64,000 nucleotides of DNA from Thermosynechococcus sp. HN-54 (GTDB taxonomy: Bacteria; Cyanobacteriota; Cyanobacteriia; Thermosynechococcales; Thermosynechococcaceae): positions 1,798,001-1,862,000 of the forward strand of contig NZ_CP098039.1 in NCBI RefSeq assembly GCF_023650955.1. Direction: 5' to 3'. The position numbers and the translations under genes are program-made. The notes under the pieces were generated by a model that was not told where the DNA came from, searched no databases, and saw only the letters and a list, made by a program, of their open reading frames with translations. Positions within the stretch are counted from its first letter, which is position 1, and every line of letters starts with the position of its first letter. Shown in pieces: positions 1 through 64,000 of this stretch.

Positions 1-2
1 CT

Positions 3-1964
3 GTTGAAGAGGTTTATGAACTAACCGCCATTGATCCATGGTTCTTGCGGCAGATGCAGGGACTGCTAGAAACGGAAAAATTCCTCAAGCGCAGCAAACT
101 GGAGCAACTGACTGCCGATGATCTCTGGCGAGTCAAGCAGCAGGGCTTTAGTGATGCCCAAATTGCCTATGCGACCAAAACCACTGACGATCAGGTGCGG
201 GCCTATCGCCAATCCCTTAGTGTTGTTCCCGTCTATAAAACTGTGGATACCTGTGCGGCGGAGTTTGAAGCCTACACCCCCTACTACTACTCCACCTACG
301 AGCGGCCTGTGGAACAGATTAACCCAGATACCGGCGAGGTCGAACCACTACCGCCGCAATCGGAAGTATTGCCCCCCCGCAAGCCCCGCGTAATGATTCT
401 TGGCTCTGGCCCCAACCGCATTGGCCAAGGAATTGAATTTGATTACTGCTGCTGCCACGCCTCCTATGCCCTGCGGGCCGATGACTATGAAACGATCATG
501 GTCAACTCCAACCCAGAAACCGTTTCCACGGATTATGACACCAGCGATCGCCTCTACTTTGAACCCCTGACAAAGGAAGATGTCCTCAACATTATTGAAG
601 TGGAGCGCCCCGTCGGGATTATTATTCAGTTTGGCGGTCAGACGCCGCTGAAACTCGCCTTGCCACTCCAGCAGTACCTCGAAACCCATGGCGATCGCCT
701 CGGAACGCAAATCTGGGGTACCTCGCCCGACTCCATTGATATTGCCGAAGACCGCGAACGTTTTGAGAAAATTTTGCGGGAGCTGGATATCCCTCAACCC
801 CCCAATGGCACCGCTCGCAGTTATGCCGAAGCCCTGAGTATTGCTCAGCGCATTAGCTACCCTGTGGTGGTGCGCCCCAGTTATGTGCTCGGTGGTCGCG
901 CCATGGAAATTGTCTATTCCGATGCCGAACTAGAACGCTATATGAACGAAGCAGTTCAGGTGGAGCCAGAGCGACCAATCCTCATTGATAAGTATCTTGA
1001 AAATGCCATTGAGGTGGATGTGGATGCCATTGCTGATGCCACCGGTACCGTCGTGATTGGCGGGATTATGGAACACATCGAACAAGCAGGGATTCACTCT
1101 GGGGATTCTGCCTGTAGCCTGCCCACCCAATCCCTCTCTCCCACCGTGTTGGAGACCATCCGTAGGTGGAGTATTGCCCTTGCCAAGGCACTCAAAGTGG
1201 TGGGGCTGATGAACCTACAACTGGCGGTACAAGGGGAGCAGGTCTATATTTTGGAGGCCAACCCGCGGGCATCCCGTACGGTGCCCTTTGTCTCGAAGGC
1301 GATCGGCATTCCCCTCGCCAAAATTGCGGCGCGGCTGATGGCAGGCAAAACCCTCGCGGAACTCAATTTCCTCAATGAGAAAATTCCCAACCATGTCGCC
1401 GTCAAGGAAGCGGTTCTGCCCTTTGACAAATTTGCCGGTACGGATACGGTGCTGGGGCCAGAGATGCGCTCCACTGGTGAGGCGATGGGGATTGATATGA
1501 CCTTTGGCGCTGCCTATGCCAAGTCCCAACTGGCGGCCAATCAACGGTTGCCCTTGCAGGGAACAGTCTTTGTTTCCATGAACGATCGCGATAAGGCAGC
1601 AATTGTGCCCGTGGTTCAAGAGTTACAATCCCTCGGCTTTCGGATTATCGCCACCGAAGGGACGCGCAATGCTTTGTTAGAGGCGGGCTTAAGCAATATT
1701 GAACTCATCCTCAAGCTCCATGAGGGGCGCCCCCATGTCCTCGATGCGATTAAAAACCAGCAAATTCACCTGATCCTCAATACCCCCTCCGGTCAAGAGG
1801 CCCGCACTGATGCCCAACTGATTCGCCGCACTGCCCTTGCCTATAAAATTCCCATCGTGACAACGATCGCCGGTGCCAAGGCGACGGCTGCGGCCATTAA
1901 AACCCTGCAAACTTCAACCCTAGGGGTACGGTCACTTCAGGACTACCATCGGGCAGAATGCTAA
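3..1964 (+). CDS. carB: Carbamoyl-phosphate synthase large subunit, C-terminal part (5' end outside window)
   Basis: The reading frame is already open at the window edge ([15 protein letters not shown]), so the true start lies upstream and about 654 codons are visible of a protein usually near 1,080 residues. What remains is the end of the first synthetase half, the oligomerisation region, the second ATP-grasp half (the stretch around [17 protein letters not shown] and the ATP-binding loop [15 protein letters not shown]), and the C-terminal MGS-like allosteric domain. The enzyme makes carbamoyl phosphate from glutamine-derived ammonia, bicarbonate and ATP for pyrimidine and arginine synthesis in the cytosol. 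The gene overlaps the following DUF370 gene by 7 bp, which suggests co-transcription. Internal ATG codons such as the one at 45 are not the real start. Confidence 0.97.
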
Positions 1965-2191
1965 ACATTGGCTTTGGCAACTATGTCGCGCCCCAGCGAT
2001 TGCTGGCGATCGTCAGCCCGGACTCTGCTCCCATTAAACGTCTGATTCTTGAAGCACGAGAGCACCATCACCTCATTGATGCCACCCACGGGCGGCGAAC
2101 CCGTGCCGTTTTAGTTCTAGACGGCGAGATTGTCGTCCTCTCGGCATTGCATCCGGAAACCTTGGTGGCGCGGCTGAACCCACCCCCCTAG
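1958..2191 (+). CDS. DUF370 / RemA-like small DNA-binding regulator
   Basis: A 77-residue protein starting [20 protein letters not shown], followed by a basic segment ([23 protein letters not shown]). This is the layout of the DUF370/RemA family, whose Bacillus member is a DNA-binding activator of matrix genes; cyanobacterial members are conserved and largely uncharacterised. The length is normal for the family. The ATG lies inside the last codons of carB (7 bp overlap), so translation is probably coupled to it. The specific target in this organism cannot be inferred from the sequence. Confidence 0.85.
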
Positions 2192-2197
2192 ACGCCT

Positions 2198-2689
2198 CTA
2201 AAAAATAATCGTTACCCGCAGCGAATCAGTGTATAGGCCAGGCCTGACCCACTGCTGGGCGGGAATGCGACCGTAGATCGTCAGGGTATTGAGGACATTG
2301 TTGCCGGGAATAAAAGGTCCCCGTTGCTGTGTGCCCCCTGTGCCATCGCCCCAAATAATGCTGCGGTTGGCATCGAGGTAGAGGTTATAGTTCAGGCGAT
2401 CGCTCCCACTGCTCATTTGTCGCGGTGTAAAACTATTGCTGCCCCCTTGGCTTAGTTGAACCGTTATGGGGCGGTTATTAAAGCTGCCAGCCCCCCCACC
2501 CACACAGACAAACTGGACTTGACCAGTGGTATCTAGGGGAATGGGTGAAAAAGGATCATAGTTCCCAAAGTGTAACCCGGTCACACTTTGAAACTGACAA
2601 CCCGTCCCCTGAGCCTGTGCGGCTGCCCAACACCCAAGGCAACTGAGGCCAGTGATGACTCCTATCGTGGCGAGTCGGGCAAGGAACAT
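2198..2689 (-). CDS. Spore coat protein U (SCPU) domain secreted protein, pilin-like
   Basis: A 163-residue protein with an N-terminal hydrophobic signal peptide ending near AAAQAQG, then a single SCPU/CsuA-B-like beta domain: a first Cys after the signal (GCQFQS), the FGNYDPFS motif, a second Cys (VQFVCVGG), the LNYNLYLD strand, and the C-terminal LTIYGRIPAQQWVRPGLYTDSL motif. In other bacteria such proteins are subunits of archaic chaperone-usher pili and are exported through an usher. Here the only usher sequence is the broken remnant just upstream on the same strand, overlapping this gene by 28 bp, and no chaperone is visible. The protein may be a non-assembled relic, or it may use machinery encoded elsewhere. 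Confidence 0.8.
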   Translation of the reverse strand: MFLARLATIGVITGLSCLGCWAAAQAQGTGCQFQSVTGLHFGNYDPFSPIPLDTTGQVQFVCVGGGAGSFNNRPITVQLSQGGSNSFTPRQMSSGSDRLNYNLYLDANRSIIWGDGTGGTQQRGPFIPGNNVLNTLTIYGRIPAQQWVRPGLYTDSLRVTIIF

Positions 2690-3340
2690 GAGACTTCCCC
2701 TACATCGGTAAAGAAATCCTCACTGGGTGGCAGGGTGAGGTTAAATGTGCAGCGGAGTTGCTCGTAGGCCACTTCCGCGGTGTAGGTTCCTGCTTCTAGG
2801 GTATCAAAGTAAAATTCTCCCCTTGGCGAGAGGGGCGATACGATTTTTTCCTTGTCGCGTTCTAGGGTGAGTTGTCCCAAATTGGGGATGATCCGCTCAC
2901 TGCCCCGCAAAATCACCATCCGACCGACATAGTTGCGACTGGGGCGGACATCAAAGCGAGCGATCGCCCCCCCACGAAAGGGCGGTGCAATCAGTAGCTC
3001 CGTGCGGCCAATGGCAAAGTCAAGGGGAATATCCTGATCCTCAATCCGCAAGGCATTCCCGTAATAGGGCAGCAAGTCTGGAATCAAAATTTTACCGCGA
3101 CGATTCGTGCGACCAATTTCTTGATTGCTTAAGTACGTCCGTACCCCTGCCACATTGGGCACCTCCACCAAGGCAAAACTCCCCTGCACCACCACTATAG
3201 CCCACCCCCACGGGGGGCGATCGCGAGACGTTGAGGAAAGGAATCCCTTGATTCCCCTGTTGCAACCAGCCGCTGTTAATGGTCACCGCATTGTTGAGGA
3301 AATAGTAGATACGATCGATCTCTAGCATGCCGTTGCTCAA
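2662..3340 (-). pseudogene. Fimbrial outer-membrane usher (FimD/CsuD type), C-terminal remnant with a frame disruption
   Basis: A 177-codon open frame (3195 to 2662) matches the C-terminal third of archaic pilus ushers: QGSFALVEVPNVAGVRTYLS, then NQEIGRTNRRGKILIPDLLPYYGN, a plug/C-terminal beta domain, and a terminal Cys pair. A normal usher has about 800 residues. Upstream, in a different frame (3340 to about 3200), a short stretch NNAVTINSGWLQQGNQGIPFLNVS looks like continuing gene sequence, so the region appears to be a truncated and frame-disrupted relic. It starts only a few bases beyond the ileS stop. The 5' two-thirds and the partner chaperone are absent from the window. The pseudogene call is from recognised motifs; where the original reading frame broke is inferred. 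Confidence 0.6.
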
Positions 3341-3344
3341 TAAT

Positions 3345-6206
3345 CTAAAACTTTCCCTCTAGGGCAGCTTGACAGCGATCGCACAACTGGGGATGCACGG
3401 CCGATTGACCCACACTTTCAGCATAATTCCAGCAGCGGACGCATTTTTCCCCCTTGGCGTGATCGACACCAATCCACAGCCCCTCGTCTTCAAGGACATA
3501 GGGTACCTCCACCGCGCGGGGTTGCTCCATGACCTCCACCTGGGAAACCAAAAAGAGATAGCGCAGCTCATCCACCCCATTACCACTGAGGGCATCGCTG
3601 GGATTCATTTCCTGAAGGCGATCGCGCCACTCGGCATCGGCTACATAGATCCAGACTTTAGCCTCCAAGGAGGAGCCAATCCGCTTTTCAGTTCGGGCTT
3701 TTTCGAGAACCTTGTTCACTTCTAGGCGTAATTGGCGTAGGCGTTGCCACTCAGTTGCTAGGGCTTTATCTTGCCACTGGGCTGGCAGCTGTACCCAGCC
3801 GCTTTGAAAAACAGAGAGATAGGGGGTTTTGAAGGGCAGATGCTGCCAAATATCCTCCGCTAAGTGGGGGAGGACGGGCGCAATGGCACGGGCTAGGTTT
3901 TGAACCGCAATGGCGAGAACAGTTTGACAACTGCGGCGGCGATCGCTAGCGGCAGCACTGATGTAGAGCCGATCCTTGGCAATGTCTAGGTAGAAATTGG
4001 ATAAATCTACCACACAGAGGTTTTGAATGGTCTGGAAAAAGCGATAGAACTGAAAACTATCAAAGGCCGCGGTCACTTCACTGAAGACCTCGTGCAGCCG
4101 ATGCAGCATGTAGCGATCCAAGGCCGGCAGTTGGGCATAGGGAATCGCATCCTGATCGGGGTCAAAGTCGTGAAGATTCCCCAAGAGAAAGCGCGCGGTG
4201 TTGCGAATTTTGCGATAGACATCCGCCAACTGCCTGAGGATGTTTTTGCCAATGGGCACATCATCGGCGTAGTCCACGGAGGAGACCCACAGCCGCAGCA
4301 CGTCGGCACCATAGGGCGGATCTTGCTTTTGGTTTTTACCCCCTTCAATCACTTCTCGCGGATCCGTGACATTGCCGAGGGACTTGCTCATCTTGCGTCC
4401 CTGCTCATCGAGGACAAAGCCATGGGTAAGGACTGCCTTATAGGGCGCCTGGCCTTTGACGGCGACCCGTGTCAGTAATGAGGATTGAAACCAGCCGCGG
4501 TGCTGATCCGAGCCTTCGAGATAGAGATCCGCCTGTTGATCGCCGAGAACCGCTGCCCAAGAGGATCCGGAATCAAACCAGACATCCATGGTGTCAGTGC
4601 CCTTTTCGTAGCGATCGGCCTGATCTCGGAGGGACGCCGGCAATAATTCCGCCACAGACAATTCCCACCACGCATCGGAGCCGCGATCGCGAATAATGGC
4701 TTGCACATGGGCAATGGTTTCTGGGGTCAGTAGCGGTTCTCCCGTTTCTTTGTCATAAAAGACGGGAATGGGCACGCCCCAACTACGCTGCCGCGAAATG
4801 CACCAATCGGATCGCTCGGTGACCATGGCGGTAATGCGGTTTTCCCCTTGGGCAGGAATCCAAGTGACCTCAGCGATCGCCCGCAGTGCCGCATCGCGAA
4901 ACCCTTCAACCGAGGCAAACCACTGCTCGGTGGCGCGGAAGATGGTCGGTTTTTTTGTCCGCCAGTCGTAGGGATACTTGTGAACATAGGGTTCTTCCTT
5001 GAGGAGTGCCCCACACGCTTGCAAAGCCGCAATCACGGCTTCATTCCCTTCCTTGAGGACATTGAGACCGGCAAAGGGGCCTGCTTCCGCTGTAAAGCAA
5101 CCATTCTCATCCACGGGCGATAGGATGGGCAGACCATAGTGTTGACCTACGGCATAGTCTTCTAAGCCATGGCCGGGGGCCGTATGAACCAGACCCGTTC
5201 CGGAGTCAGTTGTCACATAATCGCCGCCAATAACAATTTTGCTCTCGCGCTCAAAGAGGGGGTGGCGATAGCGCGCATTTTCCAAGTCCGCTCCTTTGGC
5301 CGTAGCCACCACCTTGAGCGTACAACCGAGGGTTTGGCTGAGGCGCTCCACCAGCTCCTTGGCCACAATCAAATACTTGTAGCGAGCACTGGGTTTGACC
5401 TCAACAAGGGCATAGGTGAGATCCGGATTGACACTTACGGCCAAGTTGGCAGGAATTGTCCAAGGGGTTGTTGTCCAAATGGCAACGCCTAATTTGCCGA
5501 GCGCTTTGTACCAAGACTTGGCTAGCCCTTGGGGCAGCTCAATCACTTCAAAGGCGGCATAGAGACTGCGGGAGGTGTGGCCTTCGGGATATTCCAGTTC
5601 CGCTTCGGCGAGGGCGGTTTTAGAACTGGGACTCCAGTGCACCGGTTTCAGGCCGCGATAAATGTAGCCCCGCAGCACCATTTCGCCAAAGACGCCGATT
5701 TGGGCAGCCTCATAGTCAGGGGTGAGTGTCAAGTAGGGGTGCTCCCAGTCACCCCAAACCCCATAGCGTTGGAAACTCTGCTTTTGCTCGGCAACGGTTT
5801 TGAGGGCAAATTCTTTGGCCTGTTGACGGAGGGTGAGGGGCGTGAGCTGCGCGCGCTGTTCGGGTTTCAGGTTTTGCAGGACCTTGAGTTCAATGGGTAG
5901 GCCATGGCAATCCCAGCCGGGTCGGTAGTGTACCTTGCGTCCCCGCAGCAGTTGGTACTTGTTGATGATGTCCTTGAGGATTTTATTCAGGGCATGGCCA
6001 ATGTGCAGGGCGCCGTTGGCGTAGGGGGGACCGTCGTGGAGGATAAAGACTTCCCCCGGATTGGTTTGCTGGAGGGTTTCATAAATTTTGTGCTCTGCCC
6101 AAAAGGCTTGCAATTGAGGTTCCCGTATCGCTGCATTCGCCCGCATTTCAAACGTGGTTTGCGGCAGGTTGACGGTGTCTTTGTAGTCGGGGGTAGCGTC
6201 AGTCAT
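3345..6206 (-). CDS. ileS: Isoleucyl-tRNA synthetase
   Basis: A class I aminoacyl-tRNA synthetase of 953 residues that charges tRNA-Ile with isoleucine in the cytosol. The HIGH signature is in PYANGALHIGHALNKILKD near the N-terminus and the KMSKS loop is in GRKMSKSLGNV. The editing domain lies between them, with TTTPWTIPANLAVSV and the DSGTGLVHTAPGHG motif. The C-terminal zinc finger is CVRCWN followed by LCDRC. The start chosen is the ATG at 6206 (MTDATPDYKDTVNLP); the upstream in-frame extension to 6263 has no recognisable similarity to the family. The gene is divergent from ruvX, with about 100 bp between the starts. Confidence 0.97.
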   Translation of the reverse strand: MTDATPDYKDTVNLPQTTFEMRANAAIREPQLQAFWAEHKIYETLQQTNPGEVFILHDGPPYANGALHIGHALNKILKDIINKYQLLRGRKVHYRPGWDCHGLPIELKVLQNLKPEQRAQLTPLTLRQQAKEFALKTVAEQKQSFQRYGVWGDWEHPYLTLTPDYEAAQIGVFGEMVLRGYIYRGLKPVHWSPSSKTALAEAELEYPEGHTSRSLYAAFEVIELPQGLAKSWYKALGKLGVAIWTTTPWTIPANLAVSVNPDLTYALVEVKPSARYKYLIVAKELVERLSQTLGCTLKVVATAKGADLENARYRHPLFERESKIVIGGDYVTTDSGTGLVHTAPGHGLEDYAVGQHYGLPILSPVDENGCFTAEAGPFAGLNVLKEGNEAVIAALQACGALLKEEPYVHKYPYDWRTKKPTIFRATEQWFASVEGFRDAALRAIAEVTWIPAQGENRITAMVTERSDWCISRQRSWGVPIPVFYDKETGEPLLTPETIAHVQAIIRDRGSDAWWELSVAELLPASLRDQADRYEKGTDTMDVWFDSGSSWAAVLGDQQADLYLEGSDQHRGWFQSSLLTRVAVKGQAPYKAVLTHGFVLDEQGRKMSKSLGNVTDPREVIEGGKNQKQDPPYGADVLRLWVSSVDYADDVPIGKNILRQLADVYRKIRNTARFLLGNLHDFDPDQDAIPYAQLPALDRYMLHRLHEVFSEVTAAFDSFQFYRFFQTIQNLCVVDLSNFYLDIAKDRLYISAAASDRRRSCQTVLAIAVQNLARAIAPVLPHLAEDIWQHLPFKTPYLSVFQSGWVQLPAQWQDKALATEWQRLRQLRLEVNKVLEKARTEKRIGSSLEAKVWIYVADAEWRDRLQEMNPSDALSGNGVDELRYLFLVSQVEVMEQPRAVEVPYVLEDEGLWIGVDHAKGEKCVRCWNYAESVGQSAVHPQLCDRCQAALEGKF

Positions 6207-6303
6207 GGGTGGGTACAGCGGGGTATGATGGTTTTCAGCTAGGGAAAAAACGCATCTTGGCAATGGATTTCATTGTAGGGGAACTGTTCTTGCTCACTCA
6301 AGG

Positions 6304-6759
6304 ATGATTTCCGTTCTGGGTTTGGATTTGGGGCGCAAGCGCATTGGCGTTGCGGGGTGCGATCGCTTGGGGCAGTTGGCCACGGGCATTACAACCATTC
6401 ATCGCCGCAATTTTGCCAGTGATATGGCGCAGCTTCGACAGATTTGTCAAGAGCGAGGGGTGGAAAAGTTAATCGTGGGCTTGCCCTACACCCTCGATGG
6501 TCAACTGGGTTCCCAAGCACGGCAGGTGCAGCATTTGGCAGAAAAAATTGGCACAGCCTTAAATTTGCCGGTGGAATACGTTGATGAGCGGCTAACGTCG
6601 TTTCAAGCGGAGGAAATCCTCAAACAACGGCGGCGATCGCCCCGTCACCACAAGGACTTGGTGGATCAAATTGCTGCTGCCCTGATTTTGCAACAGTGGC
6701 TTGATGCCCGTTCTCAAGCTGCAAAAGCAACCCTAGCCCCCCTTGAACCGCAGCTATAA
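6304..6759 (+). CDS. ruvX: Putative pre-16S rRNA nuclease / Holliday junction resolvase-like (YqgF/RuvX)
   Basis: A 151-residue RNase H-fold protein. It starts ISVLGLDLGRKRIGVA, carrying the first catalytic Asp of the YqgF family. It continues with LIVGLPYTLDGQLGSQARQV, the VEYVDERLTSFQAEEIL motif with the conserved acidic residue, and a C-terminal DLVDQIAAALILQQWL helix with the last Asp. Family members process the 5' end of 16S rRNA and have been linked to Holliday junction resolution. The length is typical. It is divergent from ileS and convergent with the DUF3782 gene downstream. Confidence 0.93.
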   Translation: MISVLGLDLGRKRIGVAGCDRLGQLATGITTIHRRNFASDMAQLRQICQERGVEKLIVGLPYTLDGQLGSQARQVQHLAEKIGTALNLPVEYVDERLTSFQAEEILKQRRRSPRHHKDLVDQIAAALILQQWLDARSQAAKATLAPLEPQL

Positions 6760-6800
6760 GTGATGCTCGAAATTTCTATTCCCAAATTATTGGGCAGGGG

Positions 6801-7421
6801 CTACCATGTACGGGGTCGAAACTGCGCATCATTGAGAATCGCCACGCCGTCTCCCGACTGGGCCAACACAAACAAACCTTGCCGGTAGGCATAGCGAGCC
6901 ACCTCAGGCGGCACAATCATCCCTGCCACCGCTCCCAAGAGCTTGGTGTCACGATACTGGTGCGCCAAACGACGAAATTTCGCAATGCGCTCTAGATGCT
7001 CATCCACATCCCCTTGGCTTAGTTTCGTTTTTACCTCGACGAGAACCGCTTCATCCGTATTGACCACCAGCAGATCAATTTCTAAACTCTCGTTCCCATC
7101 TTGGAGAATGACATCGCTGTAAAGTTGAGAGACGGCAATTCCCCGACTCTGAAATAAACGGAGTACCGCTGGTCGTACCTGCCATTCCACAAATTCCCCA
7201 AGGCGATTGCCCAGTTTCCCCAGTTGCTGATTGAGTTGGCGAGCTTCTTCTCGCAGCAATCGTTCCGTTGCTTGGAAACGTCGGTCAGTCTCCTGAAATC
7301 GCCGATCCGTTTCTTGAAAGCGGCGTTCCGTTTCTTGAAAGCGGCGTTCCGTTTCCTTTTGAGCTTCTAACAGCTCCCCTAATAATCGCCAAACATCGTC
7401 AGGGGTGTATGCCTTTGTCAT
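6801..7421 (-). CDS. DUF3782-type PD-(D/E)XK nuclease-like protein with heptad coiled coil (intact copy)
   Basis: A 206-residue protein. Residues 1-20 (MTKAYTPDDVWRLLGELLEA) lead into a tandem heptad array based on ETERRFQ/ETDRRFQ, about five repeats and a likely coiled coil. A C-terminal PD-(D/E)XK-like core follows: LEIDLLVVNTDEAVLVEVKTKLS has the Asp and the ExK motif, preceded by a conserved Glu region. These proteins are common in cyanobacteria, often in many copies; their function is unknown and a restriction-like nuclease fold is predicted. A disrupted direct paralogue lies about 2 kb away on the same strand, across the cystine-lyase-like gene. Confidence 0.8.
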   Translation of the reverse strand: MTKAYTPDDVWRLLGELLEAQKETERRFQETERRFQETDRRFQETDRRFQATERLLREEARQLNQQLGKLGNRLGEFVEWQVRPAVLRLFQSRGIAVSQLYSDVILQDGNESLEIDLLVVNTDEAVLVEVKTKLSQGDVDEHLERIAKFRRLAHQYRDTKLLGAVAGMIVPPEVARYAYRQGLFVLAQSGDGVAILNDAQFRPRTW

Positions 7422-7561
7422 TGCTTGATTGAGGTGATTAATTGACCGCGCCTTGCTTGAGCGCTGCGCTACTTGAGGGGGGATAAAAAGGGGACTTGCT
7501 ACATACCTTTATCTTAAGTTCTTTACGGTAGCATCTATCTATCACTTGAAATAACTATCGA

Positions 7562-8737
7562 ATGAACCTAGAGACACTGCGCACCTACCACGATACCTAC
7601 CCTGCCCTGCTCAATAAGACCTACCTCAACTATGGGGGGCAAGGGCCGCTGCACCAAGACACTTGGCATGCGATTCTCCAGAGCGATCGCCACATCCAAG
7701 AACAAGGTCCCTTTGCCAATCGGGTCTTTCCGTGGCTGAGTCAACAACTGCAAACCCTGCGAGCAGAACTGGCACAGCTTTTGGGAACAACGGCAGACAC
7801 CATTGCCCTGACCGATTCTGTAACCACTGGCTGCAATATCGTTCTTTGGGGCATCAACTGGCAAGCGGGCGATCGCCTGCTAATTTCCAACTGTGAGCAT
7901 CCGGGGGTAGTGGCGATTACGGAGCAATTAGCGCGGCGGTTGGGGGTGGTCGTGGATCGGGTGGCCTTTTGGCCCTGGTGTGAGGATGAGGTGGCCGCCA
8001 TTGAAGCCCAACTCCATCCCCGCACACGCTTGGTGGTTCTCAGTCATTTGCTGTGGAATACCGGGAAACTTTTGCCGTTAAAGCAGATTGTTGACGTTTG
8101 CCATCGTCGCGGCATCCAAGTCTTGGCGGATGGTGCCCAAAGTGTTGGCATGGTGCCCCTGAATTTACCCGCCTTGGGGGTGGACTACTATGCCTTTACG
8201 GGACACAAGTGGTGCTGTGGACCTGCGGGGCTGGGAGGGCTGTACATTCGGCGCGATCGCCTGCCCACCTTGGAACCCACCTTCATTGGTTGGCGCGGCA
8301 TTCACCAAACCCGTGAGGCGCAACCTGCGGGCTGGAAAGAGGATGCCAGTCGCTTTGAGGTGGCCACAACCGCTTTTTCCTTGGTACCAGGGCTAACCAC
8401 TGCTCTCCAGATCCATGCAGCCTGGGGCACCCCCCAAGAGCGATACCAGCGCATTTGTGCCCTGAGTCATCACCTCTGGCAACAGTTACAGGGGATTGAG
8501 GGCTTGACCTGCCTCAGTCCAGTGCCACCGCTGTCGGGATTGGTGGCCTTTCAGTTGGCCAATGGTCAGCATCGTCAATTGGTGCAGGATTTGGAAGCAG
8601 AAAATATCTTGGTGCGGGAATTGCTTTATCCTGCCTCGGTGCGAGCCTGTGTGCATTACTTTACGCTGCCGCAGGAGTGCGATCGCTTTGTCGGTGCCCT
8701 CAAACAGTGGCTCCAGGATCATCCTCAGGAAGTTTGA
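7562..8737 (+). CDS. PLP-dependent class V aminotransferase, cysteine/cystine C-S lyase-like
   Basis: A 391-residue fold-type I PLP enzyme. The N-terminus LNKTYLNYGGQGPL closely resembles cyanobacterial L-cysteine/cystine C-S lyase (C-DES). The PLP Asp region is ILADGAQSVG and the Schiff-base Lys lies in FTGHKWCCGPAGLGG. C-DES enzymes release pyruvate, ammonia and a persulfide usable for Fe-S cluster formation. The mobile active-site Cys loop typical of NifS/SufS desulfurases is not obvious, which favours a C-S lyase over a classical desulfurase. The gene sits alone between two directly repeated DUF3782 copies on the opposite strand. Substrate is assigned by family resemblance only. Confidence 0.85.
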   Translation: MNLETLRTYHDTYPALLNKTYLNYGGQGPLHQDTWHAILQSDRHIQEQGPFANRVFPWLSQQLQTLRAELAQLLGTTADTIALTDSVTTGCNIVLWGINWQAGDRLLISNCEHPGVVAITEQLARRLGVVVDRVAFWPWCEDEVAAIEAQLHPRTRLVVLSHLLWNTGKLLPLKQIVDVCHRRGIQVLADGAQSVGMVPLNLPALGVDYYAFTGHKWCCGPAGLGGLYIRRDRLPTLEPTFIGWRGIHQTREAQPAGWKEDASRFEVATTAFSLVPGLTTALQIHAAWGTPQERYQRICALSHHLWQQLQGIEGLTCLSPVPPLSGLVAFQLANGQHRQLVQDLEAENILVRELLYPASVRACVHYFTLPQECDRFVGALKQWLQDHPQEV

Positions 8738-8771
8738 GAATTGAATTAGAGCGATTCTCCAAGAGAGTGAC

Positions 8772-9350
8772 CTACCATGTACGGGGCTGGAACTGGGCAT
8801 CATTGAGAATCGTCACCCCATCTCCTGACTGCGCCAACACAGACAAACCTTGCCGATAGGCATAGCGAGCCACCTCAGGGAACACGATCATCCCTGTCAC
8901 GGCGCCCAAGAGCTTGGTGCCCCGATACTGGTGCGCCAAACGACGAAATTTCGCGATCCGCTCTAAATGCTCATCCACATCCCCTTGGCTCAGTTTCGTT
9001 TTCACCTCGACGAGGACGGCTTCATCTGTGTTAGCAACCAGCAGATCAATTTCTAAACTCTCGTTGCCATCTTGGAGAATGACATGGCTGTAAAGCTGAC
9101 AGACAGCAATTCCCCGATTCTGAAATCATCACAGCACGGCGGGGCGTACCTGCCATTCCACAAATTCCCCAAGGCGATTGCTGAGTTTCCCCAGTTGCTG
9201 GTTGAGTTGGCGCGCTTCTTCCCGCAGCAATCGTTCCGTTTCTTGAAATCGCCGATCCGTCTCCTGAAATTGGCGCTCCGTTTCCTTCTGAGCCTCTAAT
9301 AGCTCCCCCAATAACCGCCAAACCTCTTCAGGGGTATATGCCTCTGTCAT
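8772..9350 (-). pseudogene. Second DUF3782 nuclease-like copy, interrupted by tandem in-frame TGA TGA
   Basis: The frame from ATG 9350 (MTEAYTPEEVWRLLGELLEA) reads to RPAVL and then meets two consecutive TGA codons at about 9123-9128. The same frame then continues without a shift as FQNRGIAVCQLYS, the LEIDLLVANTDEAVLVEVK core and the end PRTW at 8772. In the intact copy (6801-7421) the two stop positions are Arg-Leu (CGT TTA). The heptad array is also shorter, about three units against five. The rest is nearly identical to the intact paralogue, so the duplication is recent. The truncated N-terminal coiled coil could still be made; the nuclease core would not be translated from this start. Confidence 0.85.
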
Positions 9351-9479
9351 CCGTATTGGGAAAAACATTCTTAAGTAAAGATACTCAACCGTGGCTCGTT
9401 ATACTAAAGTCTGATGGGTGTTGTTCAAGCTCAGCCTAGAGAGAACAGCAGCCAACTCAGTTGTTTTACGGATGTGTTC

Positions 9480-10313
9480 ATGACCCAAGCCACTGTTGCC
9501 AAACCCCCCATTGCTTGGCCTACGGCAACCTTTATTATTTTTGTACACCTCGGTGCTCTTCTTGCTTTTTTACCCAGCATGTTTAGCTGGAAGGCAGTCT
9601 TGCTGGCGCTTGTGCTTCACTGGTTGACGGCTGGCATCGGGATTACCCTTGGTTGGCACCGCCTCGTTACCCATCGCAGCTTCCAAGTTCCCAAATGGTT
9701 AGAGTATTTCTTGGTCTTTTGCGGCACCCTCTCAATGCAAGGGGGGCCGATTTGGTGGGTTGGGCTGCACCGCCATCATCATCTCTACTCTGATCAGCCG
9801 AATGATCACCACGACTCGCGTAAGGGCTTTTGGTGGAGCCATATTGAATGGATGTTTCGTGAGGTGCCAGCGGAAGCAGAGATTCCCCGTTTCACCAAAG
9901 ATATTGCTGATGATCCGGTCTATCAGTTTCTTGACAAGTACTTTCTGCCCATTCAGGCGGTCTTGGCCATTCTGCTTTACCTGTGGGGCGGCTGGCCGTT
10001 TGTGGTTTGGGGAATTTTTGTGCGCCTTGTAACGGTCTATCACACCACTTGGCTGGTCAATAGTGCCACCCATACCTTTGGCTATCGCACGTTTGAAACC
10101 ACGGATCACTCAACCAATTGCTGGTGGGTCGCCCTGTTAACCTTTGGTGAGGGGTGGCATAACAACCACCATGCCTATCAATACTCAGCGCGCCATGGTT
10201 TGCAGTGGTGGGAACTAGACCTGACGTGGCTAACAATTCGACTCCTGCAATTTCTGGGCTTGGCCACAAAGGTGCGTTTGGTGGAGGCACCGGCAGCTTC
10301 TTCCCAAGACTAG
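9480..10313 (+). CDS. desC: Acyl-lipid delta-9 desaturase
   Basis: A membrane fatty-acid desaturase of about 277 residues from the ATG at 9480 (MTQATVAKPPIAW). The three di-iron histidine boxes are present: HRLVTHRSF (HxxxxH), LHRHHHLYSDQPNDHHD (HxxHH) and GWHNNHHAY (HxxHH). Hydrophobic segments flank the boxes as expected for a thylakoid/plasma-membrane enzyme that introduces the first double bond into lipid-bound stearoyl/palmitoyl chains. An in-frame start at 9414 would add 22 residues without family similarity, so the later ATG is preferred. The next gene follows after 6 bp and may be co-transcribed. Confidence 0.93.
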   Translation: MTQATVAKPPIAWPTATFIIFVHLGALLAFLPSMFSWKAVLLALVLHWLTAGIGITLGWHRLVTHRSFQVPKWLEYFLVFCGTLSMQGGPIWWVGLHRHHHLYSDQPNDHHDSRKGFWWSHIEWMFREVPAEAEIPRFTKDIADDPVYQFLDKYFLPIQAVLAILLYLWGGWPFVVWGIFVRLVTVYHTTWLVNSATHTFGYRTFETTDHSTNCWWVALLTFGEGWHNNHHAYQYSARHGLQWWELDLTWLTIRLLQFLGLATKVRLVEAPAASSQD

Positions 10314-10319
10314 AGGACG

Positions 10320-11192
10320 ATGCGGGTTCTCATTCTCGGCTGCGGTTATACAGGGACGTGGTTGGCGCGATCGCTCCAAGCCCAAGGCATTGATGTGGTC
10401 ATTACCAACCGTCGGGGAAAGCCGCCGCCAGAACTCAGCCATGTTCCCTGTTTTCGCTTTGCATGGGAGCCCCAGGGGGAGCAAGTCCCCTTAGATTCAG
10501 CCGCCCTTGAGGGGGTAACCCACATCCTCAATAGTATTCCTCCCGATCGCCAAGGAGAGGATGCGGTTGCGCTGGCACTGTTGCCGCAGTTAGAGAAACT
10601 GAATCTGCAATGGTTTGGCTACCTTTCGACAACGGGGGTCTATGGCGATCGCCAAGGGGGCTGGGTAGATGAAACAACATCTGTCAATCCCCAAAATTTG
10701 CGTTCACAACACCGCGTCAGCATAGAGCAGACCTTTCTCAACGCGAACCTGCCCACCCATATTTTTCGCCTTCCCGGCATCTATGGTCCGGGGGAAGGCC
10801 GCAATCCGATCACTCGTATTCTTAAGGGCAATGTTCAACTCATCGATAAACCGGGGCACTACTTTTGCCGTATTCACGTTGAAGATATTGTCCAAACCCT
10901 CGAGCGATCGCTGACACAACCCACGCCGCAGGAAATTTATAACCTCAGTGATGATCAACCCTCAGAGTCGCTCCCTGTTTTACTCGAGGCCTATCGTCTT
11001 TTGGGTCGCCCGGCACCCCCAGCTGTTCCTCTAGAGGCTGCTAACCTAAGTCCAATGGCTCAATCCTTTTGGCGGGAATCGCGCCGAGTGCGCAATGACA
11101 AAATCAAGCAGGTTTTGGGCGTCAAGCTCCGCTATCCTTCCTACCGAGAGGGGCTAGCCGCAATCGTCCGTGAACTCAGTCCAGTAAATTAA
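10320..11192 (+). CDS. NAD(P)-binding epimerase/reductase-like SDR protein (YeeZ-like)
   Basis: A 290-residue extended-SDR-like protein. The N-terminal Rossmann motif is MRVLILGCGYTGTWLARSL, an NRRG segment follows the second strand, and the YLSTTGVYGDRQGGWVDE region corresponds to the Ser/Tyr active-site area although the usual YxxxK is not evident. The central FRLPGIYGPGEGRNP motif is typical of sugar-nucleotide epimerase relatives. The C-terminal part (REGLAAIVRE) resembles YeeZ-type proteins, whose physiological reaction is not established. It starts 6 bp after desC and may form a transcription unit with it. The substrate cannot be read from the sequence. Confidence 0.75.
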   Translation: MRVLILGCGYTGTWLARSLQAQGIDVVITNRRGKPPPELSHVPCFRFAWEPQGEQVPLDSAALEGVTHILNSIPPDRQGEDAVALALLPQLEKLNLQWFGYLSTTGVYGDRQGGWVDETTSVNPQNLRSQHRVSIEQTFLNANLPTHIFRLPGIYGPGEGRNPITRILKGNVQLIDKPGHYFCRIHVEDIVQTLERSLTQPTPQEIYNLSDDQPSESLPVLLEAYRLLGRPAPPAVPLEAANLSPMAQSFWRESRRVRNDKIKQVLGVKLRYPSYREGLAAIVRELSPVN

Positions 11193-11267
11193 TCAACTCA
11201 ACTCAATTATTTGAACTCAATTAAAGAAATCTATAACTCAATGCTCTACAGGGAACAACCTTCATCC

Positions 11268-12530
11268 CTAGGGGGTGGGTCGGCGGCGCTGGAGGAACTC
11301 AGGAATGTCTAACTTGGGCTTGGTTTCAACTTCAGGTTCTGGCGCAGGCGCTTCAGAAGGAGACGGTGTAGTTGTTAGGGGGCGGTGCGTCAAGGGGGTG
11401 GTTTTGGTGGTGGCACGGGTACGACTGATGGGTTCACCGCTAAATCCAGTGGCAATAACAGTGACTTGAACCTCCCCTTGCATGTCGGGATCAATCACAG
11501 CACCAAAGATGATATTGGCGTTGGCATCGGCGACATTGTAAATCACCTCCGCGGCTGCATTGACTTCATGGAGGGTGAGATCGGTTCCCCCAGTAATGTT
11601 GAAGACAACGCCCTTGGCACCCTCAATCGATCCCTCCAGTAGGGGTGAAGAAATTGCACTGACAGCGGCTTCCGTAGCTCGTGACTTGCCAGAGGCAATA
11701 CCAATGCCCATCATGGCAGAACCGGCATCAGCCATCACCGAACGAATATCGGCGAAATCGACGTTAATCAGCCCTGGCAGATTAATAATGTCGGAAATCC
11801 CCTGAACCCCTTGGCGCAGCACATCATCGGCCACTCGAAACGCATCCTGAACCGATGTTTGCTCCGAAATCACTGCGAGAATCTTGTCATTGGGGATCAC
11901 GATGAGGGTATCAACCCGACTTTGCAAGGCTTCGATGCCTTCATCCGCTTGACTAGCTCGACGACGACCCTCAAAGGTAAAGGGACGGGTTACGACTGCA
12001 ACGGTTAGGGCGCCCTGTTCCTTGGCCACTTCAGCCACAATTGGCGCTGCGCCCGTGCCTGTACCGCCACCCATGCCACAGGTAATGAAAATCAAATCGG
12101 CGTCCTTGAGGGCAGCAGCGAGGTCTTCGCGGGATTCTTCAGCCGCTTTTTGACCAATGGCAGGGTTACCACCGGCGCCGAGACCACGGGTGAGTTTTTG
12201 GCCAATTTGCAGGCAGCGGTGGGCTTGGGATTGGGCGATCGCCTGCGCATCAGTATTGACACACCAAAACTCAACACCAGCCACATTACTGGCAATCATG
12301 CGGTTGACCGCATTGCCACCGCCACCACCGACACCAATCACTTTGATGCGCGCTGCTGAAGTTTCTACCAAGTTGTCATAACTCCTTAACACATCGGTTG
12401 GTGCGCCATGACCGTTGTCGCCAGATGCAATGCCTACCTCTCCCGGAACAAAGGAGGTCGGGACTTTAGAGGGAACAGGTTCCGTAGGCCACTGTTGATC
12501 TGACTCCATAACGCAACTGTCTTCACCCAT
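11268..12530 (-). CDS. ftsZ: Cell division protein FtsZ
   Basis: A 420-residue tubulin-like GTPase that polymerises into the Z-ring at mid-cell. Visible are an N-terminal cyanobacterial extension of about 55 residues, the start of the GTPase fold ([17 protein letters not shown]), the tubulin signature [20 protein letters not shown], the T7 loop [20 protein letters not shown], a Pro/Thr-rich linker, and the conserved C-terminal peptide [11 protein letters not shown] used to bind partners. An alternative start at codon 8 (MESDQQ) is possible. The gene is monocistronic in appearance, convergent with the SDR gene and followed upstream by the metal-permease gene on the same strand. Confidence 0.97.
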
Positions 12531-12605
12531 GATAAATATGGGGCAACTATATCATGAACTCTAGCAAGGGCATCGGCAACACCCCACAAAATTAATCATA
12601 TAAGC

Positions 12606-13448
12606 CTAACTCAGGGGCGAGCGGACTTTGGCCAAGAGACCATGCTTGGGGGCAAAAATCATCGCTAATAGAAAAATTAGGGTTTGCAGGACAACAATAC
12701 AGCCACCTGTTGACGCATCCAGATAGTAACTGATGTAGGTTCCCAGTAAACTGCCAAGGCCACCTACCCCAAGAGCAATGAGCACCATCACGCCAAAGCG
12801 ATCGCTCAACAAGTAGGCCGTTGCCCCCGGTGTAATTAGCATCGCCACCACGAGAATAATGCCCACGGTTTGCAGGGCAGCCACAGTGGTTAGGGATAGC
12901 AGCGCCAAAAGAAGATAGTACAGCAGGGTCGTATTTAGGCCAATGGTACGGGCATGGGTAGGGTCAAAGCAAAACAGAATCAAGTCCCGATGGAGTAAAG
13001 CAATTGTGATCAATGTAACGCAGCTAACAATTACCGTTTGCCAGAGGTCGCGATCACTAATCCCCAAGACATTTCCAAAGAGAATATGCATTAGGTCAAC
13101 ACTACTAGCGGTTTTCGAGAGCAACACCAACCCCAAGGCGAAAAAGCCTGTAAACACTAGGCCAATAACTGTATCCTCCTTCACCCGTGTCTGCTGCTGA
13201 ATAAAGCCAATGAGGGTCACGGCCATCAGACCAAAGACAAAAGCCCCCAAGGCAAAGGGCAGCCCCAGCCAATAGGCCAAGATTACACCGGGCAAGACTG
13301 CATGGGACACTGCATCCCCCATCAGTGCCCAGCCCTTCAGGGTCAAAAAACAAGACAATACCGCACAGACACAGCCCACAAGGGTGCTTACCCCCAAGGC
13401 TTTGACCATAAATGCGTGTTGCAGCGGCTCTAGTAGCCAAGTGATCAT
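12606..13448 (-). CDS. Metal (Mn/Zn) ABC transporter permease, MntB/ZnuB family
   Basis: A 280-residue integral membrane protein with about eight hydrophobic segments. It carries ABC-3 family motifs: GDAVSHAVLPGVILAYWLG near the N-terminus, VKEDTVIGLVFTGFFALG, and the C-terminal VGIILVVAMLITPGATAYL. The opening LLEPLQHAFMVKAL resembles cyanobacterial MntB (manganese uptake), but Zn- and Fe-specific paralogues look alike. The ATPase and periplasmic binding protein that normally accompany it are not adjacent. It lies divergently from the DUF92 gene, so the short gap between their starts presumably holds promoters for both. Confidence 0.85.
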   Translation of the reverse strand: MITWLLEPLQHAFMVKALGVSTLVGCVCAVLSCFLTLKGWALMGDAVSHAVLPGVILAYWLGLPFALGAFVFGLMAVTLIGFIQQQTRVKEDTVIGLVFTGFFALGLVLLSKTASSVDLMHILFGNVLGISDRDLWQTVIVSCVTLITIALLHRDLILFCFDPTHARTIGLNTTLLYYLLLALLSLTTVAALQTVGIILVVAMLITPGATAYLLSDRFGVMVLIALGVGGLGSLLGTYISYYLDASTGGCIVVLQTLIFLLAMIFAPKHGLLAKVRSPLS

Positions 13449-13512
13449 CCTCTATCCTCTCTGCCTGAAAAGTATGATAAGGTGCTGCCAGTATAGTCGG
13501 AGTGCGGTTCTC

Positions 13513-14256
13513 GTGGATGGCATCCTTTTACTGAACCCTTGGTGGATAGGTATCTTGCTCAATACCTTCCTTGGGGCGATCGCCCTCCTTGCGCGGCAAA
13601 AATTACTCACCCCAGCAGGACTCTTCCATGCGTGGCTCTTGGGGGTACTGATCTGGGGGACACTCGGCTGGCAGGGCTATCTCATTGTCATGGTCTATTT
13701 CCTTGTCGGTTCCGCCGTCACCCGCCTCGGCATGGCAAAAAAAGAGGCCGCAGGCATTGCTGAAAAACGCTCCGGCGCACGCGGGCCAGAGAACGTCTGG
13801 GGATCGGCTTTTACAGGCACCGTCTGTGCACTCCTTGCTCTTCTGTTTCCCCAATGGCGAGAGCTATTCTGGGTGGGGTTTGTCGCTAGTTTTAGCACCA
13901 AGCTGTCGGACACCTGTGCCAGTGAAGTGGGCAAAGCCTATGGCCAGCGCACGTTTCTTATTACCACACTGCAACCTGTGCCACCGGGGACAGAGGGCGC
14001 CGTGAGCTTGGAGGGAACGCTAGCAGGTCTGGTGGGTGCTACTATCATAGCTGTGCTCGGTTCGAGTGTGAACTTGATGGGAGCGATCGCCATCCCCATT
14101 TGTATCCTTGCGGCCTTCTTAGCCAATCTTGTGGAGAGTCTCGTGGGAGCAACCCTTCAAGAACGCTACCCTTGGCTGAGTAATGAAATCGTCAACGGCA
14201 TCAACACAACCGTGGGGGCTTTACTGGCAATGGCAGTCATTTTTATGGTTTCATAG
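13513..14256 (+). CDS. DUF92 family membrane protein, VTE6-like (possible phytyl-phosphate kinase)
   Basis: An integral membrane protein of about 247 residues with six or so hydrophobic segments. It carries DUF92/TIGR00297 motifs: the GLFHAWLLGVLIWGTLGWQGY segment, FVASFSTKLSDTCASEVGKAYG, and the PVPPGTEGAVSLEGTLAGL motif. The plant homologue VTE6 phosphorylates phytyl phosphate to phytyl diphosphate for tocopherol salvage, and the cyanobacterial relatives are thought to do the same. The start is uncertain: GTG at 13513 fits the family N-terminus, while an in-frame ATG at 13474 would add 13 residues. Longer extensions run into the divergent permease gene. Confidence 0.78.
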   Translation: MDGILLLNPWWIGILLNTFLGAIALLARQKLLTPAGLFHAWLLGVLIWGTLGWQGYLIVMVYFLVGSAVTRLGMAKKEAAGIAEKRSGARGPENVWGSAFTGTVCALLALLFPQWRELFWVGFVASFSTKLSDTCASEVGKAYGQRTFLITTLQPVPPGTEGAVSLEGTLAGLVGATIIAVLGSSVNLMGAIAIPICILAAFLANLVESLVGATLQERYPWLSNEIVNGINTTVGALLAMAVIFMVS

Positions 14257-14345
14257 GAAATTTACTGGTGAGCTAGGAGTTTAACTCCCTTTTTTATGAC
14301 TTGACTCGTTTGATTTATCCGCATTTATATTAAGATTTGTCAAGT

Positions 14346-15002
14346 ATGAACAAAATTCTAGACTGGCTTGACTCATTGCTAATTCACAACTCATTTCAAC
14401 GCGAGGTTCGTCGCTGGTTTCGAGATAAAGGCGATAGCACCTTGCGGCTTGATTATCCACTTGATACAGAGAGCATTGTCCTAGATGTGGGGGGATATAA
14501 AGGAGACTTTACTGCTCTCATTCATGAGAAATTTAATTGTCGAGTGTTTGTTTTTGAGCCAGTTTCAGTCTTCTATCACATTTGTAAGAAACGGTTCGCT
14601 GGTAATGCAAAGATTACTGCCCTGAATTATGGGCTTTCTGACACTGATGAAGTTTCTCAAGTTTATATAGCTCAAGATTCATCAAGTTTTTATAAAAGAA
14701 CTTCAAAAGCATCAGCGGAAATAGCTCAACTACGGAACTGTGCCACTGTTTTCCAAGAGCTTGGTCTCGAAAAAGTAGATTTGATGAAAATTAACATTGA
14801 AGGAGGAGAGTATAATTTAGTGAGAAAGCTCATTGATTCTAACTTAATAGAAAAGATAAAATATCTTCAGATTCAGTTTCATAATTTTGTTGAGAACTCA
14901 GAAGAGAAGCGTCAGAATTTACGTTCTCAGTTAACAAGAACTCATATTGAAATGTGGAATTACGAATTCGTTTGGGAAAGCTGGCAATTAAAGAACATTT
15001 GA
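14346..15002 (+). CDS. FkbM-family SAM-dependent methyltransferase
   Basis: A methyltransferase of about 218 residues. SAM-binding motif I is SIVLDVGGYKGDFTALI, the acidic end of strand 2 is RVFVFEPVS, and the FkbM hallmark is VDLMKINIEGGEYNLV. FkbM enzymes O-methylate sugars or polyketides; next to four glycosyltransferases the likely target is a sugar of a surface polysaccharide. The ATG at 14346 (MNKILDWLDSLL) is preferred over the TTG nine bases earlier. The gene begins the A+T-rich glycan island and is separated from the next gene by only 23 bp. Confidence 0.85.
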   Translation: MNKILDWLDSLLIHNSFQREVRRWFRDKGDSTLRLDYPLDTESIVLDVGGYKGDFTALIHEKFNCRVFVFEPVSVFYHICKKRFAGNAKITALNYGLSDTDEVSQVYIAQDSSSFYKRTSKASAEIAQLRNCATVFQELGLEKVDLMKINIEGGEYNLVRKLIDSNLIEKIKYLQIQFHNFVENSEEKRQNLRSQLTRTHIEMWNYEFVWESWQLKNI

Positions 15003-15025
15003 GTTGCAACCTAGAAAATCATTCA

Positions 15026-16054
15026 ATGACAAAGCAAGGATTAACGGGTCTTTTTGTCTATCCTGATATTCCCACAGCCGTATTTTTTGATCCTAATGGA
15101 TCTCCAGATGGATTAACACAGCCTTGGATTGCCCTGCGGGAGGGGTTTCGTGCTCAAGGCGTTGAACTTGTTGGCCTCGATGAATGCTGTAATGATCCCG
15201 ATTTTGAACTCCATCTCAATGTTCAAGCTCCGCGCTCCAAGTCTCCAAAATTTGTAATTCTCGCTGAACATCCGTTGATCTATCCAGCCAATGGGCGGCG
15301 GTTCTTATTGCGTCGCTACCAAGGTGTCTTTACTTGGAACCCTGACCTTGCTATCAAGCAGACCCAGCGAATTCAACTGCCTCACCCGTTCAAAATAACA
15401 GGTGGTGTAGATGGCTATGGGCAACGTCCTCAGTTGGTAGTTTTAATCAACAGTAATAAGGCTTTGGCTTGGTGGGCTCCCTCTCAAGATCTCTACCGCG
15501 AACGGGTCAGAGCTATTCGCTGGTTTGAACACCATGCACCACAGGACTTTGCCCTTTATGGTCACGGTTGGAATCACTCAGCCCAACTGCCAGTGGTGGG
15601 AGGTATCATTCACGCCTTAGAAAAAAGGTGGATTCACAGACCATTCCCCCCGTTTCCGTCTTGGCGGGGCATTGTGCCCACAAAAACTGAAGTGTTAAGA
15701 CAGTCCCGCTTCTCGATTGTCTATGAAAACGCGATTTTTCGTGGTTACATCACAGAGAAAATTTTTGATGCCTTTTGCGCGGGGAACGTGCCAGTCTACT
15801 GGGGGGCACCAGACATTACCGACTACATTCCTAAGGCTTGTTTTATTGACCGTAGAGAGTTTTCCTCCTACGACTCTTTATACAGCTTTCTCAAGACGAT
15901 GCCAGAAGAGATCTATAAAGGCTACCAGCAAGCAATTTGGAATTTTCTGCACTCTCCCCAAGCACAGCGGTTTTCTATTACTCACTTTGTGCAGACCATC
16001 GTTCGTGGCATTTTGGATCGATTCAACACTATTCATAAACAGTCAGAACGATGA
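15026..16054 (+). CDS. Glycosyltransferase family 10, alpha-1,3/1,4-fucosyltransferase-like
   Basis: A protein of about 342 residues. The GT10 donor-binding motif is clear in the C-terminal half: FSIVYENAIFRGYITEKIFDAF, then AGNVPVYWGAPDITDYIP. These are the residues that bind GDP-fucose in bacterial and animal alpha-1,3-fucosyltransferases. The start at ATG 15026 (MTKQGLTGLFVYPD) follows the FkbM gene directly; the longer frame back to 14954 overlaps that gene. The stop overlaps the next ATG (ATGA, 4 bp), which indicates translational coupling with the GT11 gene. The acceptor and linkage are not determinable from sequence. Confidence 0.85.
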   Translation: MTKQGLTGLFVYPDIPTAVFFDPNGSPDGLTQPWIALREGFRAQGVELVGLDECCNDPDFELHLNVQAPRSKSPKFVILAEHPLIYPANGRRFLLRRYQGVFTWNPDLAIKQTQRIQLPHPFKITGGVDGYGQRPQLVVLINSNKALAWWAPSQDLYRERVRAIRWFEHHAPQDFALYGHGWNHSAQLPVVGGIIHALEKRWIHRPFPPFPSWRGIVPTKTEVLRQSRFSIVYENAIFRGYITEKIFDAFCAGNVPVYWGAPDITDYIPKACFIDRREFSSYDSLYSFLKTMPEEIYKGYQQAIWNFLHSPQAQRFSITHFVQTIVRGILDRFNTIHKQSER

Positions 16055-16932
16055 TCTTTGTCAATCTTATCGGTGGCCTTGGAAACCAGATGTTCCAGTA
16101 TGCTTTAGGAAGGGCTTTGTCTATTGCTAAGGGAGTACCTTTGCGTTTAGATATTTCGGATTTTGAAAGTTACCAGCTTCATCAAGGGTTTGAGCTACAT
16201 CGTGTATTTTGCTGTGAGGCTGCAATTGCTTCTCTTGAGGATTTGAAGTCTGTTTTGGGTTGGTGGGGGGTACCAAAAATCAGGAGAGCGATCGCCAACC
16301 TTAAGCTTTCAGCACTATGTAAGGGACGACTAATTCTTGAACCTCACTATCACTATTGGGAGCAAATTCACTCTATCCCTGACACCGCCTACCTTCAGGG
16401 CTACTGGCAATCAGAAAAATACTTTAGCGAAATTGCTGATGTCCTACGGGAAGATTTCAAGTTTAGGCAACCTCTGTCGGAAGCCAATGCTCAATGGGCA
16501 GATAAAATTACTCAGTGTCATTCAATTAGTCTTCATATTCGCCGTGGAGACTATATTTCAAACTCTACGACACATAGAGTTCATGGCGTCTGTCAGCTTG
16601 ACTATTACTATCGCGCTATTGAATATATCACTACACTTGTAAGTGATCCTGTATTCTTTGTCTTTTCAGATGAAGTTGAATGGGCAAAATCAAACTTAGA
16701 AATCTCGCACCCTGTTTACTATGTGGAAAATAATACTGGTCAGGAGAGCTATAATGATATGCGATTAATGAGTCTATGTCGTCATCATATAATTGCCAAC
16801 AGTACGTTTAGTTGGTGGGCTGCTTGGCTAAATGATAGCCCTGAAAAAATTGTGATTGCTCCTCCAAAATGGTTTGCTATATCTGATAAAGATGATTCAG
16901 ACTTAATTCCAAAGAGCTGGATTAGGATTTGA
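16051..16932 (+). CDS. Glycosyltransferase family 11, alpha-1,2-fucosyltransferase-like
   Basis: A 293-residue protein. The N-terminus IFVNLIGGLGNQMFQYALGRAL is the GT11 motif I. The GDP-fucose binding motif is SLHIRRGDYIS near the middle. A C-terminal NSTFSWWAAWLNDSPEKIVIAP segment matches motif III/IV. Members transfer fucose in alpha-1,2 linkage, commonly onto galactose in O-antigens or human-milk-type glycans. It is translationally coupled to the preceding GT10 gene, so this operon encodes two fucosyltransferases of different linkage classes. Codon use is more A+T-rich than in surrounding housekeeping genes. Confidence 0.9.
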   Translation: MIFVNLIGGLGNQMFQYALGRALSIAKGVPLRLDISDFESYQLHQGFELHRVFCCEAAIASLEDLKSVLGWWGVPKIRRAIANLKLSALCKGRLILEPHYHYWEQIHSIPDTAYLQGYWQSEKYFSEIADVLREDFKFRQPLSEANAQWADKITQCHSISLHIRRGDYISNSTTHRVHGVCQLDYYYRAIEYITTLVSDPVFFVFSDEVEWAKSNLEISHPVYYVENNTGQESYNDMRLMSLCRHHIIANSTFSWWAAWLNDSPEKIVIAPPKWFAISDKDDSDLIPKSWIRI

Positions 16933-16951
16933 GATGATTTAGTTATTGTTA

Positions 16952-17842
16952 ATGATGAATATAAACAAAAATCCGACCATTTCAGTTATTTTGCCAGTTT
17001 TTAATTCTGACCAATATATTGAATTATCTATAAAATCTATTCTTCATCAATCTTTTAATGATTTTGAACTCATTATTATTAATGATGGTTCTTCGGATAA
17101 TTCATTTGAAATCTTATCAAGCTATGCAAAAATTGATCCTCGTATTTACTTAATTCATCAGGATAATAAAGGTTTAATTTATACACTGAATAAAGCAATT
17201 GAGATTGCTAATGGTCGGTATATCGCTAGAATGGATGCAGATGATTTAGCCTTACCTAAAAGGTTAGAAAGTCAGCTTAAATTTCTAGAAGAAAATAAAT
17301 TGCATCTTTGTGGCTCATCTGTTCAGCTCATTGGCGCAGGAATTGGTTCTTGGCACTATCCTCATTCCCATGAAGGCTGTGAAGCTGAATTATTGTTTGG
17401 TGTTCCTTTTGCCCATCCATCTGTGATCGGTCGCTCTGAGGTATTCAAAGAGCTAAGGTACTCCGCTGAGTGGTCTCTTGTAGAGGATTATGATTTATGG
17501 CAGCGGGCATGGGTGGTGGGGTTTAGGATGGGGAATGTTCCAGAGGTGCTTCTTCGATACCGAGTGCATCGAAAACAAACTTCAGCTCTTTACCGACGGC
17601 AGCAAGCTCAAAATAGTCAACGGATTCGTTCGCGCCACTGGCAACAACTACTGAGTGCCAAGCTAGGAATTTCGCCAACTGAGGCTCAAGAAGCAGAGAA
17701 AGACCCGTGGAAAACGTTCCACCTCCTGCAGGAGTTAAAGCAATGTTATAAAGGAACAGAAGCAGAGAAAATTCTCCAACATGCGTTCCTGCGCCTTTGT
17801 TCTCATCGCCTCCATAGTTGGGTTTTAGATAGAACAGGCTAG
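16952..17842 (+). CDS. Glycosyltransferase family 2 (GT-A fold)
   Basis: A protein of about 296 residues. The N-terminal GT-A nucleotide-sugar domain opens with ISVILPVFNSDQYIELSIKS, then ELIIINDGSSDNSFEIL, and the metal-binding DxD is in RYIARMDADDLALPKRLE. The C-terminal third (EDYDLWQRA, the usual acceptor-side ED motif) is followed by a charged helical tail. It most likely adds one sugar to a surface-polysaccharide repeat unit; donor and acceptor are unknown. The first half is strikingly A+T-rich (for example 13 G+C in bases 16981-17040), while the second half is closer to the host average. Start at ATG 16952 or 16955; the TTG at 16946 is rejected. Confidence 0.85.
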   Translation: MMNINKNPTISVILPVFNSDQYIELSIKSILHQSFNDFELIIINDGSSDNSFEILSSYAKIDPRIYLIHQDNKGLIYTLNKAIEIANGRYIARMDADDLALPKRLESQLKFLEENKLHLCGSSVQLIGAGIGSWHYPHSHEGCEAELLFGVPFAHPSVIGRSEVFKELRYSAEWSLVEDYDLWQRAWVVGFRMGNVPEVLLRYRVHRKQTSALYRRQQAQNSQRIRSRHWQQLLSAKLGISPTEAQEAEKDPWKTFHLLQELKQCYKGTEAEKILQHAFLRLCSHRLHSWVLDRTG

Positions 17843-17876
17843 TCGAGTGGCTCAAGACCACAGTTCTGGAGTGATC

Positions 17877-18836
17877 ATGTTTTTTAGTGTCGTAATTCCT
17901 ACCTATAATCGCTTGCCCATTCTAGAAAAGTGTGTTCGCGCGATCGCCCACCAAACATGGAATCCTGAGCTGGGCATCGAGGGCTATGAAGTCATTATTG
18001 TCGATGACGGCTCAACAGACAACACGATTGAGTGGCTGAGGGAGCATGGTGAGGAATTTCCCTGTGTGCGCTGGTTGCAACAGGAGCATCTGGGGCCAGC
18101 GGCGGCTCGTAACTTGGGTCTTCAAGCAGCTCAGGGTGACTGGATTATTTTTATCGATAGTGATTTGGTAGTGACGGAAACGTTTTTAGAAGCTCATGTG
18201 AAGTGCTTAACTCAAGAAAAAGAACGTCTTGGCATTGAGGATATCCCTCAGGTGCCTGCTTTTTCCTATGGCCGTGTCATCAATACCTGTAATTTTGATG
18301 ATCTAACCTCAGAACCATACAAGATCATTGATTTTTCAGCTGCCTATTTTGCAACGGGGAATGTGGCGATCGCCCGCCATTGGTTGGAAAAGGCAGGCCT
18401 CTTTGATACCCAGTTTCAACTCTACGGCTGGGAAGATTTAGAACTAGGGGTGCGCCTCAAGAAACTAGGTTTACGATTACTGAAGTGCCCCGAAGCCGTT
18501 GGCTATCACTGGCATCCACCCTTTTCCCTCAGTCAAGTTCCTGCCCTGATTCGGAAAGAGATAGAACGGGGAAGGATGGGGGTTTTATTTTATAAAAAGC
18601 ATCCCATTTGGGAAGTGAAGCTCATGATTCAAATGACGCCATTTCACTATCTCCTTTGGGCAATTCTATCCCTTGGTGGACTTCTCAATGAGAAAACCAT
18701 GGCTCCCCTCTTGCAATGGCTGATTAATATTGGTCGTCCTCAAGATGCACTCGAAGTGGCTCGTATCTTTTTGAACTGGTACAATGTTCGAGCTGTTTAT
18801 TCAGCCTATCAAGAGCAAATTAAAAATTCAGTGTAG
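17877..18836 (+). CDS. Glycosyltransferase family 2 (GT-A fold), second copy
   Basis: A protein of about 319 residues. The GT-A domain begins FFSVVIPTYNRLPILEKCV, continues YEVIIVDDGSTDNTIEWL, and has the DSD metal motif in DWIIFIDSDLVVTE. The acceptor-side motif is LYGWEDLELGVRLKKLGLR. The C-terminal segment carries a hydrophobic patch (FHYLLWAILSLGGLL), possibly membrane-associated. It is the last gene of the glycan island and is followed by dus about 100 bp downstream. Its composition resembles the rest of the genome more than the preceding three genes. ATG 17877 is chosen because family similarity begins there. Confidence 0.85.
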   Translation: MFFSVVIPTYNRLPILEKCVRAIAHQTWNPELGIEGYEVIIVDDGSTDNTIEWLREHGEEFPCVRWLQQEHLGPAAARNLGLQAAQGDWIIFIDSDLVVTETFLEAHVKCLTQEKERLGIEDIPQVPAFSYGRVINTCNFDDLTSEPYKIIDFSAAYFATGNVAIARHWLEKAGLFDTQFQLYGWEDLELGVRLKKLGLRLLKCPEAVGYHWHPPFSLSQVPALIRKEIERGRMGVLFYKKHPIWEVKLMIQMTPFHYLLWAILSLGGLLNEKTMAPLLQWLINIGRPQDALEVARIFLNWYNVRAVYSAYQEQIKNSV

Positions 18837-18937
18837 AGAACGAGCAGCAGGTTTGCAGGCGAGCCTTTGATACAATTAGGTCATAACCTCAAGTAACTCG
18901 CTTCAAAAGCATTGGTTATCACACTAGCCATTTTTTC

Positions 18938-19990
18938 ATGAGCACGCTAACCCTGTCACCAGAGCTGAAAGCCCGTCTAGCCATGCCGTTGCGGATTGGT
19001 TCTGTCACGGTCAACAGTCGGGTATTGCAGTCCCCTTTGGCAGGTGTGACAGACTTAGTCTTTCGGCGATTGGTACGCCGCTATGCCCCTGAGTCAATGA
19101 TGTACACCGAGATGGTGAGTGCTTCAGGGCTGCACTATTTGAAAACCCTGCCTCGGATCATGGAAGTGGATGCCAATGAGCACCCCATTAGTATTCAACT
19201 CTTTGACTGCCGTCCTGATTTTTTAGCGGAAGCCGCAATCAAGGCAGTGGCTGAAGGGGCGGATACCGTGGACATCAACATGGGCTGCCCGGTGAATAAA
19301 ATCACCAAGAATGGGGGTGGCTCTTCGCTGCTGCGGGATGTAAAAACAGCAGCCACAATTGTGCGTACGGTCTCCCAAGCGGTGCCTGTGCCAGTTACGG
19401 TGAAAACCCGCATCGGCTGGAGCGATCAGGAGATCAATATCCTTGACTTTGCCAAAGCAATGGAGGATGCTGGTGCGGCAATGATCACGGTTCATGGGCG
19501 GACTCGCGCTCAAGGCTTTAATGGCCCAGCCCGCTGGGAGTGGATTGCACGGGTGAAGGAGCGCTTGAGTATTCCAGTCATTGCCAATGGTGATATTTTT
19601 TCGGTGGAAGCAGCGGTGCGTTGTCTAGAGCAAACAGGGGCAGATGGCGTGATGTGCTCCCGCGGAACCATGGGTTATCCCTTTTTGGTCGGTGAGATTG
19701 ATCACTTCTTAAAAACAGGGGAGCGCCGGCCGGCGCCAACGGTGGTAGAGCGGCTGCAATGTGCGCGAGATCATCTCATTGGCCTCTGGGAGTATAAGGG
19801 GGAGCGGGGGATTCGCCAAGGGCGTAAACATTTGACATGGTACGCCAAGGGTTTTGCCGATGCAGCAGAACTGCGCAGTCAATTGTGCCAGATTGAAACT
19901 CTAGAGGCGGGTTTAGCCCTCTTGGATCAGGCGATTGAGCGTTTGCAAAATGTCCAAACTGTCTCAGAAACGGGGGCGATCGCGGCCTAA
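18938..19990 (+). CDS. dus: tRNA-dihydrouridine synthase (DusB-like)
   Basis: A 350-residue FMN-dependent TIM-barrel enzyme that reduces specific uridines in tRNA D-loops to dihydrouridine. Motifs in order: VLQSPLAGVTDLVFRRL (FMN-contact region), EMVSASGLHY, the catalytic Cys in VDINMGCPVNKITKNGGGSSLL, MITVHGRTRAQGF, and VIANGDIFSVEAAVRCLEQTGADGVMCSRG (phosphate-binding glycines). The C-terminal helical tRNA-binding domain follows. Overall it is closest to the DusB type. It is followed by a G+C-rich hairpin that may terminate transcription before pflB. Confidence 0.93.
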   Translation: MSTLTLSPELKARLAMPLRIGSVTVNSRVLQSPLAGVTDLVFRRLVRRYAPESMMYTEMVSASGLHYLKTLPRIMEVDANEHPISIQLFDCRPDFLAEAAIKAVAEGADTVDINMGCPVNKITKNGGGSSLLRDVKTAATIVRTVSQAVPVPVTVKTRIGWSDQEINILDFAKAMEDAGAAMITVHGRTRAQGFNGPARWEWIARVKERLSIPVIANGDIFSVEAAVRCLEQTGADGVMCSRGTMGYPFLVGEIDHFLKTGERRPAPTVVERLQCARDHLIGLWEYKGERGIRQGRKHLTWYAKGFADAAELRSQLCQIETLEAGLALLDQAIERLQNVQTVSETGAIAA

Positions 19991-20028
19991 ACCAGTGAGG
20001 AGAACGCTTTACTTTTCGCAAAAATCAG

Positions 20029-20045
20029 CCCCTAGAATTTAGGGG
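20029..20045 (+). terminator. Small hairpin downstream of dus
   Basis: CCCCTA (20029-20034), loop GAATT, TAGGGG (20040-20045). It lies 39 bp after the dus stop. No clear T-run follows, so a factor-independent terminator is only weakly supported; an RNA-stability element is possible. Confidence 0.35.
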
Positions 20046-20126
20046 GTATAATGAAAATGTAGGTGTGAGCAGGCCAAAGAAGACTGACGAGGCTTGACCT
20101 ACAACAAATTGGTTTACATTTCTAGT

Positions 20127-20140
20127 TTGATTGCAATCTC
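20127..20140 (+). promoter_or_regulatory. FNR/CRP-like imperfect palindrome upstream of pflB
   Basis: TTGAT-TGCA-ATCTC matches the first half of the FNR box TTGAT-N4-ATCAA exactly and 3 of 5 bases of the second half. It lies about 125 bp before the pflB start in a 273-bp gap. Because pflB is oxygen-sensitive, an anaerobic regulator site would make sense, but such short matches occur by chance and cyanobacterial CRP-family regulators have other preferences. Treat as a hypothesis. Confidence 0.2.
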
Positions 20141-20263
20141 TTAATCTCTGGCGCATTCTCTAGCATTTGCAGTTAGCAGGTTCGTGCTGGTTTGAGCGGG
20201 CGATCGCTATCGGTGAACGGCGATCGCGAGAAATTGCTGCACACTTGATGAGGAACATTGGTT

Positions 20264-22519
20264 ATGAACTGTACACGTTACACAGAATTGCCCGAAGCGG
20301 CATGGCAAGAATTTACAGGTGGTGACTGGGTTCATCGCATTGATGTCCGCGACTTTATTCAGCGCAACTACACTCCCTACACAGGGGATGCCTCCTTCCT
20401 AGTGGGGGCGAGCGATCGCACCCAGCAACTTTGGGCAAAAGTGCGTGACCTGATGGCTCAAGAGCGAGAAAAAGGGGTGCTCGATGCGGATACCAGTGTC
20501 CCCTCCTCCATTACGTCGCACGCACCGGGCTACATTGACCGGGAGTTAGAGCAAATCGTGGGCCTGCAAACCGATAAACCCCTGAAACGTGCCATCATGC
20601 CCTTTGGTGGCATTCGCGTTGTGGAAACGGCCCTTAAAGCCTACGGTTACGAACTGGATCCGCGCACCAAAGAAATCTTCACCAAATATCGCAAAACCCA
20701 CAACGATGGCGTCTTCGATGCCTACACACCCGAAATGCGCCGCTGTCGTAAATCGGGGATCATTACGGGACTGCCGGATGCCTACGGGCGGGGTCGGATT
20801 ATTGGCGACTATCGCCGTGTGGCGCTCTATGGGGTGGATCGTCTGATTGCCGACAAACAGGCACAGCAGGCTTCCCTAGAACTGGATGTCATGGATGAAG
20901 AAACCATCCGCCTGCGGGAAGAACTTTCTGAGCAAATCAAAGCCCTCAATGAGCTGAAGGAAATGGCGGCCAGCTATGGCTTTGATATTTCGCGGCCTGC
21001 GGCCAATGGCAAAGAGGCGATTCAGTGGCTTTACTTCGGCTACCTTGCGGCGGTCAAAGAACAAAACGGCGCTGCCATGTCCCTTGGGCGGGTCTCCACC
21101 TTCCTTGACATTTACTTTGAACGGGATTTGCGCCGTGGCACAGCAACAGAAGCCGACATTCAAGAGTGGATTGACCACTTCGTCATGAAGCTGCGGATGG
21201 TGCGGTTCCTGCGGACGCCGGAATACAATGAACTCTTCTCGGGTGATCCCACGTGGGTGACAGAATCCATCGGCGGCATGGCTCTGGATGGTCGGCCACT
21301 GGTCACCAAAACCAGCTTTCGCATCCTGAATACGCTCTATACCCTCGGTCCAGCCCCGGAACCCAACTTGACCGTGCTGTGGTCGGAAAACTTGCCGGAG
21401 GCGTTCAAACGCTTCTGCGCCCAAGTCTCGATTGACACCAGTTCGATTCAATACGAAAACGATGACTTGATGCGTCCCTACTGGGGCGATGACTATGCGA
21501 TCGCCTGCTGCGTCTCGGCGATGCGGGTCGGTAAACAAATGCAATTCTTTGGGGCACGGGTGAACTTGGCCAAAGCCCTCCTCTACGCAATTAATGGCGG
21601 TCGGGATGAAGTCTCTGGTCAGCAAGTGGCACCCATGTTTGCGCCGATTACCGGCGACACCCTGAAGTGGGAAGAAGTCCTGCCGCGCTTTGAGCAGATG
21701 ATGGCTTGGTTGGCGAAGGTGTATGTGAATACCCTCAACGTCATCCACTACATGCACGATAAGTACTGCTACGAGCGGCTAGAGATGGCGCTCCACGATC
21801 GCGATGTCTTCCGCACGATGGCCTGTGGGGTGGCGGGTCTATCGGTGGTCGCGGATGCCCTCTCGGCCATTAAGTACGCCGAGGTGAAAGTGATCCGCAA
21901 TGCCGAAGGGTTAGCGGTGGACTACGAGATCAAGGGTGATTTTCCGAAGTACGGCAACAACGACGATCGCGTGGATAGTCTCGCGGTGTGGGTTGTGGAA
22001 ACCTTCATGAACGAAGTCCGCAAACACAAGACCTACCGTAATGCTGTCCCCACGCAGTCGATCTTGACGATTACCTCCAACGTCGTTTATGGCAAGAAAA
22101 CCGGCAATACTCCCGATGGCCGCAAAGCCGGTGAACCCTTTGCACCGGGAGCTAATCCCATGCACGGTCGTGATACCAAAGGGGCGATCGCCTCACTGGC
22201 GTCCGTGGCCAAACTGCCCTATGTCCATGCCCAAGATGGCATTTCCAACACCTTCTCCATCGTGCCGAGTGCCCTTGGCAAGACACGGGAGGATCAAATC
22301 AGCAACTTGGTGAATATGCTGGATGGGTACATCCACGACCAAGGCTTCCATATCAACGTCAACGTCCTCAACCGCGAAATGTTGTTGGATGCCATGGATC
22401 ACCCTGAACTGTACCCACAACTCACGATCCGCGTGTCGGGGTATGCGGTGAACTTTATCAAACTCACCCGCGAACAACAGTTGGATGTGATTCGCCGCAC
22501 CTTCCATGAACGTTTTTAG
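20264..22519 (+). CDS. pflB: Formate C-acetyltransferase (pyruvate formate-lyase)
   Basis: A 751-residue glycyl-radical enzyme that converts pyruvate and CoA into acetyl-CoA and formate under anoxia. The adjacent catalytic cysteines are at 415-416 in [11 protein letters not shown], corresponding to Cys418-Cys419 of the E. coli enzyme. The radical glycine is Gly726 in [15 protein letters not shown]. The length matches true PflB rather than diol/glycerol dehydratase relatives. The start is the ATG at 20264 ([12 protein letters not shown]). No radical-SAM activase (pflA) is adjacent; it must be elsewhere for the enzyme to work. Codon use is like the host's. Pyruvate formate-lyase is uncommon in cyanobacteria and implies fermentation in dark anoxic mats. 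Confidence 0.95.
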
Positions 22520-22609
22520 GCTCATCGTTAGGCTCTTTAGGCGAACTGCCGCCTAGATGAACGTCGCGTCCTCTATCTCGGTTGCTCTGGCGATCGGGGT
22601 AGATTTTTT

Positions 22610-23419
22610 ATGTGGGTCACATCACAAAAGGCAAGGGGGTTTTCCAGTCGCTTGGTCAATCTTGTCAACCGTCCCTTTTTCCATAGATACCCTGAGGGCG
22701 ATCGCGCCTGTTTGCTCCTCCATGGCTTGGGGGGTGGGGTTTATGAACTGCAACTTTTGGCAGAGGTACTCTATGAAGCGGGCTGGACGGTTCAGGGCAT
22801 TCTCTATCCGGGGCACGATCGCCCCCGTGCCCAAATGCCGGCCTCGACATGGCACCAATGGTATGAGGCAGTAGTGACAGCCTTTAAGCCCTTACGAGAC
22901 ACCCATCGCACGGTTGCCGTGGTGGGCTTTTCTACAGGGGGGACGCTAGCGTTGCATCTTGCCGATGAGTATGCCGTTGATGCTCTCGTGCTCCTTGCCC
23001 CCTTTTTGCGCATCTATCGGCCTTGGTTTTTGCCCTTGGCGCCGGAAACTTTGGTGCAATCCTTTGGTCAGTGGATTCCTTGGGTGCCTCGGCGGAGCCT
23101 ACCGATTCGCGATCGCGCCCTGCGCCAAGCAGCGGAAGCCGCCTGCTTTTTCAAAAGTTTTAATCTCCAAGCTGTCCGCAGTGCCCTCAACCTGATTGCC
23201 CAAGTGGCGCAAGAGTTGCCCCTCATCACAACACCAACACTGATTTTCCAAAGCCATGCCGATACCATCGTTGACCCCCAAGGGGCGCAGATCATTTACG
23301 CACAACTAGGCAGTCCCCAAAAGGAATTGCACTGGCTCAAAGATTCGGATCACTTGCTCCCCCTTGATGTCGAGCGAGAACAGGTATTCGCCAAGGTGGT
23401 CGCCTTTTTGGGAAGATAG
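22610..23419 (+). CDS. Alpha/beta hydrolase, carboxylesterase/monoacylglycerol-lipase-like
   Basis: A 269-residue alpha/beta hydrolase. The oxyanion region is CLLLHGLGGGVYEL, the nucleophile elbow is VAVVGFSTGGTLAL (GxSxG), the acid is in FQSHADTIVDPQGA, and the catalytic His is in LKDSDHLLPLDVERE. The arrangement resembles thermophilic carboxylesterase Est30 and monoacylglycerol lipases. No signal peptide is evident, so it is probably cytosolic; the substrate is unknown. It ends immediately before the TusA-like gene, suggesting a short operon with that gene and rsgA. Confidence 0.85.
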   Translation: MWVTSQKARGFSSRLVNLVNRPFFHRYPEGDRACLLLHGLGGGVYELQLLAEVLYEAGWTVQGILYPGHDRPRAQMPASTWHQWYEAVVTAFKPLRDTHRTVAVVGFSTGGTLALHLADEYAVDALVLLAPFLRIYRPWFLPLAPETLVQSFGQWIPWVPRRSLPIRDRALRQAAEAACFFKSFNLQAVRSALNLIAQVAQELPLITTPTLIFQSHADTIVDPQGAQIIYAQLGSPQKELHWLKDSDHLLPLDVEREQVFAKVVAFLGR

Positions 23420-23443
23420 TTGCAGTTGGTTACTTGCCCCGCC

Positions 23444-23668
23444 ATGGAAACACTAGATCTACGGGGAACGCCCTGTCCCTTGAACTTTGTGCGCACTAAA
23501 CTGCGGCTACAACAGTTACCCCCCCAACAACCCCTTGAGGTCTGGTTAGATCCAGGGGAACCTATTGAGCAGGTGCCCGATAGTTTGCGGATGGCGGGCT
23601 ATGATGTCCTCGGCATTGAGCCACGACAGGACTATTTTGCCCTTCAGGTGCAGCGTCTTCATGAGTGA
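23444..23668 (+). CDS. TusA/SirA-like sulfurtransferase family protein
   Basis: A protein of 74 residues from the ATG at 23444. The hallmark METLDLRGTPCPLNFVRTKL contains the conserved CPxP-type Cys (here Cys-Pro-Leu) on the first helix that carries persulfide in TusA. The second half (VWLDPGEPIEQVPDSLRMAGYDV) matches the beta-alpha-beta fold. TusA proteins relay sulfur for tRNA thiolation and cofactors. It overlaps rsgA by 8 bp, so the two are probably translationally coupled; a link between sulfur relay and ribosome assembly is not otherwise known. An in-frame start at 23420 is possible. Confidence 0.85.
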   Translation: METLDLRGTPCPLNFVRTKLRLQQLPPQQPLEVWLDPGEPIEQVPDSLRMAGYDVLGIEPRQDYFALQVQRLHE

Positions 23669-24707
23669 CCTGGTGGGCTTGGTGCGGGCAGTTCAGGCCA
23701 ATTACTATCGTGTCGGCCTGCGGGAAGCGGCCAAGGGGGTTGAGGAACTCCTGTGTGTGCGCCGCGCTCGCCTCAAGAAAATGGGGCAACAGGTGTGTGT
23801 GGGGGATTGGGTGGTGGTGAGCCATCCCGACTGGCAGGGACACCGGGGGGCGATCGCTGAGATTTTGCCCCGCCGCAATCAATTGCAACGGCCGGCGATC
23901 GCCAATGTGGATCAGGTGTTCCTGCTCTGTGCCTTGGCCGACCCCCCTGCCGATGTGCATCAGATCACCCGCTTCCTGTTGACCGCAGAGGGATTGGATG
24001 TCGAGATTCACGTGGTTTTCACAAAAGCTGATTTAGTCTCTAAAGCAGAACAGGAGCTGTGGCGCGATCGCCTGCACCAGTGGGGCTATTGTTGTGCTGT
24101 TCTCAGCCTCACCCAAGGGACAGACTGGCAATGTCTGCGTCCCCATCTCGCCAATAAAATTACTGTCGTCTGTGGCCCGTCAGGCGTGGGCAAAAGTAGC
24201 TTGATCCGCCACCTTACACCTCGGGAAGATATTCGCGTCGGCGCAGTCTCCGATCACTGGCACCGCGGGCGACACACCACTCGCCATGTGGAACTCTTTC
24301 CCCTACCCGAGGGGGGGTGGATTGCCGATACACCGGGCTTTAACCAGCCGGAACTGCCCCAAGACCCCCAGCAATTGGCAGCAGCCTTTCCGGAGATTCG
24401 CCAACGGCTGAGCAAGGATCGATGCCTCTTTGATAACTGTCGCCACGATCAGGAACCGGGCTGCTGTGTCCGCGGTGCTTGGGAGCGCTACCCCCTCTAC
24501 GTTGAGTATTTACATGAGCTAGAAACGATGGCCAGTTCCGGGCTAGCTTCTGAGCATGCGCCCCCCCTGAAAGCTAAAACTGATCGCCAAGGTCGCCAAC
24601 GATTTGAACCGCTCTTGGATCCGAAAAAATATCGCCGTCGATCGCGACGACAGCAGCATCAGCACCTCAATCCTATGGCTGAAGAAGTCCTTGATAGCGA
24701 ACTGTGA
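23661..24707 (+). CDS. rsgA: Ribosome small-subunit-dependent GTPase A
   Basis: A 348-residue circularly permuted GTPase that helps mature the 30S subunit. An N-terminal OB fold (VCVGDWVVVSHPDWQGHRGA) is followed by motifs in permuted order: G4 (VVFTKADLV), then G1/P-loop (VCGPSGVGKSSLI), then G3 (IADTPGFNQPEL). The C-terminal zinc-binding segment has RCLFDNCRHDQEPGCCV. The ATG at 23661 is chosen because the OB-fold similarity starts there. The C-terminus carries a basic tail (KKYRRRSRRQQHQH). Its stop overlaps the start of the next gene. Confidence 0.95.
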   Translation: MSDLVGLVRAVQANYYRVGLREAAKGVEELLCVRRARLKKMGQQVCVGDWVVVSHPDWQGHRGAIAEILPRRNQLQRPAIANVDQVFLLCALADPPADVHQITRFLLTAEGLDVEIHVVFTKADLVSKAEQELWRDRLHQWGYCCAVLSLTQGTDWQCLRPHLANKITVVCGPSGVGKSSLIRHLTPREDIRVGAVSDHWHRGRHTTRHVELFPLPEGGWIADTPGFNQPELPQDPQQLAAAFPEIRQRLSKDRCLFDNCRHDQEPGCCVRGAWERYPLYVEYLHELETMASSGLASEHAPPLKAKTDRQGRQRFEPLLDPKKYRRRSRRQQHQHLNPMAEEVLDSEL

Positions 24708-25885
24708 TGACTATGCCCCCTGTGTTAACCCTCCTCCTGTTGAGTGTAACGGGTCTTTCCCTCGTCATCTGGCTAGTCCTGCTGCTCTTTTGGGGACAGT
24801 TTTGGCGCATGGATCAACGCCTGCAAGGGGGAGACCTTGGTGCTTGGCCAACCGTTGTTGCTGTTATTCCCGCACGCAATGAGGCGGCAGTGATTGCCAC
24901 CAGTGTGCGATCGCTCCTCGAACAGGACTACGCAGGCACCCTACACCTGATTTTGGTGGACGATCAAAGTAACGATGGCACAGGGGACATTGCTCGCCCA
25001 ACGGCTCTGGAACTGGGCAAGGGCGATCGCCTGACGGTCATCGAGGGCGCACCGCTCCCCCCCGGCTGGTCCGGTAAGCTTTGGGCACTGTCCCAAGGCA
25101 TTGAGGCCGCCCGTGGTTTTGATCCCGATTACTTGCTGCTCACGGATGCTGATATTGCCCACGATCGCCAAAATTTGTGGCAATTAGTCGCCCATGCCCG
25201 GCAGCAACAGTGTGCCCTTGTCTCGCTGATGGTGAAACTGCGCTGCCAAAGTATCTGGGAAAAGTTGCTCATTCCCGCTTTTGTCTTTTTCTTTGCCAAG
25301 CTCTATCCCTTCCGCTGGGTCAACGATCCCAAGCGGGCAACAGCAGCAGCAGCGGGGGGCTGTATTCTGATTGATCCCGTGGCGCTGGACAAGATGGGTG
25401 GCATTGCCTGTATTCGTGATGCCCTGATTGATGATTGTTCGTTGGCAGCAGCGGTGAAGCAGGCTGGCTACCGCATTTGGCTGGGGCTAACACCGACCAC
25501 CGTGAGTTTGCGTGCCTACAACAGTCTGGGCAGTATTTGGCAAATGGTGGCTCGCACCGCCTATACGCAGTTGTCCTATTCACCACTCTTGCTCGTGGGA
25601 ACTGTAATTGGCATGACACTGGTGTATTTGTGGGCGCCCCTTGCCCTTGGTATCGGTCTGATCAGTCAATCGCTGCCCTTAGCCCTCATGGGGGGACTCA
25701 CTTGGGGGGGCATGGCGATCGCCTACAGGCCAACCGTTCGTTTCTATGGCCTCAATGGGGTCTGGGCGCTGACACTGCCCATGATTGCCTTTCTCTATAC
25801 GCTGATGACACTGGATTCGGCGCGTCGCCACTGGCAGGGACAGGGGGGCGCTTGGAAAGGACGGGTTTATCCGCGCAAGTCGTAA
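24707..25885 (+). CDS. Membrane glycosyltransferase family 2, HpnB-like
   Basis: A protein of about 392 residues. An N-terminal transmembrane helix is followed by a GT-A domain: TVVAVIPARNEAAVIATSV, LILVDDQSNDGTGDI, LWALSQGIEAA and the metal-binding DxD in YLLLTDADIAHD. Then come an acceptor motif (DALIDDCSLAAAVKQAGYRIWLG), an RAYNSLGSIWQMVARTAY segment resembling the QxxRW region, and three C-terminal membrane helices. This architecture fits the hopene-associated HpnB family, but no hopanoid genes are adjacent and the substrate is unknown. It starts within the last codon of rsgA. Its end overlaps the convergent channel gene by 19 bp. Confidence 0.82.
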   Translation: MTMPPVLTLLLLSVTGLSLVIWLVLLLFWGQFWRMDQRLQGGDLGAWPTVVAVIPARNEAAVIATSVRSLLEQDYAGTLHLILVDDQSNDGTGDIARPTALELGKGDRLTVIEGAPLPPGWSGKLWALSQGIEAARGFDPDYLLLTDADIAHDRQNLWQLVAHARQQQCALVSLMVKLRCQSIWEKLLIPAFVFFFAKLYPFRWVNDPKRATAAAAGGCILIDPVALDKMGGIACIRDALIDDCSLAAAVKQAGYRIWLGLTPTTVSLRAYNSLGSIWQMVARTAYTQLSYSPLLLVGTVIGMTLVYLWAPLALGIGLISQSLPLALMGGLTWGGMAIAYRPTVRFYGLNGVWALTLPMIAFLYTLMTLDSARRHWQGQGGAWKGRVYPRKS

Positions 25886-26919
25886 ACGGGGTGATAGGCC
25901 ATCACAATTAATGTGTCAGTGGGGTCAAGGGACTGAAAGTCCGTGGGACGAGGGTTGAGTAACACCTGTTGATTTTGGCGGCGAATCCCCACAAGGAGCA
26001 GTGGATTGTCTGGATGCTGGCTGCTGTACTCACTCACCCAAGTACTGAGAGCAGGAAAGGAGAGGCCGTAGAGGGTGACTGGATAGTGCCCCGGCTCAAT
26101 GAAGTAAAACTCATTGGTGTGATCGGAGTACGTCAGCAGTTGGCGATAGACCTCGGACATCTGGCGAAAGAGGGCACTTTGGGCAATGATGCCAGAACTA
26201 TAGTCCTGACTGGAAATCACTTCATCCACCCCTGCTTCTTTGAGGTGACGCTGGCGATCGCTATTCACCAATTCGGCCACCACATGAATATCCTGCTCTT
26301 GACCGGGGGTTTTCTCTAGGTGCTTCACCGCAAGGGCAATGAGGGCATTTTTTTCATCGGGAGCTTCCATGTCGGCATCGGCAAGGAGAATAATGGCCTT
26401 GGCCTTGGGGGCGTTGAGGCGTTCGAGGGTACCGTGGTGGGTGGGATCCCCCTGCACCACAAAAACATCAGCGCGCTCTTGGAATTCGGGGTCGAGTTCA
26501 ATGGGTTCCGCACACAACAGGACAATATCGCGGGGATGGTGACGGTTCGCCTCAATGAGTTGCCGCAGCACAAGGGGAGCCTTGGCATTCCAGTTGCAGA
26601 CAATAATGTGGTTGCTAAAAGATTTCATGGGCAGCGTTTGGGCAAGGGCTTGGGTGACAAAGTAGGAGGAAAACTTGCCAATCAGGGCACCAAAGGCAAA
26701 GGTGCCAAAGAGGAGCAGTAGCAGTTGCAGGACTTGCCCCGGCAGGGTTCGTGGGCGATCGGGATACTCCCCTACCAACGTGATCAGTGCATTACTCAAA
26801 GTCTCCCAAGCTTGACGTGGGGATTGGAGTGCCTCTTCACTCCAGAGAAAAGCCCCAATCAACAGCACCAGAATCGCGATCGCCCCAAGGGTAAGGGAGC
26901 GCTGAAGCCGTTCTTGCAT
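25867..26919 (-). CDS. Two-TM ion-channel-like protein with TrkA-N (RCK) domain and GEYPD filter
   Basis: A 350-residue protein. TM1 lies at residues 10-27. A pore loop leads to NALITLVGEYPDRPRTL, then TM2 (VLQLLLLLFGTFAFGALIG). A Rossmann RCK/TrkA-N domain begins at NHIIVCNWNAKAPLVLRQL. The order matches MthK-type potassium channels. The selectivity filter, however, is LVGEYPD in place of TVGYGD, so K+ selectivity cannot be assumed. The RCK part keeps ADADMEAPDEKNALIAL and a DEVISSQDYSSG segment. It could be a cation channel with altered selectivity or a channel-like sensor. It is convergent with the HpnB-like gene. Confidence 0.8.
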   Translation of the reverse strand: MQERLQRSLTLGAIAILVLLIGAFLWSEEALQSPRQAWETLSNALITLVGEYPDRPRTLPGQVLQLLLLLFGTFAFGALIGKFSSYFVTQALAQTLPMKSFSNHIIVCNWNAKAPLVLRQLIEANRHHPRDIVLLCAEPIELDPEFQERADVFVVQGDPTHHGTLERLNAPKAKAIILLADADMEAPDEKNALIALAVKHLEKTPGQEQDIHVVAELVNSDRQRHLKEAGVDEVISSQDYSSGIIAQSALFRQMSEVYRQLLTYSDHTNEFYFIEPGHYPVTLYGLSFPALSTWVSEYSSQHPDNPLLLVGIRRQNQQVLLNPRPTDFQSLDPTDTLIVMAYHPVYDLRG

Positions 26920-27146
26920 TGGCTTGCTGGGGAAACATCACGTCTATTTTAAGGTTGCCTTTCCCCCTTGTAGAGTCTCCCAGATTCCAGTATCCTGACT
27001 GCTATACCACTGGCAGAGGAGCGATTTATTCAGCATTATGGAAACAGACATCGGCAGTGGAGGAGGTTGACTCTTGATCAAGCCTGACGACCGACGATGC
27101 CGACTGGGAATGTACATCTGGGGTTCCCCCTAGAAGAATAGCCGCA

Positions 27147-28487
27147 ATGTCTGCCGCTGCCCTAGAAATTGTATTTGTGCTGCTGCTCATCATCGCCAAT
27201 GGCATTTTTGCTGGTGCTGAAATTGCAGTAGTCTCTGCCCGCAAAGTCCGCCTCGAACAACTGGCAAAACGGGGTAAACGCAAAGCGAGGGCAGCACTAA
27301 AATTGGCCAACTCCCCCAATAATTTTCTCTCTGCCGTCCAGATTGGTATTACCCTGATTGGCATTCTTAGCGGTGCCGTGGGGGGTGCGACCTTGGCTCA
27401 GCGGTTACAGGCTGCCCTGATGCCGGTGCCTTGGTTGGGGCAATACAGCCAGCCCCTTAGTATTGGCATTGTGGTGACGGGACTTACCTATCTTTCCTTG
27501 GTGATTGGCGAGCTGGTACCGAAGCGCATTGCCATGACGTACCCAGAGGCGATCGCCTGCAACATTGCCAAGCCCATGACATGGCTCACCCAACTGGCAG
27601 CTCCAATTGTGCATTTATTGAGTGTCTCTACAGATGCCATTCTGCAACTATTCGGAATCGTCACCACCGCAGAACAAACCGTCACTGAGGATGAAATCAA
27701 GGTTCTCATTGAACAGGGGGCACAGGCGGGTCTCTTTGAGGTGGCAGAGCAGGATATGGTGGCGCGGATTTTCAACTTGGGCGATCGCCCAATTCAGTCC
27801 ATCATGACCCCCCGCACCGATATTGTCTGGTTGGATATTGAGTCCTCGATCGAGGAAATTGAAGCCGAAATTCTGGCCAGCTCCCATTCGCGGTTTCCGG
27901 TTGCCGAAGAAACCATTGATCACTGCTTGGGGATTATCTCAGCCAAGGATTTTTTAGCCGCCCGCCTGACCCAGCAAACCATTGACCTGCGGCAACTGTT
28001 GCAACCAGCGCTGTTTGTTCCCGAAGGCCTACCCGCTCTCGATGTCCTTGAACTCTTTCGCCAGTCAAGCCAACACATTGCCCTGATTACCGATGAATAC
28101 GGGGGGATTGAAGGGCTAGTGACCCTCAATGATCTCACGGAGGCGATTATTGGCACCCTGCGCCATGAGGAAGGTGAGGAACCGCAAATTATTCAGCGGG
28201 AAGATGGCTCGTGGCTGTTGGATGGGCTGCTCTCGACCTATGAACTCAAGGAATTGCTGCGACGGGAAACCTTGCCCGAGGAGGACACCGCCAACTACCA
28301 CACCCTAGGAGGGCTGATCATTACCCTCTTTGGTCGCATTCCCCAATCCGGGGATTACATTGAAACCGATGGCCTGCGCTTTGAAGTGGTGGATATGGAT
28401 GGCAACCGTGTGGATAAGGTGTTGGTGACTGAATTAGTGGCTGATGATGCCCTAGCCGATGAGATCAACGCCAAGGAAAAGGATTAA
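27147..28487 (+). CDS. CorC/HlyC-type hemolysin-family protein (DUF21, CBS pair, CorC domain)
   Basis: A 446-residue protein. The N-terminal DUF21 membrane domain has four hydrophobic segments and the conserved IANGIFAGAEIAVVSARKVRLEQL and GLTYLSLVIGELVPKRIAM motifs. A CBS-domain pair starts at RPIQSIMTPRTDIVWL and includes FVPEGLPALDVLELFRQS and ALITDEYGGIEGLVTLNDL. A C-terminal CorC/HlyC domain (GGLIITLFGRIPQSGDYIETDGLRFEV) ends the protein. Relatives are CNNM-like transporters implicated in Mg2+/Co2+ efflux. The hemolysin name is historical. It converges with the TgpA-like gene and overlaps it by 4 bp. Confidence 0.9.
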   Translation: MSAAALEIVFVLLLIIANGIFAGAEIAVVSARKVRLEQLAKRGKRKARAALKLANSPNNFLSAVQIGITLIGILSGAVGGATLAQRLQAALMPVPWLGQYSQPLSIGIVVTGLTYLSLVIGELVPKRIAMTYPEAIACNIAKPMTWLTQLAAPIVHLLSVSTDAILQLFGIVTTAEQTVTEDEIKVLIEQGAQAGLFEVAEQDMVARIFNLGDRPIQSIMTPRTDIVWLDIESSIEEIEAEILASSHSRFPVAEETIDHCLGIISAKDFLAARLTQQTIDLRQLLQPALFVPEGLPALDVLELFRQSSQHIALITDEYGGIEGLVTLNDLTEAIIGTLRHEEGEEPQIIQREDGSWLLDGLLSTYELKELLRRETLPEEDTANYHTLGGLIITLFGRIPQSGDYIETDGLRFEVVDMDGNRVDKVLVTELVADDALADEINAKEKD

Positions 28488-30724
28488 CGACGGCGCAGAG
28501 TTGCCACAGTGCGTTGGAGCGATCGCCAGCGTTGTTGTCGCAGTTGGTTCAAGGCTCGTTTTAAGGGGGGTAAGGGGGGCTGCTCCCCGCCATAGCGCCA
28601 AGCCACATAGGCCTGCGTCAGGGTTTCAATGGCACGTTGACTCATTGCATCTAAGCGGCCACAGGTTTGCAGCGATCGCGCATATTCCCAAGGGGTTTGA
28701 TTGGGACGCTTGGGCAGCCCCTGCTGGGCTAGGCCATCCAGCATTTGCACATAGAGGCGGGCAATGGGGGGCAGTTTTTGCAAGCGTTGACGATATCGCC
28801 ACATATGGAGAGCAGACCACAGTGCCCAAACAACAATAACGCCGCCAAACAGGATGAGAATTCCTTGGACAATTCCCCCTAGCCCTTGGCTAAATAGATC
28901 AAAGAATTTTTGCAAAGCGGTTTCGAGGGTGGCAAAGATCATGCCAAAAAATCCCGTCACTGGTGTTGGTAACCATCCCGTCACCCACTGCCAAAACTGC
29001 TGGAGGACGCTAAAGGTCTGATCCACCTCTAGGGTGGCTGGATAGAGATCGTGCCCCGGAATCGGATCAAAGAGAAACCAGCCCAAATTGGGAAAGTAGG
29101 CTTCCGTCAGGGCATAGGCATCGGTATTGCGAACCACGTACAAGCCCGTAAAGGGGTTAAACTCTCCCGTACCTAAACCCGTAACTAAACGGCTGGGAAT
29201 ACCAATACTGCGCAGTAGCAGCGTCAAAGCACTGGAAAAGTGATCGGGATAGCCGCCGCGCCACTCAAAGAGAAAGGCTTCGACCAAGTCTTGATCTTTG
29301 CCTAGTTCGGGAATATCCGTTTTCAGGGCATAGGACTGCTTCAGGGCTTGGGTGAGGTAGAGGGCTTGCTCGTAGGGTTCGGGAATCGAGCGATCGGCCT
29401 TGGCAAGGAGGTCTTGAGCCAGCGCTTGCAGGCGGGGTTTCAAGTCAGAGGGCACTTCAAGGTAAGGCTGATACCCCAAGGTGTAATTTAATTTTGGCGC
29501 TCTGCGCAACAGGGAGCGATCGCGCACGGGTACTTGGGAAATCACGGAATAGGTCAGCCCCTCGGGCAAGGGCACTGGCGCACGCAGGCCACCATCGGGA
29601 TCGCGGGCAATTTCACGGGTTGGGAAGTAGAGTTCACGGGGTGCGTAGAGATGGGGAATGAGGTTACTAAATTCAGAAACAATCGTGTACGTTTGAATCA
29701 CTTCCCGCGTTGGCATTTGGGAGAGTTGTTGCGGCAGCAGATAGCGAAAACTCCACGGGGAACGCCGCAGCACTTCGGCCTCATCGTTGCGACTAATGCG
29801 CCAACCCCGCCCCGTATATTTGTCAAAGGCAAGGACTCGCCAAAAGCCGGGGGCTTGCGATCGCACCCGCATTAACTCTTGGGGGGTCATAATGCCCCCG
29901 ATGGTCTGATCAATCTCCGAGCCAAAGCCATAGTAAAAGTTGGTATCAAAGGTTTGATTGGCCAATTCTTCGCCGACTCCGCCACCACCGCGGCCACTGA
30001 CATAGCCCGGATTGATCACACGGGTTTGGTCAAACTCCCCTTCCACTTGAATTTCGGCACTAACGGGCAGGGTGCGAATCTGATAGCCGGGGAAGCGCGG
30101 CAGCAGCACAAAGACCATCATCCCCAAGCCGAGAATCAGGGCAAAGAGGCCAACCCATTGTCGCCAAGGCAAACGCAGGGATTTCAGTGTGGTGGAGAGC
30201 AAGCCAAGGCGCGAGCGGTAGTCGAGGACGAGTACGGGTAGGGCGATCGCTAGAAAGATCACCAGAAACAGCCCAAAGGTCATCGTTTGGCTGAGGGTGG
30301 CTGCCACACTAATTAAAATCAGGGCAATGACCATTGAGTAGCCCAAATCCTTGCGGCGGGGCAAGTCAAAACTGTGGAGCACTTGCAGTTGAATCAAGAG
30401 TTCCGTCAGCAAAATCCGTGAATCTTGGTTGAGCGTGGCCAATCGCCCCAAAAAGACCGCTAATGCCGTCAACATCCCAATGGCGATCGCTAGCTTTGCC
30501 ACAACATTTCTTTGCCGCCGTGCCCACCAACTCCAACCAAAGCCCGCAATGGAGAGGGGAACCGCCCAGAGACTATTGGCAGTATCCGCTGCCACATCGG
30601 TTGCCACCAAGCCAACAATCACCATGCCCAAGACCCCTAGGCGCAGCAGCAGGGAATCCTCAACATCCTTGGCGGGAGCCAGCATTGGAGAATTGGCAAT
30701 GGGTTGCAACCAAGACTGAAACAT
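28484..30724 (-). CDS. TgpA-like membrane protein with transglutaminase-fold domain lacking catalytic Cys and His
   Basis: A 746-residue protein. The N-terminal membrane region of about 200 residues (DUF3488 type, several helices) leads to a soluble domain and a transglutaminase-like core near residues 440-560, then a C-terminal helix and DUF4129-like tail. In active members the core has a Cys in a G-x-CE-x-FASA setting and a His in DAHAWVE. Here the equivalents read GGYPDHFSSALTLLL and DAYALTEAYFP, so the nucleophile and the His are replaced, while FDPIPG keeps the Asp position. The protein is therefore probably non-catalytic, perhaps binding a partner or peptidoglycan. Its physiological role is unknown. 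Confidence 0.8.
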   Translation of the reverse strand: MFQSWLQPIANSPMLAPAKDVEDSLLLRLGVLGMVIVGLVATDVAADTANSLWAVPLSIAGFGWSWWARRQRNVVAKLAIAIGMLTALAVFLGRLATLNQDSRILLTELLIQLQVLHSFDLPRRKDLGYSMVIALILISVAATLSQTMTFGLFLVIFLAIALPVLVLDYRSRLGLLSTTLKSLRLPWRQWVGLFALILGLGMMVFVLLPRFPGYQIRTLPVSAEIQVEGEFDQTRVINPGYVSGRGGGGVGEELANQTFDTNFYYGFGSEIDQTIGGIMTPQELMRVRSQAPGFWRVLAFDKYTGRGWRISRNDEAEVLRRSPWSFRYLLPQQLSQMPTREVIQTYTIVSEFSNLIPHLYAPRELYFPTREIARDPDGGLRAPVPLPEGLTYSVISQVPVRDRSLLRRAPKLNYTLGYQPYLEVPSDLKPRLQALAQDLLAKADRSIPEPYEQALYLTQALKQSYALKTDIPELGKDQDLVEAFLFEWRGGYPDHFSSALTLLLRSIGIPSRLVTGLGTGEFNPFTGLYVVRNTDAYALTEAYFPNLGWFLFDPIPGHDLYPATLEVDQTFSVLQQFWQWVTGWLPTPVTGFFGMIFATLETALQKFFDLFSQGLGGIVQGILILFGGVIVVWALWSALHMWRYRQRLQKLPPIARLYVQMLDGLAQQGLPKRPNQTPWEYARSLQTCGRLDAMSQRAIETLTQAYVAWRYGGEQPPLPPLKRALNQLRQQRWRSLQRTVATLRRR

Positions 30725-31084
30725 CGGACAGCAGCAGCAAACAGTGCCCTGATCCTAACAAATTTCCCCCCAAGAACAGGTGGCTACCTTGCTCAGCGTG
30801 TGGGGGGCGATCGCCCATTCCTATGACCTCTATAAGCAAACTCTAACCGTTGTCACGTTTCTTAATGATAAATTTCTTTTGTCTAGGTGTACTATAGTGA
30901 TGCCTAACGTTGGTAGCTGCACCTGCTAATTCATAGTTTGAGAGGTGTAACAGCACTTATGGATTCTGAAGAACTAATCCGCTACTACCAGCATTTTCTC
31001 AACGATGTGAAAAATATCTAAATGCTGGCTTGCTGCTCCTGTGATCAGCGTTCAATCATCTCACTAGGAGCAACTTCCTATTGC
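30725..31084. other. Intergenic region with a -10-like box and a tiny ORF
   Basis: A 360-bp stretch between the TgpA-like gene and the ThiS-like gene (whose 3' end faces it). A TATAGT hexamer at 30893-30898 could be a -10 element, but no clear -35 is seen. A short ORF (listed separately) follows a GAGAGG ribosome-site-like sequence. Nothing else recognisable. Confidence 0.5.
30959..31021 (+). CDS. Possible 20-residue ORF, perhaps a truncated gene start
   Basis: ATG at 30959 follows a GAGAGG-like site by about 10 bases and encodes 20 residues beginning MDSEELIRYYQ, ending in TAA at 31019-31021. The acidic/aromatic opening resembles the N-termini of some cyanobacterial pentapeptide-repeat proteins, but no repeats follow. 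It may be a real microprotein, a relic, or chance. Confidence 0.25.
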   Translation: MDSEELIRYYQHFLNDVKNI

Positions 31085-31360
31085 TTAGCCGCCAGCGATC
31101 GCGGGAATGATGCTGACTTCGTCGCCATCCTTGAGGGGCGTTTCAATGCCATTGAGGAAGCGAATATCCTCATTGTTGACGTAGAAATTGACGAATCGCC
31201 GCAATTGGCCACTTTCATCACAGAGGCGCCCTTTAATGCCGGGGCAGTCCTGCTCTAGCTTTTCAAGAAGCTCAGCGATCGATTGGGCTTGGCACTCCAC
31301 CGTCGCTTGATCGCGGGTGAGCTTTTGCAAGGGAGTCGGAATCAAAACAGTAACAGCCAT
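31085..31360 (-). CDS. MoaD/ThiS-family ubiquitin-like sulfur carrier
   Basis: A 91-residue beta-grasp protein. It has the opening [20 protein letters not shown], the helix [16 protein letters not shown], the acidic loop [16 protein letters not shown] and the ending [14 protein letters not shown]. The C-terminal Gly-Gly is the feature that is adenylated and thiocarboxylated in sulfur carriers such as ThiS, MoaD and CysO. The gene lies 50 bp downstream of thrC on the same strand, probably in one transcript. Proximity to an amino-acid gene of the PLP family recalls CysO-CysM sulfur transfer, although here the neighbour is threonine synthase. Its sulfur acceptor is unknown. Confidence 0.85.
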
Positions 31361-31410
31361 AGACCTCTACAAACCATCCATAAATTTCAACACAGCGTCG
31401 GGAAAACCGA

Positions 31411-32709
31411 CTAGACCAATACCGGTTGCCAATCCAACCGTTCGAGGGTGCGCGATCGCTCTAAGGCACGCTCAAAGCTGGCCAACTTGGGTTCAATCGT
31501 CAGGGGTTGACCAATGTCGTTTTGCACCGCCTCCTGGGTTTTCAGGCCATTGCCCGTGATATAGACCACCGTCACCTCCTCAGGGTCAATCGTGCCCGAT
31601 TCCACCAACTTTTTGAGAACGGCAATTGTGGTACCGCCAGCGGTTTCCGTGAAAATACCTTCCGTTTCCGCCAGCAGCTTAATGCCTGCCACAATTTCTT
31701 CATCGGTGGCCGCAGCGATCGCCCCATTGGTTTTGCGGGCAATGTCAAGGGCATAGACGCCATCGGCGGGGTTACCAATGGCAATGGACTTAGCAATGGT
31801 GTTGGGCTTCACCGGTGCCACAAAATCGCGCCCCTCGGCATAGGCCTGGGCAATCGGGGAGCAGCCCACCGCTTGGGCACCACTACAGCGCACGGGCTTG
31901 TCAGCCACTAGACCCACTTCAACGAATTCACGGAAGCCTTTGTAAATTTTCGTGAACAAAGAGCCAGAAGCCAAGGGAGCCACAATGTGGTCAGGAAGCT
32001 GCCAGCCCAACTGTTCAATCACCTCATAACCTAGCGTCTTTGACCCTTCCGAATAGTAGGGGCGCAAATTGATATTGACAAACCCCCACCCGTGGGTATT
32101 CGCCACTTCCGAGCACAGGCGATTCACTTGGTCATAGTTGCCCTCAACGGCCATCACCGTTGGCCCATAGATGAGCGTGCCCAAGACCTTGCCCGCCTCT
32201 AGATCCGCTGGAATGAAGACACAGCAGTCTAGTCCTGCGTGGGCGGCGATCGCCGCCGTGGAATTCGCCAAATTGCCGGTACTGGCACAGGAGACCGTCG
32301 TAAAACCCAATTCCCGCGCCCGCGTCAACGCCACCGAGACCACCCGATCCTTAAAGCTAAGGGTGGGCATATTCACCGCATCGTTTTTGATGTACAGATG
32401 CTTCAGTCCAAGTCGCCGAGCCAGCCGCTGGGCTTTGATAAGGGGGGTCATCCCCGTGCCCACATCAATGGGATTCGCCGACATTACTGGCAAAAAGGGA
32501 CGGTAGCGCCAAATAGACTTGGGACCGGCCTCAATCATGCTGCGGGTTACCGCTGCTGCTAACTGGCTCAAATCGTACTTCACCTCTAGGGGACCAAAAC
32601 AGTATTCGCAGACATGAATGGCTTGAGGTTCGTACTCTGCGCCACACTCTTTGCATTTGAGGTGGGTAAAGTAGGCGGTTTCGGTGGTGGAGGTCAACGT
32701 TGCGGTCAT
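31411..32709 (-). CDS. thrC: Threonine synthase
   Basis: A 432-residue PLP enzyme converting O-phosphohomoserine to threonine. An N-terminal zinc-ribbon-like segment (LKCKECGAEYEPQAIHVCEYCFGPL) precedes the fold-type II catalytic region. The PLP Lys is in MPTLSFKDRVVSVALTRARE, with SCASTGNLANSTAAIAAHAG and GIFTETAGGTTIAVLKKLV as further conserved blocks. The length and the Cys-rich N-terminus fit the cyanobacterial/plant-like class. The gene is followed by the ThiS/MoaD-like gene on the same strand and preceded by ureA about 170 bp upstream. Confidence 0.93.
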   Translation of the reverse strand: MTATLTSTTETAYFTHLKCKECGAEYEPQAIHVCEYCFGPLEVKYDLSQLAAAVTRSMIEAGPKSIWRYRPFLPVMSANPIDVGTGMTPLIKAQRLARRLGLKHLYIKNDAVNMPTLSFKDRVVSVALTRARELGFTTVSCASTGNLANSTAAIAAHAGLDCCVFIPADLEAGKVLGTLIYGPTVMAVEGNYDQVNRLCSEVANTHGWGFVNINLRPYYSEGSKTLGYEVIEQLGWQLPDHIVAPLASGSLFTKIYKGFREFVEVGLVADKPVRCSGAQAVGCSPIAQAYAEGRDFVAPVKPNTIAKSIAIGNPADGVYALDIARKTNGAIAAATDEEIVAGIKLLAETEGIFTETAGGTTIAVLKKLVESGTIDPEEVTVVYITGNGLKTQEAVQNDIGQPLTIEPKLASFERALERSRTLERLDWQPVLV

Positions 32710-32881
32710 GGGTGTCGGACTGCCTCAGACAAGTTGTTGACCATCCTAGCAGGGGGCGATCGCCCTGTCAAATATATCCGACTATTTTTATCGGGATTTG
32801 GATCGCCGCAAAAATTCTGCCCATTGTCTCTGGGAATCTATCATCCTTGGTGGTAGCCTCAGCCTACTGCTTGCTTTGATT

Positions 32882-33184
32882 TCAACGAATGGGTGTATGT
32901 ACGGTCACCAGCTTCGTACCGTCGGGAAACGTAGCCTCAACTTGCACCTCTGTCAGCATTTCGGGTACGCCCTCCATGACATCGTCACGGCTGAGTAGCG
33001 TGGTGCCATAGTGCATCAAATCAGCAACCGTGCGCCCCTCCCGTGCTCCTTCCAAAATAGCCGCAGAAATATAGGCCACTGCTTCGGGATAATTGAGCTT
33101 GAGACCCCGTGCTTTACGACGTTCGGCCACAAGAGCGGCAGTAAAAATCAGGAGCTTGTCTTTTTCTTGGGGGGACAGTTGCAT
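32882..33184 (-). CDS. ureA: Urease gamma subunit
   Basis: A 100-residue protein, the normal length of Ure[21 protein letters not shown], then [30 protein letters not shown], and the ending [11 protein letters not shown]. It is the smallest subunit of the nickel enzyme that hydrolyses urea to ammonia and carbon dioxide. The ATG at 33184 is chosen; the frame extends upstream but without UreA similarity. No ureB, ureC or accessory genes are adjacent, so the urease genes must be dispersed in this genome. It is divergent from the 5-formyl-THF cyclo-ligase gene with 68 bp between starts. Confidence 0.95.
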
Positions 33185-33252
33185 CGTTCCTCGGGCTAAA
33201 CACTCAGCTTTGGCCTCTATCTTAACTTGTGGCTTTAGTGCCCAGAAAATCA

Positions 33253-33810
33253 ATGAGCGATAAAGTCAAACTGCGACAACACTACCTTGAATGGCGGCAG
33301 CACTTGAGCGATCGCGAGTGGCAAGATCGCAGTCAGCGCATTTGTCAGCACTTGCTCGATCATCCCCAGTTTCAACAGGCAACGACAGTGTTGACCTACG
33401 TGCCCCATCGCCGCGAACCGGATTTGCGCTTCCTCTGGTCACTCCCGAAACACTGGGGCCTGCCCCGTGTCGTGGGTCAGGATTTACGGTGGCATTCTTT
33501 TAATGGCAAGGAAGACGCTCTCCAGCAAGGACGCTATGGCATTTGGCAACCGCCCCCCGAAGCGCCCCCGATTGATCCAGCGTGTGTTGATCTCTGCTTG
33601 GTGCCTGCCGTTGTCTGCGATCGCCAAGGGTACCGTCTCGGCTATGGAGCGGGTTTTTTCGATCGCCTGTTTGCCCAGCCTGATTGGCAGCACGTGTGTC
33701 GCTGGGGAATTGTCTTTGAGTCAGCGGTTCTAGCAGAATTGCCCCGTGATCCGTGGGATCAGCCGCTGCAAGCTATCTGTACCGAATCAGGCATCTTGGA
33801 AATCAGCTAA
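33253..33810 (+). CDS. 5-formyltetrahydrofolate cyclo-ligase
   Basis: A protein of about 185 residues of the MTHFS/YgfA family, which uses ATP to convert 5-formyl-THF to 5,10-methenyl-THF. Visible motifs: an N-terminal basic region ([20 protein letters not shown]), [14 protein letters not shown], and the substrate/ATP-loop segment [20 protein letters not shown] with the family GxGxGYYD-like signature. ATG 33253 (MSDKVKLRQ) is preferred to the GTG 24 bases upstream. Its stop overlaps the 3' end of the convergent HdrB-like gene by 4 bp. Confidence 0.9.
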
Positions 33811-34706
33811 AGTCCTAGTTTTGCTAACACTGGCTGCGTCGAGACCACGTGTTTTCTCAAACCCAGTTCCTCCGGACTCAGGCCAAGGGCAAGTCCCACC
33901 AGTTGCGGCAAATGGAGAATCGGCAGATTGAGGGCAACTCCCACCTGCTGCGCAATCTCGGGTTGGCGAGCATCCAGATTCAGGTGACACAGGGGACAGG
34001 GGGTCACAATGCAATCCGCACCGCTGGCGATCGCGCTCTGGAGTCGTTGCGCCGCCATGGCAAAACTGGCCGCTGTTGCATAGCTGGAAATTGGCCAACC
34101 ACAGCACTGGGTGCGTCCCTCATACTCTACAGAGGTGGCCCCAACTGCCTCAAAGACCTGTTCCATTGAGGTGGGGTGAATCGGGTGATCAAAGGGAAGC
34201 CTCTCTTGAGCACGCAGAAGATAGCAGCCATAAAAGGCCGCGCAGCGAAGTCCTGTGAGGGGACGACGGACGCGATCGCGCAACTCGTCAATGCCCACAT
34301 CCCCGACAATCGCCCAGAGCAAATGCTTCACTTCTGTGGTGCCTTGGTAGGGAGCGCAGCCTTGAGCCGTCAACACTTGATTAATTTCTGCCACATACTC
34401 CGGGCGATCGCGCTGAAAAGTCTTGAGGCGTTCATCCACATGGCCAATCACTCCCTGACAGGTGCTGCAGTGGGTCAACAGGGGCAAGGCCAACTGTTCT
34501 GCAAGGGCAATGTTGCGGGCATTCACGGTATCTTCCAGCAGCCACGAATTTTCCTTAAACGTGCCTGAGCCACAACAACTGGCCTCCTTCAGTTCCACCA
34601 GCTCGATATTCAACAGGGGGGCGATCGCCCGCGTTGAGAGGTCTAATTCCCGACAGGCACCTTGAGCCACACAGCCGGGGTAGTAGGCATAGCGTAAAGC
34701 GGACAT
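33807..34706 (-). CDS. CoB-CoM heterodisulfide reductase subunit B family protein (two CCG domains)
   Basis: A 299-residue protein with two cysteine-rich CCG domains. The first includes [21 protein letters not shown] and [12 protein letters not shown]; the second includes [21 protein letters not shown] and [12 protein letters not shown]. In HdrB these bind non-cubane [4Fe-4S] clusters for disulfide chemistry. In cyanobacteria, which lack coenzyme M, such a protein is thought to act as the membrane-anchor-like subunit (SdhC/SdhE type) of succinate dehydrogenase, or with another flavo-iron partner. No partner gene is adjacent. It starts at ATG 34706, divergent from metK. Confidence 0.85.
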
Positions 34707-34780
34707 ACAACTTGAAAAGCCTAAAATCTGCCCCTAGTCTAGCCAATCATCAGGTTCACTCGTGTGTCCCACCCCTCAGG

Positions 34781-34813
34781 TATAATTCTAGGATTTAGAA
34801 ACAAGTCCTTGTT
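34781..34813 (+). promoter_or_regulatory. metK: Consensus -10 box and inverted repeat upstream of metK
   Basis: TATAAT at 34781-34786 is a perfect -10 hexamer about 105 bp before the metK start; no good -35 is seen. Just after the likely transcription start, AACAAG (34800-34805) pairs with CTTGTT (34808-34813) and is followed by more T residues. The two-base gap makes it a poor hairpin; it could be a protein-binding palindrome. No SAM-riboswitch architecture was recognised. Confidence 0.4.
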
Positions 34814-34890
34814 TTTTAGTCAAAAGTCCGTGTTACTATAAACCAATTTCTTGCAGTTCTTTCAACAACCCATGCCATAGGAGTGCTATC

Positions 34891-36141
34891 TTGCGTTACT
34901 TATTTAGTTCGGAGTCTGTCACCGAAGGCCACCCCGATAAGATTTGCGACCAAATTGCCGATGCGATTCTCGATGCGCTGCTTACCCAAGACCCCCAGAG
35001 CCGCGTTGCCGCTGAGGTAGTGGTGAATACGGGTCTGGTTCTGATTACGGGGGAAATTACCACCAAGGCACAGGTAAACTACGTCAACTTGGCGCGGCAG
35101 AAAATCCATGAAATTGGCTATACCGATGCTGAAAATGGCTTTGCCGCGAATAGCTGTGCCGTCATCGTTGCCCTTGATGAGCAGTCCCCTGATATTGCCC
35201 GTGGTGTGGACACCGCCCAAGAAGCACGGGAGCACCTGAGTGATGCCGAACTCGATCGGATTGGTGCCGGCGATCAGGGCATTATGTTTGGCTATGCCTG
35301 CAATGAAACCCCTGAGTATATGCCCCTGCCCATTAGCTTGGCTCACCGTATGGCGCGTCGCCTGGCCGCTGTCCGCAAAACCGGTCAACTTCCCTACCTC
35401 CGTCCCGATGGCAAAACCCAAGTCACCGTCATCTACGAAGATGGCAAGCCAGTGGGCATTGATACAATCCTGATTTCCACCCAACACACGGCCACCATTG
35501 GTGACATCAGCGACGAAGCTGCCGTTCAAGCCAAGATTAAAGCCGATCTGTGGGAAGCAGTTGTCAAGCCCGTCTTTGCCGATTTGACGATCCAACCCGA
35601 TGACAAGACCCGCTTTCTCGTCAATCCTACGGGTAAATTTGTCATTGGTGGCCCCCAAGGGGATTCGGGACTGACGGGACGTAAACTCGTCGTTGATACC
35701 TACGGTGGCTATGCCCGCCACGGGGGCGGTGCCTTTTCTGGGAAAGATCCCACGAAGGTGGATCGCAGTGCCGCTTACATGGCTCGCTACATTGCCAAAA
35801 ACATTGTTGCCGCAGGCCTAGCGGACAAATGCGAGTTACAGATTAGCTATGCCATTGGCGTCGCTCGCCCCATGAGCCTCTTCGTGGATACCTTTGGCAC
35901 GGGTAAACTCGCCCCCGAGCAATTGCTGGAGTTAATTAAGACTCACTTTGATTTACGCCCCGCTGCCATTATTCAAACCTTTGGGCTGCGGCACTTGCCC
36001 CAAGAGCGCGGTGGTCGGTTCTACCAAGAGGTGGCTGCCTACGGTCACTTTGGGCGTCATGACCTTGACTTACCTTGGGAAAGACTGGATAAAGTTGCCG
36101 AGCTGCAAGCCGCTGCGGCTCAGTTTCTGAGTGCTGTTTAG
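34891..36141 (+). CDS. metK: S-adenosylmethionine synthetase
   Basis: A 416-residue enzyme that makes SAM from methionine and ATP. Motifs in order: [35 protein letters not shown] (ATP-binding signature), and [20 protein letters not shown] (phosphate loop). The start is an unusual TTG at 34891 (decoded as Met, then RYLFSSESV). It is supported by AGGAG eight bases upstream and by the family N-terminus, and no in-frame ATG would retain the first motif. The gene seems monocistronic. Confidence 0.96.
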
Positions 36142-36169
36142 GAAAAATGGGGGGCTTCTCCCCCTTCAC

Positions 36170-36490
36170 TTACTGGGTGACCCGCTGAAGGCAGGTTTGG
36201 GCCGTGTTGGTGAGCATCTGGCGCACTTCTGACGTTACATTGGCCTGCACACTTTCACCAATGGCTTGAAATTCTGCAAGAGAGAGTGAGGATTGCAGTT
36301 CATTGATCACACAGGTACAGTAGGCATTGCTGTATTGCGCCATCTGCGGCACCTGTTGTTGCAGCGCCGTTGTACATTCACTGGTGAATCGGGAAACCAC
36401 TTCTGGGGGATAGGGAGCAGCGATCGCCCCCCCACTGAGGGACACAGTACTCAAAACAGCTAAAGTTAAAGCTTTTGGGGGTAAAGTCAT
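36170..36490 (-). CDS. Small secreted hypothetical protein with four cysteines
   Basis: A protein of about 106 residues from ATG 36490. The N-terminal signal peptide (LTLAVLSTVSLSGGAIAAPYPP) predicts export to the periplasm or beyond. The mature part has four cysteines (SECTTAL, AYCTCVINEL, AQTCLQR), which could form two disulfides, and a predominantly helical pattern. No known family is recognised. It converges with metK, 28 bp from its stop. The upstream in-frame extension to 36520 has no support. Confidence 0.65.
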   Translation of the reverse strand: MTLPPKALTLAVLSTVSLSGGAIAAPYPPEVVSRFTSECTTALQQQVPQMAQYSNAYCTCVINELQSSLSLAEFQAIGESVQANVTSEVRQMLTNTAQTCLQRVTQ

Positions 36491-36671
36491 TTTTTGATCC
36501 CTCGTGTAGAAAGCTTGCAATGCCTAGTTTTTAATGACTTCTCCAGTCTAGGCAGGTTCCAGAGAATGTGCCACTTTGGCCAATTGCCACAGGGCGAAGA
36601 TTTACATTTCTGTAGCCAGACGTTAAACTAAAAGATTGGATTGCCCCAACATTCCTCTTACCCATCGCCCT

Positions 36672-36917
36672 ATGACGCTCTACAACCCCTCCTTGTACGA
36701 AGAACCCATTTCCCAAAAGAATTTAACTGCGGTTGGCCGTTCTGATCGCTCCATTCTGGAATGGTTGCAGCAAACTGGTCGGTTGATTCCCCGCGATGGC
36801 AGCGAGGCAGACCCGCTTCTGGATAGCACCCTCGATGATATGGGTGAAATTGAGGAATTTGTCGGTGATGCCCTTGGTGACTACGACGAAGAAGAGGAGC
36901 TTGGGCTTGAGGAGTAG
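36672..36917 (+). CDS. DUF3134 conserved cyanobacterial protein
   Basis: An 81-residue acidic protein starting MTLYNPSLYEEPI, with a conserved central region SILEWLQQTGRLIPRDGSE and a strongly acidic C-terminus (DYDEEEELGLEE). These features match the cyanobacterial DUF3134 family of unknown function. ATG 36672 is used; the frame extends to 36636 without similarity. It precedes mraY by 46 bp on the same strand. Confidence 0.75.
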   Translation: MTLYNPSLYEEPISQKNLTAVGRSDRSILEWLQQTGRLIPRDGSEADPLLDSTLDDMGEIEEFVGDALGDYDEEEELGLEE

Positions 36918-36963
36918 GGCACCAATCCGCCTATTATCGGAGTGATGTGCTGGAACTCTCCCC

Positions 36964-38079
36964 ATGTCCTCCACTAAAACGACTGCCGCCATTCACCCTG
37001 CTCGGCTCACCGGACAGCGACTTTTTTGGCTTCTTGGGATTAGTTTACTGGCTGCGTCTGGTGCCTACGATACACTGACAAATCACTGGCAGCAGCCTTT
37101 GCAAACTGTAACGCTGCCTTGGTTAGTTAGTTTTGCGATCGTTGCTGTTCTGGGTGTCGCTGTAGTACCAATACTGCGACGGTTGAAAACAGGACAAATT
37201 ATCCGTGAAGATGGCCCCCAGTCTCACCTGCAAAAATCGGGCACACCGACGATGGGGGGCATTTTTTTTGTACCGACAGGGTTAGGTCTCGCCCTCCTGT
37301 GGACAGGATTGGCTCAAGGGAAACTATCAGCAACGGTGGGGGCGATCGCCCTCCTTGTTCTCTGGTATGCGGCCATTGGCTGGTGGGACGACTGGCAAGT
37401 TCTGCGGCGTAAGTCCAATAAGGGATTATCGGCTCGGCTGCGACTGCTGCTTGAAGGAATTGGGGCGGCTCTGTTTTGTGCTTGGCTGGTGGGCAGTGAT
37501 CCAACAGCAACCATTGTCACTGCGCCTTGGGGATGGGTTTGGCCCCTAGGGATGGGGTTTATTCCCTTGGCAATTTTTGTGCCCATGGCGGAAGGGAATG
37601 CCCTGAATCTGACCGATGGGCTGGATGGTCTCGCGGGTGGCACTGCGGCGATCGCCCTGTTGGCTCTGGGATTCATTCTCACGCCCCATCCCGACTTGCA
37701 AATTCTGGCGGCGGTCATGAGTGGCGCTTGTGTGGGCTTCCTCTGGCATAACCACCATCCAGCGCGCGTGTTTATGGGGGATACGGGATCCCTAGCCCTT
37801 GGGGCACTCCTTGCGGGCATTGGCTTGGCGAGTCACCAGCTCTGGGAACTGTTCATTGTCAGTGGTCTCTTTTTTGTTGAATCTCTCTCGGTCATTGCCC
37901 AAGTCCTCTACTACAAGGCCACAAAAGGCCCCGACGGTGTGGGTAAGCGGCTGCTGCGGATGGCACCCCTACACCATCATTTCGAGTTGGGCGGCTGGTC
38001 AGAACTGCGGGTGGTGAGTACCTTTTATGGGGTGGTTGCCCTCTTGGGATTGCTCTGTGGCCTCCTGCGGTTGGCCTAA
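36964..38079 (+). CDS. mraY: Phospho-N-acetylmuramoyl-pentapeptide transferase
   Basis: A 371-residue integral membrane enzyme that transfers phospho-MurNAc-pentapeptide to undecaprenyl phosphate, giving lipid I. About ten hydrophobic segments are visible. Signature residues include QSHLQKSGTPTMGGIFF, the Asp-Asp motif in YAAIGWWDDWQVLRRKSNKG, NALNLTDGLDGLAGGTAAIA, and the C-terminal histidine-rich RMAPLHHHFELGGWSE. It has a slightly longer N-terminus than the family average. The dehydrogenase gene follows after 18 bp. Confidence 0.96.
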   Translation: MSSTKTTAAIHPARLTGQRLFWLLGISLLAASGAYDTLTNHWQQPLQTVTLPWLVSFAIVAVLGVAVVPILRRLKTGQIIREDGPQSHLQKSGTPTMGGIFFVPTGLGLALLWTGLAQGKLSATVGAIALLVLWYAAIGWWDDWQVLRRKSNKGLSARLRLLLEGIGAALFCAWLVGSDPTATIVTAPWGWVWPLGMGFIPLAIFVPMAEGNALNLTDGLDGLAGGTAAIALLALGFILTPHPDLQILAAVMSGACVGFLWHNHHPARVFMGDTGSLALGALLAGIGLASHQLWELFIVSGLFFVESLSVIAQVLYYKATKGPDGVGKRLLRMAPLHHHFELGGWSELRVVSTFYGVVALLGLLCGLLRLA

Positions 38080-38097
38080 TCCGATGGGGGAAGTGCA

Positions 38098-39147
38098 ATG
38101 AAAGCAGCAGTGCTCTACGGCAAAGAAGATGTGCGCATTGAAACCGTGGCCGATCCCACGCCGGGGCCGGGGGAAGTGGTAATTCGTGTTCAGGCCGCCA
38201 CCACCTGTGGTACGGATTTGAAGGTATGGCGGCGCGGTGGTCATGCGCGGATGCTAACGCCCCCCATTCTCTTTGGCCATGAGGCGGCGGGGGAAATTGT
38301 TGCCCTAGGAGCTGGGGTGACGGGATGGCAGGTGGGCGATCGCGTGGTGGCGAATAATTCTGCTCCCTGTGGCCAGTGTTTTTACTGTCAGCGGCAGGCC
38401 TTTTCCCTGTGTCCCCATCTGGAGTTTAACAATGGCACGTTTGCCGAGTACCTAAAAATTCCCGCCAGCATCGTCCGCCAAAACCTTTTGCCGCTTCCAG
38501 ACTCGCTCTCCTTTGCTTTAGCGGCCCTTACCGAACCCCTCGCCTGTGTCCTCCACGGTGTGGCTCGCTCTGGCTTTGAACCCGCAATGGTTGAAACGTG
38601 GCCGAGTCCGCCGCAAATTGTGGTTCTTGGGGATGGTGCCATTGGTCTGATGTTTGTTGGGGTGCTGGCACAGCAGGGGGCACGAGTCCTCGCCTTTGGC
38701 GGTTCCGATCAGCGGCTGGCGATCGCCACCACATTTGGGGCAGAGCAAACCATCAATCATCACCAGTGCAACGATATTCCTGCCCTCGTTAAAGATTGGA
38801 CGGAAAGACGGGGAGCCGATATTGTCATTGAAGCCACTGGCGTTCCTGAAGTCTGGGAAACGGCGATCGCCTGTGGTCGCCCCGGTGCCACGATTAACCT
38901 CTTTGGTGGCTGCCCCCGCGAAACTTCGATCCGCGTTGATACTGAGCGCCTGCACTACGAAGAACTCACCCTCAAGGGGGTCTTTCACAACACACCCACA
39001 TTTGTCCGCCAAGCCTTGCAACTGATTGCCAGCGGCACACTGCCCTTCGAGAAACTAATTAGTGGCCAAGCCCCCCTAACGGAGATTGAAAATGTCCTGC
39101 AAGCAATGAAGGCGCGCCAAGTGATTAAAGTAGCGCTGCACCCCTAG
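38098..39147 (+). CDS. Zinc-dependent medium-chain alcohol/polyol dehydrogenase
   Basis: A 349-residue MDR-family enzyme. A GroES-like catalytic domain has the catalytic-zinc Cys in TTCGTDLKVW, the zinc His/Glu in LFGHEAAGEIVALG, and the four structural-zinc cysteines in SAPCGQCFYCQRQAFSLC. A Rossmann NAD(P) domain follows with IVVLGDGAIGLMFVGVLAQ. It resembles sorbitol/threonine dehydrogenases; the substrate is not determinable. It follows mraY by 18 bp, probably as a transcriptional neighbour rather than a functional partner, and converges with mltA with no gap. Confidence 0.85.
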   Translation: MKAAVLYGKEDVRIETVADPTPGPGEVVIRVQAATTCGTDLKVWRRGGHARMLTPPILFGHEAAGEIVALGAGVTGWQVGDRVVANNSAPCGQCFYCQRQAFSLCPHLEFNNGTFAEYLKIPASIVRQNLLPLPDSLSFALAALTEPLACVLHGVARSGFEPAMVETWPSPPQIVVLGDGAIGLMFVGVLAQQGARVLAFGGSDQRLAIATTFGAEQTINHHQCNDIPALVKDWTERRGADIVIEATGVPEVWETAIACGRPGATINLFGGCPRETSIRVDTERLHYEELTLKGVFHNTPTFVRQALQLIASGTLPFEKLISGQAPLTEIENVLQAMKARQVIKVALHP

Positions 39148-40320
39148 CTATTCCCGCAGGAGCAAATAGTACAACTGCCCCGGCGTATTGATCAGACCCG
39201 CCCGCGCTTTGGCCACCTCTCCCGTGCCCATGAAAATATCCACACGACCGGGCCCGCGAATGGCACTGCCGGTATCCTGATCCAAGACAAAACGGCTGAC
39301 GGGGGTTTGCTGCCATTGGCCTTGGGCTTTGAGGGGAATTTTCGTGTTGATCACCGCCAAGGCACCCGGGGGCATCAGGGACTTATCGGTGGCGATCGAT
39401 CGCTCAGGAAGGACTGGCGTCGAGAGACTGCCCGTGGGGGGGCGCCCTTGGGTATGCTCAAAGAATACAAAGCTGGCGTTGCGGGGCAAATAGCGATCTA
39501 GCTCAGCAGGGTTGGCCTGAAAGTAAGCAATTAAGCGGGGCAACGTGAGTTCCTCACGGGGAATTTTGCCGTCGCGAATGAGTTCTTGGCCAATACTGGT
39601 GTAGGGGTGATTGGTTTTGCCAGCATAGCCGACGGTAAAGCGGCGACCATCGGGCAGTTGCAGCTCAGCCGACCCTTGAACGTGAACCAGAAAGGCCTCG
39701 AGGCGATCGCGCAAATACACCAACTCCAACCCCCGCAACGGCCCCTTGTGCCACTGCTGACCATCTGCTCCTTCTAGTTCTAGACGGGTTGGGTGGGGCT
39801 GCCGCCACTGGTCTAAATCAGGGGGACGACGAAAAAGGGGATAGCGGTACTCTGCCGTCGGCACCAAACTCGCACGATAGGTGGGCGCGTAATAGCCCGT
39901 AAAATCCACTCGCCCTTGGCCATCGCTACCAATAGACTGATAAAACACAAATTCTCGTTTGACGGCTGCCTGAAGTTCCGCCGCAGAGCGACAGGTTTGT
40001 ACCAGATGGCGAAAGCGTGCGAGGGAGCGAATTACCCGCTGATGCAGGTTCGAGCCTAGGGTAGCCCCCGGTTGACCAAGGGCGGTGTAAGCCGCATAGT
40101 CCTGGCGTGCTCTATCCGTACGCAGATAACGCAAACTGTGATCAATGGCTTGCAACAGCCGTGCTCGTTCACTGGGGGATTTCCAGAGGGCAGTATCTAG
40201 GGCAACTGTTGGCGGTAGTTGGCTTTGGCGGATCAAGGGGGCAACCGTGGGCGCGGTGGCGATCGCACTTGTTGCAAGGATCACGATGCCCTGAATAACT
40301 CCTGTGAACAAACCAGCCAT
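39148..40320 (-). CDS. mltA: Membrane-bound lytic murein transglycosylase A
   Basis: A 390-residue peptidoglycan lytic enzyme. An N-terminal hydrophobic signal/anchor segment is followed by the MltA barrel (GRVDFTGYYAPTYRASLVPTAEYRYPLF) with LEAFLVHVQGSAELQLPDG. The C-terminal 3D domain includes the catalytic Asp region (DQDTGSAIRGPGRVDIFMGTG). It cleaves the MurNAc-GlcNAc bond to give 1,6-anhydro ends during wall remodelling. No lipobox Cys is obvious, so the anchoring mode may differ from the E. coli lipoprotein. The next upstream gene on the same strand begins 6 bp away. Confidence 0.9.
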   Translation of the reverse strand: MAGLFTGVIQGIVILATSAIATAPTVAPLIRQSQLPPTVALDTALWKSPSERARLLQAIDHSLRYLRTDRARQDYAAYTALGQPGATLGSNLHQRVIRSLARFRHLVQTCRSAAELQAAVKREFVFYQSIGSDGQGRVDFTGYYAPTYRASLVPTAEYRYPLFRRPPDLDQWRQPHPTRLELEGADGQQWHKGPLRGLELVYLRDRLEAFLVHVQGSAELQLPDGRRFTVGYAGKTNHPYTSIGQELIRDGKIPREELTLPRLIAYFQANPAELDRYLPRNASFVFFEHTQGRPPTGSLSTPVLPERSIATDKSLMPPGALAVINTKIPLKAQGQWQQTPVSRFVLDQDTGSAIRGPGRVDIFMGTGEVAKARAGLINTPGQLYYLLLRE

Positions 40321-40325
40321 CGGCT

Positions 40326-40580
40326 TTAGGCAAAGCGATCCACGCTCGACGCAAAAACGGGTTCCACCCGAATCGCAAATACCTTTGAGGGGCGCACCAC
40401 CATGTATTCCCCTTGGATATTTTTAATGGGAACGGAAATAAAATCGTTGGAATCTGCTTTGGCCACTAACTCGTTGCTGTACCACTTCTGGAAGTCTTGA
40501 ATGGTGGGGAAGCGCACCTCCTCACGGTGGCCACCATCCAAAAATAAATGAACCGCGAATTCAGAGGGGGTTCTCGGCAT
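40326..40580 (-). CDS. Conserved hypothetical protein
   Basis: An 84-residue soluble protein starting MPRTPSEFAVHLFLDGGHRE, with VRFPTIQDFQKWYSNELVAK and EYMVVRPSKVFAIRVEPVF. It has a beta-rich pattern and no signal peptide. I do not recognise a named domain. It lies immediately upstream of mltA on the same strand (5 bp gap), so the two are probably co-transcribed. Confidence 0.7.
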   Translation of the reverse strand: MPRTPSEFAVHLFLDGGHREEVRFPTIQDFQKWYSNELVAKADSNDFISVPIKNIQGEYMVVRPSKVFAIRVEPVFASSVDRFA

Positions 40581-40650
40581 AGGCGCGATCGCTCATCCTT
40601 ACTGATGCACATTATCTCCCTATTATCGCCGTAATCGGTGGCTTCAGGTA

Positions 40651-41247
40651 CTAGGGGCCGCCAGTGAGGGGACGGGGGGCGCGATCGTAGTACTGGGCAG
40701 TCATGGCTGGGTTGAGGCTGCGGGCACGCTCATAGTCCCGTTGTGCCAATTCAACATTGCCACTATCGAAGTGTGCCATGCCCCGACTATAATAGGCAGC
40801 AACAAATTGCGGATCCCGCGCTAGGGCAGCATCAAAGTCGGCGATCGCAGCTTTGTAGTTTTGCAGGGCAAGATAGGCCATGCCTCGGTTGTAGTAGGCG
40901 GCAATAAACTGTGGGTCATCGCGTAATGCGGTACTAAAGTCAGCGATCGCCCGCTGCATGTCTCCTTGGTCATAGTAAGCTAGGCCGCGAGCAAAGTAGT
41001 AGTCAGCGCTGGGGTTGAGTCTGATTGCTTGGCTAAAGGCATCTATGGCAGCGACCAGATCACCTGTACCTTGGTGCGCTAACCCCACGTTGTAGTAGTC
41101 CTCGGCACTGCGGGGCACAAGGCGTTGCAGTTCCTGAAGTTCAGGGGGTGTGAGGGTGGCGATCGCCATGGGCTGTGCCACAGCAGCACTGCTGAGACCA
41201 ACAAAAGCAGCTAAAACTGTCAAAGCACTGAAGAGTTGTCGGCGCAT
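40651..41247 (-). CDS. Secreted tetratricopeptide-repeat (TPR) protein
   Basis: A protein of about 198 residues. The signal peptide (LFSALTVLAAFVGLSSAAVAQP) is followed by at least four 34-residue TPR units with the W-LG-Y-A-F-A-P pattern, for example AEDYYNVGLAHQGTGDLVAA, then YYFARGLAYYDQGDMQRAIADF, YYNRGMAYLALQNYKAAIADF and YYSRGMAHFDSGNVELAQRDY. TPRs mediate protein-protein contacts; the partner is unknown. The ATG at 41247 is supported by a strong AAGGAGG site six bases upstream, so the longer frame to 41322 is rejected. Confidence 0.85.
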   Translation of the reverse strand: MRRQLFSALTVLAAFVGLSSAAVAQPMAIATLTPPELQELQRLVPRSAEDYYNVGLAHQGTGDLVAAIDAFSQAIRLNPSADYYFARGLAYYDQGDMQRAIADFSTALRDDPQFIAAYYNRGMAYLALQNYKAAIADFDAALARDPQFVAAYYSRGMAHFDSGNVELAQRDYERARSLNPAMTAQYYDRAPRPLTGGP

Positions 41248-41442
41248 CGTCGGCCTCCTTTTGGCATCGCTCAGCCTTACTTCGATCCTAAAAGAAAATG
41301 AAGAACTCGCCCAGCGAACCATAGCAGTTGTAATAAATCGCTGGATATGTTTACATCATCGGAGCTAGCTGCTGCGACAGCAGTGCCACATCTCTAGGGC
41401 TAACTGTGATCTAGCGCACTGACAGCAACCCTAATGGGATAT

Positions 41443-42174
41443 TCAAAGTGATTTGTAATTGACAATGCGACCAAAGCTCTCAGGCTGCAAACTGGCGCCA
41501 CCCACCAGTACCCCATCAATTTCTGGCTGTGCCATGATGGCATCAATGTTGTTGGCATTCACAGAACCGCCGTACTGAATCAGCACATCAGGATTTTGCA
41601 ACTTGCTGCGAATCAGGCCAATCACACGGTTGGCTTCCGTTTCTTCACAGGTATCGCCGGTACCGATCGCCCAAATGGGTTCGTAGGCAATCACTAGGTT
41701 GTTCTGATCCACATCGACCAAATCCAGCGCCAACTGCTGAAAGATATGGCTTTCTGTTTCCCCAGCATCCCGTTGGGCTTTTGTTTCACCCACACAGAGA
41801 ATCGGGGTCAGGCCGTGGCTTTGGGCAGCCTTGAGCCGTTGGTTGACCGTGGCATCCGTTTCACCAAAATACTGCCGCCGCTCACTGTGGCCAATAATCA
41901 CGTAGCGCACGCCCAACTCCACCAACATTGGTGGCGAAATTTCTCCTGTAAAGGCGCCTTGATCCGCCCAGTGAACATTTTGGGCACCCAGCTTCACCCG
42001 TGTTCCGTGCAGACTCTTGGACAATACACTTAAACAGGTGTAGGGAACACACAGCACCACCTCGCGATCGCTGGGGGTGTCCACCAACTTTCCTAAAAAC
42101 TCTTGCAGAAAGGCCACTGCCTCCTGTTGGGTTTTGTGCATTTTCCAGTTACCAGCAAGAACTTTTGGGCGCAC
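41443..42174 (-). CDS. tpiA: Triosephosphate isomerase
   Basis: A 243-residue TIM-barrel enzyme interconverting dihydroxyacetone phosphate and glyceraldehyde 3-phosphate in the Calvin cycle and glycolysis. Present are [11 protein letters not shown] (catalytic Asn/Lys), [15 protein letters not shown] (catalytic His), the catalytic Glu in [15 protein letters not shown], and the phosphate-binding [12 protein letters not shown] and GVLVGGASL. The start is the GTG at 42174 (decoded VRPKVLAG), because family similarity starts there and no ATG is suitably placed; the open frame to 42291 is an unsupported extension. Confidence 0.95.
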
Positions 42175-42272
42175 TCGTCCTGACTTTCCTCTGCGAAACT
42201 TAGCGTAATTAAGCGTACCACACGGGTTGCCTCTATAAAATTTAGAGATTTGACTGAGGAAGTGGTTGAGAC

Positions 42273-42590
42273 TTAGCCCAACTTGTCCCAAACCGCCGCA
42301 ACTCGCGGAGATTGACGCTTGGGTTGCACGCGCGGCGTCCGCCGTCCGAGTTTGACTTGATAGGTGTCGTTGTCAACTGTCACATAGCCCAGTTGGAGAA
42401 CCTCTGCGAGGGTAGCACTGACCTCTTCCGCAGACCACTGCAACTGCTCAGCCAATTCTGGCACGGTGAAGGGTGTTGGCTGGCGCATCATCAGTGTCAA
42501 AAGCGATCGCTGGCGATCGGGCAAAACCAGTAAATCTGCTGGATTGAGACCCCCACCGCAACCACTGCTAGCGTCTTGACTGTCTATCAT
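42273..42590 (-). CDS. Small winged-helix-like conserved protein
   Basis: A protein of about 105 residues from ATG 42590. The middle ([45 protein letters not shown]) has the pattern of a winged helix-turn-helix, as in MarR/DprA-type DNA-binding domains. A basic C-terminus ([23 protein letters not shown]) follows. It may be a transcription regulator or part of a signalling protein. No specific family is recognised. It lies upstream of tpiA and downstream of the ParA-like gene on the same strand. Confidence 0.65.
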
Positions 42591-42669
42591 TGGCAATGTT
42601 CCTCAACGGCAGTGACTGGCAGTGGCACTCGAGAAGGATCACAATCACAATCCTTACTCCTAGGCTACC

Positions 42670-43434
42670 CTAATCCAACAGATGCTGCACAACACTCCTG
42701 ACAACCAAACTGTAGGGATGATCGGGGTAGCGTAAACAGAAAATATCACTACTCCCCAGTTGAAACATCTCTTCACACACAGGTAGAATACCCGCGACGG
42801 GCACAGCATAGGTCGTTTCCACCTGCTGCTTTAAGGAGTCCTTGTTAAAGGCACTGGGGACTTTGTTCACCACCATTACCATTTTCGGGACATCCAGCTG
42901 CCGCGCCACATCTACAGTGACTGCTGTTCCTTGAAAATCTTGGCGATCCGGTCGCAAAATCAGCACCAAGGCATCGGAAACCGTAATCGAGAGCAGCGTT
43001 TCCTCGTTCAGTCCTGGGTGGGTATCAATGAGCAAAAAGTCGAGATTCAGCCCTTGGAGCAGTTGCTGAAAACCATCATTGAGCAAGCCGACATCGTAGC
43101 CTTCCCGCAGCACACGGGTAATTTCACTAGTTTTGAGGCTAGAGGGAATGAGAAAGATAGACCCTTTCGCCTGTTGACCATGGCTAGTGAGGAGATGGCT
43201 GACATCACGAGCCACATCGGTAATTTCACAGCGTCCCCACAGGTAGTCATTGAGGGCATGTTCCGTATCTTCCGACTCAAGGCCAAAGAGCACATGGATA
43301 CCGGGGGATTGAATATCCGTATCCACGATCGCCACGCGATAGCCCAACGTTGCCAAGGTACAGCCCAGATTTGCTGTTGTATTTGACTTGCCTGTGCCAC
43401 CCCGAAAAGAATGCACAGAAATAATGCTACCCAT
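42670..43434 (-). CDS. ParA/MinD-family ATPase
   Basis: A protein of about 254 residues from ATG 43434 (MGSIISVHSFRGGTGKSNTT). The deviant Walker A is FRGGTGKSNTTAN, Walker A' is YRVAIVDTDIQSPGIHVLFG, and Walker B is DFLLIDTHPGLNEETL. It lacks the amphipathic C-terminal helix typical of MinD, and no parB/minC partner is adjacent. It may position a cellular cargo; in cyanobacteria ParA-like McdA proteins position carboxysomes, but nothing here shows that role. The frame is open to 43497 but the extension has no family similarity. Confidence 0.85.
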   Translation of the reverse strand: MGSIISVHSFRGGTGKSNTTANLGCTLATLGYRVAIVDTDIQSPGIHVLFGLESEDTEHALNDYLWGRCEITDVARDVSHLLTSHGQQAKGSIFLIPSSLKTSEITRVLREGYDVGLLNDGFQQLLQGLNLDFLLIDTHPGLNEETLLSITVSDALVLILRPDRQDFQGTAVTVDVARQLDVPKMVMVVNKVPSAFNKDSLKQQVETTYAVPVAGILPVCEEMFQLGSSDIFCLRYPDHPYSLVVRSVVQHLLD

Positions 43435-43551
43435 GGCTGTCCTCGCTACATCTGAGAATTCAACGTCTATTTTCACATCCTGCCGTTGAGGAAACATCTC
43501 ATCCCAAATTCAGAAGATAGAACCCAAGCGGCCAACCCATCAGAAAAGGGA

Positions 43552-45288
43552 TCATTCGGCGTCTTGGAAATACTGCTGCGTGTAGAACTGGGCGTAGCGG
43601 GCAGACTGGGCAAGTAGTTCTTGATGGCTGCCACTTTCAATGATCCGCCCCTGCTCTAGGACAAGAATGCGATCCGCTCGACGCACCGTGGCTAAACGGT
43701 GGGCAATAATAAAGACGGTGCGCCCCTTCATTGCCTTCTCCAACGCATTTTGCACCAAGGCTTCCGATTCAGAATCTAAAGCAGAGGTGGCTTCATCTAA
43801 AATCAAGATACGCGGATCGGCATAAACGGCGCGGGCGATCGCCAGCCGTTGGCGTTGCCCCCCAGAAAGATTGATCCCCCTTTCCCCCACCCACGTCTGA
43901 TAGCCATCGGGAAAGCGCGTAATGAAATCATGGGCATTGGCGATTTTGGCTGCCTCAATCAGGCGCTCCCAATCCGGTTCAGAGTAACCAAAAGCAATAT
44001 TTTGGGCAATACTGCCTGAAAAAAGAATCGTTTCCTGAGGAACAATGCCAATTTGCCGCCGCAGGCTTTTCAGCGTCACTGTTTTAATATCAATGCCATC
44101 AACCAAGACTTTCCCGGCTTGGGGGTCATAAAAACGGGGCAAGAGGTTAACAATGGTTGATTTCCCCGCCCCTGAATGTCCCACAAGGGCAATCACTTCG
44201 CCCGGCTCCGCCAAGAGATTAAAGTCCTTGAGCACGGGACGCTCTGGATCATAGCCAAAGTACACATCTAGGTATTGCACTTTGCCAGAAATGGGGGGTA
44301 GGGGCTGCGCATGGCTCATTTCCTTGATCGTGGGTTCGAGAGCCAACAGGCCAAAGCTACGCTCCACTGACGCCTGTGCCATTTTGAGTTCGTTGTAATC
44401 AGCAGAAATCATATTAATGGGTTCCATCAGTAGCGCCACTGCGGCAACAAAGCTGAGGAACTGCGACCCCGTAAGATGACCGGCATTGATTTGCCATGCC
44501 CCCAAGATAAACAGCAGCATGATGCTCAGGGCTTCAAGAAACCCCACCACAGGGTATTGCATTGACTTAATGCGTTCTGCACGGTAGCGAGCACGGCGGT
44601 TAATATCAGCCTGCTGTTCAAACTGCTCTACGGCATAGTCCTCAGCTGCAAAGGCCTTAATCAGACGAATCCCCGAAAAAATTTCCGTGAGGTGGGAGGT
44701 CAAATCAGCAATGCGGGCTTGACTCAGGCGCGACTGTCGCAACAACCGATTGCCAAACCAAGCGATGAGAAACGTCATCAGCGGTGCGATAATCATTGTC
44801 CCCAGTGTCAATTGCCAGTTGAGGTAGAACATGTAGCCAATGACAGCAATTGTCGTCAAGATGGAGGGGACAAGGCGATGAAAACTGCTATTGATCATCA
44901 CACCAATGCGATCCACGTCCTCCGTGAGGCGGTACGTCAAGTCTCCGGTTGCAGCCCTTTCAAAGTAGTCCACCCCCAAACGATGCAGATGACGGTAAAG
45001 CCGCACCCGAATGTCATAGACAATCCGTAGAGAAATATCGGACATCAAGACATCTTGGCCAAATTGGCAAAAACTACGACCGACAAACAGCAGCGAGGAG
45101 GCTGCACACCATTGAATCAGACCTATCAAATCCCCTGCCCCAATGAGCTTTGCCGCTTGGCCAATTAGGTAGGCGATCGCCGGCATGGTGGAGACGTAGC
45201 CAAGGGTACACAAAAAAGCGACCAGCAACCGTCGCCGATAGGGAAGGATATAAGCAAGTAACGGCCGGTAGCTGGTATTCCAAAGCAT
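43552..45288 (-). CDS. ABC exporter, fused membrane and ATPase domains (MsbA/LmrA type)
   Basis: A 578-residue half-transporter. The N-terminal domain of about 310 residues has six hydrophobic helices. The C-terminal nucleotide-binding domain carries Walker A GHSGAGKSTIVNLL, Q-loop GIVPQETILF, signature LSGGQRQRLAIARA, Walker B ILILDEATSALDSESE and the H-loop IIAHRLATV. The overall form is that of lipid/drug exporters. The substrate is unknown; cyanobacterial relatives export lipids, glycolipids or peptides. It begins 3 bp after the mnmE stop on the same strand, so the two are likely co-transcribed. Confidence 0.93.
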   Translation of the reverse strand: MLWNTSYRPLLAYILPYRRRLLVAFLCTLGYVSTMPAIAYLIGQAAKLIGAGDLIGLIQWCAASSLLFVGRSFCQFGQDVLMSDISLRIVYDIRVRLYRHLHRLGVDYFERAATGDLTYRLTEDVDRIGVMINSSFHRLVPSILTTIAVIGYMFYLNWQLTLGTMIIAPLMTFLIAWFGNRLLRQSRLSQARIADLTSHLTEIFSGIRLIKAFAAEDYAVEQFEQQADINRRARYRAERIKSMQYPVVGFLEALSIMLLFILGAWQINAGHLTGSQFLSFVAAVALLMEPINMISADYNELKMAQASVERSFGLLALEPTIKEMSHAQPLPPISGKVQYLDVYFGYDPERPVLKDFNLLAEPGEVIALVGHSGAGKSTIVNLLPRFYDPQAGKVLVDGIDIKTVTLKSLRRQIGIVPQETILFSGSIAQNIAFGYSEPDWERLIEAAKIANAHDFITRFPDGYQTWVGERGINLSGGQRQRLAIARAVYADPRILILDEATSALDSESEALVQNALEKAMKGRTVFIIAHRLATVRRADRILVLEQGRIIESGSHQELLAQSARYAQFYTQQYFQDAE

Positions 45289-45291
45289 GGG

Positions 45292-46701
45292 CTATTTTCC
45301 AATGCAAAAACGGCTAAAGATTTGTTCTAGCACAGACTCAGTCACCTCTTCCCCAGTTAGGGTACCAAGGGCACGAGCGGCAGCATGCAGGTCAATCGTC
45401 CAAAAATCAAGGGGCAGTTGGGCATCAATGGCCACAAGCACATGATTCAGGGATTGATGGACTTGCTCAAGCAGGGCAGCTTGGCGTTGGTTGAGGGCGA
45501 AATCCAAATTGGCTGCTGTCACTCCTTGACCTTGTACCAGATCGAGAATGGCCTGCTCAAGCTGCTCAATTCCCCGCTGACTCAGGGCAGAGAGGAGCAC
45601 TGTGGGAATGGGGGCAATGGGCAGGGGAATATCAGTCACGTCCACTGTTTCGCTGAGCAGATCGGCTTTATTCAGGACAACCAGCACTGACTGAGGAGAG
45701 TGTTGCCGCCGCTGGTGTAGGTTGAGTTGGTCGTAGATTTCCTGATCAGCGGCTGTCCACCCTTGGCTAGCATCAATGACAAAAAGGATGAGATCGGCAG
45801 TGGCGGCGGCTTGGCGCGCTCGCTCGACGCCAATTTGTTCGACAAGGTTATCGGTCTCGCGAATACCTGCGGTATCGAGCACTTGGATTGGAATGCCACC
45901 TACGACCAATTGCGACTCAACAATATCACGGGTGGTGCCGGGTAAATCCGTAACAATGGCGCGATCGCTACGACTCCAAGCATTGAGCAGACTTGACTTA
46001 CCGACATTCGGGCGACCCACAATGGCCACTTTTAGCCCAGTGCGGATCAGTGCTCCCCGTTCTGCCGTGGCCAAAAACGCCTCTACTTGGTGTTGCAACT
46101 GACGAATTTCCTCAGCAATAGCTGCGGGGTCAAGGGGGGGGAGCTCGTCGGTAAAATCGAGTCGCGCCTCAATTTCCACCAAGAGGGATAAACAAGTTTG
46201 GCGAATCTGCTTGAGGGGGCGAGCCAATTTGCCCGTGAGACCCGCTAGTGCTATTTGTGCTGCTGTTGTCGATTGGGCAGCCACCAGTTCAGCCACACTC
46301 TCGGCTTGGGTGAGATCAAGGCGACCGTTGAGAAAGGCACGCAGGGTAAATTCCCCTGGCTCTGCGAGGCGTGCCCCGGCGGCCACACAGAGTTGCAGCA
46401 CGCGCTGGACAGGGATGAGACCACCATGACAGTGAAATTCCACCACATCTTCGCGGGTGTAGGAGCGGGGAGCCAGCATTAAGAGGAGGAGGGCTTCATC
46501 CACCCGTTCCCCAGTTTGCGGGTCGCGGACATAGCCATAGAGGATGCGATGGGATTGCCAGTGTTGCTTGCCGGGAGCTTCAAATAAAGACTGGGCGATC
46601 GCGACTGCTTTGGCGCCTGAGAGACGGACAATGCCGATACTCCCTTGCTGGGGCACAATGGCCGTGGCGATCGCCACAATCGTGTCATGGAGGTGTCGCA
46701 C
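45292..46701 (-). CDS. mnmE: tRNA uridine-5-carboxymethylaminomethyl modification GTPase
   Basis: A 469-residue protein acting with MnmG on wobble uridines of tRNA. The N-terminal folate-binding domain begins [20 protein letters not shown] and contains [15 protein letters not shown]. The inserted G domain has G1 [15 protein letters not shown]2/G3 [11 protein letters not shown] and [11 protein letters not shown], and G4 LNKADL. The conserved C-terminal peptide is FCIGK. The length is normal. It is downstream of petA on the same strand with a small gap. Confidence 0.95.
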
Positions 46702-46722
46702 TAGCGTTGGCGATATGACTCC

Positions 46723-47658
46723 CTAGAAGCTCATCTCCGCTGCTTGGACTTTCTCGACCTGTTTCTTCTTCAGCACAAGCAGAATCTGCGAAAGGGTAAT
46801 GGCGGCAAAGAACACCAACAGCCACTTAATGCGGTTGGGATCCTGAAGGACAATTTCCGTATCCTTTTGACCAAAACCACCCACATTGGGATTGTTGGTG
46901 AGGGCTTCGCCCGCAGTCACCGTTTGGCCTTCACTGACAATGAGGTCAGGGCCAGCAGGAATGGTTTCTGTCACTGCTTCGCCGCTCTCGGGGGTAATCA
47001 CCACCGCAGTACTGCCATCGGGGTTAGCGGTAATACTGGTAATCGTGCCCGCGATCGATGCAGTAAAGACGTTATTGTTGCTCTTTTCACCATTGGGATA
47101 GACTTGGCCGCGACCCCGGTTGCCCCCGGCATGAACGGAATATTTACCGAAGTGGATCGATTTATCCGTGGCAGGGTTGGGGGCGAGGACGGGGAAAACA
47201 ATTTCCTGATACTGCTCACCTGGTAGAGGCCCCACGAGAATAATGTTTTGCTTATCCTCACTGTAGGGCTGGTAGTAAATGCCGCTGGTTTTGGCTTGCA
47301 ACTCCTCGGGAATGCGATCGGGAGGAGCAATTTTGAAGCCCTCGGGCAACATCAGCACTGCCCCGACATTCAGACCGCCCTTAGATCCATCCCCCAGCAC
47401 CTGTTGCACACTGGTGTCGTAGGGAATTTTCACCACAGCTTCAAAGACAGAATCGGGGGTAACGGCTTGGGGCACTTCCACTTGCGTGGGTTTGGCGGCG
47501 AGGTGACAGTTGGCGCACACAATTCGCCCGGTCGCTTCACGGGGACTGTCATAGCCCTGCTGGGCATAGAAAGGATAGGCCTGTGCTTGCGGTGACCAAA
47601 GAAGCACACTGGCGGCAAGGGCGATCGCCAGTGTCAAAGATTTGAAAAAGCGTTTCAT
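46723..47658 (-). CDS. petA: Cytochrome f (apocytochrome f of the b6f complex)
   Basis: A 311-residue thylakoid protein. The signal peptide ([21 protein letters not shown]) ends just before [20 protein letters not shown], whose Tyr is the axial haem ligand. The haem-binding motif is CANCH. The large lumenal domain ends with a single C-terminal membrane helix ([18 protein letters not shown]). It carries electrons from the Rieske protein to plastocyanin or cytochrome c6. ATG 47658 is preceded by AGGGAG; the frame is open to 47691. It lies 20 bp downstream of petC in the classic petCA order. Confidence 0.97.
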
Positions 47659-47678
47659 ACCACTCCCTAAATTTCTTT

Positions 47679-48221
47679 TTATGTCCACCAAGGTTCTTTA
47701 CCCGTGCGGAAATCGGTTTCCGTCCAAGGGGTAAACACCAGTTTGTCATCTTCTGTCACCGTGGCATTCACCAGTGCCAAGGAGAGGGGAGCAGGGCCAC
47801 GCACCACTTTACCCGTGCTGTCGTATTGAGAGCCGTGGCAGGGGCAAATGAACTTGTTTTCGCTGACATTCCAAGGCACCACGCAGCCAAGGTGAGTGCA
47901 GACGGCATTCAAGCCATAATTGGCAATTTGGTGATCCTCAGTAACGATCACGTAGGTGGGATCCCCTTTAATCCCTTGGGCAAGGGAGCGATCGCCCGGC
48001 AGGTGCTTCGTCAGGTAGTCGGAAACCTTAATATCGTTGCCCAATGCATCCTTGGCAACCACACCACCCCCCGTGCCGCCACTAGAGGGGGGAATGAAAT
48101 ACTTGACGACAGGGTACAAAGCGCCCAACGCTGTACCGGTGATGGTACCAAACGTCAGCAGGTTCATAAACTGTCGCCGCCCCATATCGGGCACATCAGA
48201 CATTCCAGAAACTTGAGCCAT
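47679..48221 (-). CDS. petC: Cytochrome b6f complex Rieske iron-sulfur protein
   Basis: A 180-residue thylakoid protein. The N-terminal twin-arginine-like region ([26 protein letters not shown]) is a single anchor helix, followed by a glycine-rich hinge (SSGGTGGGV) and the soluble domain with the [2Fe-2S] ligands in [10 protein letters not shown] and CPCHGSQYD. It takes electrons from plastoquinol to cytochrome f. It is first in the petC-petA operon. A divergent DUF3067 gene lies 114 bp away, so the shared gap probably holds both promoters. Confidence 0.97.
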
Positions 48222-48335
48222 GGTTTACGCTTATTTACTAAGGAATCGAAACGGACAGTCGTAAAATAATTACGTTTGTTAACTATTATCACACTGTCCG
48301 AGCCGTCCCAACCGCAAGGGCTGAAATTCTTGCCA

Positions 48336-48656
48336 ATGCCGACGCCCCTCACTGGTGATGAACTCCATGCCTTACTCCTGCGCAAATGGGGGCGTTCCTT
48401 TGATCTTCAGTTTCGCCGCGTCGGCGATCGCATCTTTTTGCAGGTGATGTGGCGCTACCTCGAGCAGGCCTCCTATCCCGATACGCCTGAAGACTACGCC
48501 GCCCACCTCGGGGCGATCGCCCAGCACCTCAATGACTGGGGCTGTGCCGAACAGGTTTGCACCTTCATTGAGACCACTCGTGAAAAGCCACGCCTTGGCA
48601 AAGCTGTGAATATTCCCCTGAACCTCGGTACTCGTATTATCGAATGGCTAGAGTAG
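48336..48656 (+). CDS. DUF3067 family protein
   Basis: A protein of about 106 residues from ATG 48336 (MPTPLTGDELHALL). It has a conserved core WGRSFDLQFRRVGDRIFLQVMWRYLEQASY, then YAAHLGAIAQHLNDWG and RLGKAVNIPLNL. This is the DUF3067 family found in cyanobacteria and plastid-bearing eukaryotes, function unknown. Its divergent placement next to petC-petA would be compatible with a role around the b6f complex, but that is inference from position only. It is followed by the apcA leader. Confidence 0.8.
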   Translation: MPTPLTGDELHALLLRKWGRSFDLQFRRVGDRIFLQVMWRYLEQASYPDTPEDYAAHLGAIAQHLNDWGCAEQVCTFIETTREKPRLGKAVNIPLNLGTRIIEWLE

Positions 48657-48885
48657 TCGCCCCTAGCAGATTTTTGAAAAAATGTTAAGAATGTTAAAAA
48701 GGATTGCGATGATGTGGGAGATGTCCCCCCTATGCCTGAGAATGTTTGCGGAAGGTTACGTCAGCCCGTCGGGTCAATCGCCGTACCTATCTCTCCTGCA
48801 GGAGTTCGGTGAGTCGTAACATTCCAATGGCAGATGCCACATTATCAAGACCCTTGTTTTACAATTCCAACTTTGGAGGAACTCA
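48657..48885 (+). promoter_or_regulatory. Long leader/promoter region of apcABC
   Basis: The 229-bp gap holds a tandem 9-bp repeat (AATGTTAAG/AATGTTAAA, 48681-48698), a perfect palindrome CTCCTGCAGGAG (48793-48804), and a strong GGAGG ribosome site eight bases before the apcA start. The leader probably controls transcript level or stability; the exact promoter is not resolved. Confidence 0.55.
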
Positions 48886-49371
48886 ATGAGCGTCGTCACG
48901 AAATCGATCGTGAATGCAGATGCCGAGGCCCGTTACCTCAGCCCCGGTGAACTGGATCGCATTAAAAGCTTTGTCAGCACCGGCGAGCGCCGTCTGCGCA
49001 TTGCCCAAACCCTGACCGAAAACCGCGAGCGGATTGTCAAGCAAGCGGGCGATCAACTCTTCCAAAAACGGCCTGATGTGGTCTCCCCCGGTGGCAATGC
49101 CTACGGTGAAGAAATGACCGCCACCTGCCTGCGTGACCTCGACTACTACCTGCGGCTTGTGACCTACGGTATTGTTGCGGGCGATGTCACCCCCATCGAA
49201 GAAATTGGTTTGGTGGGTGTGCGTGAAATGTACAACTCCCTCGGCACCCCCATTCCTGCTGTGGCCGAAGGGATCCGCGCCATGAAGAACGTTGCGTCCT
49301 CGCTGCTGTCTGCAGAAGATGCCGCTGAAGCCGGTTCTTACTTTGACTTCGTGATTGGCGCCATGCAGTAG
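48886..49371 (+). CDS. apcA: Allophycocyanin alpha subunit
   Basis: A 161-residue phycobiliprotein of the phycobilisome core. The chromophore-binding Cys is in [19 protein letters not shown] (about residue 81). The opening [20 protein letters not shown] and the ending [12 protein letters not shown] are family-typical. It absorbs around 650 nm and passes energy toward photosystem II. A strong ribosome site precedes the ATG. It is the first gene of apcABC; apcB follows after 59 bp. Confidence 0.98.
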
Positions 49372-49430
49372 GTCGCCTCAGCATCCTTCATTGATCCATC
49401 ATCCAAATCAGTTTTTGAGGAAAAAGAACT

Positions 49431-49916
49431 ATGCAAGACGCGATTACCGCTGTCATTAATGCCTCTGACGTGCAAGGCAAATACCTCGACACCGCCGCCA
49501 TGGAGAAGCTGAAAGCTTACTTCGCAACTGGCGAACTGCGGGTGCGTGCTGCGACCGTGATCAGCGCTAATGCCGCCAATATTGTCAAAGAAGCAGTGGC
49601 CAAATCTCTGCTCTACTCTGACATCACCCGTCCTGGTGGCAACATGTACACTACCCGTCGCTATGCGGCCTGTATCCGCGACCTCGACTACTACCTGCGC
49701 TATGCCACCTATGCCATGCTGGCTGGGGATCCTTCCATCCTCGATGAGCGAGTGCTCAATGGGTTGAAAGAAACCTACAACTCCTTGGGTGTGCCCATTG
49801 CTGCCACTGTGCAAGCCATCCAAGCCATGAAAGAAGTCACCGCCAGCTTGGTGGGTGCCGATGCCGGCAAAGAAATGGGCATCTACTTTGACTACATCTG
49901 CTCTGGCTTAAGCTAA
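49431..49916 (+). CDS. apcB: Allophycocyanin beta subunit
   Basis: A 161-residue phycobiliprotein that pairs with ApcA to form core trimers. The chromophore Cys is in [20 protein letters not shown], and the Asn position typical of beta subunits (methylated in many phycobiliproteins) lies in [12 protein letters not shown]. The ending [14 protein letters not shown] matches the family. It is preceded by GAGGAAAAAG. An inverted repeat separates it from apcC, perhaps giving lower expression of the linker. Confidence 0.98.
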
Positions 49917-49940
49917 GTACAGCTCTCCAGTCGCACATCT

Positions 49941-50022
49941 GTCTGGGAGTTAGGGGTTAGAGTGTCAGCCTGTCATGGCAATTGTGCTTAAACAGTCTGA
50001 GTCTGGCCTTTAGCTCCCAGAC
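49941..50022 (+). promoter_or_regulatory. Intercistronic inverted repeat between apcB and apcC
   Basis: GTCTGGGAG (49941-49949) is perfectly complementary to CTCCCAGAC (50014-50022), enclosing about 64 bases. In the transcript this can form a stem that protects the abundant apcAB message or attenuates read-through into apcC. No T-run follows, so it is not a simple intrinsic terminator. Confidence 0.55.
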
Positions 50023-50058
50023 GTGTAATCACCCCACACAGATTTGGAGTCCCATCCC

Positions 50059-50262
50059 ATGCGCATGTTCAAAATTACCGCCTGTGTGCCGAGCCAAACC
50101 CGTATTCGCACCCAGCGCGAACTGCAAAACACCTATTTCACAAAACTGGTGCCCTACGAAAACTGGTTCCGCGAGCAACAACGCATCCAAAAAATGGGTG
50201 GCAAAATTGTGAAAGTGGAACTGTTTACGGGTAAGCCAGGCGTCAACACCGGTCTAGCCTAG
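50059..50262 (+). CDS. apcC: Phycobilisome core small linker polypeptide (7.8 kDa, ApcC)
   Basis: A 67-residue basic linker: MRMFKITACVPSQTRIRTQREL, then NTYFTKLVPYENWFREQQRI and VELFTGKPGVNTGLA. It caps allophycocyanin trimers in the core. ATG 50059 gives the canonical N-terminus; an upstream in-frame ATG at 50044 is rejected. It is the last gene of the operon and is followed by a probable terminator. Confidence 0.96.
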   Translation: MRMFKITACVPSQTRIRTQRELQNTYFTKLVPYENWFREQQRIQKMGGKIVKVELFTGKPGVNTGLA

Positions 50263-50330
50263 GTACCCCTCTAAAACTGTTTCCTAGCGATTTTGAGGCT
50301 CCACTGTTGAGATAGTTGATTGGGTGGGTT

Positions 50331-50365
50331 GCTCCCTTCTGAGACAATTATCTGAAGGGTGGAGC
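50331..50365 (+). terminator. Probable terminator after apcABC
   Basis: GCTCCCTTC (50331-50339) pairs with GAAGGG-T-GGAGC (50354-50365), with a small bulge and a loop of about 14 bases, followed by a short T-containing stretch. It lies about 70 bp after apcC and before the convergent CcmK-like gene. Confidence 0.5.
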
Positions 50366-50407
50366 TTTGCTCATTAGAGAAGCTTTAGAGAACTTTTTCC
50401 AAGGCTA

Positions 50408-50743
50408 CTAAACGAGAAAACGCTCCCAACCCTCGCCATATTGGAACCGCATTTTGGGGAAAACAGCCTCTAAATTCTCGTGGGGACGCGGGATCACCGT
50501 TGACGACAGATAGAGCGTTTTTTCCTTGGGACTTTGAGCTGGAATTTTCTTGGCGGCCTCGACACCGGCTGCAACCGCAATTTGCACTTCAGAAACGTCG
50601 CCGCGCACAATAATTGTCAGGCGAGCACCACTGACTACTTCATAGCCCACAAGGGTAACACGCGCCGCTTTCACCATGACATCGGCAACGGCTAAGGCAG
50701 GGGGATGACCCAGTACTTCTACCATCCCAAGGGCAATGGGCAT
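50408..50743 (-). CDS. Solitary CcmK-like carboxysome shell paralogue
   Basis: A 111-residue BMC-domain protein from ATG 50743. [41 protein letters not shown] and [22 protein letters not shown] match CcmK shell hexamers. It differs from the ccmK pair at 62.3-63.0 kb: an insert-like segment (KIPAQSPKEKTLYLSS) before IPRPHENLEAVFP, a missing [10 protein letters not shown] helix, and a different tail (FQYGEGWERFLV). It is presumably a minor hexamer that tunes shell permeability, like the satellite CcmK3/K4-type proteins; which subtype is unclear. It is about 11.5 kb from the main ccm cluster and is flanked by apcABC and tatC. Confidence 0.85.
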   Translation of the reverse strand: MPIALGMVEVLGHPPALAVADVMVKAARVTLVGYEVVSGARLTIIVRGDVSEVQIAVAAGVEAAKKIPAQSPKEKTLYLSSTVIPRPHENLEAVFPKMRFQYGEGWERFLV

Positions 50744-50938
50744 GAAGACCGCTCCTAAACACAAAAATTTGTTAAGGTAATGCCATTCTTGCGATCGCGA
50801 AGGGATGCACTGATTTGGCAACATCAGCATATCATCTCTATTGATAGCCTTGATAAGTTCGAGGGACGATCGCGATAATTCATTTTTATCGCCAAAATCA
50901 TCTTTTCTGATTGAGTCTTTTTTGAGGCTATTGTAAGT

Positions 50939-51757
50939 TTAAGCCTCCGAACGCCCCACCCCCATCAGCTTGGCTAAGCCAATCCCCGTAAAGTAGAGGG
51001 TAAGGAGGGCACCCGCCAACAGTCCTTGGGTAATCGGATCAATGGAGGGGGTCAAGACCGCTGCCACGGCCACCGCAATCATCACGACGTAGCGCCATTG
51101 GCTCAGCATTTGCGGGATCGAGACAATCCCTAGGGCAATGAGCACTAACTGGAGAATGGGGACTTGAAAGGCGAGGCCAGTGGCAAGGAGCAATAGCAAA
51201 ATAAAGTCCACGTAGCGATCGATCGACCACAATTGCTCAACCACATCCGCCCCATAGTTAATGAAAAAGCCGAGGGCTGCGGGTGCCAAGAGGGTATAGG
51301 CAAAGGCCAAACCGGCAATAAAGAGAATAGATGAGCCAAAAAACACCGGTGCCAGCAAGCGTTGCTCACGCCGTGTCAATCCCGGCAGGATAAAACGAAT
51401 GGCTTGGTAGAGGATCATGGGGGTGGCTAAGAGAATACCACTGTAGGCCGCCGCTTTACAGGAGACAAAAAAGTATTCCCCTGGACTGAGTTGCAGGAAC
51501 TTAGCACCATGGGCTGGTTTTTCAAGGAACTGAATGATCCGGCGGACTTGGGTAAAGCAGAGAACAATCGTGACAGCAACAGTGCCGAGGACAACAAAGA
51601 GCCGCTGTCGCAACTCCTCAAGGTGATCCCAGAGGGACATTTCCACTTCATTGGGCAGTTCATCCTCAGGGTCAATGGGGTCGCTCGCCTCAAGGGCGCT
51701 GTCAACAATCGCTGAGGATTCTGGAGCGGGACTATCGATATTGGGCGATCGCGTCAT
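50939..51757 (-). CDS. tatC: Sec-independent protein translocase TatC
   Basis: A protein of about 272 residues. An acidic N-terminal extension is followed by six hydrophobic helices, beginning after MSLWDHLEELRQRLFVVLG, the conserved TatC opening with the Glu needed for twin-arginine signal recognition. It recognises folded twin-arginine precursors, such as the Rieske protein, in the thylakoid/plasma membrane. ATG 51757 is supported by a GGAGG site seven bases upstream; the frame to 51823 is an unsupported extension. Its 5' region abuts an IS200/IS605 end-like hairpin. Confidence 0.95.
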   Translation of the reverse strand: MTRSPNIDSPAPESSAIVDSALEASDPIDPEDELPNEVEMSLWDHLEELRQRLFVVLGTVAVTIVLCFTQVRRIIQFLEKPAHGAKFLQLSPGEYFFVSCKAAAYSGILLATPMILYQAIRFILPGLTRREQRLLAPVFFGSSILFIAGLAFAYTLLAPAALGFFINYGADVVEQLWSIDRYVDFILLLLLATGLAFQVPILQLVLIALGIVSIPQMLSQWRYVVMIAVAVAAVLTPSIDPITQGLLAGALLTLYFTGIGLAKLMGVGRSEA

Positions 51758-51774
51758 CAAAGACCTCCGAGAAA

Positions 51775-51820
51775 CCCTGCACTTTAAGGCAGGGAGGAAT
51801 AGGAGCGGCGGCACCGCCGC
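51775..51820 (+). mobile_element. IS200/IS605-like end hairpins
   Basis: Two adjacent perfect hairpins: CCCTGC (51775-51780)/GCAGGG (51789-51794) with loop ACTTTAAG, and GCGGCGG (51805-51811)/CCGCCGC (51814-51820). The first, followed by AGG, resembles the hairpin found at the right end of IS605-group elements that carry tnpB. They lie in the tatC 5' region, before a tnpB remnant. Confidence 0.5.
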
Positions 51821-51873
51821 CAATATGAAGTCTTCCCTGTTCCCTATAATAATCGGGTTGGGGAGAGCGCAAA

Positions 51874-52152
51874 ATGTATGTCACTCAGAAGAACCAAATA
51901 CGGGGTTTGAGTCGGCAGGAATTTGCTGCCTGACGCGCCCTGTACAGACTGACCAAAAATCTTTACAACGTAGGGCTTTATTCGGTCAGGCAGTTTTTCT
52001 TTGAGACACATCAGCACCTCCGTTATAGAGTTTTCTGAATCCTTGTCCTGCTTTTTACAATGATAAGAGAGCGTAAGGATTATAATGCGTTAGCACTGCC
52101 CCAAGGGGTGGCGACTCAATTCTTAAGTCTTGATCACCTGCACCGACGCTAG
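51874..52152 (+). pseudogene. Degenerate tnpB (IS200/IS605 OrfB) N-terminal remnant
   Basis: In one frame from ATG 51874: MYVTQKNQIRGLSRQEFAA, stop (TGA 51931), RALYRLTKNLYNVGLYSVRQ, FFFETHQHLRY, stop (TGA 52036), and then a recognisable continuation ERKDYNALALPQGVATQFLS to TAG 52150-52152. This matches the N-terminal helical region of TnpB proteins (LTKNLYNVGLYSVRQ and the ALPxxVAxQ motif). About 93 codons remain, without the RuvC nuclease domain. The remnant ends 3 bp before mfd, so the element decayed or was truncated there. It is not expected to be functional. Confidence 0.75.
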
Positions 52153-52155
52153 TCT

Positions 52156-55100
52156 ATGTCCTTAATGGCAATTCCCCGCAGTTGGGGTAAGCTGCCGCTG
52201 ACGGCTGAACTACTCAGCAAATTACAACACCAACGGGAAATTGTCCTCACCGGGATGCCCCGACTAGTGAAGGGCTTGGTGGCCACCACATTGGCGCAGC
52301 AGAGTCAGCAATCGCTGTGTGTGATTACTTCAACCCTAGAGGAGGGGGGACGCTGGGCAGCCCAATTGGAACTCATGGGTTGGGATGCGGTTCTTTTTTA
52401 CCCCACATCAGAGGCATCCCCTTACGACCCCTTTGACTTGGAAGCGGAGATGGTCTGGGGGCAACTGCAAGTTTTAGTTGAGAGCGATCGCCCCAACATG
52501 GCAATTGTCACCACGGAACGGGCACTGCAACCCCATTTACCGCCACCAGAGCAGTTTCGTGCCGCCTGTCTAACCTTACAGGTGGGTCAAGAGCACTCCC
52601 TAGGGGAGGTGGCCACTGCCCTAGCAGCCCTTGGTTATGAGCGGGTTTCTCTAGTAGAAACGGAAGGCCAGTGGAGTCGGCGCGGCGACATTGTGGATAT
52701 TTTCCCCGTTTCGGCGGAGCTACCCGTTCGCTTGCAGTGGTTTGGTGATGAGATTGAGTCGATTCGCGAGTTTGATCCGGCCAGCCAACGCTCCCTACAC
52801 ACCGAGGGCGATCGCCTTGATGCCCTTGAGCAGGTAACCCTGACGCCCATTAGTTTTACCCCCCTGATTGCCCAAGCCCTGCGGGCAGCGGATCACGCCC
52901 ATCTCATTCCAGAGGATCAGGAGGGACTGCGGCGCTATCTGGGGGTGGCTTTTCCGCAGCCGGCTTCGCTCTTGGATTATTTGCCTGCCCAAACCCTCAT
53001 TGCCGTGGATGAGCCGCCTCTTTGTGCTGCCCATGGCGATCGCTGGTATGAGCACAGTCAAGCCTACTGGCAAAGTCTGGAAACGCCGCCTCCCCCCATT
53101 CATCGTCCGTGGTCGGCCACTACCCAAGCCCTCGAGCGGTTTCAACGGGTGCACCTCTATGAACTGGCCAGTGAGGGACTCGGTCTCAATTTGTCAGCAC
53201 GGGCGGTTCCAGCGATTCCCCACCAATTTGGTCGCTTAGCAGCAACCCTACGGGAGGAACGGGACAAGGGTTACACCGTGTGGTTAGTGTCTGCCCAGCC
53301 CAGTCGCTCCGTGGCACTGTTGCAGGAGCATGATTGCCCTGCCCAGTTTGTGCCCAATCCTAAAGACTTTGCCGCTATTGATAAGCTGCAACAGCAGCGG
53401 CTTCCCATTGCTCTCAAGGTCAGTGGCCTAGCGGAAATCAGTGGCTTTATTTTGCCCACCTTCCGCACGGTGCTGGTGAGCGATCGCGAGTTCTTTGGCC
53501 AGCACAACTTGGTCAACCTTGGCTATGTGCGCAAACGCCGCCGCGCTGCCGCCAAACAGGTGGATCTCAACAAGCTCCAGCCGGGGGACTACGTCGTCCA
53601 TCGCCAACACGGTATTGGCCAGTTCCTGCGCCTTGAAACGCTGACGATTAACAATGAAACCCGCGAGTACCTCGCCCTTCAATATGCTGATGGCATTCTC
53701 CGCGTTGCTGCGGATCAACTAAATAGTCTCTCCCGCTACCGTAAGCAAAGCGATGGCGTCCCTCAACTCAATAAGTTAACGGGCAACACTTGGGAGCGTA
53801 CCAAAGCACGGGTGCGCAAAGCCATTAAGAAAGTGGCAGTGGATCTGTTGCAGCTCTACGCTCAACGCGCCCAACAACGGGGATTTGCCTTCCCGCCGGA
53901 TACACCGTGGCAGCAGGAGATGGAGGACTCGTTTCCCTACCAGCCCACCCCAGATCAGCTCAAGGCCATCCAAGAGGTCAAGGCCGATATGGAGAGCGAT
54001 CGCCCCATGGATCGGCTTGTGTGTGGGGATGTCGGCTTTGGCAAAACCGAAGTGGCGATTCGCGCCATCTTTAAGGCCCTCATGGCAGGCAAACAGGTGG
54101 CCGTTCTAGCACCAACCACGATCCTGACGCAGCAGCATTACCACACCCTCAAGGAACGCTTTGCCCCCTATCCCATTCAAGTGGGGTTGCTCAACCGTTT
54201 CCGCAGTGAGAGTGAACGGCAAGACATCCTGCAAAAACTCAAAACCGGCGAAATTGATGTTGTCGTGGGCACCCATCAACTCCTGAGCAAGACTGTCAAA
54301 TTTCGGGATCTAGGGCTGCTGGTGGTGGATGAGGAGCAACGCTTTGGCGTCAATCAAAAGGAGAAAATCAAAGCCCTGAAAACCCAAGTGGATGTCCTCA
54401 CCCTGAGTGCGACACCAATTCCCCGCACCCTCTATATGGCCCTGTCGGGGGTTCGGGAAATGAGCCTGATCACGACACCACCCCCCTCCCGCCGCCCGAT
54501 TCAAACCCACCTTGCTCCCTATGACCCAGAAACGGTGCGCAGTGCGATTCGCCAAGAATTGGATCGGGGGGGGCAAGTCTTCTATGTAGTTCCCCGTGTG
54601 GAAGGAATTGAGGAAGTAGCGGCCAAACTCCAAGGGATGGTGCCCAGTGCCCGCATTCTTATTGCCCATGGCCAGATGCCTGAAGGGGAACTGGAATCGA
54701 CGATGTTGGGGTTTAGCAATGGCGAAGCCGATATTCTCGTGTGTACGACGATCATTGAGTCCGGCTTGGATATTCCCCGCGTCAATACAATTTTGGTGGA
54801 GGATGCGCAGCGGTTTGGTCTAGCCCAACTCTATCAACTGCGGGGACGGGTGGGGCGAGCAGGGATTCAGGCGCATGCGTGGTTGTTTTACCCGCGTCAA
54901 GAGGTACTCACCGATGCGGCACGCCAACGGCTGCGGGCGATTCAGGAGTTTACCCAACTGGGATCGGGCTACCAACTGGCGATGCGGGATATGGAAATCC
55001 GCGGTGTTGGGAATCTATTGGGGGTGGAGCAACACGGTCAACTCGACAGTGTCGGCTTTGATCTGTATGTGGAACTGCTAGAGGAGGCGATCGCCGAAAT

Positions 55101-55584
55101 TCGTGGTCAGGAGATTCCCACCGTTGACGATACCCAAGTGGATCTCAATGTCACTGCCTTTATTCCCGCCGACTATATGCCTGATCTAGAGCAAAAGATG
55201 GCCGCCTACCGCGCGGTGTCCGCAGCAACCACCAAGGAGGAGTTAACGCAATTGGCAGCGGAATGGAGCGATCGCTATGGGGCATTGCCTAAATCGGTTC
55301 AGCAACTGCTGCGGGTTGTCGAACTCAAACAACTGGCACGCCAGTGTGGCATTAGTCGCATTCGTCCCGAAGGCAAGCAGCATGTGATCCTTGAAACGCC
55401 CATGGCCGAACCGGCTTGGAAACTGCTCCTTGAGCAACTGCCCAGTCATCTTCAGAGTCGGTTTGTCTATCAGCAAGGCAAAATCACTGTCCGCGGTCTG
55501 GGGGTACAACCGGTGGAAAAACAACTGGAGCAACTTATTGACTGGTTCAGCCAAATGAAAACAACCGTTGCGACAGCTCCCTAA
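52156..55584 (+). CDS. mfd: Transcription-repair coupling factor Mfd
   Basis: An 1,142-residue ATPase that removes RNA polymerase stalled at DNA damage and recruits UvrA. The N-terminal UvrB-like region is followed by the RNAP-interaction domain ([20 protein letters not shown]) and the translocase domain: Walker [50 protein letters not shown] (DEEQ), [13 protein letters not shown], and helicase motif [17 protein letters not shown]. The C-terminal TRCF domain closes the protein. The start is ATG 52156 or 52165 (MAIPRSWGK). It overlaps rfbD by 4 bp at the 3' end. Confidence 0.96.
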
Positions 55585-56474
55585 AGAACGGATTGGGGAT
55601 CTAGTTGGTCTAAAAGGGGTTCAAGGACGGCTTCCCAAGGGGGTAGAGGAGTCCCCAAAATCGCCTCTAACTTCTCGCAGTTCAGGGTGGAAAAGGCGGG
55701 TCGCTTGGCCGGGGTGGGGTACTCACTACTGGGAATCGCTTCTAGGGTAGCAACCTGACAGCCCTTTGCACGCAGCTGATCAAAAATTTTTGCCGCAAAG
55801 CCATACCAACTGGTGCTGCCGCGGGGGGTGAGGTGATAGAGGCCGCTCAGGGAGGGATCCGCCTGCCAGCGTTGAAGCAGTTGATAGGTGACTTGGGCAA
55901 TGAAGGGGGCAGCCGTGGGCGTACCGATTTGATCGGCAACCACCCGCACGAGAGGACGAGTTTGGGCAAGGCGAGCCATTGTGCGCAAAAAGTTCTTGCC
56001 CCGCAGATCATAGACCCAACTGGTGCGCAAGATCAGGTGGGCAGGGTGATGGGTAGCGATCGCCTGCTCTCCCAGCCACTTACTGTAGCCATAGGCATTG
56101 AGGGGGGCAGTGGCATCGGTTTCCCGATAGGGCAGCGATTGAGTACCAGCAAACACATAGTCGGTGGAGTAGTGAATCAACAGCCCTCCCAACGTAGCCA
56201 TTGTTTTTGCCAAGAGACCGACAGCGGTGCCATTAATCCGCTGCGCCCGTTCCGCTTCCTGTTCGGCTTGATCCACGGCAGTGTAGGCCGCCGCATTGAT
56301 CACCACATCGGGGCGAAGGGTTTTCAGTAAGCGGGGAATGGCCTCTAACTCTTCCAAGTCTAGGGTTACGGCAGTGCCTTGGCGAGCAATGGGAATGACT
56401 TCAACGCCGGGGGGTGCCTGCTGCACCAATTGCCAGCCCACCTGCCCCGTTGCCCCCAAAATGACTAGCCGCAT
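55581..56474 (-). CDS. rfbD: dTDP-4-dehydrorhamnose reductase
   Basis: A 297-residue extended SDR. The N-terminal Rossmann motif is [40 protein letters not shown] and [20 protein letters not shown] provide Thr/Ser, and [14 protein letters not shown] holds the catalytic YxxxK. It performs the last step of dTDP-L-rhamnose synthesis for surface glycans, and may serve the same envelope as the fucosyltransferase island at 14-19 kb. ATG 56474 is supported by AAGGAG; the extension to the GTG at 56483 is less likely. The other rml genes are not in this window. Confidence 0.92.
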
Positions 56475-56539
56475 TTTCCGCACTCCTTGATGATGATGAA
56501 CTGATTGTTAAAATACTTTAAGAGTTTGCGCCACTGCCC

Positions 56540-58483
56540 ATGAACACGGCACTTGTCCCCAGCGATTCGCCGCCCCAAGAGATTGCGATCGCGGCTGAAA
56601 CCCTTCCCAATGATCCGGAGACCTTTCAACCCTACGATCCATACGATCCAGTGGCCATTGATGCTTATTATCGGCAGCGGCCTTTACTGGTCTTGAGTCG
56701 CTGGTTGCGGATTCTCTGGCCAGTCTTTTGGTTGTTCTTTCATCGCTGGTGGGACAAAGTTACAGGCCAAAGCAAACAAAATCAGCGACAGCGGGCGATC
56801 GCCCTGCGCGAAACCTTAACCCGCCTTGGGCCTGCCTATATCAAAGTGGGACAAGCCCTCTCCACCCGTCCTGATCTCCTGCCAGCCGTCTATCTGGAGG
56901 AATTGACCAAGCTTCAGGATCAGTTGCCGCCTTTTCCCAATGAAGTGGCCTTTCAGTTTATTGAGGAGGAACTGGGAGCGCCCCCCAGCGAACTCTTTGC
57001 AGAAATTAGTGACCGGCCGATTGCTGCTGCTTCCCTTGGACAGGTGTATCGGGGGAAACTCCATAGTGGGGAAGAGGTTGCCATCAAAGTGCAGCGCCCC
57101 GGCTTGGCAGAAAGTATTACATTGGACATTTATATTCTGCGCGGCGTGGCCTATTGGGCAAAACGCTTGATCAAAGAGATTCGCAGCGATTTAGTCGCCA
57201 TTCTCGATGAATTTGCCGGTCGCCTCTTTGAGGAAATGGACTATACCCAAGAGGGACGGAATGCCGAACGCTTTGCCCGTCTCTATGGCCACTTGACCGA
57301 TGTCTATATTCCCAAAATCTACTGGAAGTACACGCGGCGGCGAGTGCTCACGATGGAGTGGGTGACGGGGGTCAAGCTCAACCAACCGCAGCAAATTCAG
57401 GCCTTGGGAATTGATCCGCGCTACATGGTGTATGTGGGGGTGCAGTGCTCCCTACGGCAGTTGCTTGAACATGGTTTTTTCCATGCGGATCCGCATCCGG
57501 GAAATCTCTTGGCCATGCCCAGTGGCAAATTGGCCTATCTCGACTTTGGCATGATGAGTGAGATTGCGCCGGAACAGCGCTACGGGCTACTAAATGCGAT
57601 TGTGCATATTGTCAACCGCGAGTATGAAAGCCTGGCCTACGACTACGTAAAATTGGGTTTTCTCTCGCCAGACACAAATCTTGAACCGATTATTCCTGCT
57701 TTGGCCTTGGTGTTTGAGGATGCGTTGGGAGCCAGCGTCTCGGAACTGAATATCCAGCGCATTTTTGATCGCCTATCAGAGGTGATGTACGAATATCCCT
57801 TTCAGGTGCCTGCTTACTACGCTCTGATCGTGCGATCGCTCCTGACCATGGAAGGGATTGCCATGGGCGTTGACCCCAACTTTAAGGTTCTCAGTGCCGC
57901 CTATCCCTATATCGCCAAGCGCCTGTTGACGGATCCGGCACCGGAGCTGCGCACAAGCTTAGCCAATCTTCTCCTCAAGGATGGCCAATTTCGCTGGACA
58001 CGTCTAGAAAATTTGCTGCGCAATGCCCGCGAGAGCCGTGACTATGACTTTAATGTGGTGCTGGAGCAAGCCTTGGATTTTCTCTTTTCCGAGCGGGGGG
58101 CGGATTATCGCGATCGCCTAGCGGATGAAATTGTGAAAAGCCTTGATACTTGGGCGCGCACAACCATGGGGCAATTGAACTTGGTGCAACTGTTACCTTT
58201 AGTCACTCGTCCTGTGCCAGCCACCTCAACGCCAAGTATTATCAATGAACCCAATGCCCTAGAGCATTTGCGCCGTATTTTCACTATCTTGCAGGATACC
58301 CCCGGCTTTGACTGGGGCAAAGTCATCCCTGCGATTCTGCGGATTATTGTGCGGCCAGAGGTACAGCAAATGGGTCAGCGTATTGTCAATGGCCTCCTCC
58401 AACGGGCGATCGCCCGCTTTATTCGGGAGATGTTGCTGGCGGACTCGCAGCCGGCGCTTCAGACGACGAATTTGTCTCGCTAG
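56540..58483 (+). CDS. AarF/ABC1/UbiB family protein-kinase-like protein
   Basis: A 647-residue atypical kinase. The hallmark N-terminal KxGQ motif is in GPAYIKVGQALSTRPDLLPA, the A-rich loop is in IAAASLGQVYRGKLHSGEEVAIKVQRPGL, the catalytic loop is HADPHPGNLLAMPSGKLAYLDFGMM (HxDPHPGN and DFG), and a C-terminal helical region follows. Relatives support quinone or prenyl-lipid metabolism (UbiB/COQ8) and plastoglobule function in plants. The substrate is uncertain. Its 3' end overlaps the convergent TonB-like gene by 65 bp. Confidence 0.92.
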   Translation: MNTALVPSDSPPQEIAIAAETLPNDPETFQPYDPYDPVAIDAYYRQRPLLVLSRWLRILWPVFWLFFHRWWDKVTGQSKQNQRQRAIALRETLTRLGPAYIKVGQALSTRPDLLPAVYLEELTKLQDQLPPFPNEVAFQFIEEELGAPPSELFAEISDRPIAAASLGQVYRGKLHSGEEVAIKVQRPGLAESITLDIYILRGVAYWAKRLIKEIRSDLVAILDEFAGRLFEEMDYTQEGRNAERFARLYGHLTDVYIPKIYWKYTRRRVLTMEWVTGVKLNQPQQIQALGIDPRYMVYVGVQCSLRQLLEHGFFHADPHPGNLLAMPSGKLAYLDFGMMSEIAPEQRYGLLNAIVHIVNREYESLAYDYVKLGFLSPDTNLEPIIPALALVFEDALGASVSELNIQRIFDRLSEVMYEYPFQVPAYYALIVRSLLTMEGIAMGVDPNFKVLSAAYPYIAKRLLTDPAPELRTSLANLLLKDGQFRWTRLENLLRNARESRDYDFNVVLEQALDFLFSERGADYRDRLADEIVKSLDTWARTTMGQLNLVQLLPLVTRPVPATSTPSIINEPNALEHLRRIFTILQDTPGFDWGKVIPAILRIIVRPEVQQMGQRIVNGLLQRAIARFIREMLLADSQPALQTTNLSR

Positions 58484-59576
58484 GTTCGGGGGATACGGGT
58501 GCTGGCGCAGCCTCAGTGGGGGTCGGTGCTGGTGAGGCTTCACTCGTAGGTGATGGTCTAGCCTCTGGTTGGGGTGTTGGCGGTGGCGTTGCCGGTGCGG
58601 GTGTGGTAGGTTGTGGTCTTGGGGTGGGAGTAGGTTGCTGACCGCGGCAGACCTCCGGACGGTACTGAAAAGCAAAGGTGAGCGCTAAGGCTTGATATTG
58701 TCCTGTCGCCTCAAAGGATTGCTGACGTACCCGTTCTAGAGCCGCTTGATCCAAGAGCGCGGAGCCACTGCTGCGAATAATTTGGGGATTGCGGGTGAGT
58801 AAGCCGGTTTCTGGGGCGGCGTTAGCGGGGAGCAATTGACCTTGGGGAGTGACGACAACAGCAACCGTAGTTTCCCCTTGCAGGCGATCGCCACAGGCCT
58901 CTTGGGGATAAAAGTCCGTGATCCGCTGGGCTAAATTCACTTTCAAATTCGCCGTGTTGAGCGTTAACCGCGTTTGATTCAACCAACGGGACAGCGCTGC
59001 CGCTGCTTCACCTTCTCTCGTGGCCACTGGCTCTTCAGGGGTAGCTTCAGGGGTCGGCGTGGGTGAAACCAATTCTGGCGCAACCGCAACATCTTCATTC
59101 GGGGTTGTCGGGATAACGGGCAAGGGGCGGCTGGCCGGGGGCAATTGCCACAGGGGCGGCAAGGGCTGAATCGGGGTGGGATTGGGCAGGGGCGGGAGTT
59201 CCGTCAGCGGCGGCAAAGGCGGCAGGGGCGCCAAGGGGGCAAAGGAGAGAGGGGGTGGCTCAATGCCTGTAAACGGCAGAGGGGGTGGAGTGGTCGTGGC
59301 TAGGGGCGGCAGTTCTGTGGGCAAGAGCGGTTCAATCGAGGGTAAGTCCGCTTCGAGTTCCGGAGCAAGGCTGACCAAAGGCACCAGTTGATCGCTGGCC
59401 AACTCTGGAGGTGTGGGTTCTGGCACCCGCACGAAGGAAAGAATCACAGCGTGCAGCAGGATGGAGCTGGCGATCGCCACTCGTGTTGGCTCCCACACTG
59501 GCCATTGAGAAACCCGTTGCCAAATTGGTTGAATTGGTAGCCGCAGCACCCTAGATCCTCCACACCGTATGAACAT
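58419..59576 (-). CDS. Proline-rich TonB-like periplasmic-spanning protein
   Basis: A 385-residue protein. An N-terminal membrane anchor (VAIASSILLHAVILSFV) is followed by long Pro-rich stretches (residues about 60-165), a globular region resembling a TonB C-terminal fold (TVAVVVTPQGQLLPANAAPE, then SGSALLDQAALERVRQQSF), and a low-complexity Pro/Thr/Ala/Ser tail. The layout suggests a TonB-type energy transducer or a related spanning protein. No exbB, exbD or receptor gene is adjacent. The end overlaps the aarF 3' end; about 20 residues of tail are encoded opposite aarF. It is divergent from the Argonaute gene. Confidence 0.75.
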   Translation of the reverse strand: MFIRCGGSRVLRLPIQPIWQRVSQWPVWEPTRVAIASSILLHAVILSFVRVPEPTPPELASDQLVPLVSLAPELEADLPSIEPLLPTELPPLATTTPPPLPFTGIEPPPLSFAPLAPLPPLPPLTELPPLPNPTPIQPLPPLWQLPPASRPLPVIPTTPNEDVAVAPELVSPTPTPEATPEEPVATREGEAAAALSRWLNQTRLTLNTANLKVNLAQRITDFYPQEACGDRLQGETTVAVVVTPQGQLLPANAAPETGLLTRNPQIIRSSGSALLDQAALERVRQQSFEATGQYQALALTFAFQYRPEVCRGQQPTPTPRPQPTTPAPATPPPTPQPEARPSPTSEASPAPTPTEAAPAPVSPEPSETNSSSEAPAASPPATSPE

Positions 59577-59688
59577 TCACGACGATTGTATCTCGGCTGA
59601 TGATTTCTAACTCCTAGCCATACTTGCTACGATAAACGGATAATCCTGTCCTAATATAGCTGGCTCTCAATACATTCTCCATAAAATT

Positions 59689-61902
59689 ATGTCCAACCAA
59701 TTCCAAGAAGTTGAAGTGATACTCAACCGTTTTTTTGTAAAAACTCTGAGTCAACCAGATCTCACATTTCATGAATACCAATGCCAATTTAATCAAGTGC
59801 CAGAACAAGGTAGTGAGCAAAAAGCTATTTCTAGTATTTGCTACAAACTAGGAGTGCCTGCTGTTCGCCTAGGGAGTCACATTATTACAAGGGAGCCTAT
59901 TGACCCTAGGAGAATGCAAACTCAGGATTGGCAGTTACAGCAAATCGGATGTAGAGAACTTAGCTGTCAAAATGATCATGAAAGACAGGCACTAGAATCC
60001 TTTGAACGAAAAATCCTAGAAATCAAATTAAAGGAAAAATTTAAGAAAACCACGATTGAAAAAGACTATGAATCAGGACTAATTTGGTGGATTCCGGAAA
60101 GGGAAGGTATAGAGAAATTTGATGATGAGTCGGAGATGTGTGGTAATGGATGGGAGATCCATCGAGGCAGAGCAATAGACATTACAATAGATACAGATGG
60201 GCAATTATATTTAGAGATTGATCTTCATCATCGGTTTTATACTCCATTCACCCTTGAATGGTGGCTTAGAAAATATCCTAGTATTCAGATTAAGTATGTG
60301 AGGAATACCTACAAAGATAGGAAGGTATGGATTCTTGAAGACTTTTCGGATAAAAAACCAGATGAAATAGAAATAGAAGGGTTAGGAATAAGTTTAGCAG
60401 AATACCACCGTCAACAGGGAGCACCTGAACAAGACATAAAAGATTCTCGCGTGGTAGTTGTTAGGAAAATTAATGACTATAAAGCTAAGCCACTCTATCA
60501 TTTGTCCCAAAGGCTATCACCAAGTCTAACAATGGAAATGTTGGCGCAAGTCGCTGAACAAGGAGCAGAAAAAAGTAAAATTCAAGACGTATTTGGCTAT
60601 ACAAAGAAAAATCTCAACCTGCGTTTACAAGAATCGCAAGAGACAGCCGAAATTATTTTCAAAAAAATTTATAATCTTAGCGATAAACCAGCACCAGTTA
60701 AAGTTAATGGCTTTGTTATGCCTCGTGCAACACTATTAGCTCGCAATAATAGAGAAGTTAACAAAACAGCTAAAGTTAGCTCCTTTGGCTGCGCCAAGAT
60801 CGGTGAAACACAATTTGGTTGTCTTAATCTTTTTAATAATAAACGTCAATACCCAGAACAAGTACGTAAATGTTTGCTACAAATAGCAAAAAACAGTGAC
60901 ACGCAAATACAAATAGAATCTTATTTTATAAGAAGTGACTATCCGAAAGATGATCTGGCTCAACAAAGGTTCTGGCAGCAGTGGGCTGCTCAAGGAATTA
61001 AAACGGTTTTAGTCGTGATGCCTTGGTCGCCCCATGAGGACAAAACCAAACTACGGATTCAGGCATTAAAGGCGGGGATCGCAACTCAGTTCATGGTGCC
61101 AATCCCCAAGGCTGATGCCTACAAAGCTCTCAACGTTTCCTTGGGACTGTTGTGTAAAGCCAAGTGGCAGCCGGTCTATCTAAAGCCATTGGATAATTCT
61201 GAAGCTGCTGACTTAATTATCGGTTTTGACACAGGCACAAATCGAAAACTGTACTACGGCACCTCTGCTTTTGCAGTCCTAGCGAATGGCCAAAGTTTGG
61301 GTTGGCAGTTACCAGATGTACAACCGGGAGAAACTTTCTCTGGCCGATCAATTTGGCAGGTCGTGTCCAAATTAGTTCTTAAATTCCAAGACAACTGTAA
61401 TTCCTACCCTAAAAAGATCCTCCTGATGCGCGACGGGCTTGTTCAAGAAGGGGAGTTTGAACACACAATCAAAGAGCTGACGAATCAAGGTATCGCTGTA
61501 GATATTCTGAGTGTGCGTAAAAGCGGCTCAGGCAGAATGGGACGTGAGATTCATTCAACTCATAGCGGAGTAACCTATCAGGACGCCGAAGTCGGTACGG
61601 TTATCTTTATCCCTGAAAGGAACGCATTTATTTTACAGACCAGCGAGGGAATCAAGACAAGCCATGGAACGATTGGCAGTGCTAGACCGCTGCACGTTGT
61701 GCGTCATTATGGCAACACTCCCCTAGAGCTACTGGCCTTGCAGACCTATCATTTGACTCAGTTGCATCCTGCCAGTGGGTTTCGCTCTTGCCGACTACCT
61801 TGGGTGCTGCACTTAGCCGATAGAAGTAGCAAAGAGTTTCAGCGGATAGGTCAGATTAGCGTTTTAGAAAAGATCGACCGCGAAAAGTTAATTGCTGTTT
61901 GA
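59689..61902 (+). CDS. ago: Long prokaryotic Argonaute with a complete catalytic tetrad
   Basis: A 737-residue long-type pAgo. N-terminal and linker regions precede a PAZ-like domain (about 180-310, with GISLAEYHRQQGA and YHLSQRLSPSLTMEM), a MID region (about 430-500) and a PIWI domain. The tetrad is D514 (IIGFDTGTN), E548 (QPGETFSGR), D582 (LLMRDGLVQ) and D711 (LHLADRS). The 34- and 34-residue spacings equal those of Thermus TtAgo (478, 512, 546), so DNA-guided cleavage is plausible. The gene is solitary: no helicase, nuclease or other defence gene adjoins it. N-terminal DNA is A+T-rich (15 G+C in 60001-60060) while PIWI-coding DNA is host-like (31 in 61081-61140). Confidence 0.93.
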   Translation: MSNQFQEVEVILNRFFVKTLSQPDLTFHEYQCQFNQVPEQGSEQKAISSICYKLGVPAVRLGSHIITREPIDPRRMQTQDWQLQQIGCRELSCQNDHERQALESFERKILEIKLKEKFKKTTIEKDYESGLIWWIPEREGIEKFDDESEMCGNGWEIHRGRAIDITIDTDGQLYLEIDLHHRFYTPFTLEWWLRKYPSIQIKYVRNTYKDRKVWILEDFSDKKPDEIEIEGLGISLAEYHRQQGAPEQDIKDSRVVVVRKINDYKAKPLYHLSQRLSPSLTMEMLAQVAEQGAEKSKIQDVFGYTKKNLNLRLQESQETAEIIFKKIYNLSDKPAPVKVNGFVMPRATLLARNNREVNKTAKVSSFGCAKIGETQFGCLNLFNNKRQYPEQVRKCLLQIAKNSDTQIQIESYFIRSDYPKDDLAQQRFWQQWAAQGIKTVLVVMPWSPHEDKTKLRIQALKAGIATQFMVPIPKADAYKALNVSLGLLCKAKWQPVYLKPLDNSEAADLIIGFDTGTNRKLYYGTSAFAVLANGQSLGWQLPDVQPGETFSGRSIWQVVSKLVLKFQDNCNSYPKKILLMRDGLVQEGEFEHTIKELTNQGIAVDILSVRKSGSGRMGREIHSTHSGVTYQDAEVGTVIFIPERNAFILQTSEGIKTSHGTIGSARPLHVVRHYGNTPLELLALQTYHLTQLHPASGFRSCRLPWVLHLADRSSKEFQRIGQISVLEKIDREKLIAV

Positions 61903-62298
61903 TGTAATAATAGACTCTAGCCTAGTAAAACTTGGAGCAACATTGAAATACTCTATGTAGGCTGCTCAATTAAAAGCGGAACTGGCTTACTTGGGTGGCT
62001 AGTCTATGAAAAGCAAATACTTTTAGATAAAAGTCTATAGATTCATCATCCTGACCCCTGATCAAAGGGAATGCTAGGGGGTAAAATTAGGTTTAATAAT
62101 ATGAGAAACTAGAAAAGATTATCAATCATTATATTGTCAAAAGAAACCCCTGACCCTATGCTTGTTTAGAGATAAAAAGACGGTGTTAACGTCACGATAA
62201 CAATCGGCTATCCCGTCATTATTTTCTGTAGCGATCGCCCTGATTGCAACTCTAGTTTTTGTACTGCTTACCCTTATTCTAATTAGGAGATCTTACTC
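61903..62298. other. Intergenic region between ago and the ccm cluster
   Basis: A 396-bp A+T-rich gap. It must hold the promoter of ccmK-ccmK-ccmL-ccmM. Seen: two AGTCTAT copies in direct orientation (near 62001 and 62032), a purine-rich TAGGAGA ribosome site just before the first ccmK, and no ORF or RNA gene I recognise. No transposon ends or inverted repeats flanking ago were found. Confidence 0.5.
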
Positions 62299-62607
62299 AT
62301 GCCAATTGCTGTGGGAATGATTGAAACGCGCGGATTCCCCGCCGTCGTCGAAGCAGCAGACGCAATGGTAAAAGCCGCTCGCGTTACCCTTGTGGGCTAC
62401 GAAAAAATTGGGAGTGGTCGGGTCACCGTGATTGTGCGGGGTGATGTCTCCGAGGTGCAAGCCTCAGTGGCTGCCGGGGTCGATTCTGCCAAGCGAGTCA
62501 ATGGCGGAGAGGTGCTGTCCACGCACATCATTGCTCGTCCCCATGAAAACCTTGAGTACGTGTTGCCCATTCGCTACACAGAAGCGGTGGAGCAATTCCG
62601 AAACTAA
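62299..62607 (+). CDS. ccmK1: Carboxysome shell protein CcmK (first of pair)
   Basis: A 102-residue BMC-domain protein forming shell hexamers. The BMC signature is [31 protein letters not shown], the pore region is in VEQ-containing [11 protein letters not shown], and the [15 protein letters not shown] segment is standard. The preceding TAGGAGA site supports the ATG at 62299. It is almost identical over its length to the next gene, 87 bp downstream; K1 or K2 naming is by order. It is the first gene of the ccm cluster. Confidence 0.93.
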
Positions 62608-62693
62608 GGGGTTTGGCAGTCCAGTAGAGTCTTCAGTTCAGTCGCTTATTCAGTGTCCAGTTCTTACCTGTTTGACGTTTAGGAGTTATTACA

Positions 62694-63035
62694 ATGGCAA
62701 TTGCCGTCGGTATGATTGAAACCCTTGGCTTCCCCGCAGTGGTGGAAGCCGCAGATGCAATGGTGAAAGCTGCTCGCGTTACCCTAGTGGGCTATGAGAA
62801 AATCGGCAGTGGTCGGGTGACCGTGATTGTCCGTGGCGATGTGTCTGAAGTGCAGGCTTCCGTCGCCGCGGGTGTTGAAAATGTGAAGCGTGTCAATGGG
62901 GGTCAAGTGCTCTCCACCCACATCATTGCTCGTCCCCACGAAAACCTCGAATACGTCCTGCCGATTCGCTATACGGAAGCGGTGGAGCAATTCCGCGAAA
63001 GCGTTAGTGGTATTCGTCCGATGGGTCGCCCATAG
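62694..63035 (+). CDS. ccmK2: Carboxysome shell protein CcmK (second of pair)
   Basis: A 113-residue BMC-domain hexamer-forming shell protein. It shares the conserved [23 protein letters not shown] segment and [21 protein letters not shown] end with the preceding copy, and adds a short C-terminal tail ([11 protein letters not shown]). It forms most of the flat shell facets together with its neighbour. It overlaps ccmL by one base, with ccmL starting at a GTG. Confidence 0.94.
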
Positions 63036-63334
63036 TGAAGATCGCGCGAGTGTGCGGCACCGTTACCAGTACTCAAAAGGAAGACACCTTAACGGGAGTC
63101 AAGTTTCTCGTCTTGCAATATTTGGGTGAGGACGGCGAATTTTTACCCGACTACGAAGTGGCTGCGGATACGGTTGGTGCAGGACAGGATGAGTGGGTAT
63201 TGGTAAGCCGAGGCAGTGCCGCCCGCTGTATTATCAATGGCGCCGAAAAACCCATTGACGCAGCCGTTGTCGCCATTATTGACACCGTAAGTCGGGATAA
63301 CTATTTGCTCTACAGCAAGCGTACCCAGTATTAG
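63035..63334 (+). CDS. ccmL: Carboxysome vertex protein CcmL
   Basis: A 99-residue pentamer-forming EutN/CcmL-family protein that caps shell vertices. It begins KIARVCGTVTSTQKEDTLTG, with the typical GAGQDEWVLVSRGSAAR and VDAAVVAIIDTVSRD-like region (here PIDAAVVAIIDTVSRDN). The start is GTG at 63035, overlapping the ccmK2 stop by one base, which indicates coupled translation. It is followed by ccmM after 18 bp. Confidence 0.94.
   Translation: MKIARVCGTVTSTQKEDTLTGVKFLVLQYLGEDGEFLPDYEVAADTVGAGQDEWVLVSRGSAARCIINGAEKPIDAAVVAIIDTVSRDNYLLYSKRTQY

Positions 63335-64000
<666 letters not shown>

Follow-up and report, generated by a model that had tools for sequence, protein, structure and literature searches.

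An intact long-A Argonaute at a conserved chromosomal site in Thermosynechococcus, and related genes that resemble integron cassettes

Introduction

The closest described relatives of the Argonaute reported here are TtAgo of Thermus and the cyanobacterial SeAgo. According to the excerpts of PMC10653904, SeAgo lowers natural transformation and the maintenance of RSF1010 in S. elongatus, and active-looking long-A prokaryotic Argonautes (pAgos) of Thermosynechococcus were already published there. The excerpts of PMC10269773 describe a connection to replication: TtAgo acts in decatenation, and in E. coli the guides loaded by SeAgo and LrAgo come from replication termini. In the same excerpts, SeAgo leaves its own host unprotected against ciprofloxacin, which makes a replication role doubtful in cyanobacteria. 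No work on an Ago protein of Thermosynechococcus was found in the literature, and only PMC10653904 was relevant by title. Cyanobacterial integrons as such have also been published (PMC2426708, in extract), and defence genes in integrons are described separately from the pAgo-like protein DdmE in the extract of PMC12409362.

Here we analyse a window, that is a stretch of 64,000 nucleotides from the chromosome of Thermosynechococcus sp. HN-54, which contains a long-A Argonaute gene (ago) between a TonB-like gene and the carboxysome operon. An earlier note, made from the letters of this DNA, had read the gene as a solitary long Argonaute with an intact tetrad. This reading stands, while the surprise value given to the gene does not, as its published kin had been overlooked: with Thermosynechococcus pAgos and in vivo work on SeAgo in print, the gene itself is not surprising. 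New here is the presence of an ago in all 11 sampled species of the genus, together with the occurrence of close cousins in what look like integron cassettes of several cyanobacteria.

Results and discussion

The ago of the window encodes a full-length TtAgo-type protein

The gene (59689..61902, plus strand) starts with ATG, has no internal stop and encodes a protein of 737 aa. The pAgo model of PADLOC matches residues 8-737 with 1011 bits, and TtAgo is aligned by phmmer to residues 3-735 (E 6e-73), with 32% identity over 665 columns. PAZ, MID and PIWI regions had been proposed for this protein. PAZ (residues 191-278; 60259..60522, plus strand) was found by Pfam PF18309 (PAZ_3) with 113.5 bits (cut-off 27, E 7e-33). 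The match of PF22474 to MID (residues 358-469; 60760..61095, plus strand) is under the cut-off of 27 with 22.9 bits, and PIWI has no Pfam match and is assigned from the TtAgo and PADLOC alignments. Taken with the two full-length alignments, this gives the domain order N-PAZ-MID-PIWI.

In the per-residue alignment with TtAgo (PDB numbering; the annotated HB8 protein begins 8 residues later), D514 (codon 61228..61230), E548 (61330..61332), D582 (61432..61434) and D711 (61819..61821), all on the plus strand, correspond to D478, E512, D546 and D660. The protein thus carries a complete tetrad of the DEDX type at the residues named before, and the 34/34 spacing shared with the Thermus Argonaute was given correctly. 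The residues K452, R456 and Q467 in MID (plus strand) and K490 just past it align with R418, K422, Q433 and K457 of TtAgo, which we take to be the residues lining the guide 5'-phosphate pocket. Two of these four positions are conservative swaps, and the C-terminal valine is kept (V737, corresponding to V685 of TtAgo), so that both the pocket and the C-terminal carboxylate are present.

An AlphaFold2 model, built from 18 sequences, has a pLDDT of 83.9 with weak stretches at 145-152, 517-523 and 696-700, the last two of which fall below 50 and lie near two of the catalytic residues. The best 33 Foldseek rows obtained with this model are all TtAgo chains (first E 2.4e-58). In VIA-align the best 20 rows are TtAgo with Z 34.7-44.7, the next row having Z 33.2; the top match has Z 44.7 and an rmsd of 6.0 A over 668 residues. 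The superposition on TtAgo that had been proposed as a check thus places the predicted fold closest to TtAgo. We conclude that the ago of the window encodes a full-length, intact TtAgo-type long-A pAgo and, judged from its residues and the model, probably an active enzyme.

Neighbouring genes

On the left, ago is divergent from a gene for a proline-rich protein with a TonB_C domain (58419..59576, minus strand; Pfam PF03544). On the right, a spacer of 396 bp (61903..62298), in which the covariance model R1 described below detects no attC-like site, separates it from ccmK1 (62299..62607, plus strand; BMC domain, Pfam PF00936), with which the carboxysome operon begins. These two neighbours form the left and right borders of an ago site which is conserved in six genomes and which we call site A. 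The part of the spacer adjoining ccmK1 is conserved also in species without ago at this place: in G002 and G010, about 216 bp next to ccmK1 are all that is shared, and no ago is present there.

Among the 48 of 54 window ORFs of at least 100 aa that were scanned with PADLOC, six models besides that of ago gave matches at E<=1e-10, namely mad3, SspA, DndA, LeoA, PDC-M28B and PbeA. When the ten ORFs in 43555-59576 were inspected singly, their PADLOC matches turned out to be partial domains only; the mad3 match covers 104 of 578 residues, and the PbeA match is the helicase part of mfd. In the scanned ORFs there is no sign of a defence island around ago, in agreement with the earlier note. That note had also seen no adjacent helicase, nuclease or toxin gene. 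Directly beside ago no partner-like gene was seen, and this part of the statement stands; the helicase-fold gene mfd (52156..55584) lies about 4 kb away, and no link between mfd and ago was found.

A search for conserved neighbours, as had been suggested, was performed by comparing all ORFs of at least 70 aa against each other (E 1e-8) in 38 loci of 5-22 kb. After duplicates and the six site-A loci were collapsed, 25 Ago contexts remained; one locus (L033) gave no ago ORF. No neighbour family other than ago occurs in more than 3 of the 25 contexts, and a recurrent partner gene beside ago was therefore rejected. The description of the protein as stand-alone is strengthened by this result and by the apparent single-gene cassettes of one sister lineage.

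Distribution and lineages of ago in the genus

The sample comprised 388 genomes of the class, of which 11 represent Thermosynechococcus species (G000-G010, with G000 being the genome of the window) and 377 are others. At E <= 0.001, 40 of the 388 genomes have an ago match. In the genus it is found in 11 of 11 species, which are mutually related and include three draft MAGs (G006, G008 and G009), with at least 412 bits in each; the ago of G006 is cut by a contig end. Outside the genus 29 of 377 genomes match, 18 of them with at least 600 bits, and the remaining 11 with at most 76 bits and only from about residue 455 on. Strong relatives (at least 400 bits) are thus present in all 11 Thermosynechococcus species as compared to 18 of 377 other cyanobacteria. 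The protein encoded in G058, presumably S. elongatus PCC 6301, is 60% identical to that of the window.

A gene tree of 37 rows separates lineage A, which occupies site A (support 100/100), lineage M (100/99) and a group of lineages B and C (100/100); the sister of A is without support. The tetrad is DEDD in 33 rows and DEDH in four, all of the latter in lineages B and C, and no row lacks a catalytic residue. Lineage B is located beside leuB in G006 and G009, and lineage C beside recO in G002 and G010. Lineage M, which is 63% identical to the ago of the window, is present in G002 as a second ago and in the draft MAG G008 as two identical copies 13.7 kb apart on one contig, which could be an assembly error. 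No convincing remnants of B or C agos were detected beside leuB in nine genomes or upstream of recO in eight; the search gave two matches with E 0.15 and 0.62, and two of the recO stretches are short at contig ends. The agos of the genus therefore belong to three lineages at four or more sites, and it is an oddity that all 11 sampled species have one although lineage and site vary.

The origin of the window's gene from a virus was rejected: a search of viral_contigs gave 36 pattern matches, none of which was confirmed, and at this sensitivity no encoded relative was found. A plasmid origin was likewise rejected, with 44 matching plasmid records that are all below 60% identity, 33 of them from Thermus.

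Inheritance, selection and loss at site A

Six species, including that of the window, have ago at site A. The other five proteins are 77-82% identical to that of the window, the tetrad is intact in all six copies, and dN/dS is 0.14-0.41 in 15 of 15 pairs. The site-A ago is under purifying selection. Its dN of 0.09-0.13, compared to 0.02-0.03 for ABC1, corresponds to a several-fold faster protein evolution, which is often seen in defence genes and to which relaxed constraint could contribute.

With a dS to G000 of 0.60-0.80, ago is close to the TonB-like gene (0.48-0.78, three pairs) and to ABC1 (0.54-0.68), and thus seems to have been passed on together with the DNA on its left; the dS of rfbD (0.39-0.58, three pairs) is somewhat lower. 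Since dS is much lower for ccmL (0.05-0.13), located three genes downstream, the case for co-inheritance is based on synteny and the left-hand neighbours. A recent arrival of the window's ago, which its low GC content might have indicated, was rejected for this clade because dS is like that of two left neighbours and the low GC is common to the six copies.

At site A of G008 and G009 only the last ago codons are left before ccmK1 (tblastn E 0.007 and 0.002; here the position carries the case), and G006 has a weak trace of about 26 bp of the 3' end. The arrangement of the TonB-like gene and ccmK1 in G008 was accordingly rejected as a primitive empty site, as the 3' tail of ago is present. In a species tree based on ABC1 and leuB, G008 groups with G004 (96.8/91), which retains the site-A ago, and G006 groups with G009 (100/100), which gives at least two losses at site A. 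The deep forks of both the gene tree and the species tree are without resolution, and the divergence of the G004 ago is outlying. All five species without a site-A ago bear another ago; with only two independent losses, "always replaced after loss" is a pattern and not a proof.

Lineage-M agos resemble single-gene integron cassettes

In the loci of lineage M (L069, L071, L072, L076, L081 and L036) an attC-like site follows the ago in two Thermosynechococcus and three other genomes, and in three loci such sites are present on both sides. In L069 the gene (8894-11098) lies between sites at 8741-8821 and 11115-11198, and in L076 (ago at 8681-10879) between sites at 8525-8608 and 10896-10979. L036 also has sites on both sides, its ago being split by about 1.3 kb, and L071 has only the first half of an attC. 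The sites begin 11-22 bp past the stop codon.

The DNA with the lineage-M ago in G002 (a genome of one contig) and in G044, a member of another family, is 97.1% identical over 2524 bp. This homology ends 100 bp past the stop codon, at the last base of the attC-like site in each genome. With L081, L072 and L036 it stops 0-7 bp from the attC end in most pairs. The left edge between L069 and L076 is less clean, 216 bp before ago and beyond the cassette border, which means that the preceding attC is common to both, too. The two G008 copies share an identical stretch of 2234 bp, which starts 28 bp before the gene and runs 34 bp past it; a clean cassette event was rejected for them, as the identity ends inside the cassette and not at its borders.

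A two-arm scan yielded 61 attC sites in 1.145 Mb, with repeats between overlapping loci counted, while the reversed pattern gave none. From 25 attC sites the covariance model R1 was built. With it, a complete attC was found after the gene in five of the six lineage-M loci (97.3-102.7 bits, E <= 5e-28), scores which are high by construction since these five sites are among the 25. With the structure drawn from the consensus, 93.1% of the cells pair, as compared to 29.9-56.7% when it is slid; covariation was rejected as a proof of folding, because the 25 sites vary too little and shuffles match the observed values.

A cassette is expected to begin with bases that pair with the R'' of its own attC and not with that of the next. 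In 15 cassettes from arrays that are partly homologous, the cassette start agrees with its own R'' at 38 of 45 variable positions, and with the downstream border at 25 of 45. The three lineage-M agos with both borders (L069, L076 and L036) agree with their own R'' at 3 of 3 positions each, and with the downstream border at 2, 3 and 1 of 3, respectively; L076 is therefore not discriminating. At the level of sequence, this pairing is an independent sign of cassette organisation in lineage M.

An integron integrase was detected in G231 (467.7 bits, cut-off 265). Below the cut-off, G010 has a large match that is interrupted (236.6 and 88.9 bits), G088 (200.8) and G044 (148.8) have partial ones, and no integrase was found in G002, G008 and the genome of the window. 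Since members of the integrase family score below the cut-off in 14 of 14 control genomes as well, weak matches say little. Outside lineage M, a search of 52 loci with R1 and a visual check of 27 downstream stretches (one of which, from L049, is not the end of the gene) revealed an attC after an ago only in L025 (Chlorogloea CCALA 695); diverged types could have escaped this search. This site lies 25 bp past the stop codon (42.4 bits), and GTTATCT is present upstream of the gene. With L025, agos followed by an attC occur in two branches of the tree. In summary, the lineage-M agos look like single-gene integron cassettes, a form for which no report of an Argonaute was found in the titles and abstract openings of the open-licence literature.

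Origin of the ago in the window

The ago of the window is not a cassette now. R1 has no match in the window at E <= 10 and none at the other five site-A loci (L064-L068), and no 5' cassette border resembling G/TTRRRY was found by eye in the 160 bp left of the gene. A single attC (84.3 bits) was found in the host genome. It is located 3.5 kb from ago on the downstream side, 1.4 kb past the window end, on the opposite strand and behind a DUF305 gene. Judged by position alone, such closeness to ago has a chance of about 0.3%, and a single case picked out afterwards is no proof.

This site is one reason to consider that the window's ago entered as an integron cassette next to ccmK1, at a secondary, attG-like site, and lost its attC later, which we regard as improbable. 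Apparent attC cassettes hold another lineage of this branch, and insertion of cassettes at non-attC sites has been described (Loot 2024 as cited in the excerpts of PMC12444791 and PMC11023631). Further, the first half of the window's ago is AT-rich (38% GC, flanks 55%) like the cassette agos (39-40%); non-cassette agos (L028, L030 and L077) are AT-rich, too. Besides the absence of attC and of a cassette border at site A, it speaks against such an entry that lineage M is not a supported sister of lineage A, that the orphan attC is on the other strand and belongs to another gene, and that genome-wide searches revealed no attC in G001, G003, G005 and G007 and one weak match elsewhere in G004 (28.7 bits). 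The cassette finding thus offers a way for a solitary ago to spread, and the origin of the window's copy is not thereby shown. It is conceivable, and we put it forward tentatively, that standing selection keeps a catalytic Argonaute in Thermosynechococcus and that integrons are a source of replacements. After loss of the site-A copy a different Argonaute lineage would take its place, in at least one case (G008) one of the cassette type that unrelated cyanobacteria also have, and the window's ago itself would be a fixed import.

Function of the ago in the window

We consider it likely, on the basis of sequence comparison, the structural model and analogy to SeAgo, that the protein is a long-A Argonaute of the TtAgo/SeAgo branch which is catalytically competent, stands alone, loads guides and acts against plasmids and transformation, and whose gene was inherited at its site. 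Like its relatives, it would load short 5'-phosphorylated DNA guides from cellular and incoming DNA, and its tetrad, pocket and predicted structure suggest that it would cut DNA complementary to the guide. By analogy to SeAgo, it may lower natural transformation and plasmid maintenance without a neighbouring partner, possibly with a side role at replication termini. Synteny and remnants suggest that the site-A ago predates the split of at least eight of the 11 species, that it passed down along with its neighbouring DNA, and that at least two losses followed; every species that lost it has another ago. The organisation as a one-gene cassette would concern the flanks of the sister lineage, not the gene of the window.

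A main job at the chromosome, with terminus cutting aiding decatenation and defence as a by-product, would explain the presence of ago in all sampled species of the genus. It would fit the decatenation by TtAgo and the terminus guides of SeAgo and LrAgo (excerpts of PMC10269773), as well as the location of ago about 50 bp ahead of recO on the same strand in G002 and G010. Still, this main job is unlikely: in those excerpts SeAgo gives its own host no protection from ciprofloxacin, a gene with at least 400 bits in only 18 of 377 non-genus cyanobacteria would be odd for a replication factor, and three lineages at four or more sites in the genus look more like the turnover of defence genes. Somewhat less doubtful is a dependence on partners elsewhere in the genome, such as a Cas4-like nuclease, UvrD or RecJ, since in S. 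elongatus the conjugation or maintenance of RSF1010 improved when cas4, uvrD or recJcy was lost (excerpts of PMC10653904). Against such partners are the lack of a recurrent neighbour among the 25 Ago contexts and the cassette form of the sister lineage, which implies function alone or with widespread host factors. That the gene is a decaying relic without function is hardly credible: two congeners keep only its 3' tail at site A and a third a faint trace, whereas here the frame is open, the tetrad is intact in six of six site-A copies and dN/dS is at most 0.41.

The stand-alone Argonaute of the window is a candidate thermostable DNA-guided nuclease. Thermosynechococcus is naturally transformable, and knock-outs should be simple. 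The role of long pAgos in their own host can thus be addressed in a genus whose 11 sampled species all carry an ago. If the link to integrons is true, it would explain the transfer of solitary pAgos between distant bacteria as one-gene attC cassettes, by a mechanism that is known and open to testing, and Argonautes would be integron cargo, a route of pAgo spread for which we found no report in the parts of the open-licence literature covered.

Comparison with known systems

TtAgo (PDB 3dlb, 4ncb and 5xow) resembles the window's protein in domain order, DEDD tetrad with 34/34 spacing, pocket, C-terminal valine and fold. It differs by an identity of 32%, by the swaps R418->K452 and K422->R456, and by its location on the plasmid pTT27, while the ago of the window is on the chromosome. 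SeAgo (excerpts of PMC10653904) belongs to the same cyanobacterial branch and also has a DEDD tetrad; its genomic site and its host are different. DdmDE of Vibrio cholerae, as described in the excerpts of PMC12409362, likewise employs a pAgo-like protein against plasmids. However, DdmE recruits a helicase-nuclease and is located on an island, whereas the protein of the window has an intact tetrad and no partner was seen. The lineage-M agos, finally, are comparable to the defence cassettes of integrons (Darracq 2025, Kieffer 2025 and Getz 2025 according to the excerpts of PMC12409362 and PMC12444791) in consisting of a single ORF with an attC. In contrast to those cassettes, whose description in these excerpts includes no Argonaute, they are found in hosts of the phylum Cyanobacteria and carry a 2.2 kb Argonaute gene as cargo.

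Composition and divergence of the site-A Argonaute genes

The ago genes between the TonB-like gene and ccmK1 (site A) are old residents, yet their GC content is low. The first half of the window's ago (window 59689-61000) has a GC content of 38%, while that of the flanks is 55%; the value is 37-39% in all six site-A copies. The site-A ago of G004, another Thermosynechococcus species, (L068) shares 77% protein identity with the window's ago and is the most divergent from it among the five other site-A copies, although the ABC1, mfd and TonB-like proteins of G004 are the closest to the window's among those compared. Allele replacement is possible in G004.

Argonaute genes next to leuB or recO

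In lineages B (beside leuB) and C (beside recO), the catalytic tetrad of the agos is DEDH and not DEDD (L038/L075, L070, L073, L074). G010 and G002 have their gene order around ago in common (L074:8910-11963 and L070:7764-10784, respectively), and in both the repair gene recO starts approximately 50 bp after ago on the same strand.

A possible Argonaute gene duplication and attC-like sites

Two ago copies (L071:9847-12080 and L072:4111-6344) are present on a single contig of G008 (MAG M98_K2018_005). The 2234 bp found twice are 100% identical and contain little besides ago, and the copies differ in their neighbours, a Cmr2_N fragment adjoining one and a DNA methylase fragment the other. The duplicate could reflect genuine copying or an error in MAG assembly.

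A genome-wide scan of the window's host detected a sole attC-like site (L096:1530-1614, corresponding to G000:C1:1863429-1863513, minus strand). It is located 1.4 kb past the right end of the window and 3.5 kb from ago, approximately 60 bp behind a DUF305 gene that directly follows the carboxysome genes. Scanning G001, G003, G005 and G007 revealed no attC-like sites, and G004 gave a single weak match at another place.

The region G010:C1:1734300-1742178 (L098), in a Thermosynechococcus genome, is possibly a degraded integron. It harbours three strong attC sites (86.8-94.2 bits) and, approximately 3 kb ahead of them, a weak intI-like fragment (38 bits) containing stops; a second intI match, larger and interrupted, lies away from this region at 1355057. 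In the Gloeomargaritales cyanobacterium VI4D9, nine attC-like sites form an array around an ago (L036:8094-11566), which is itself interrupted by approximately 1.3 kb of other DNA.
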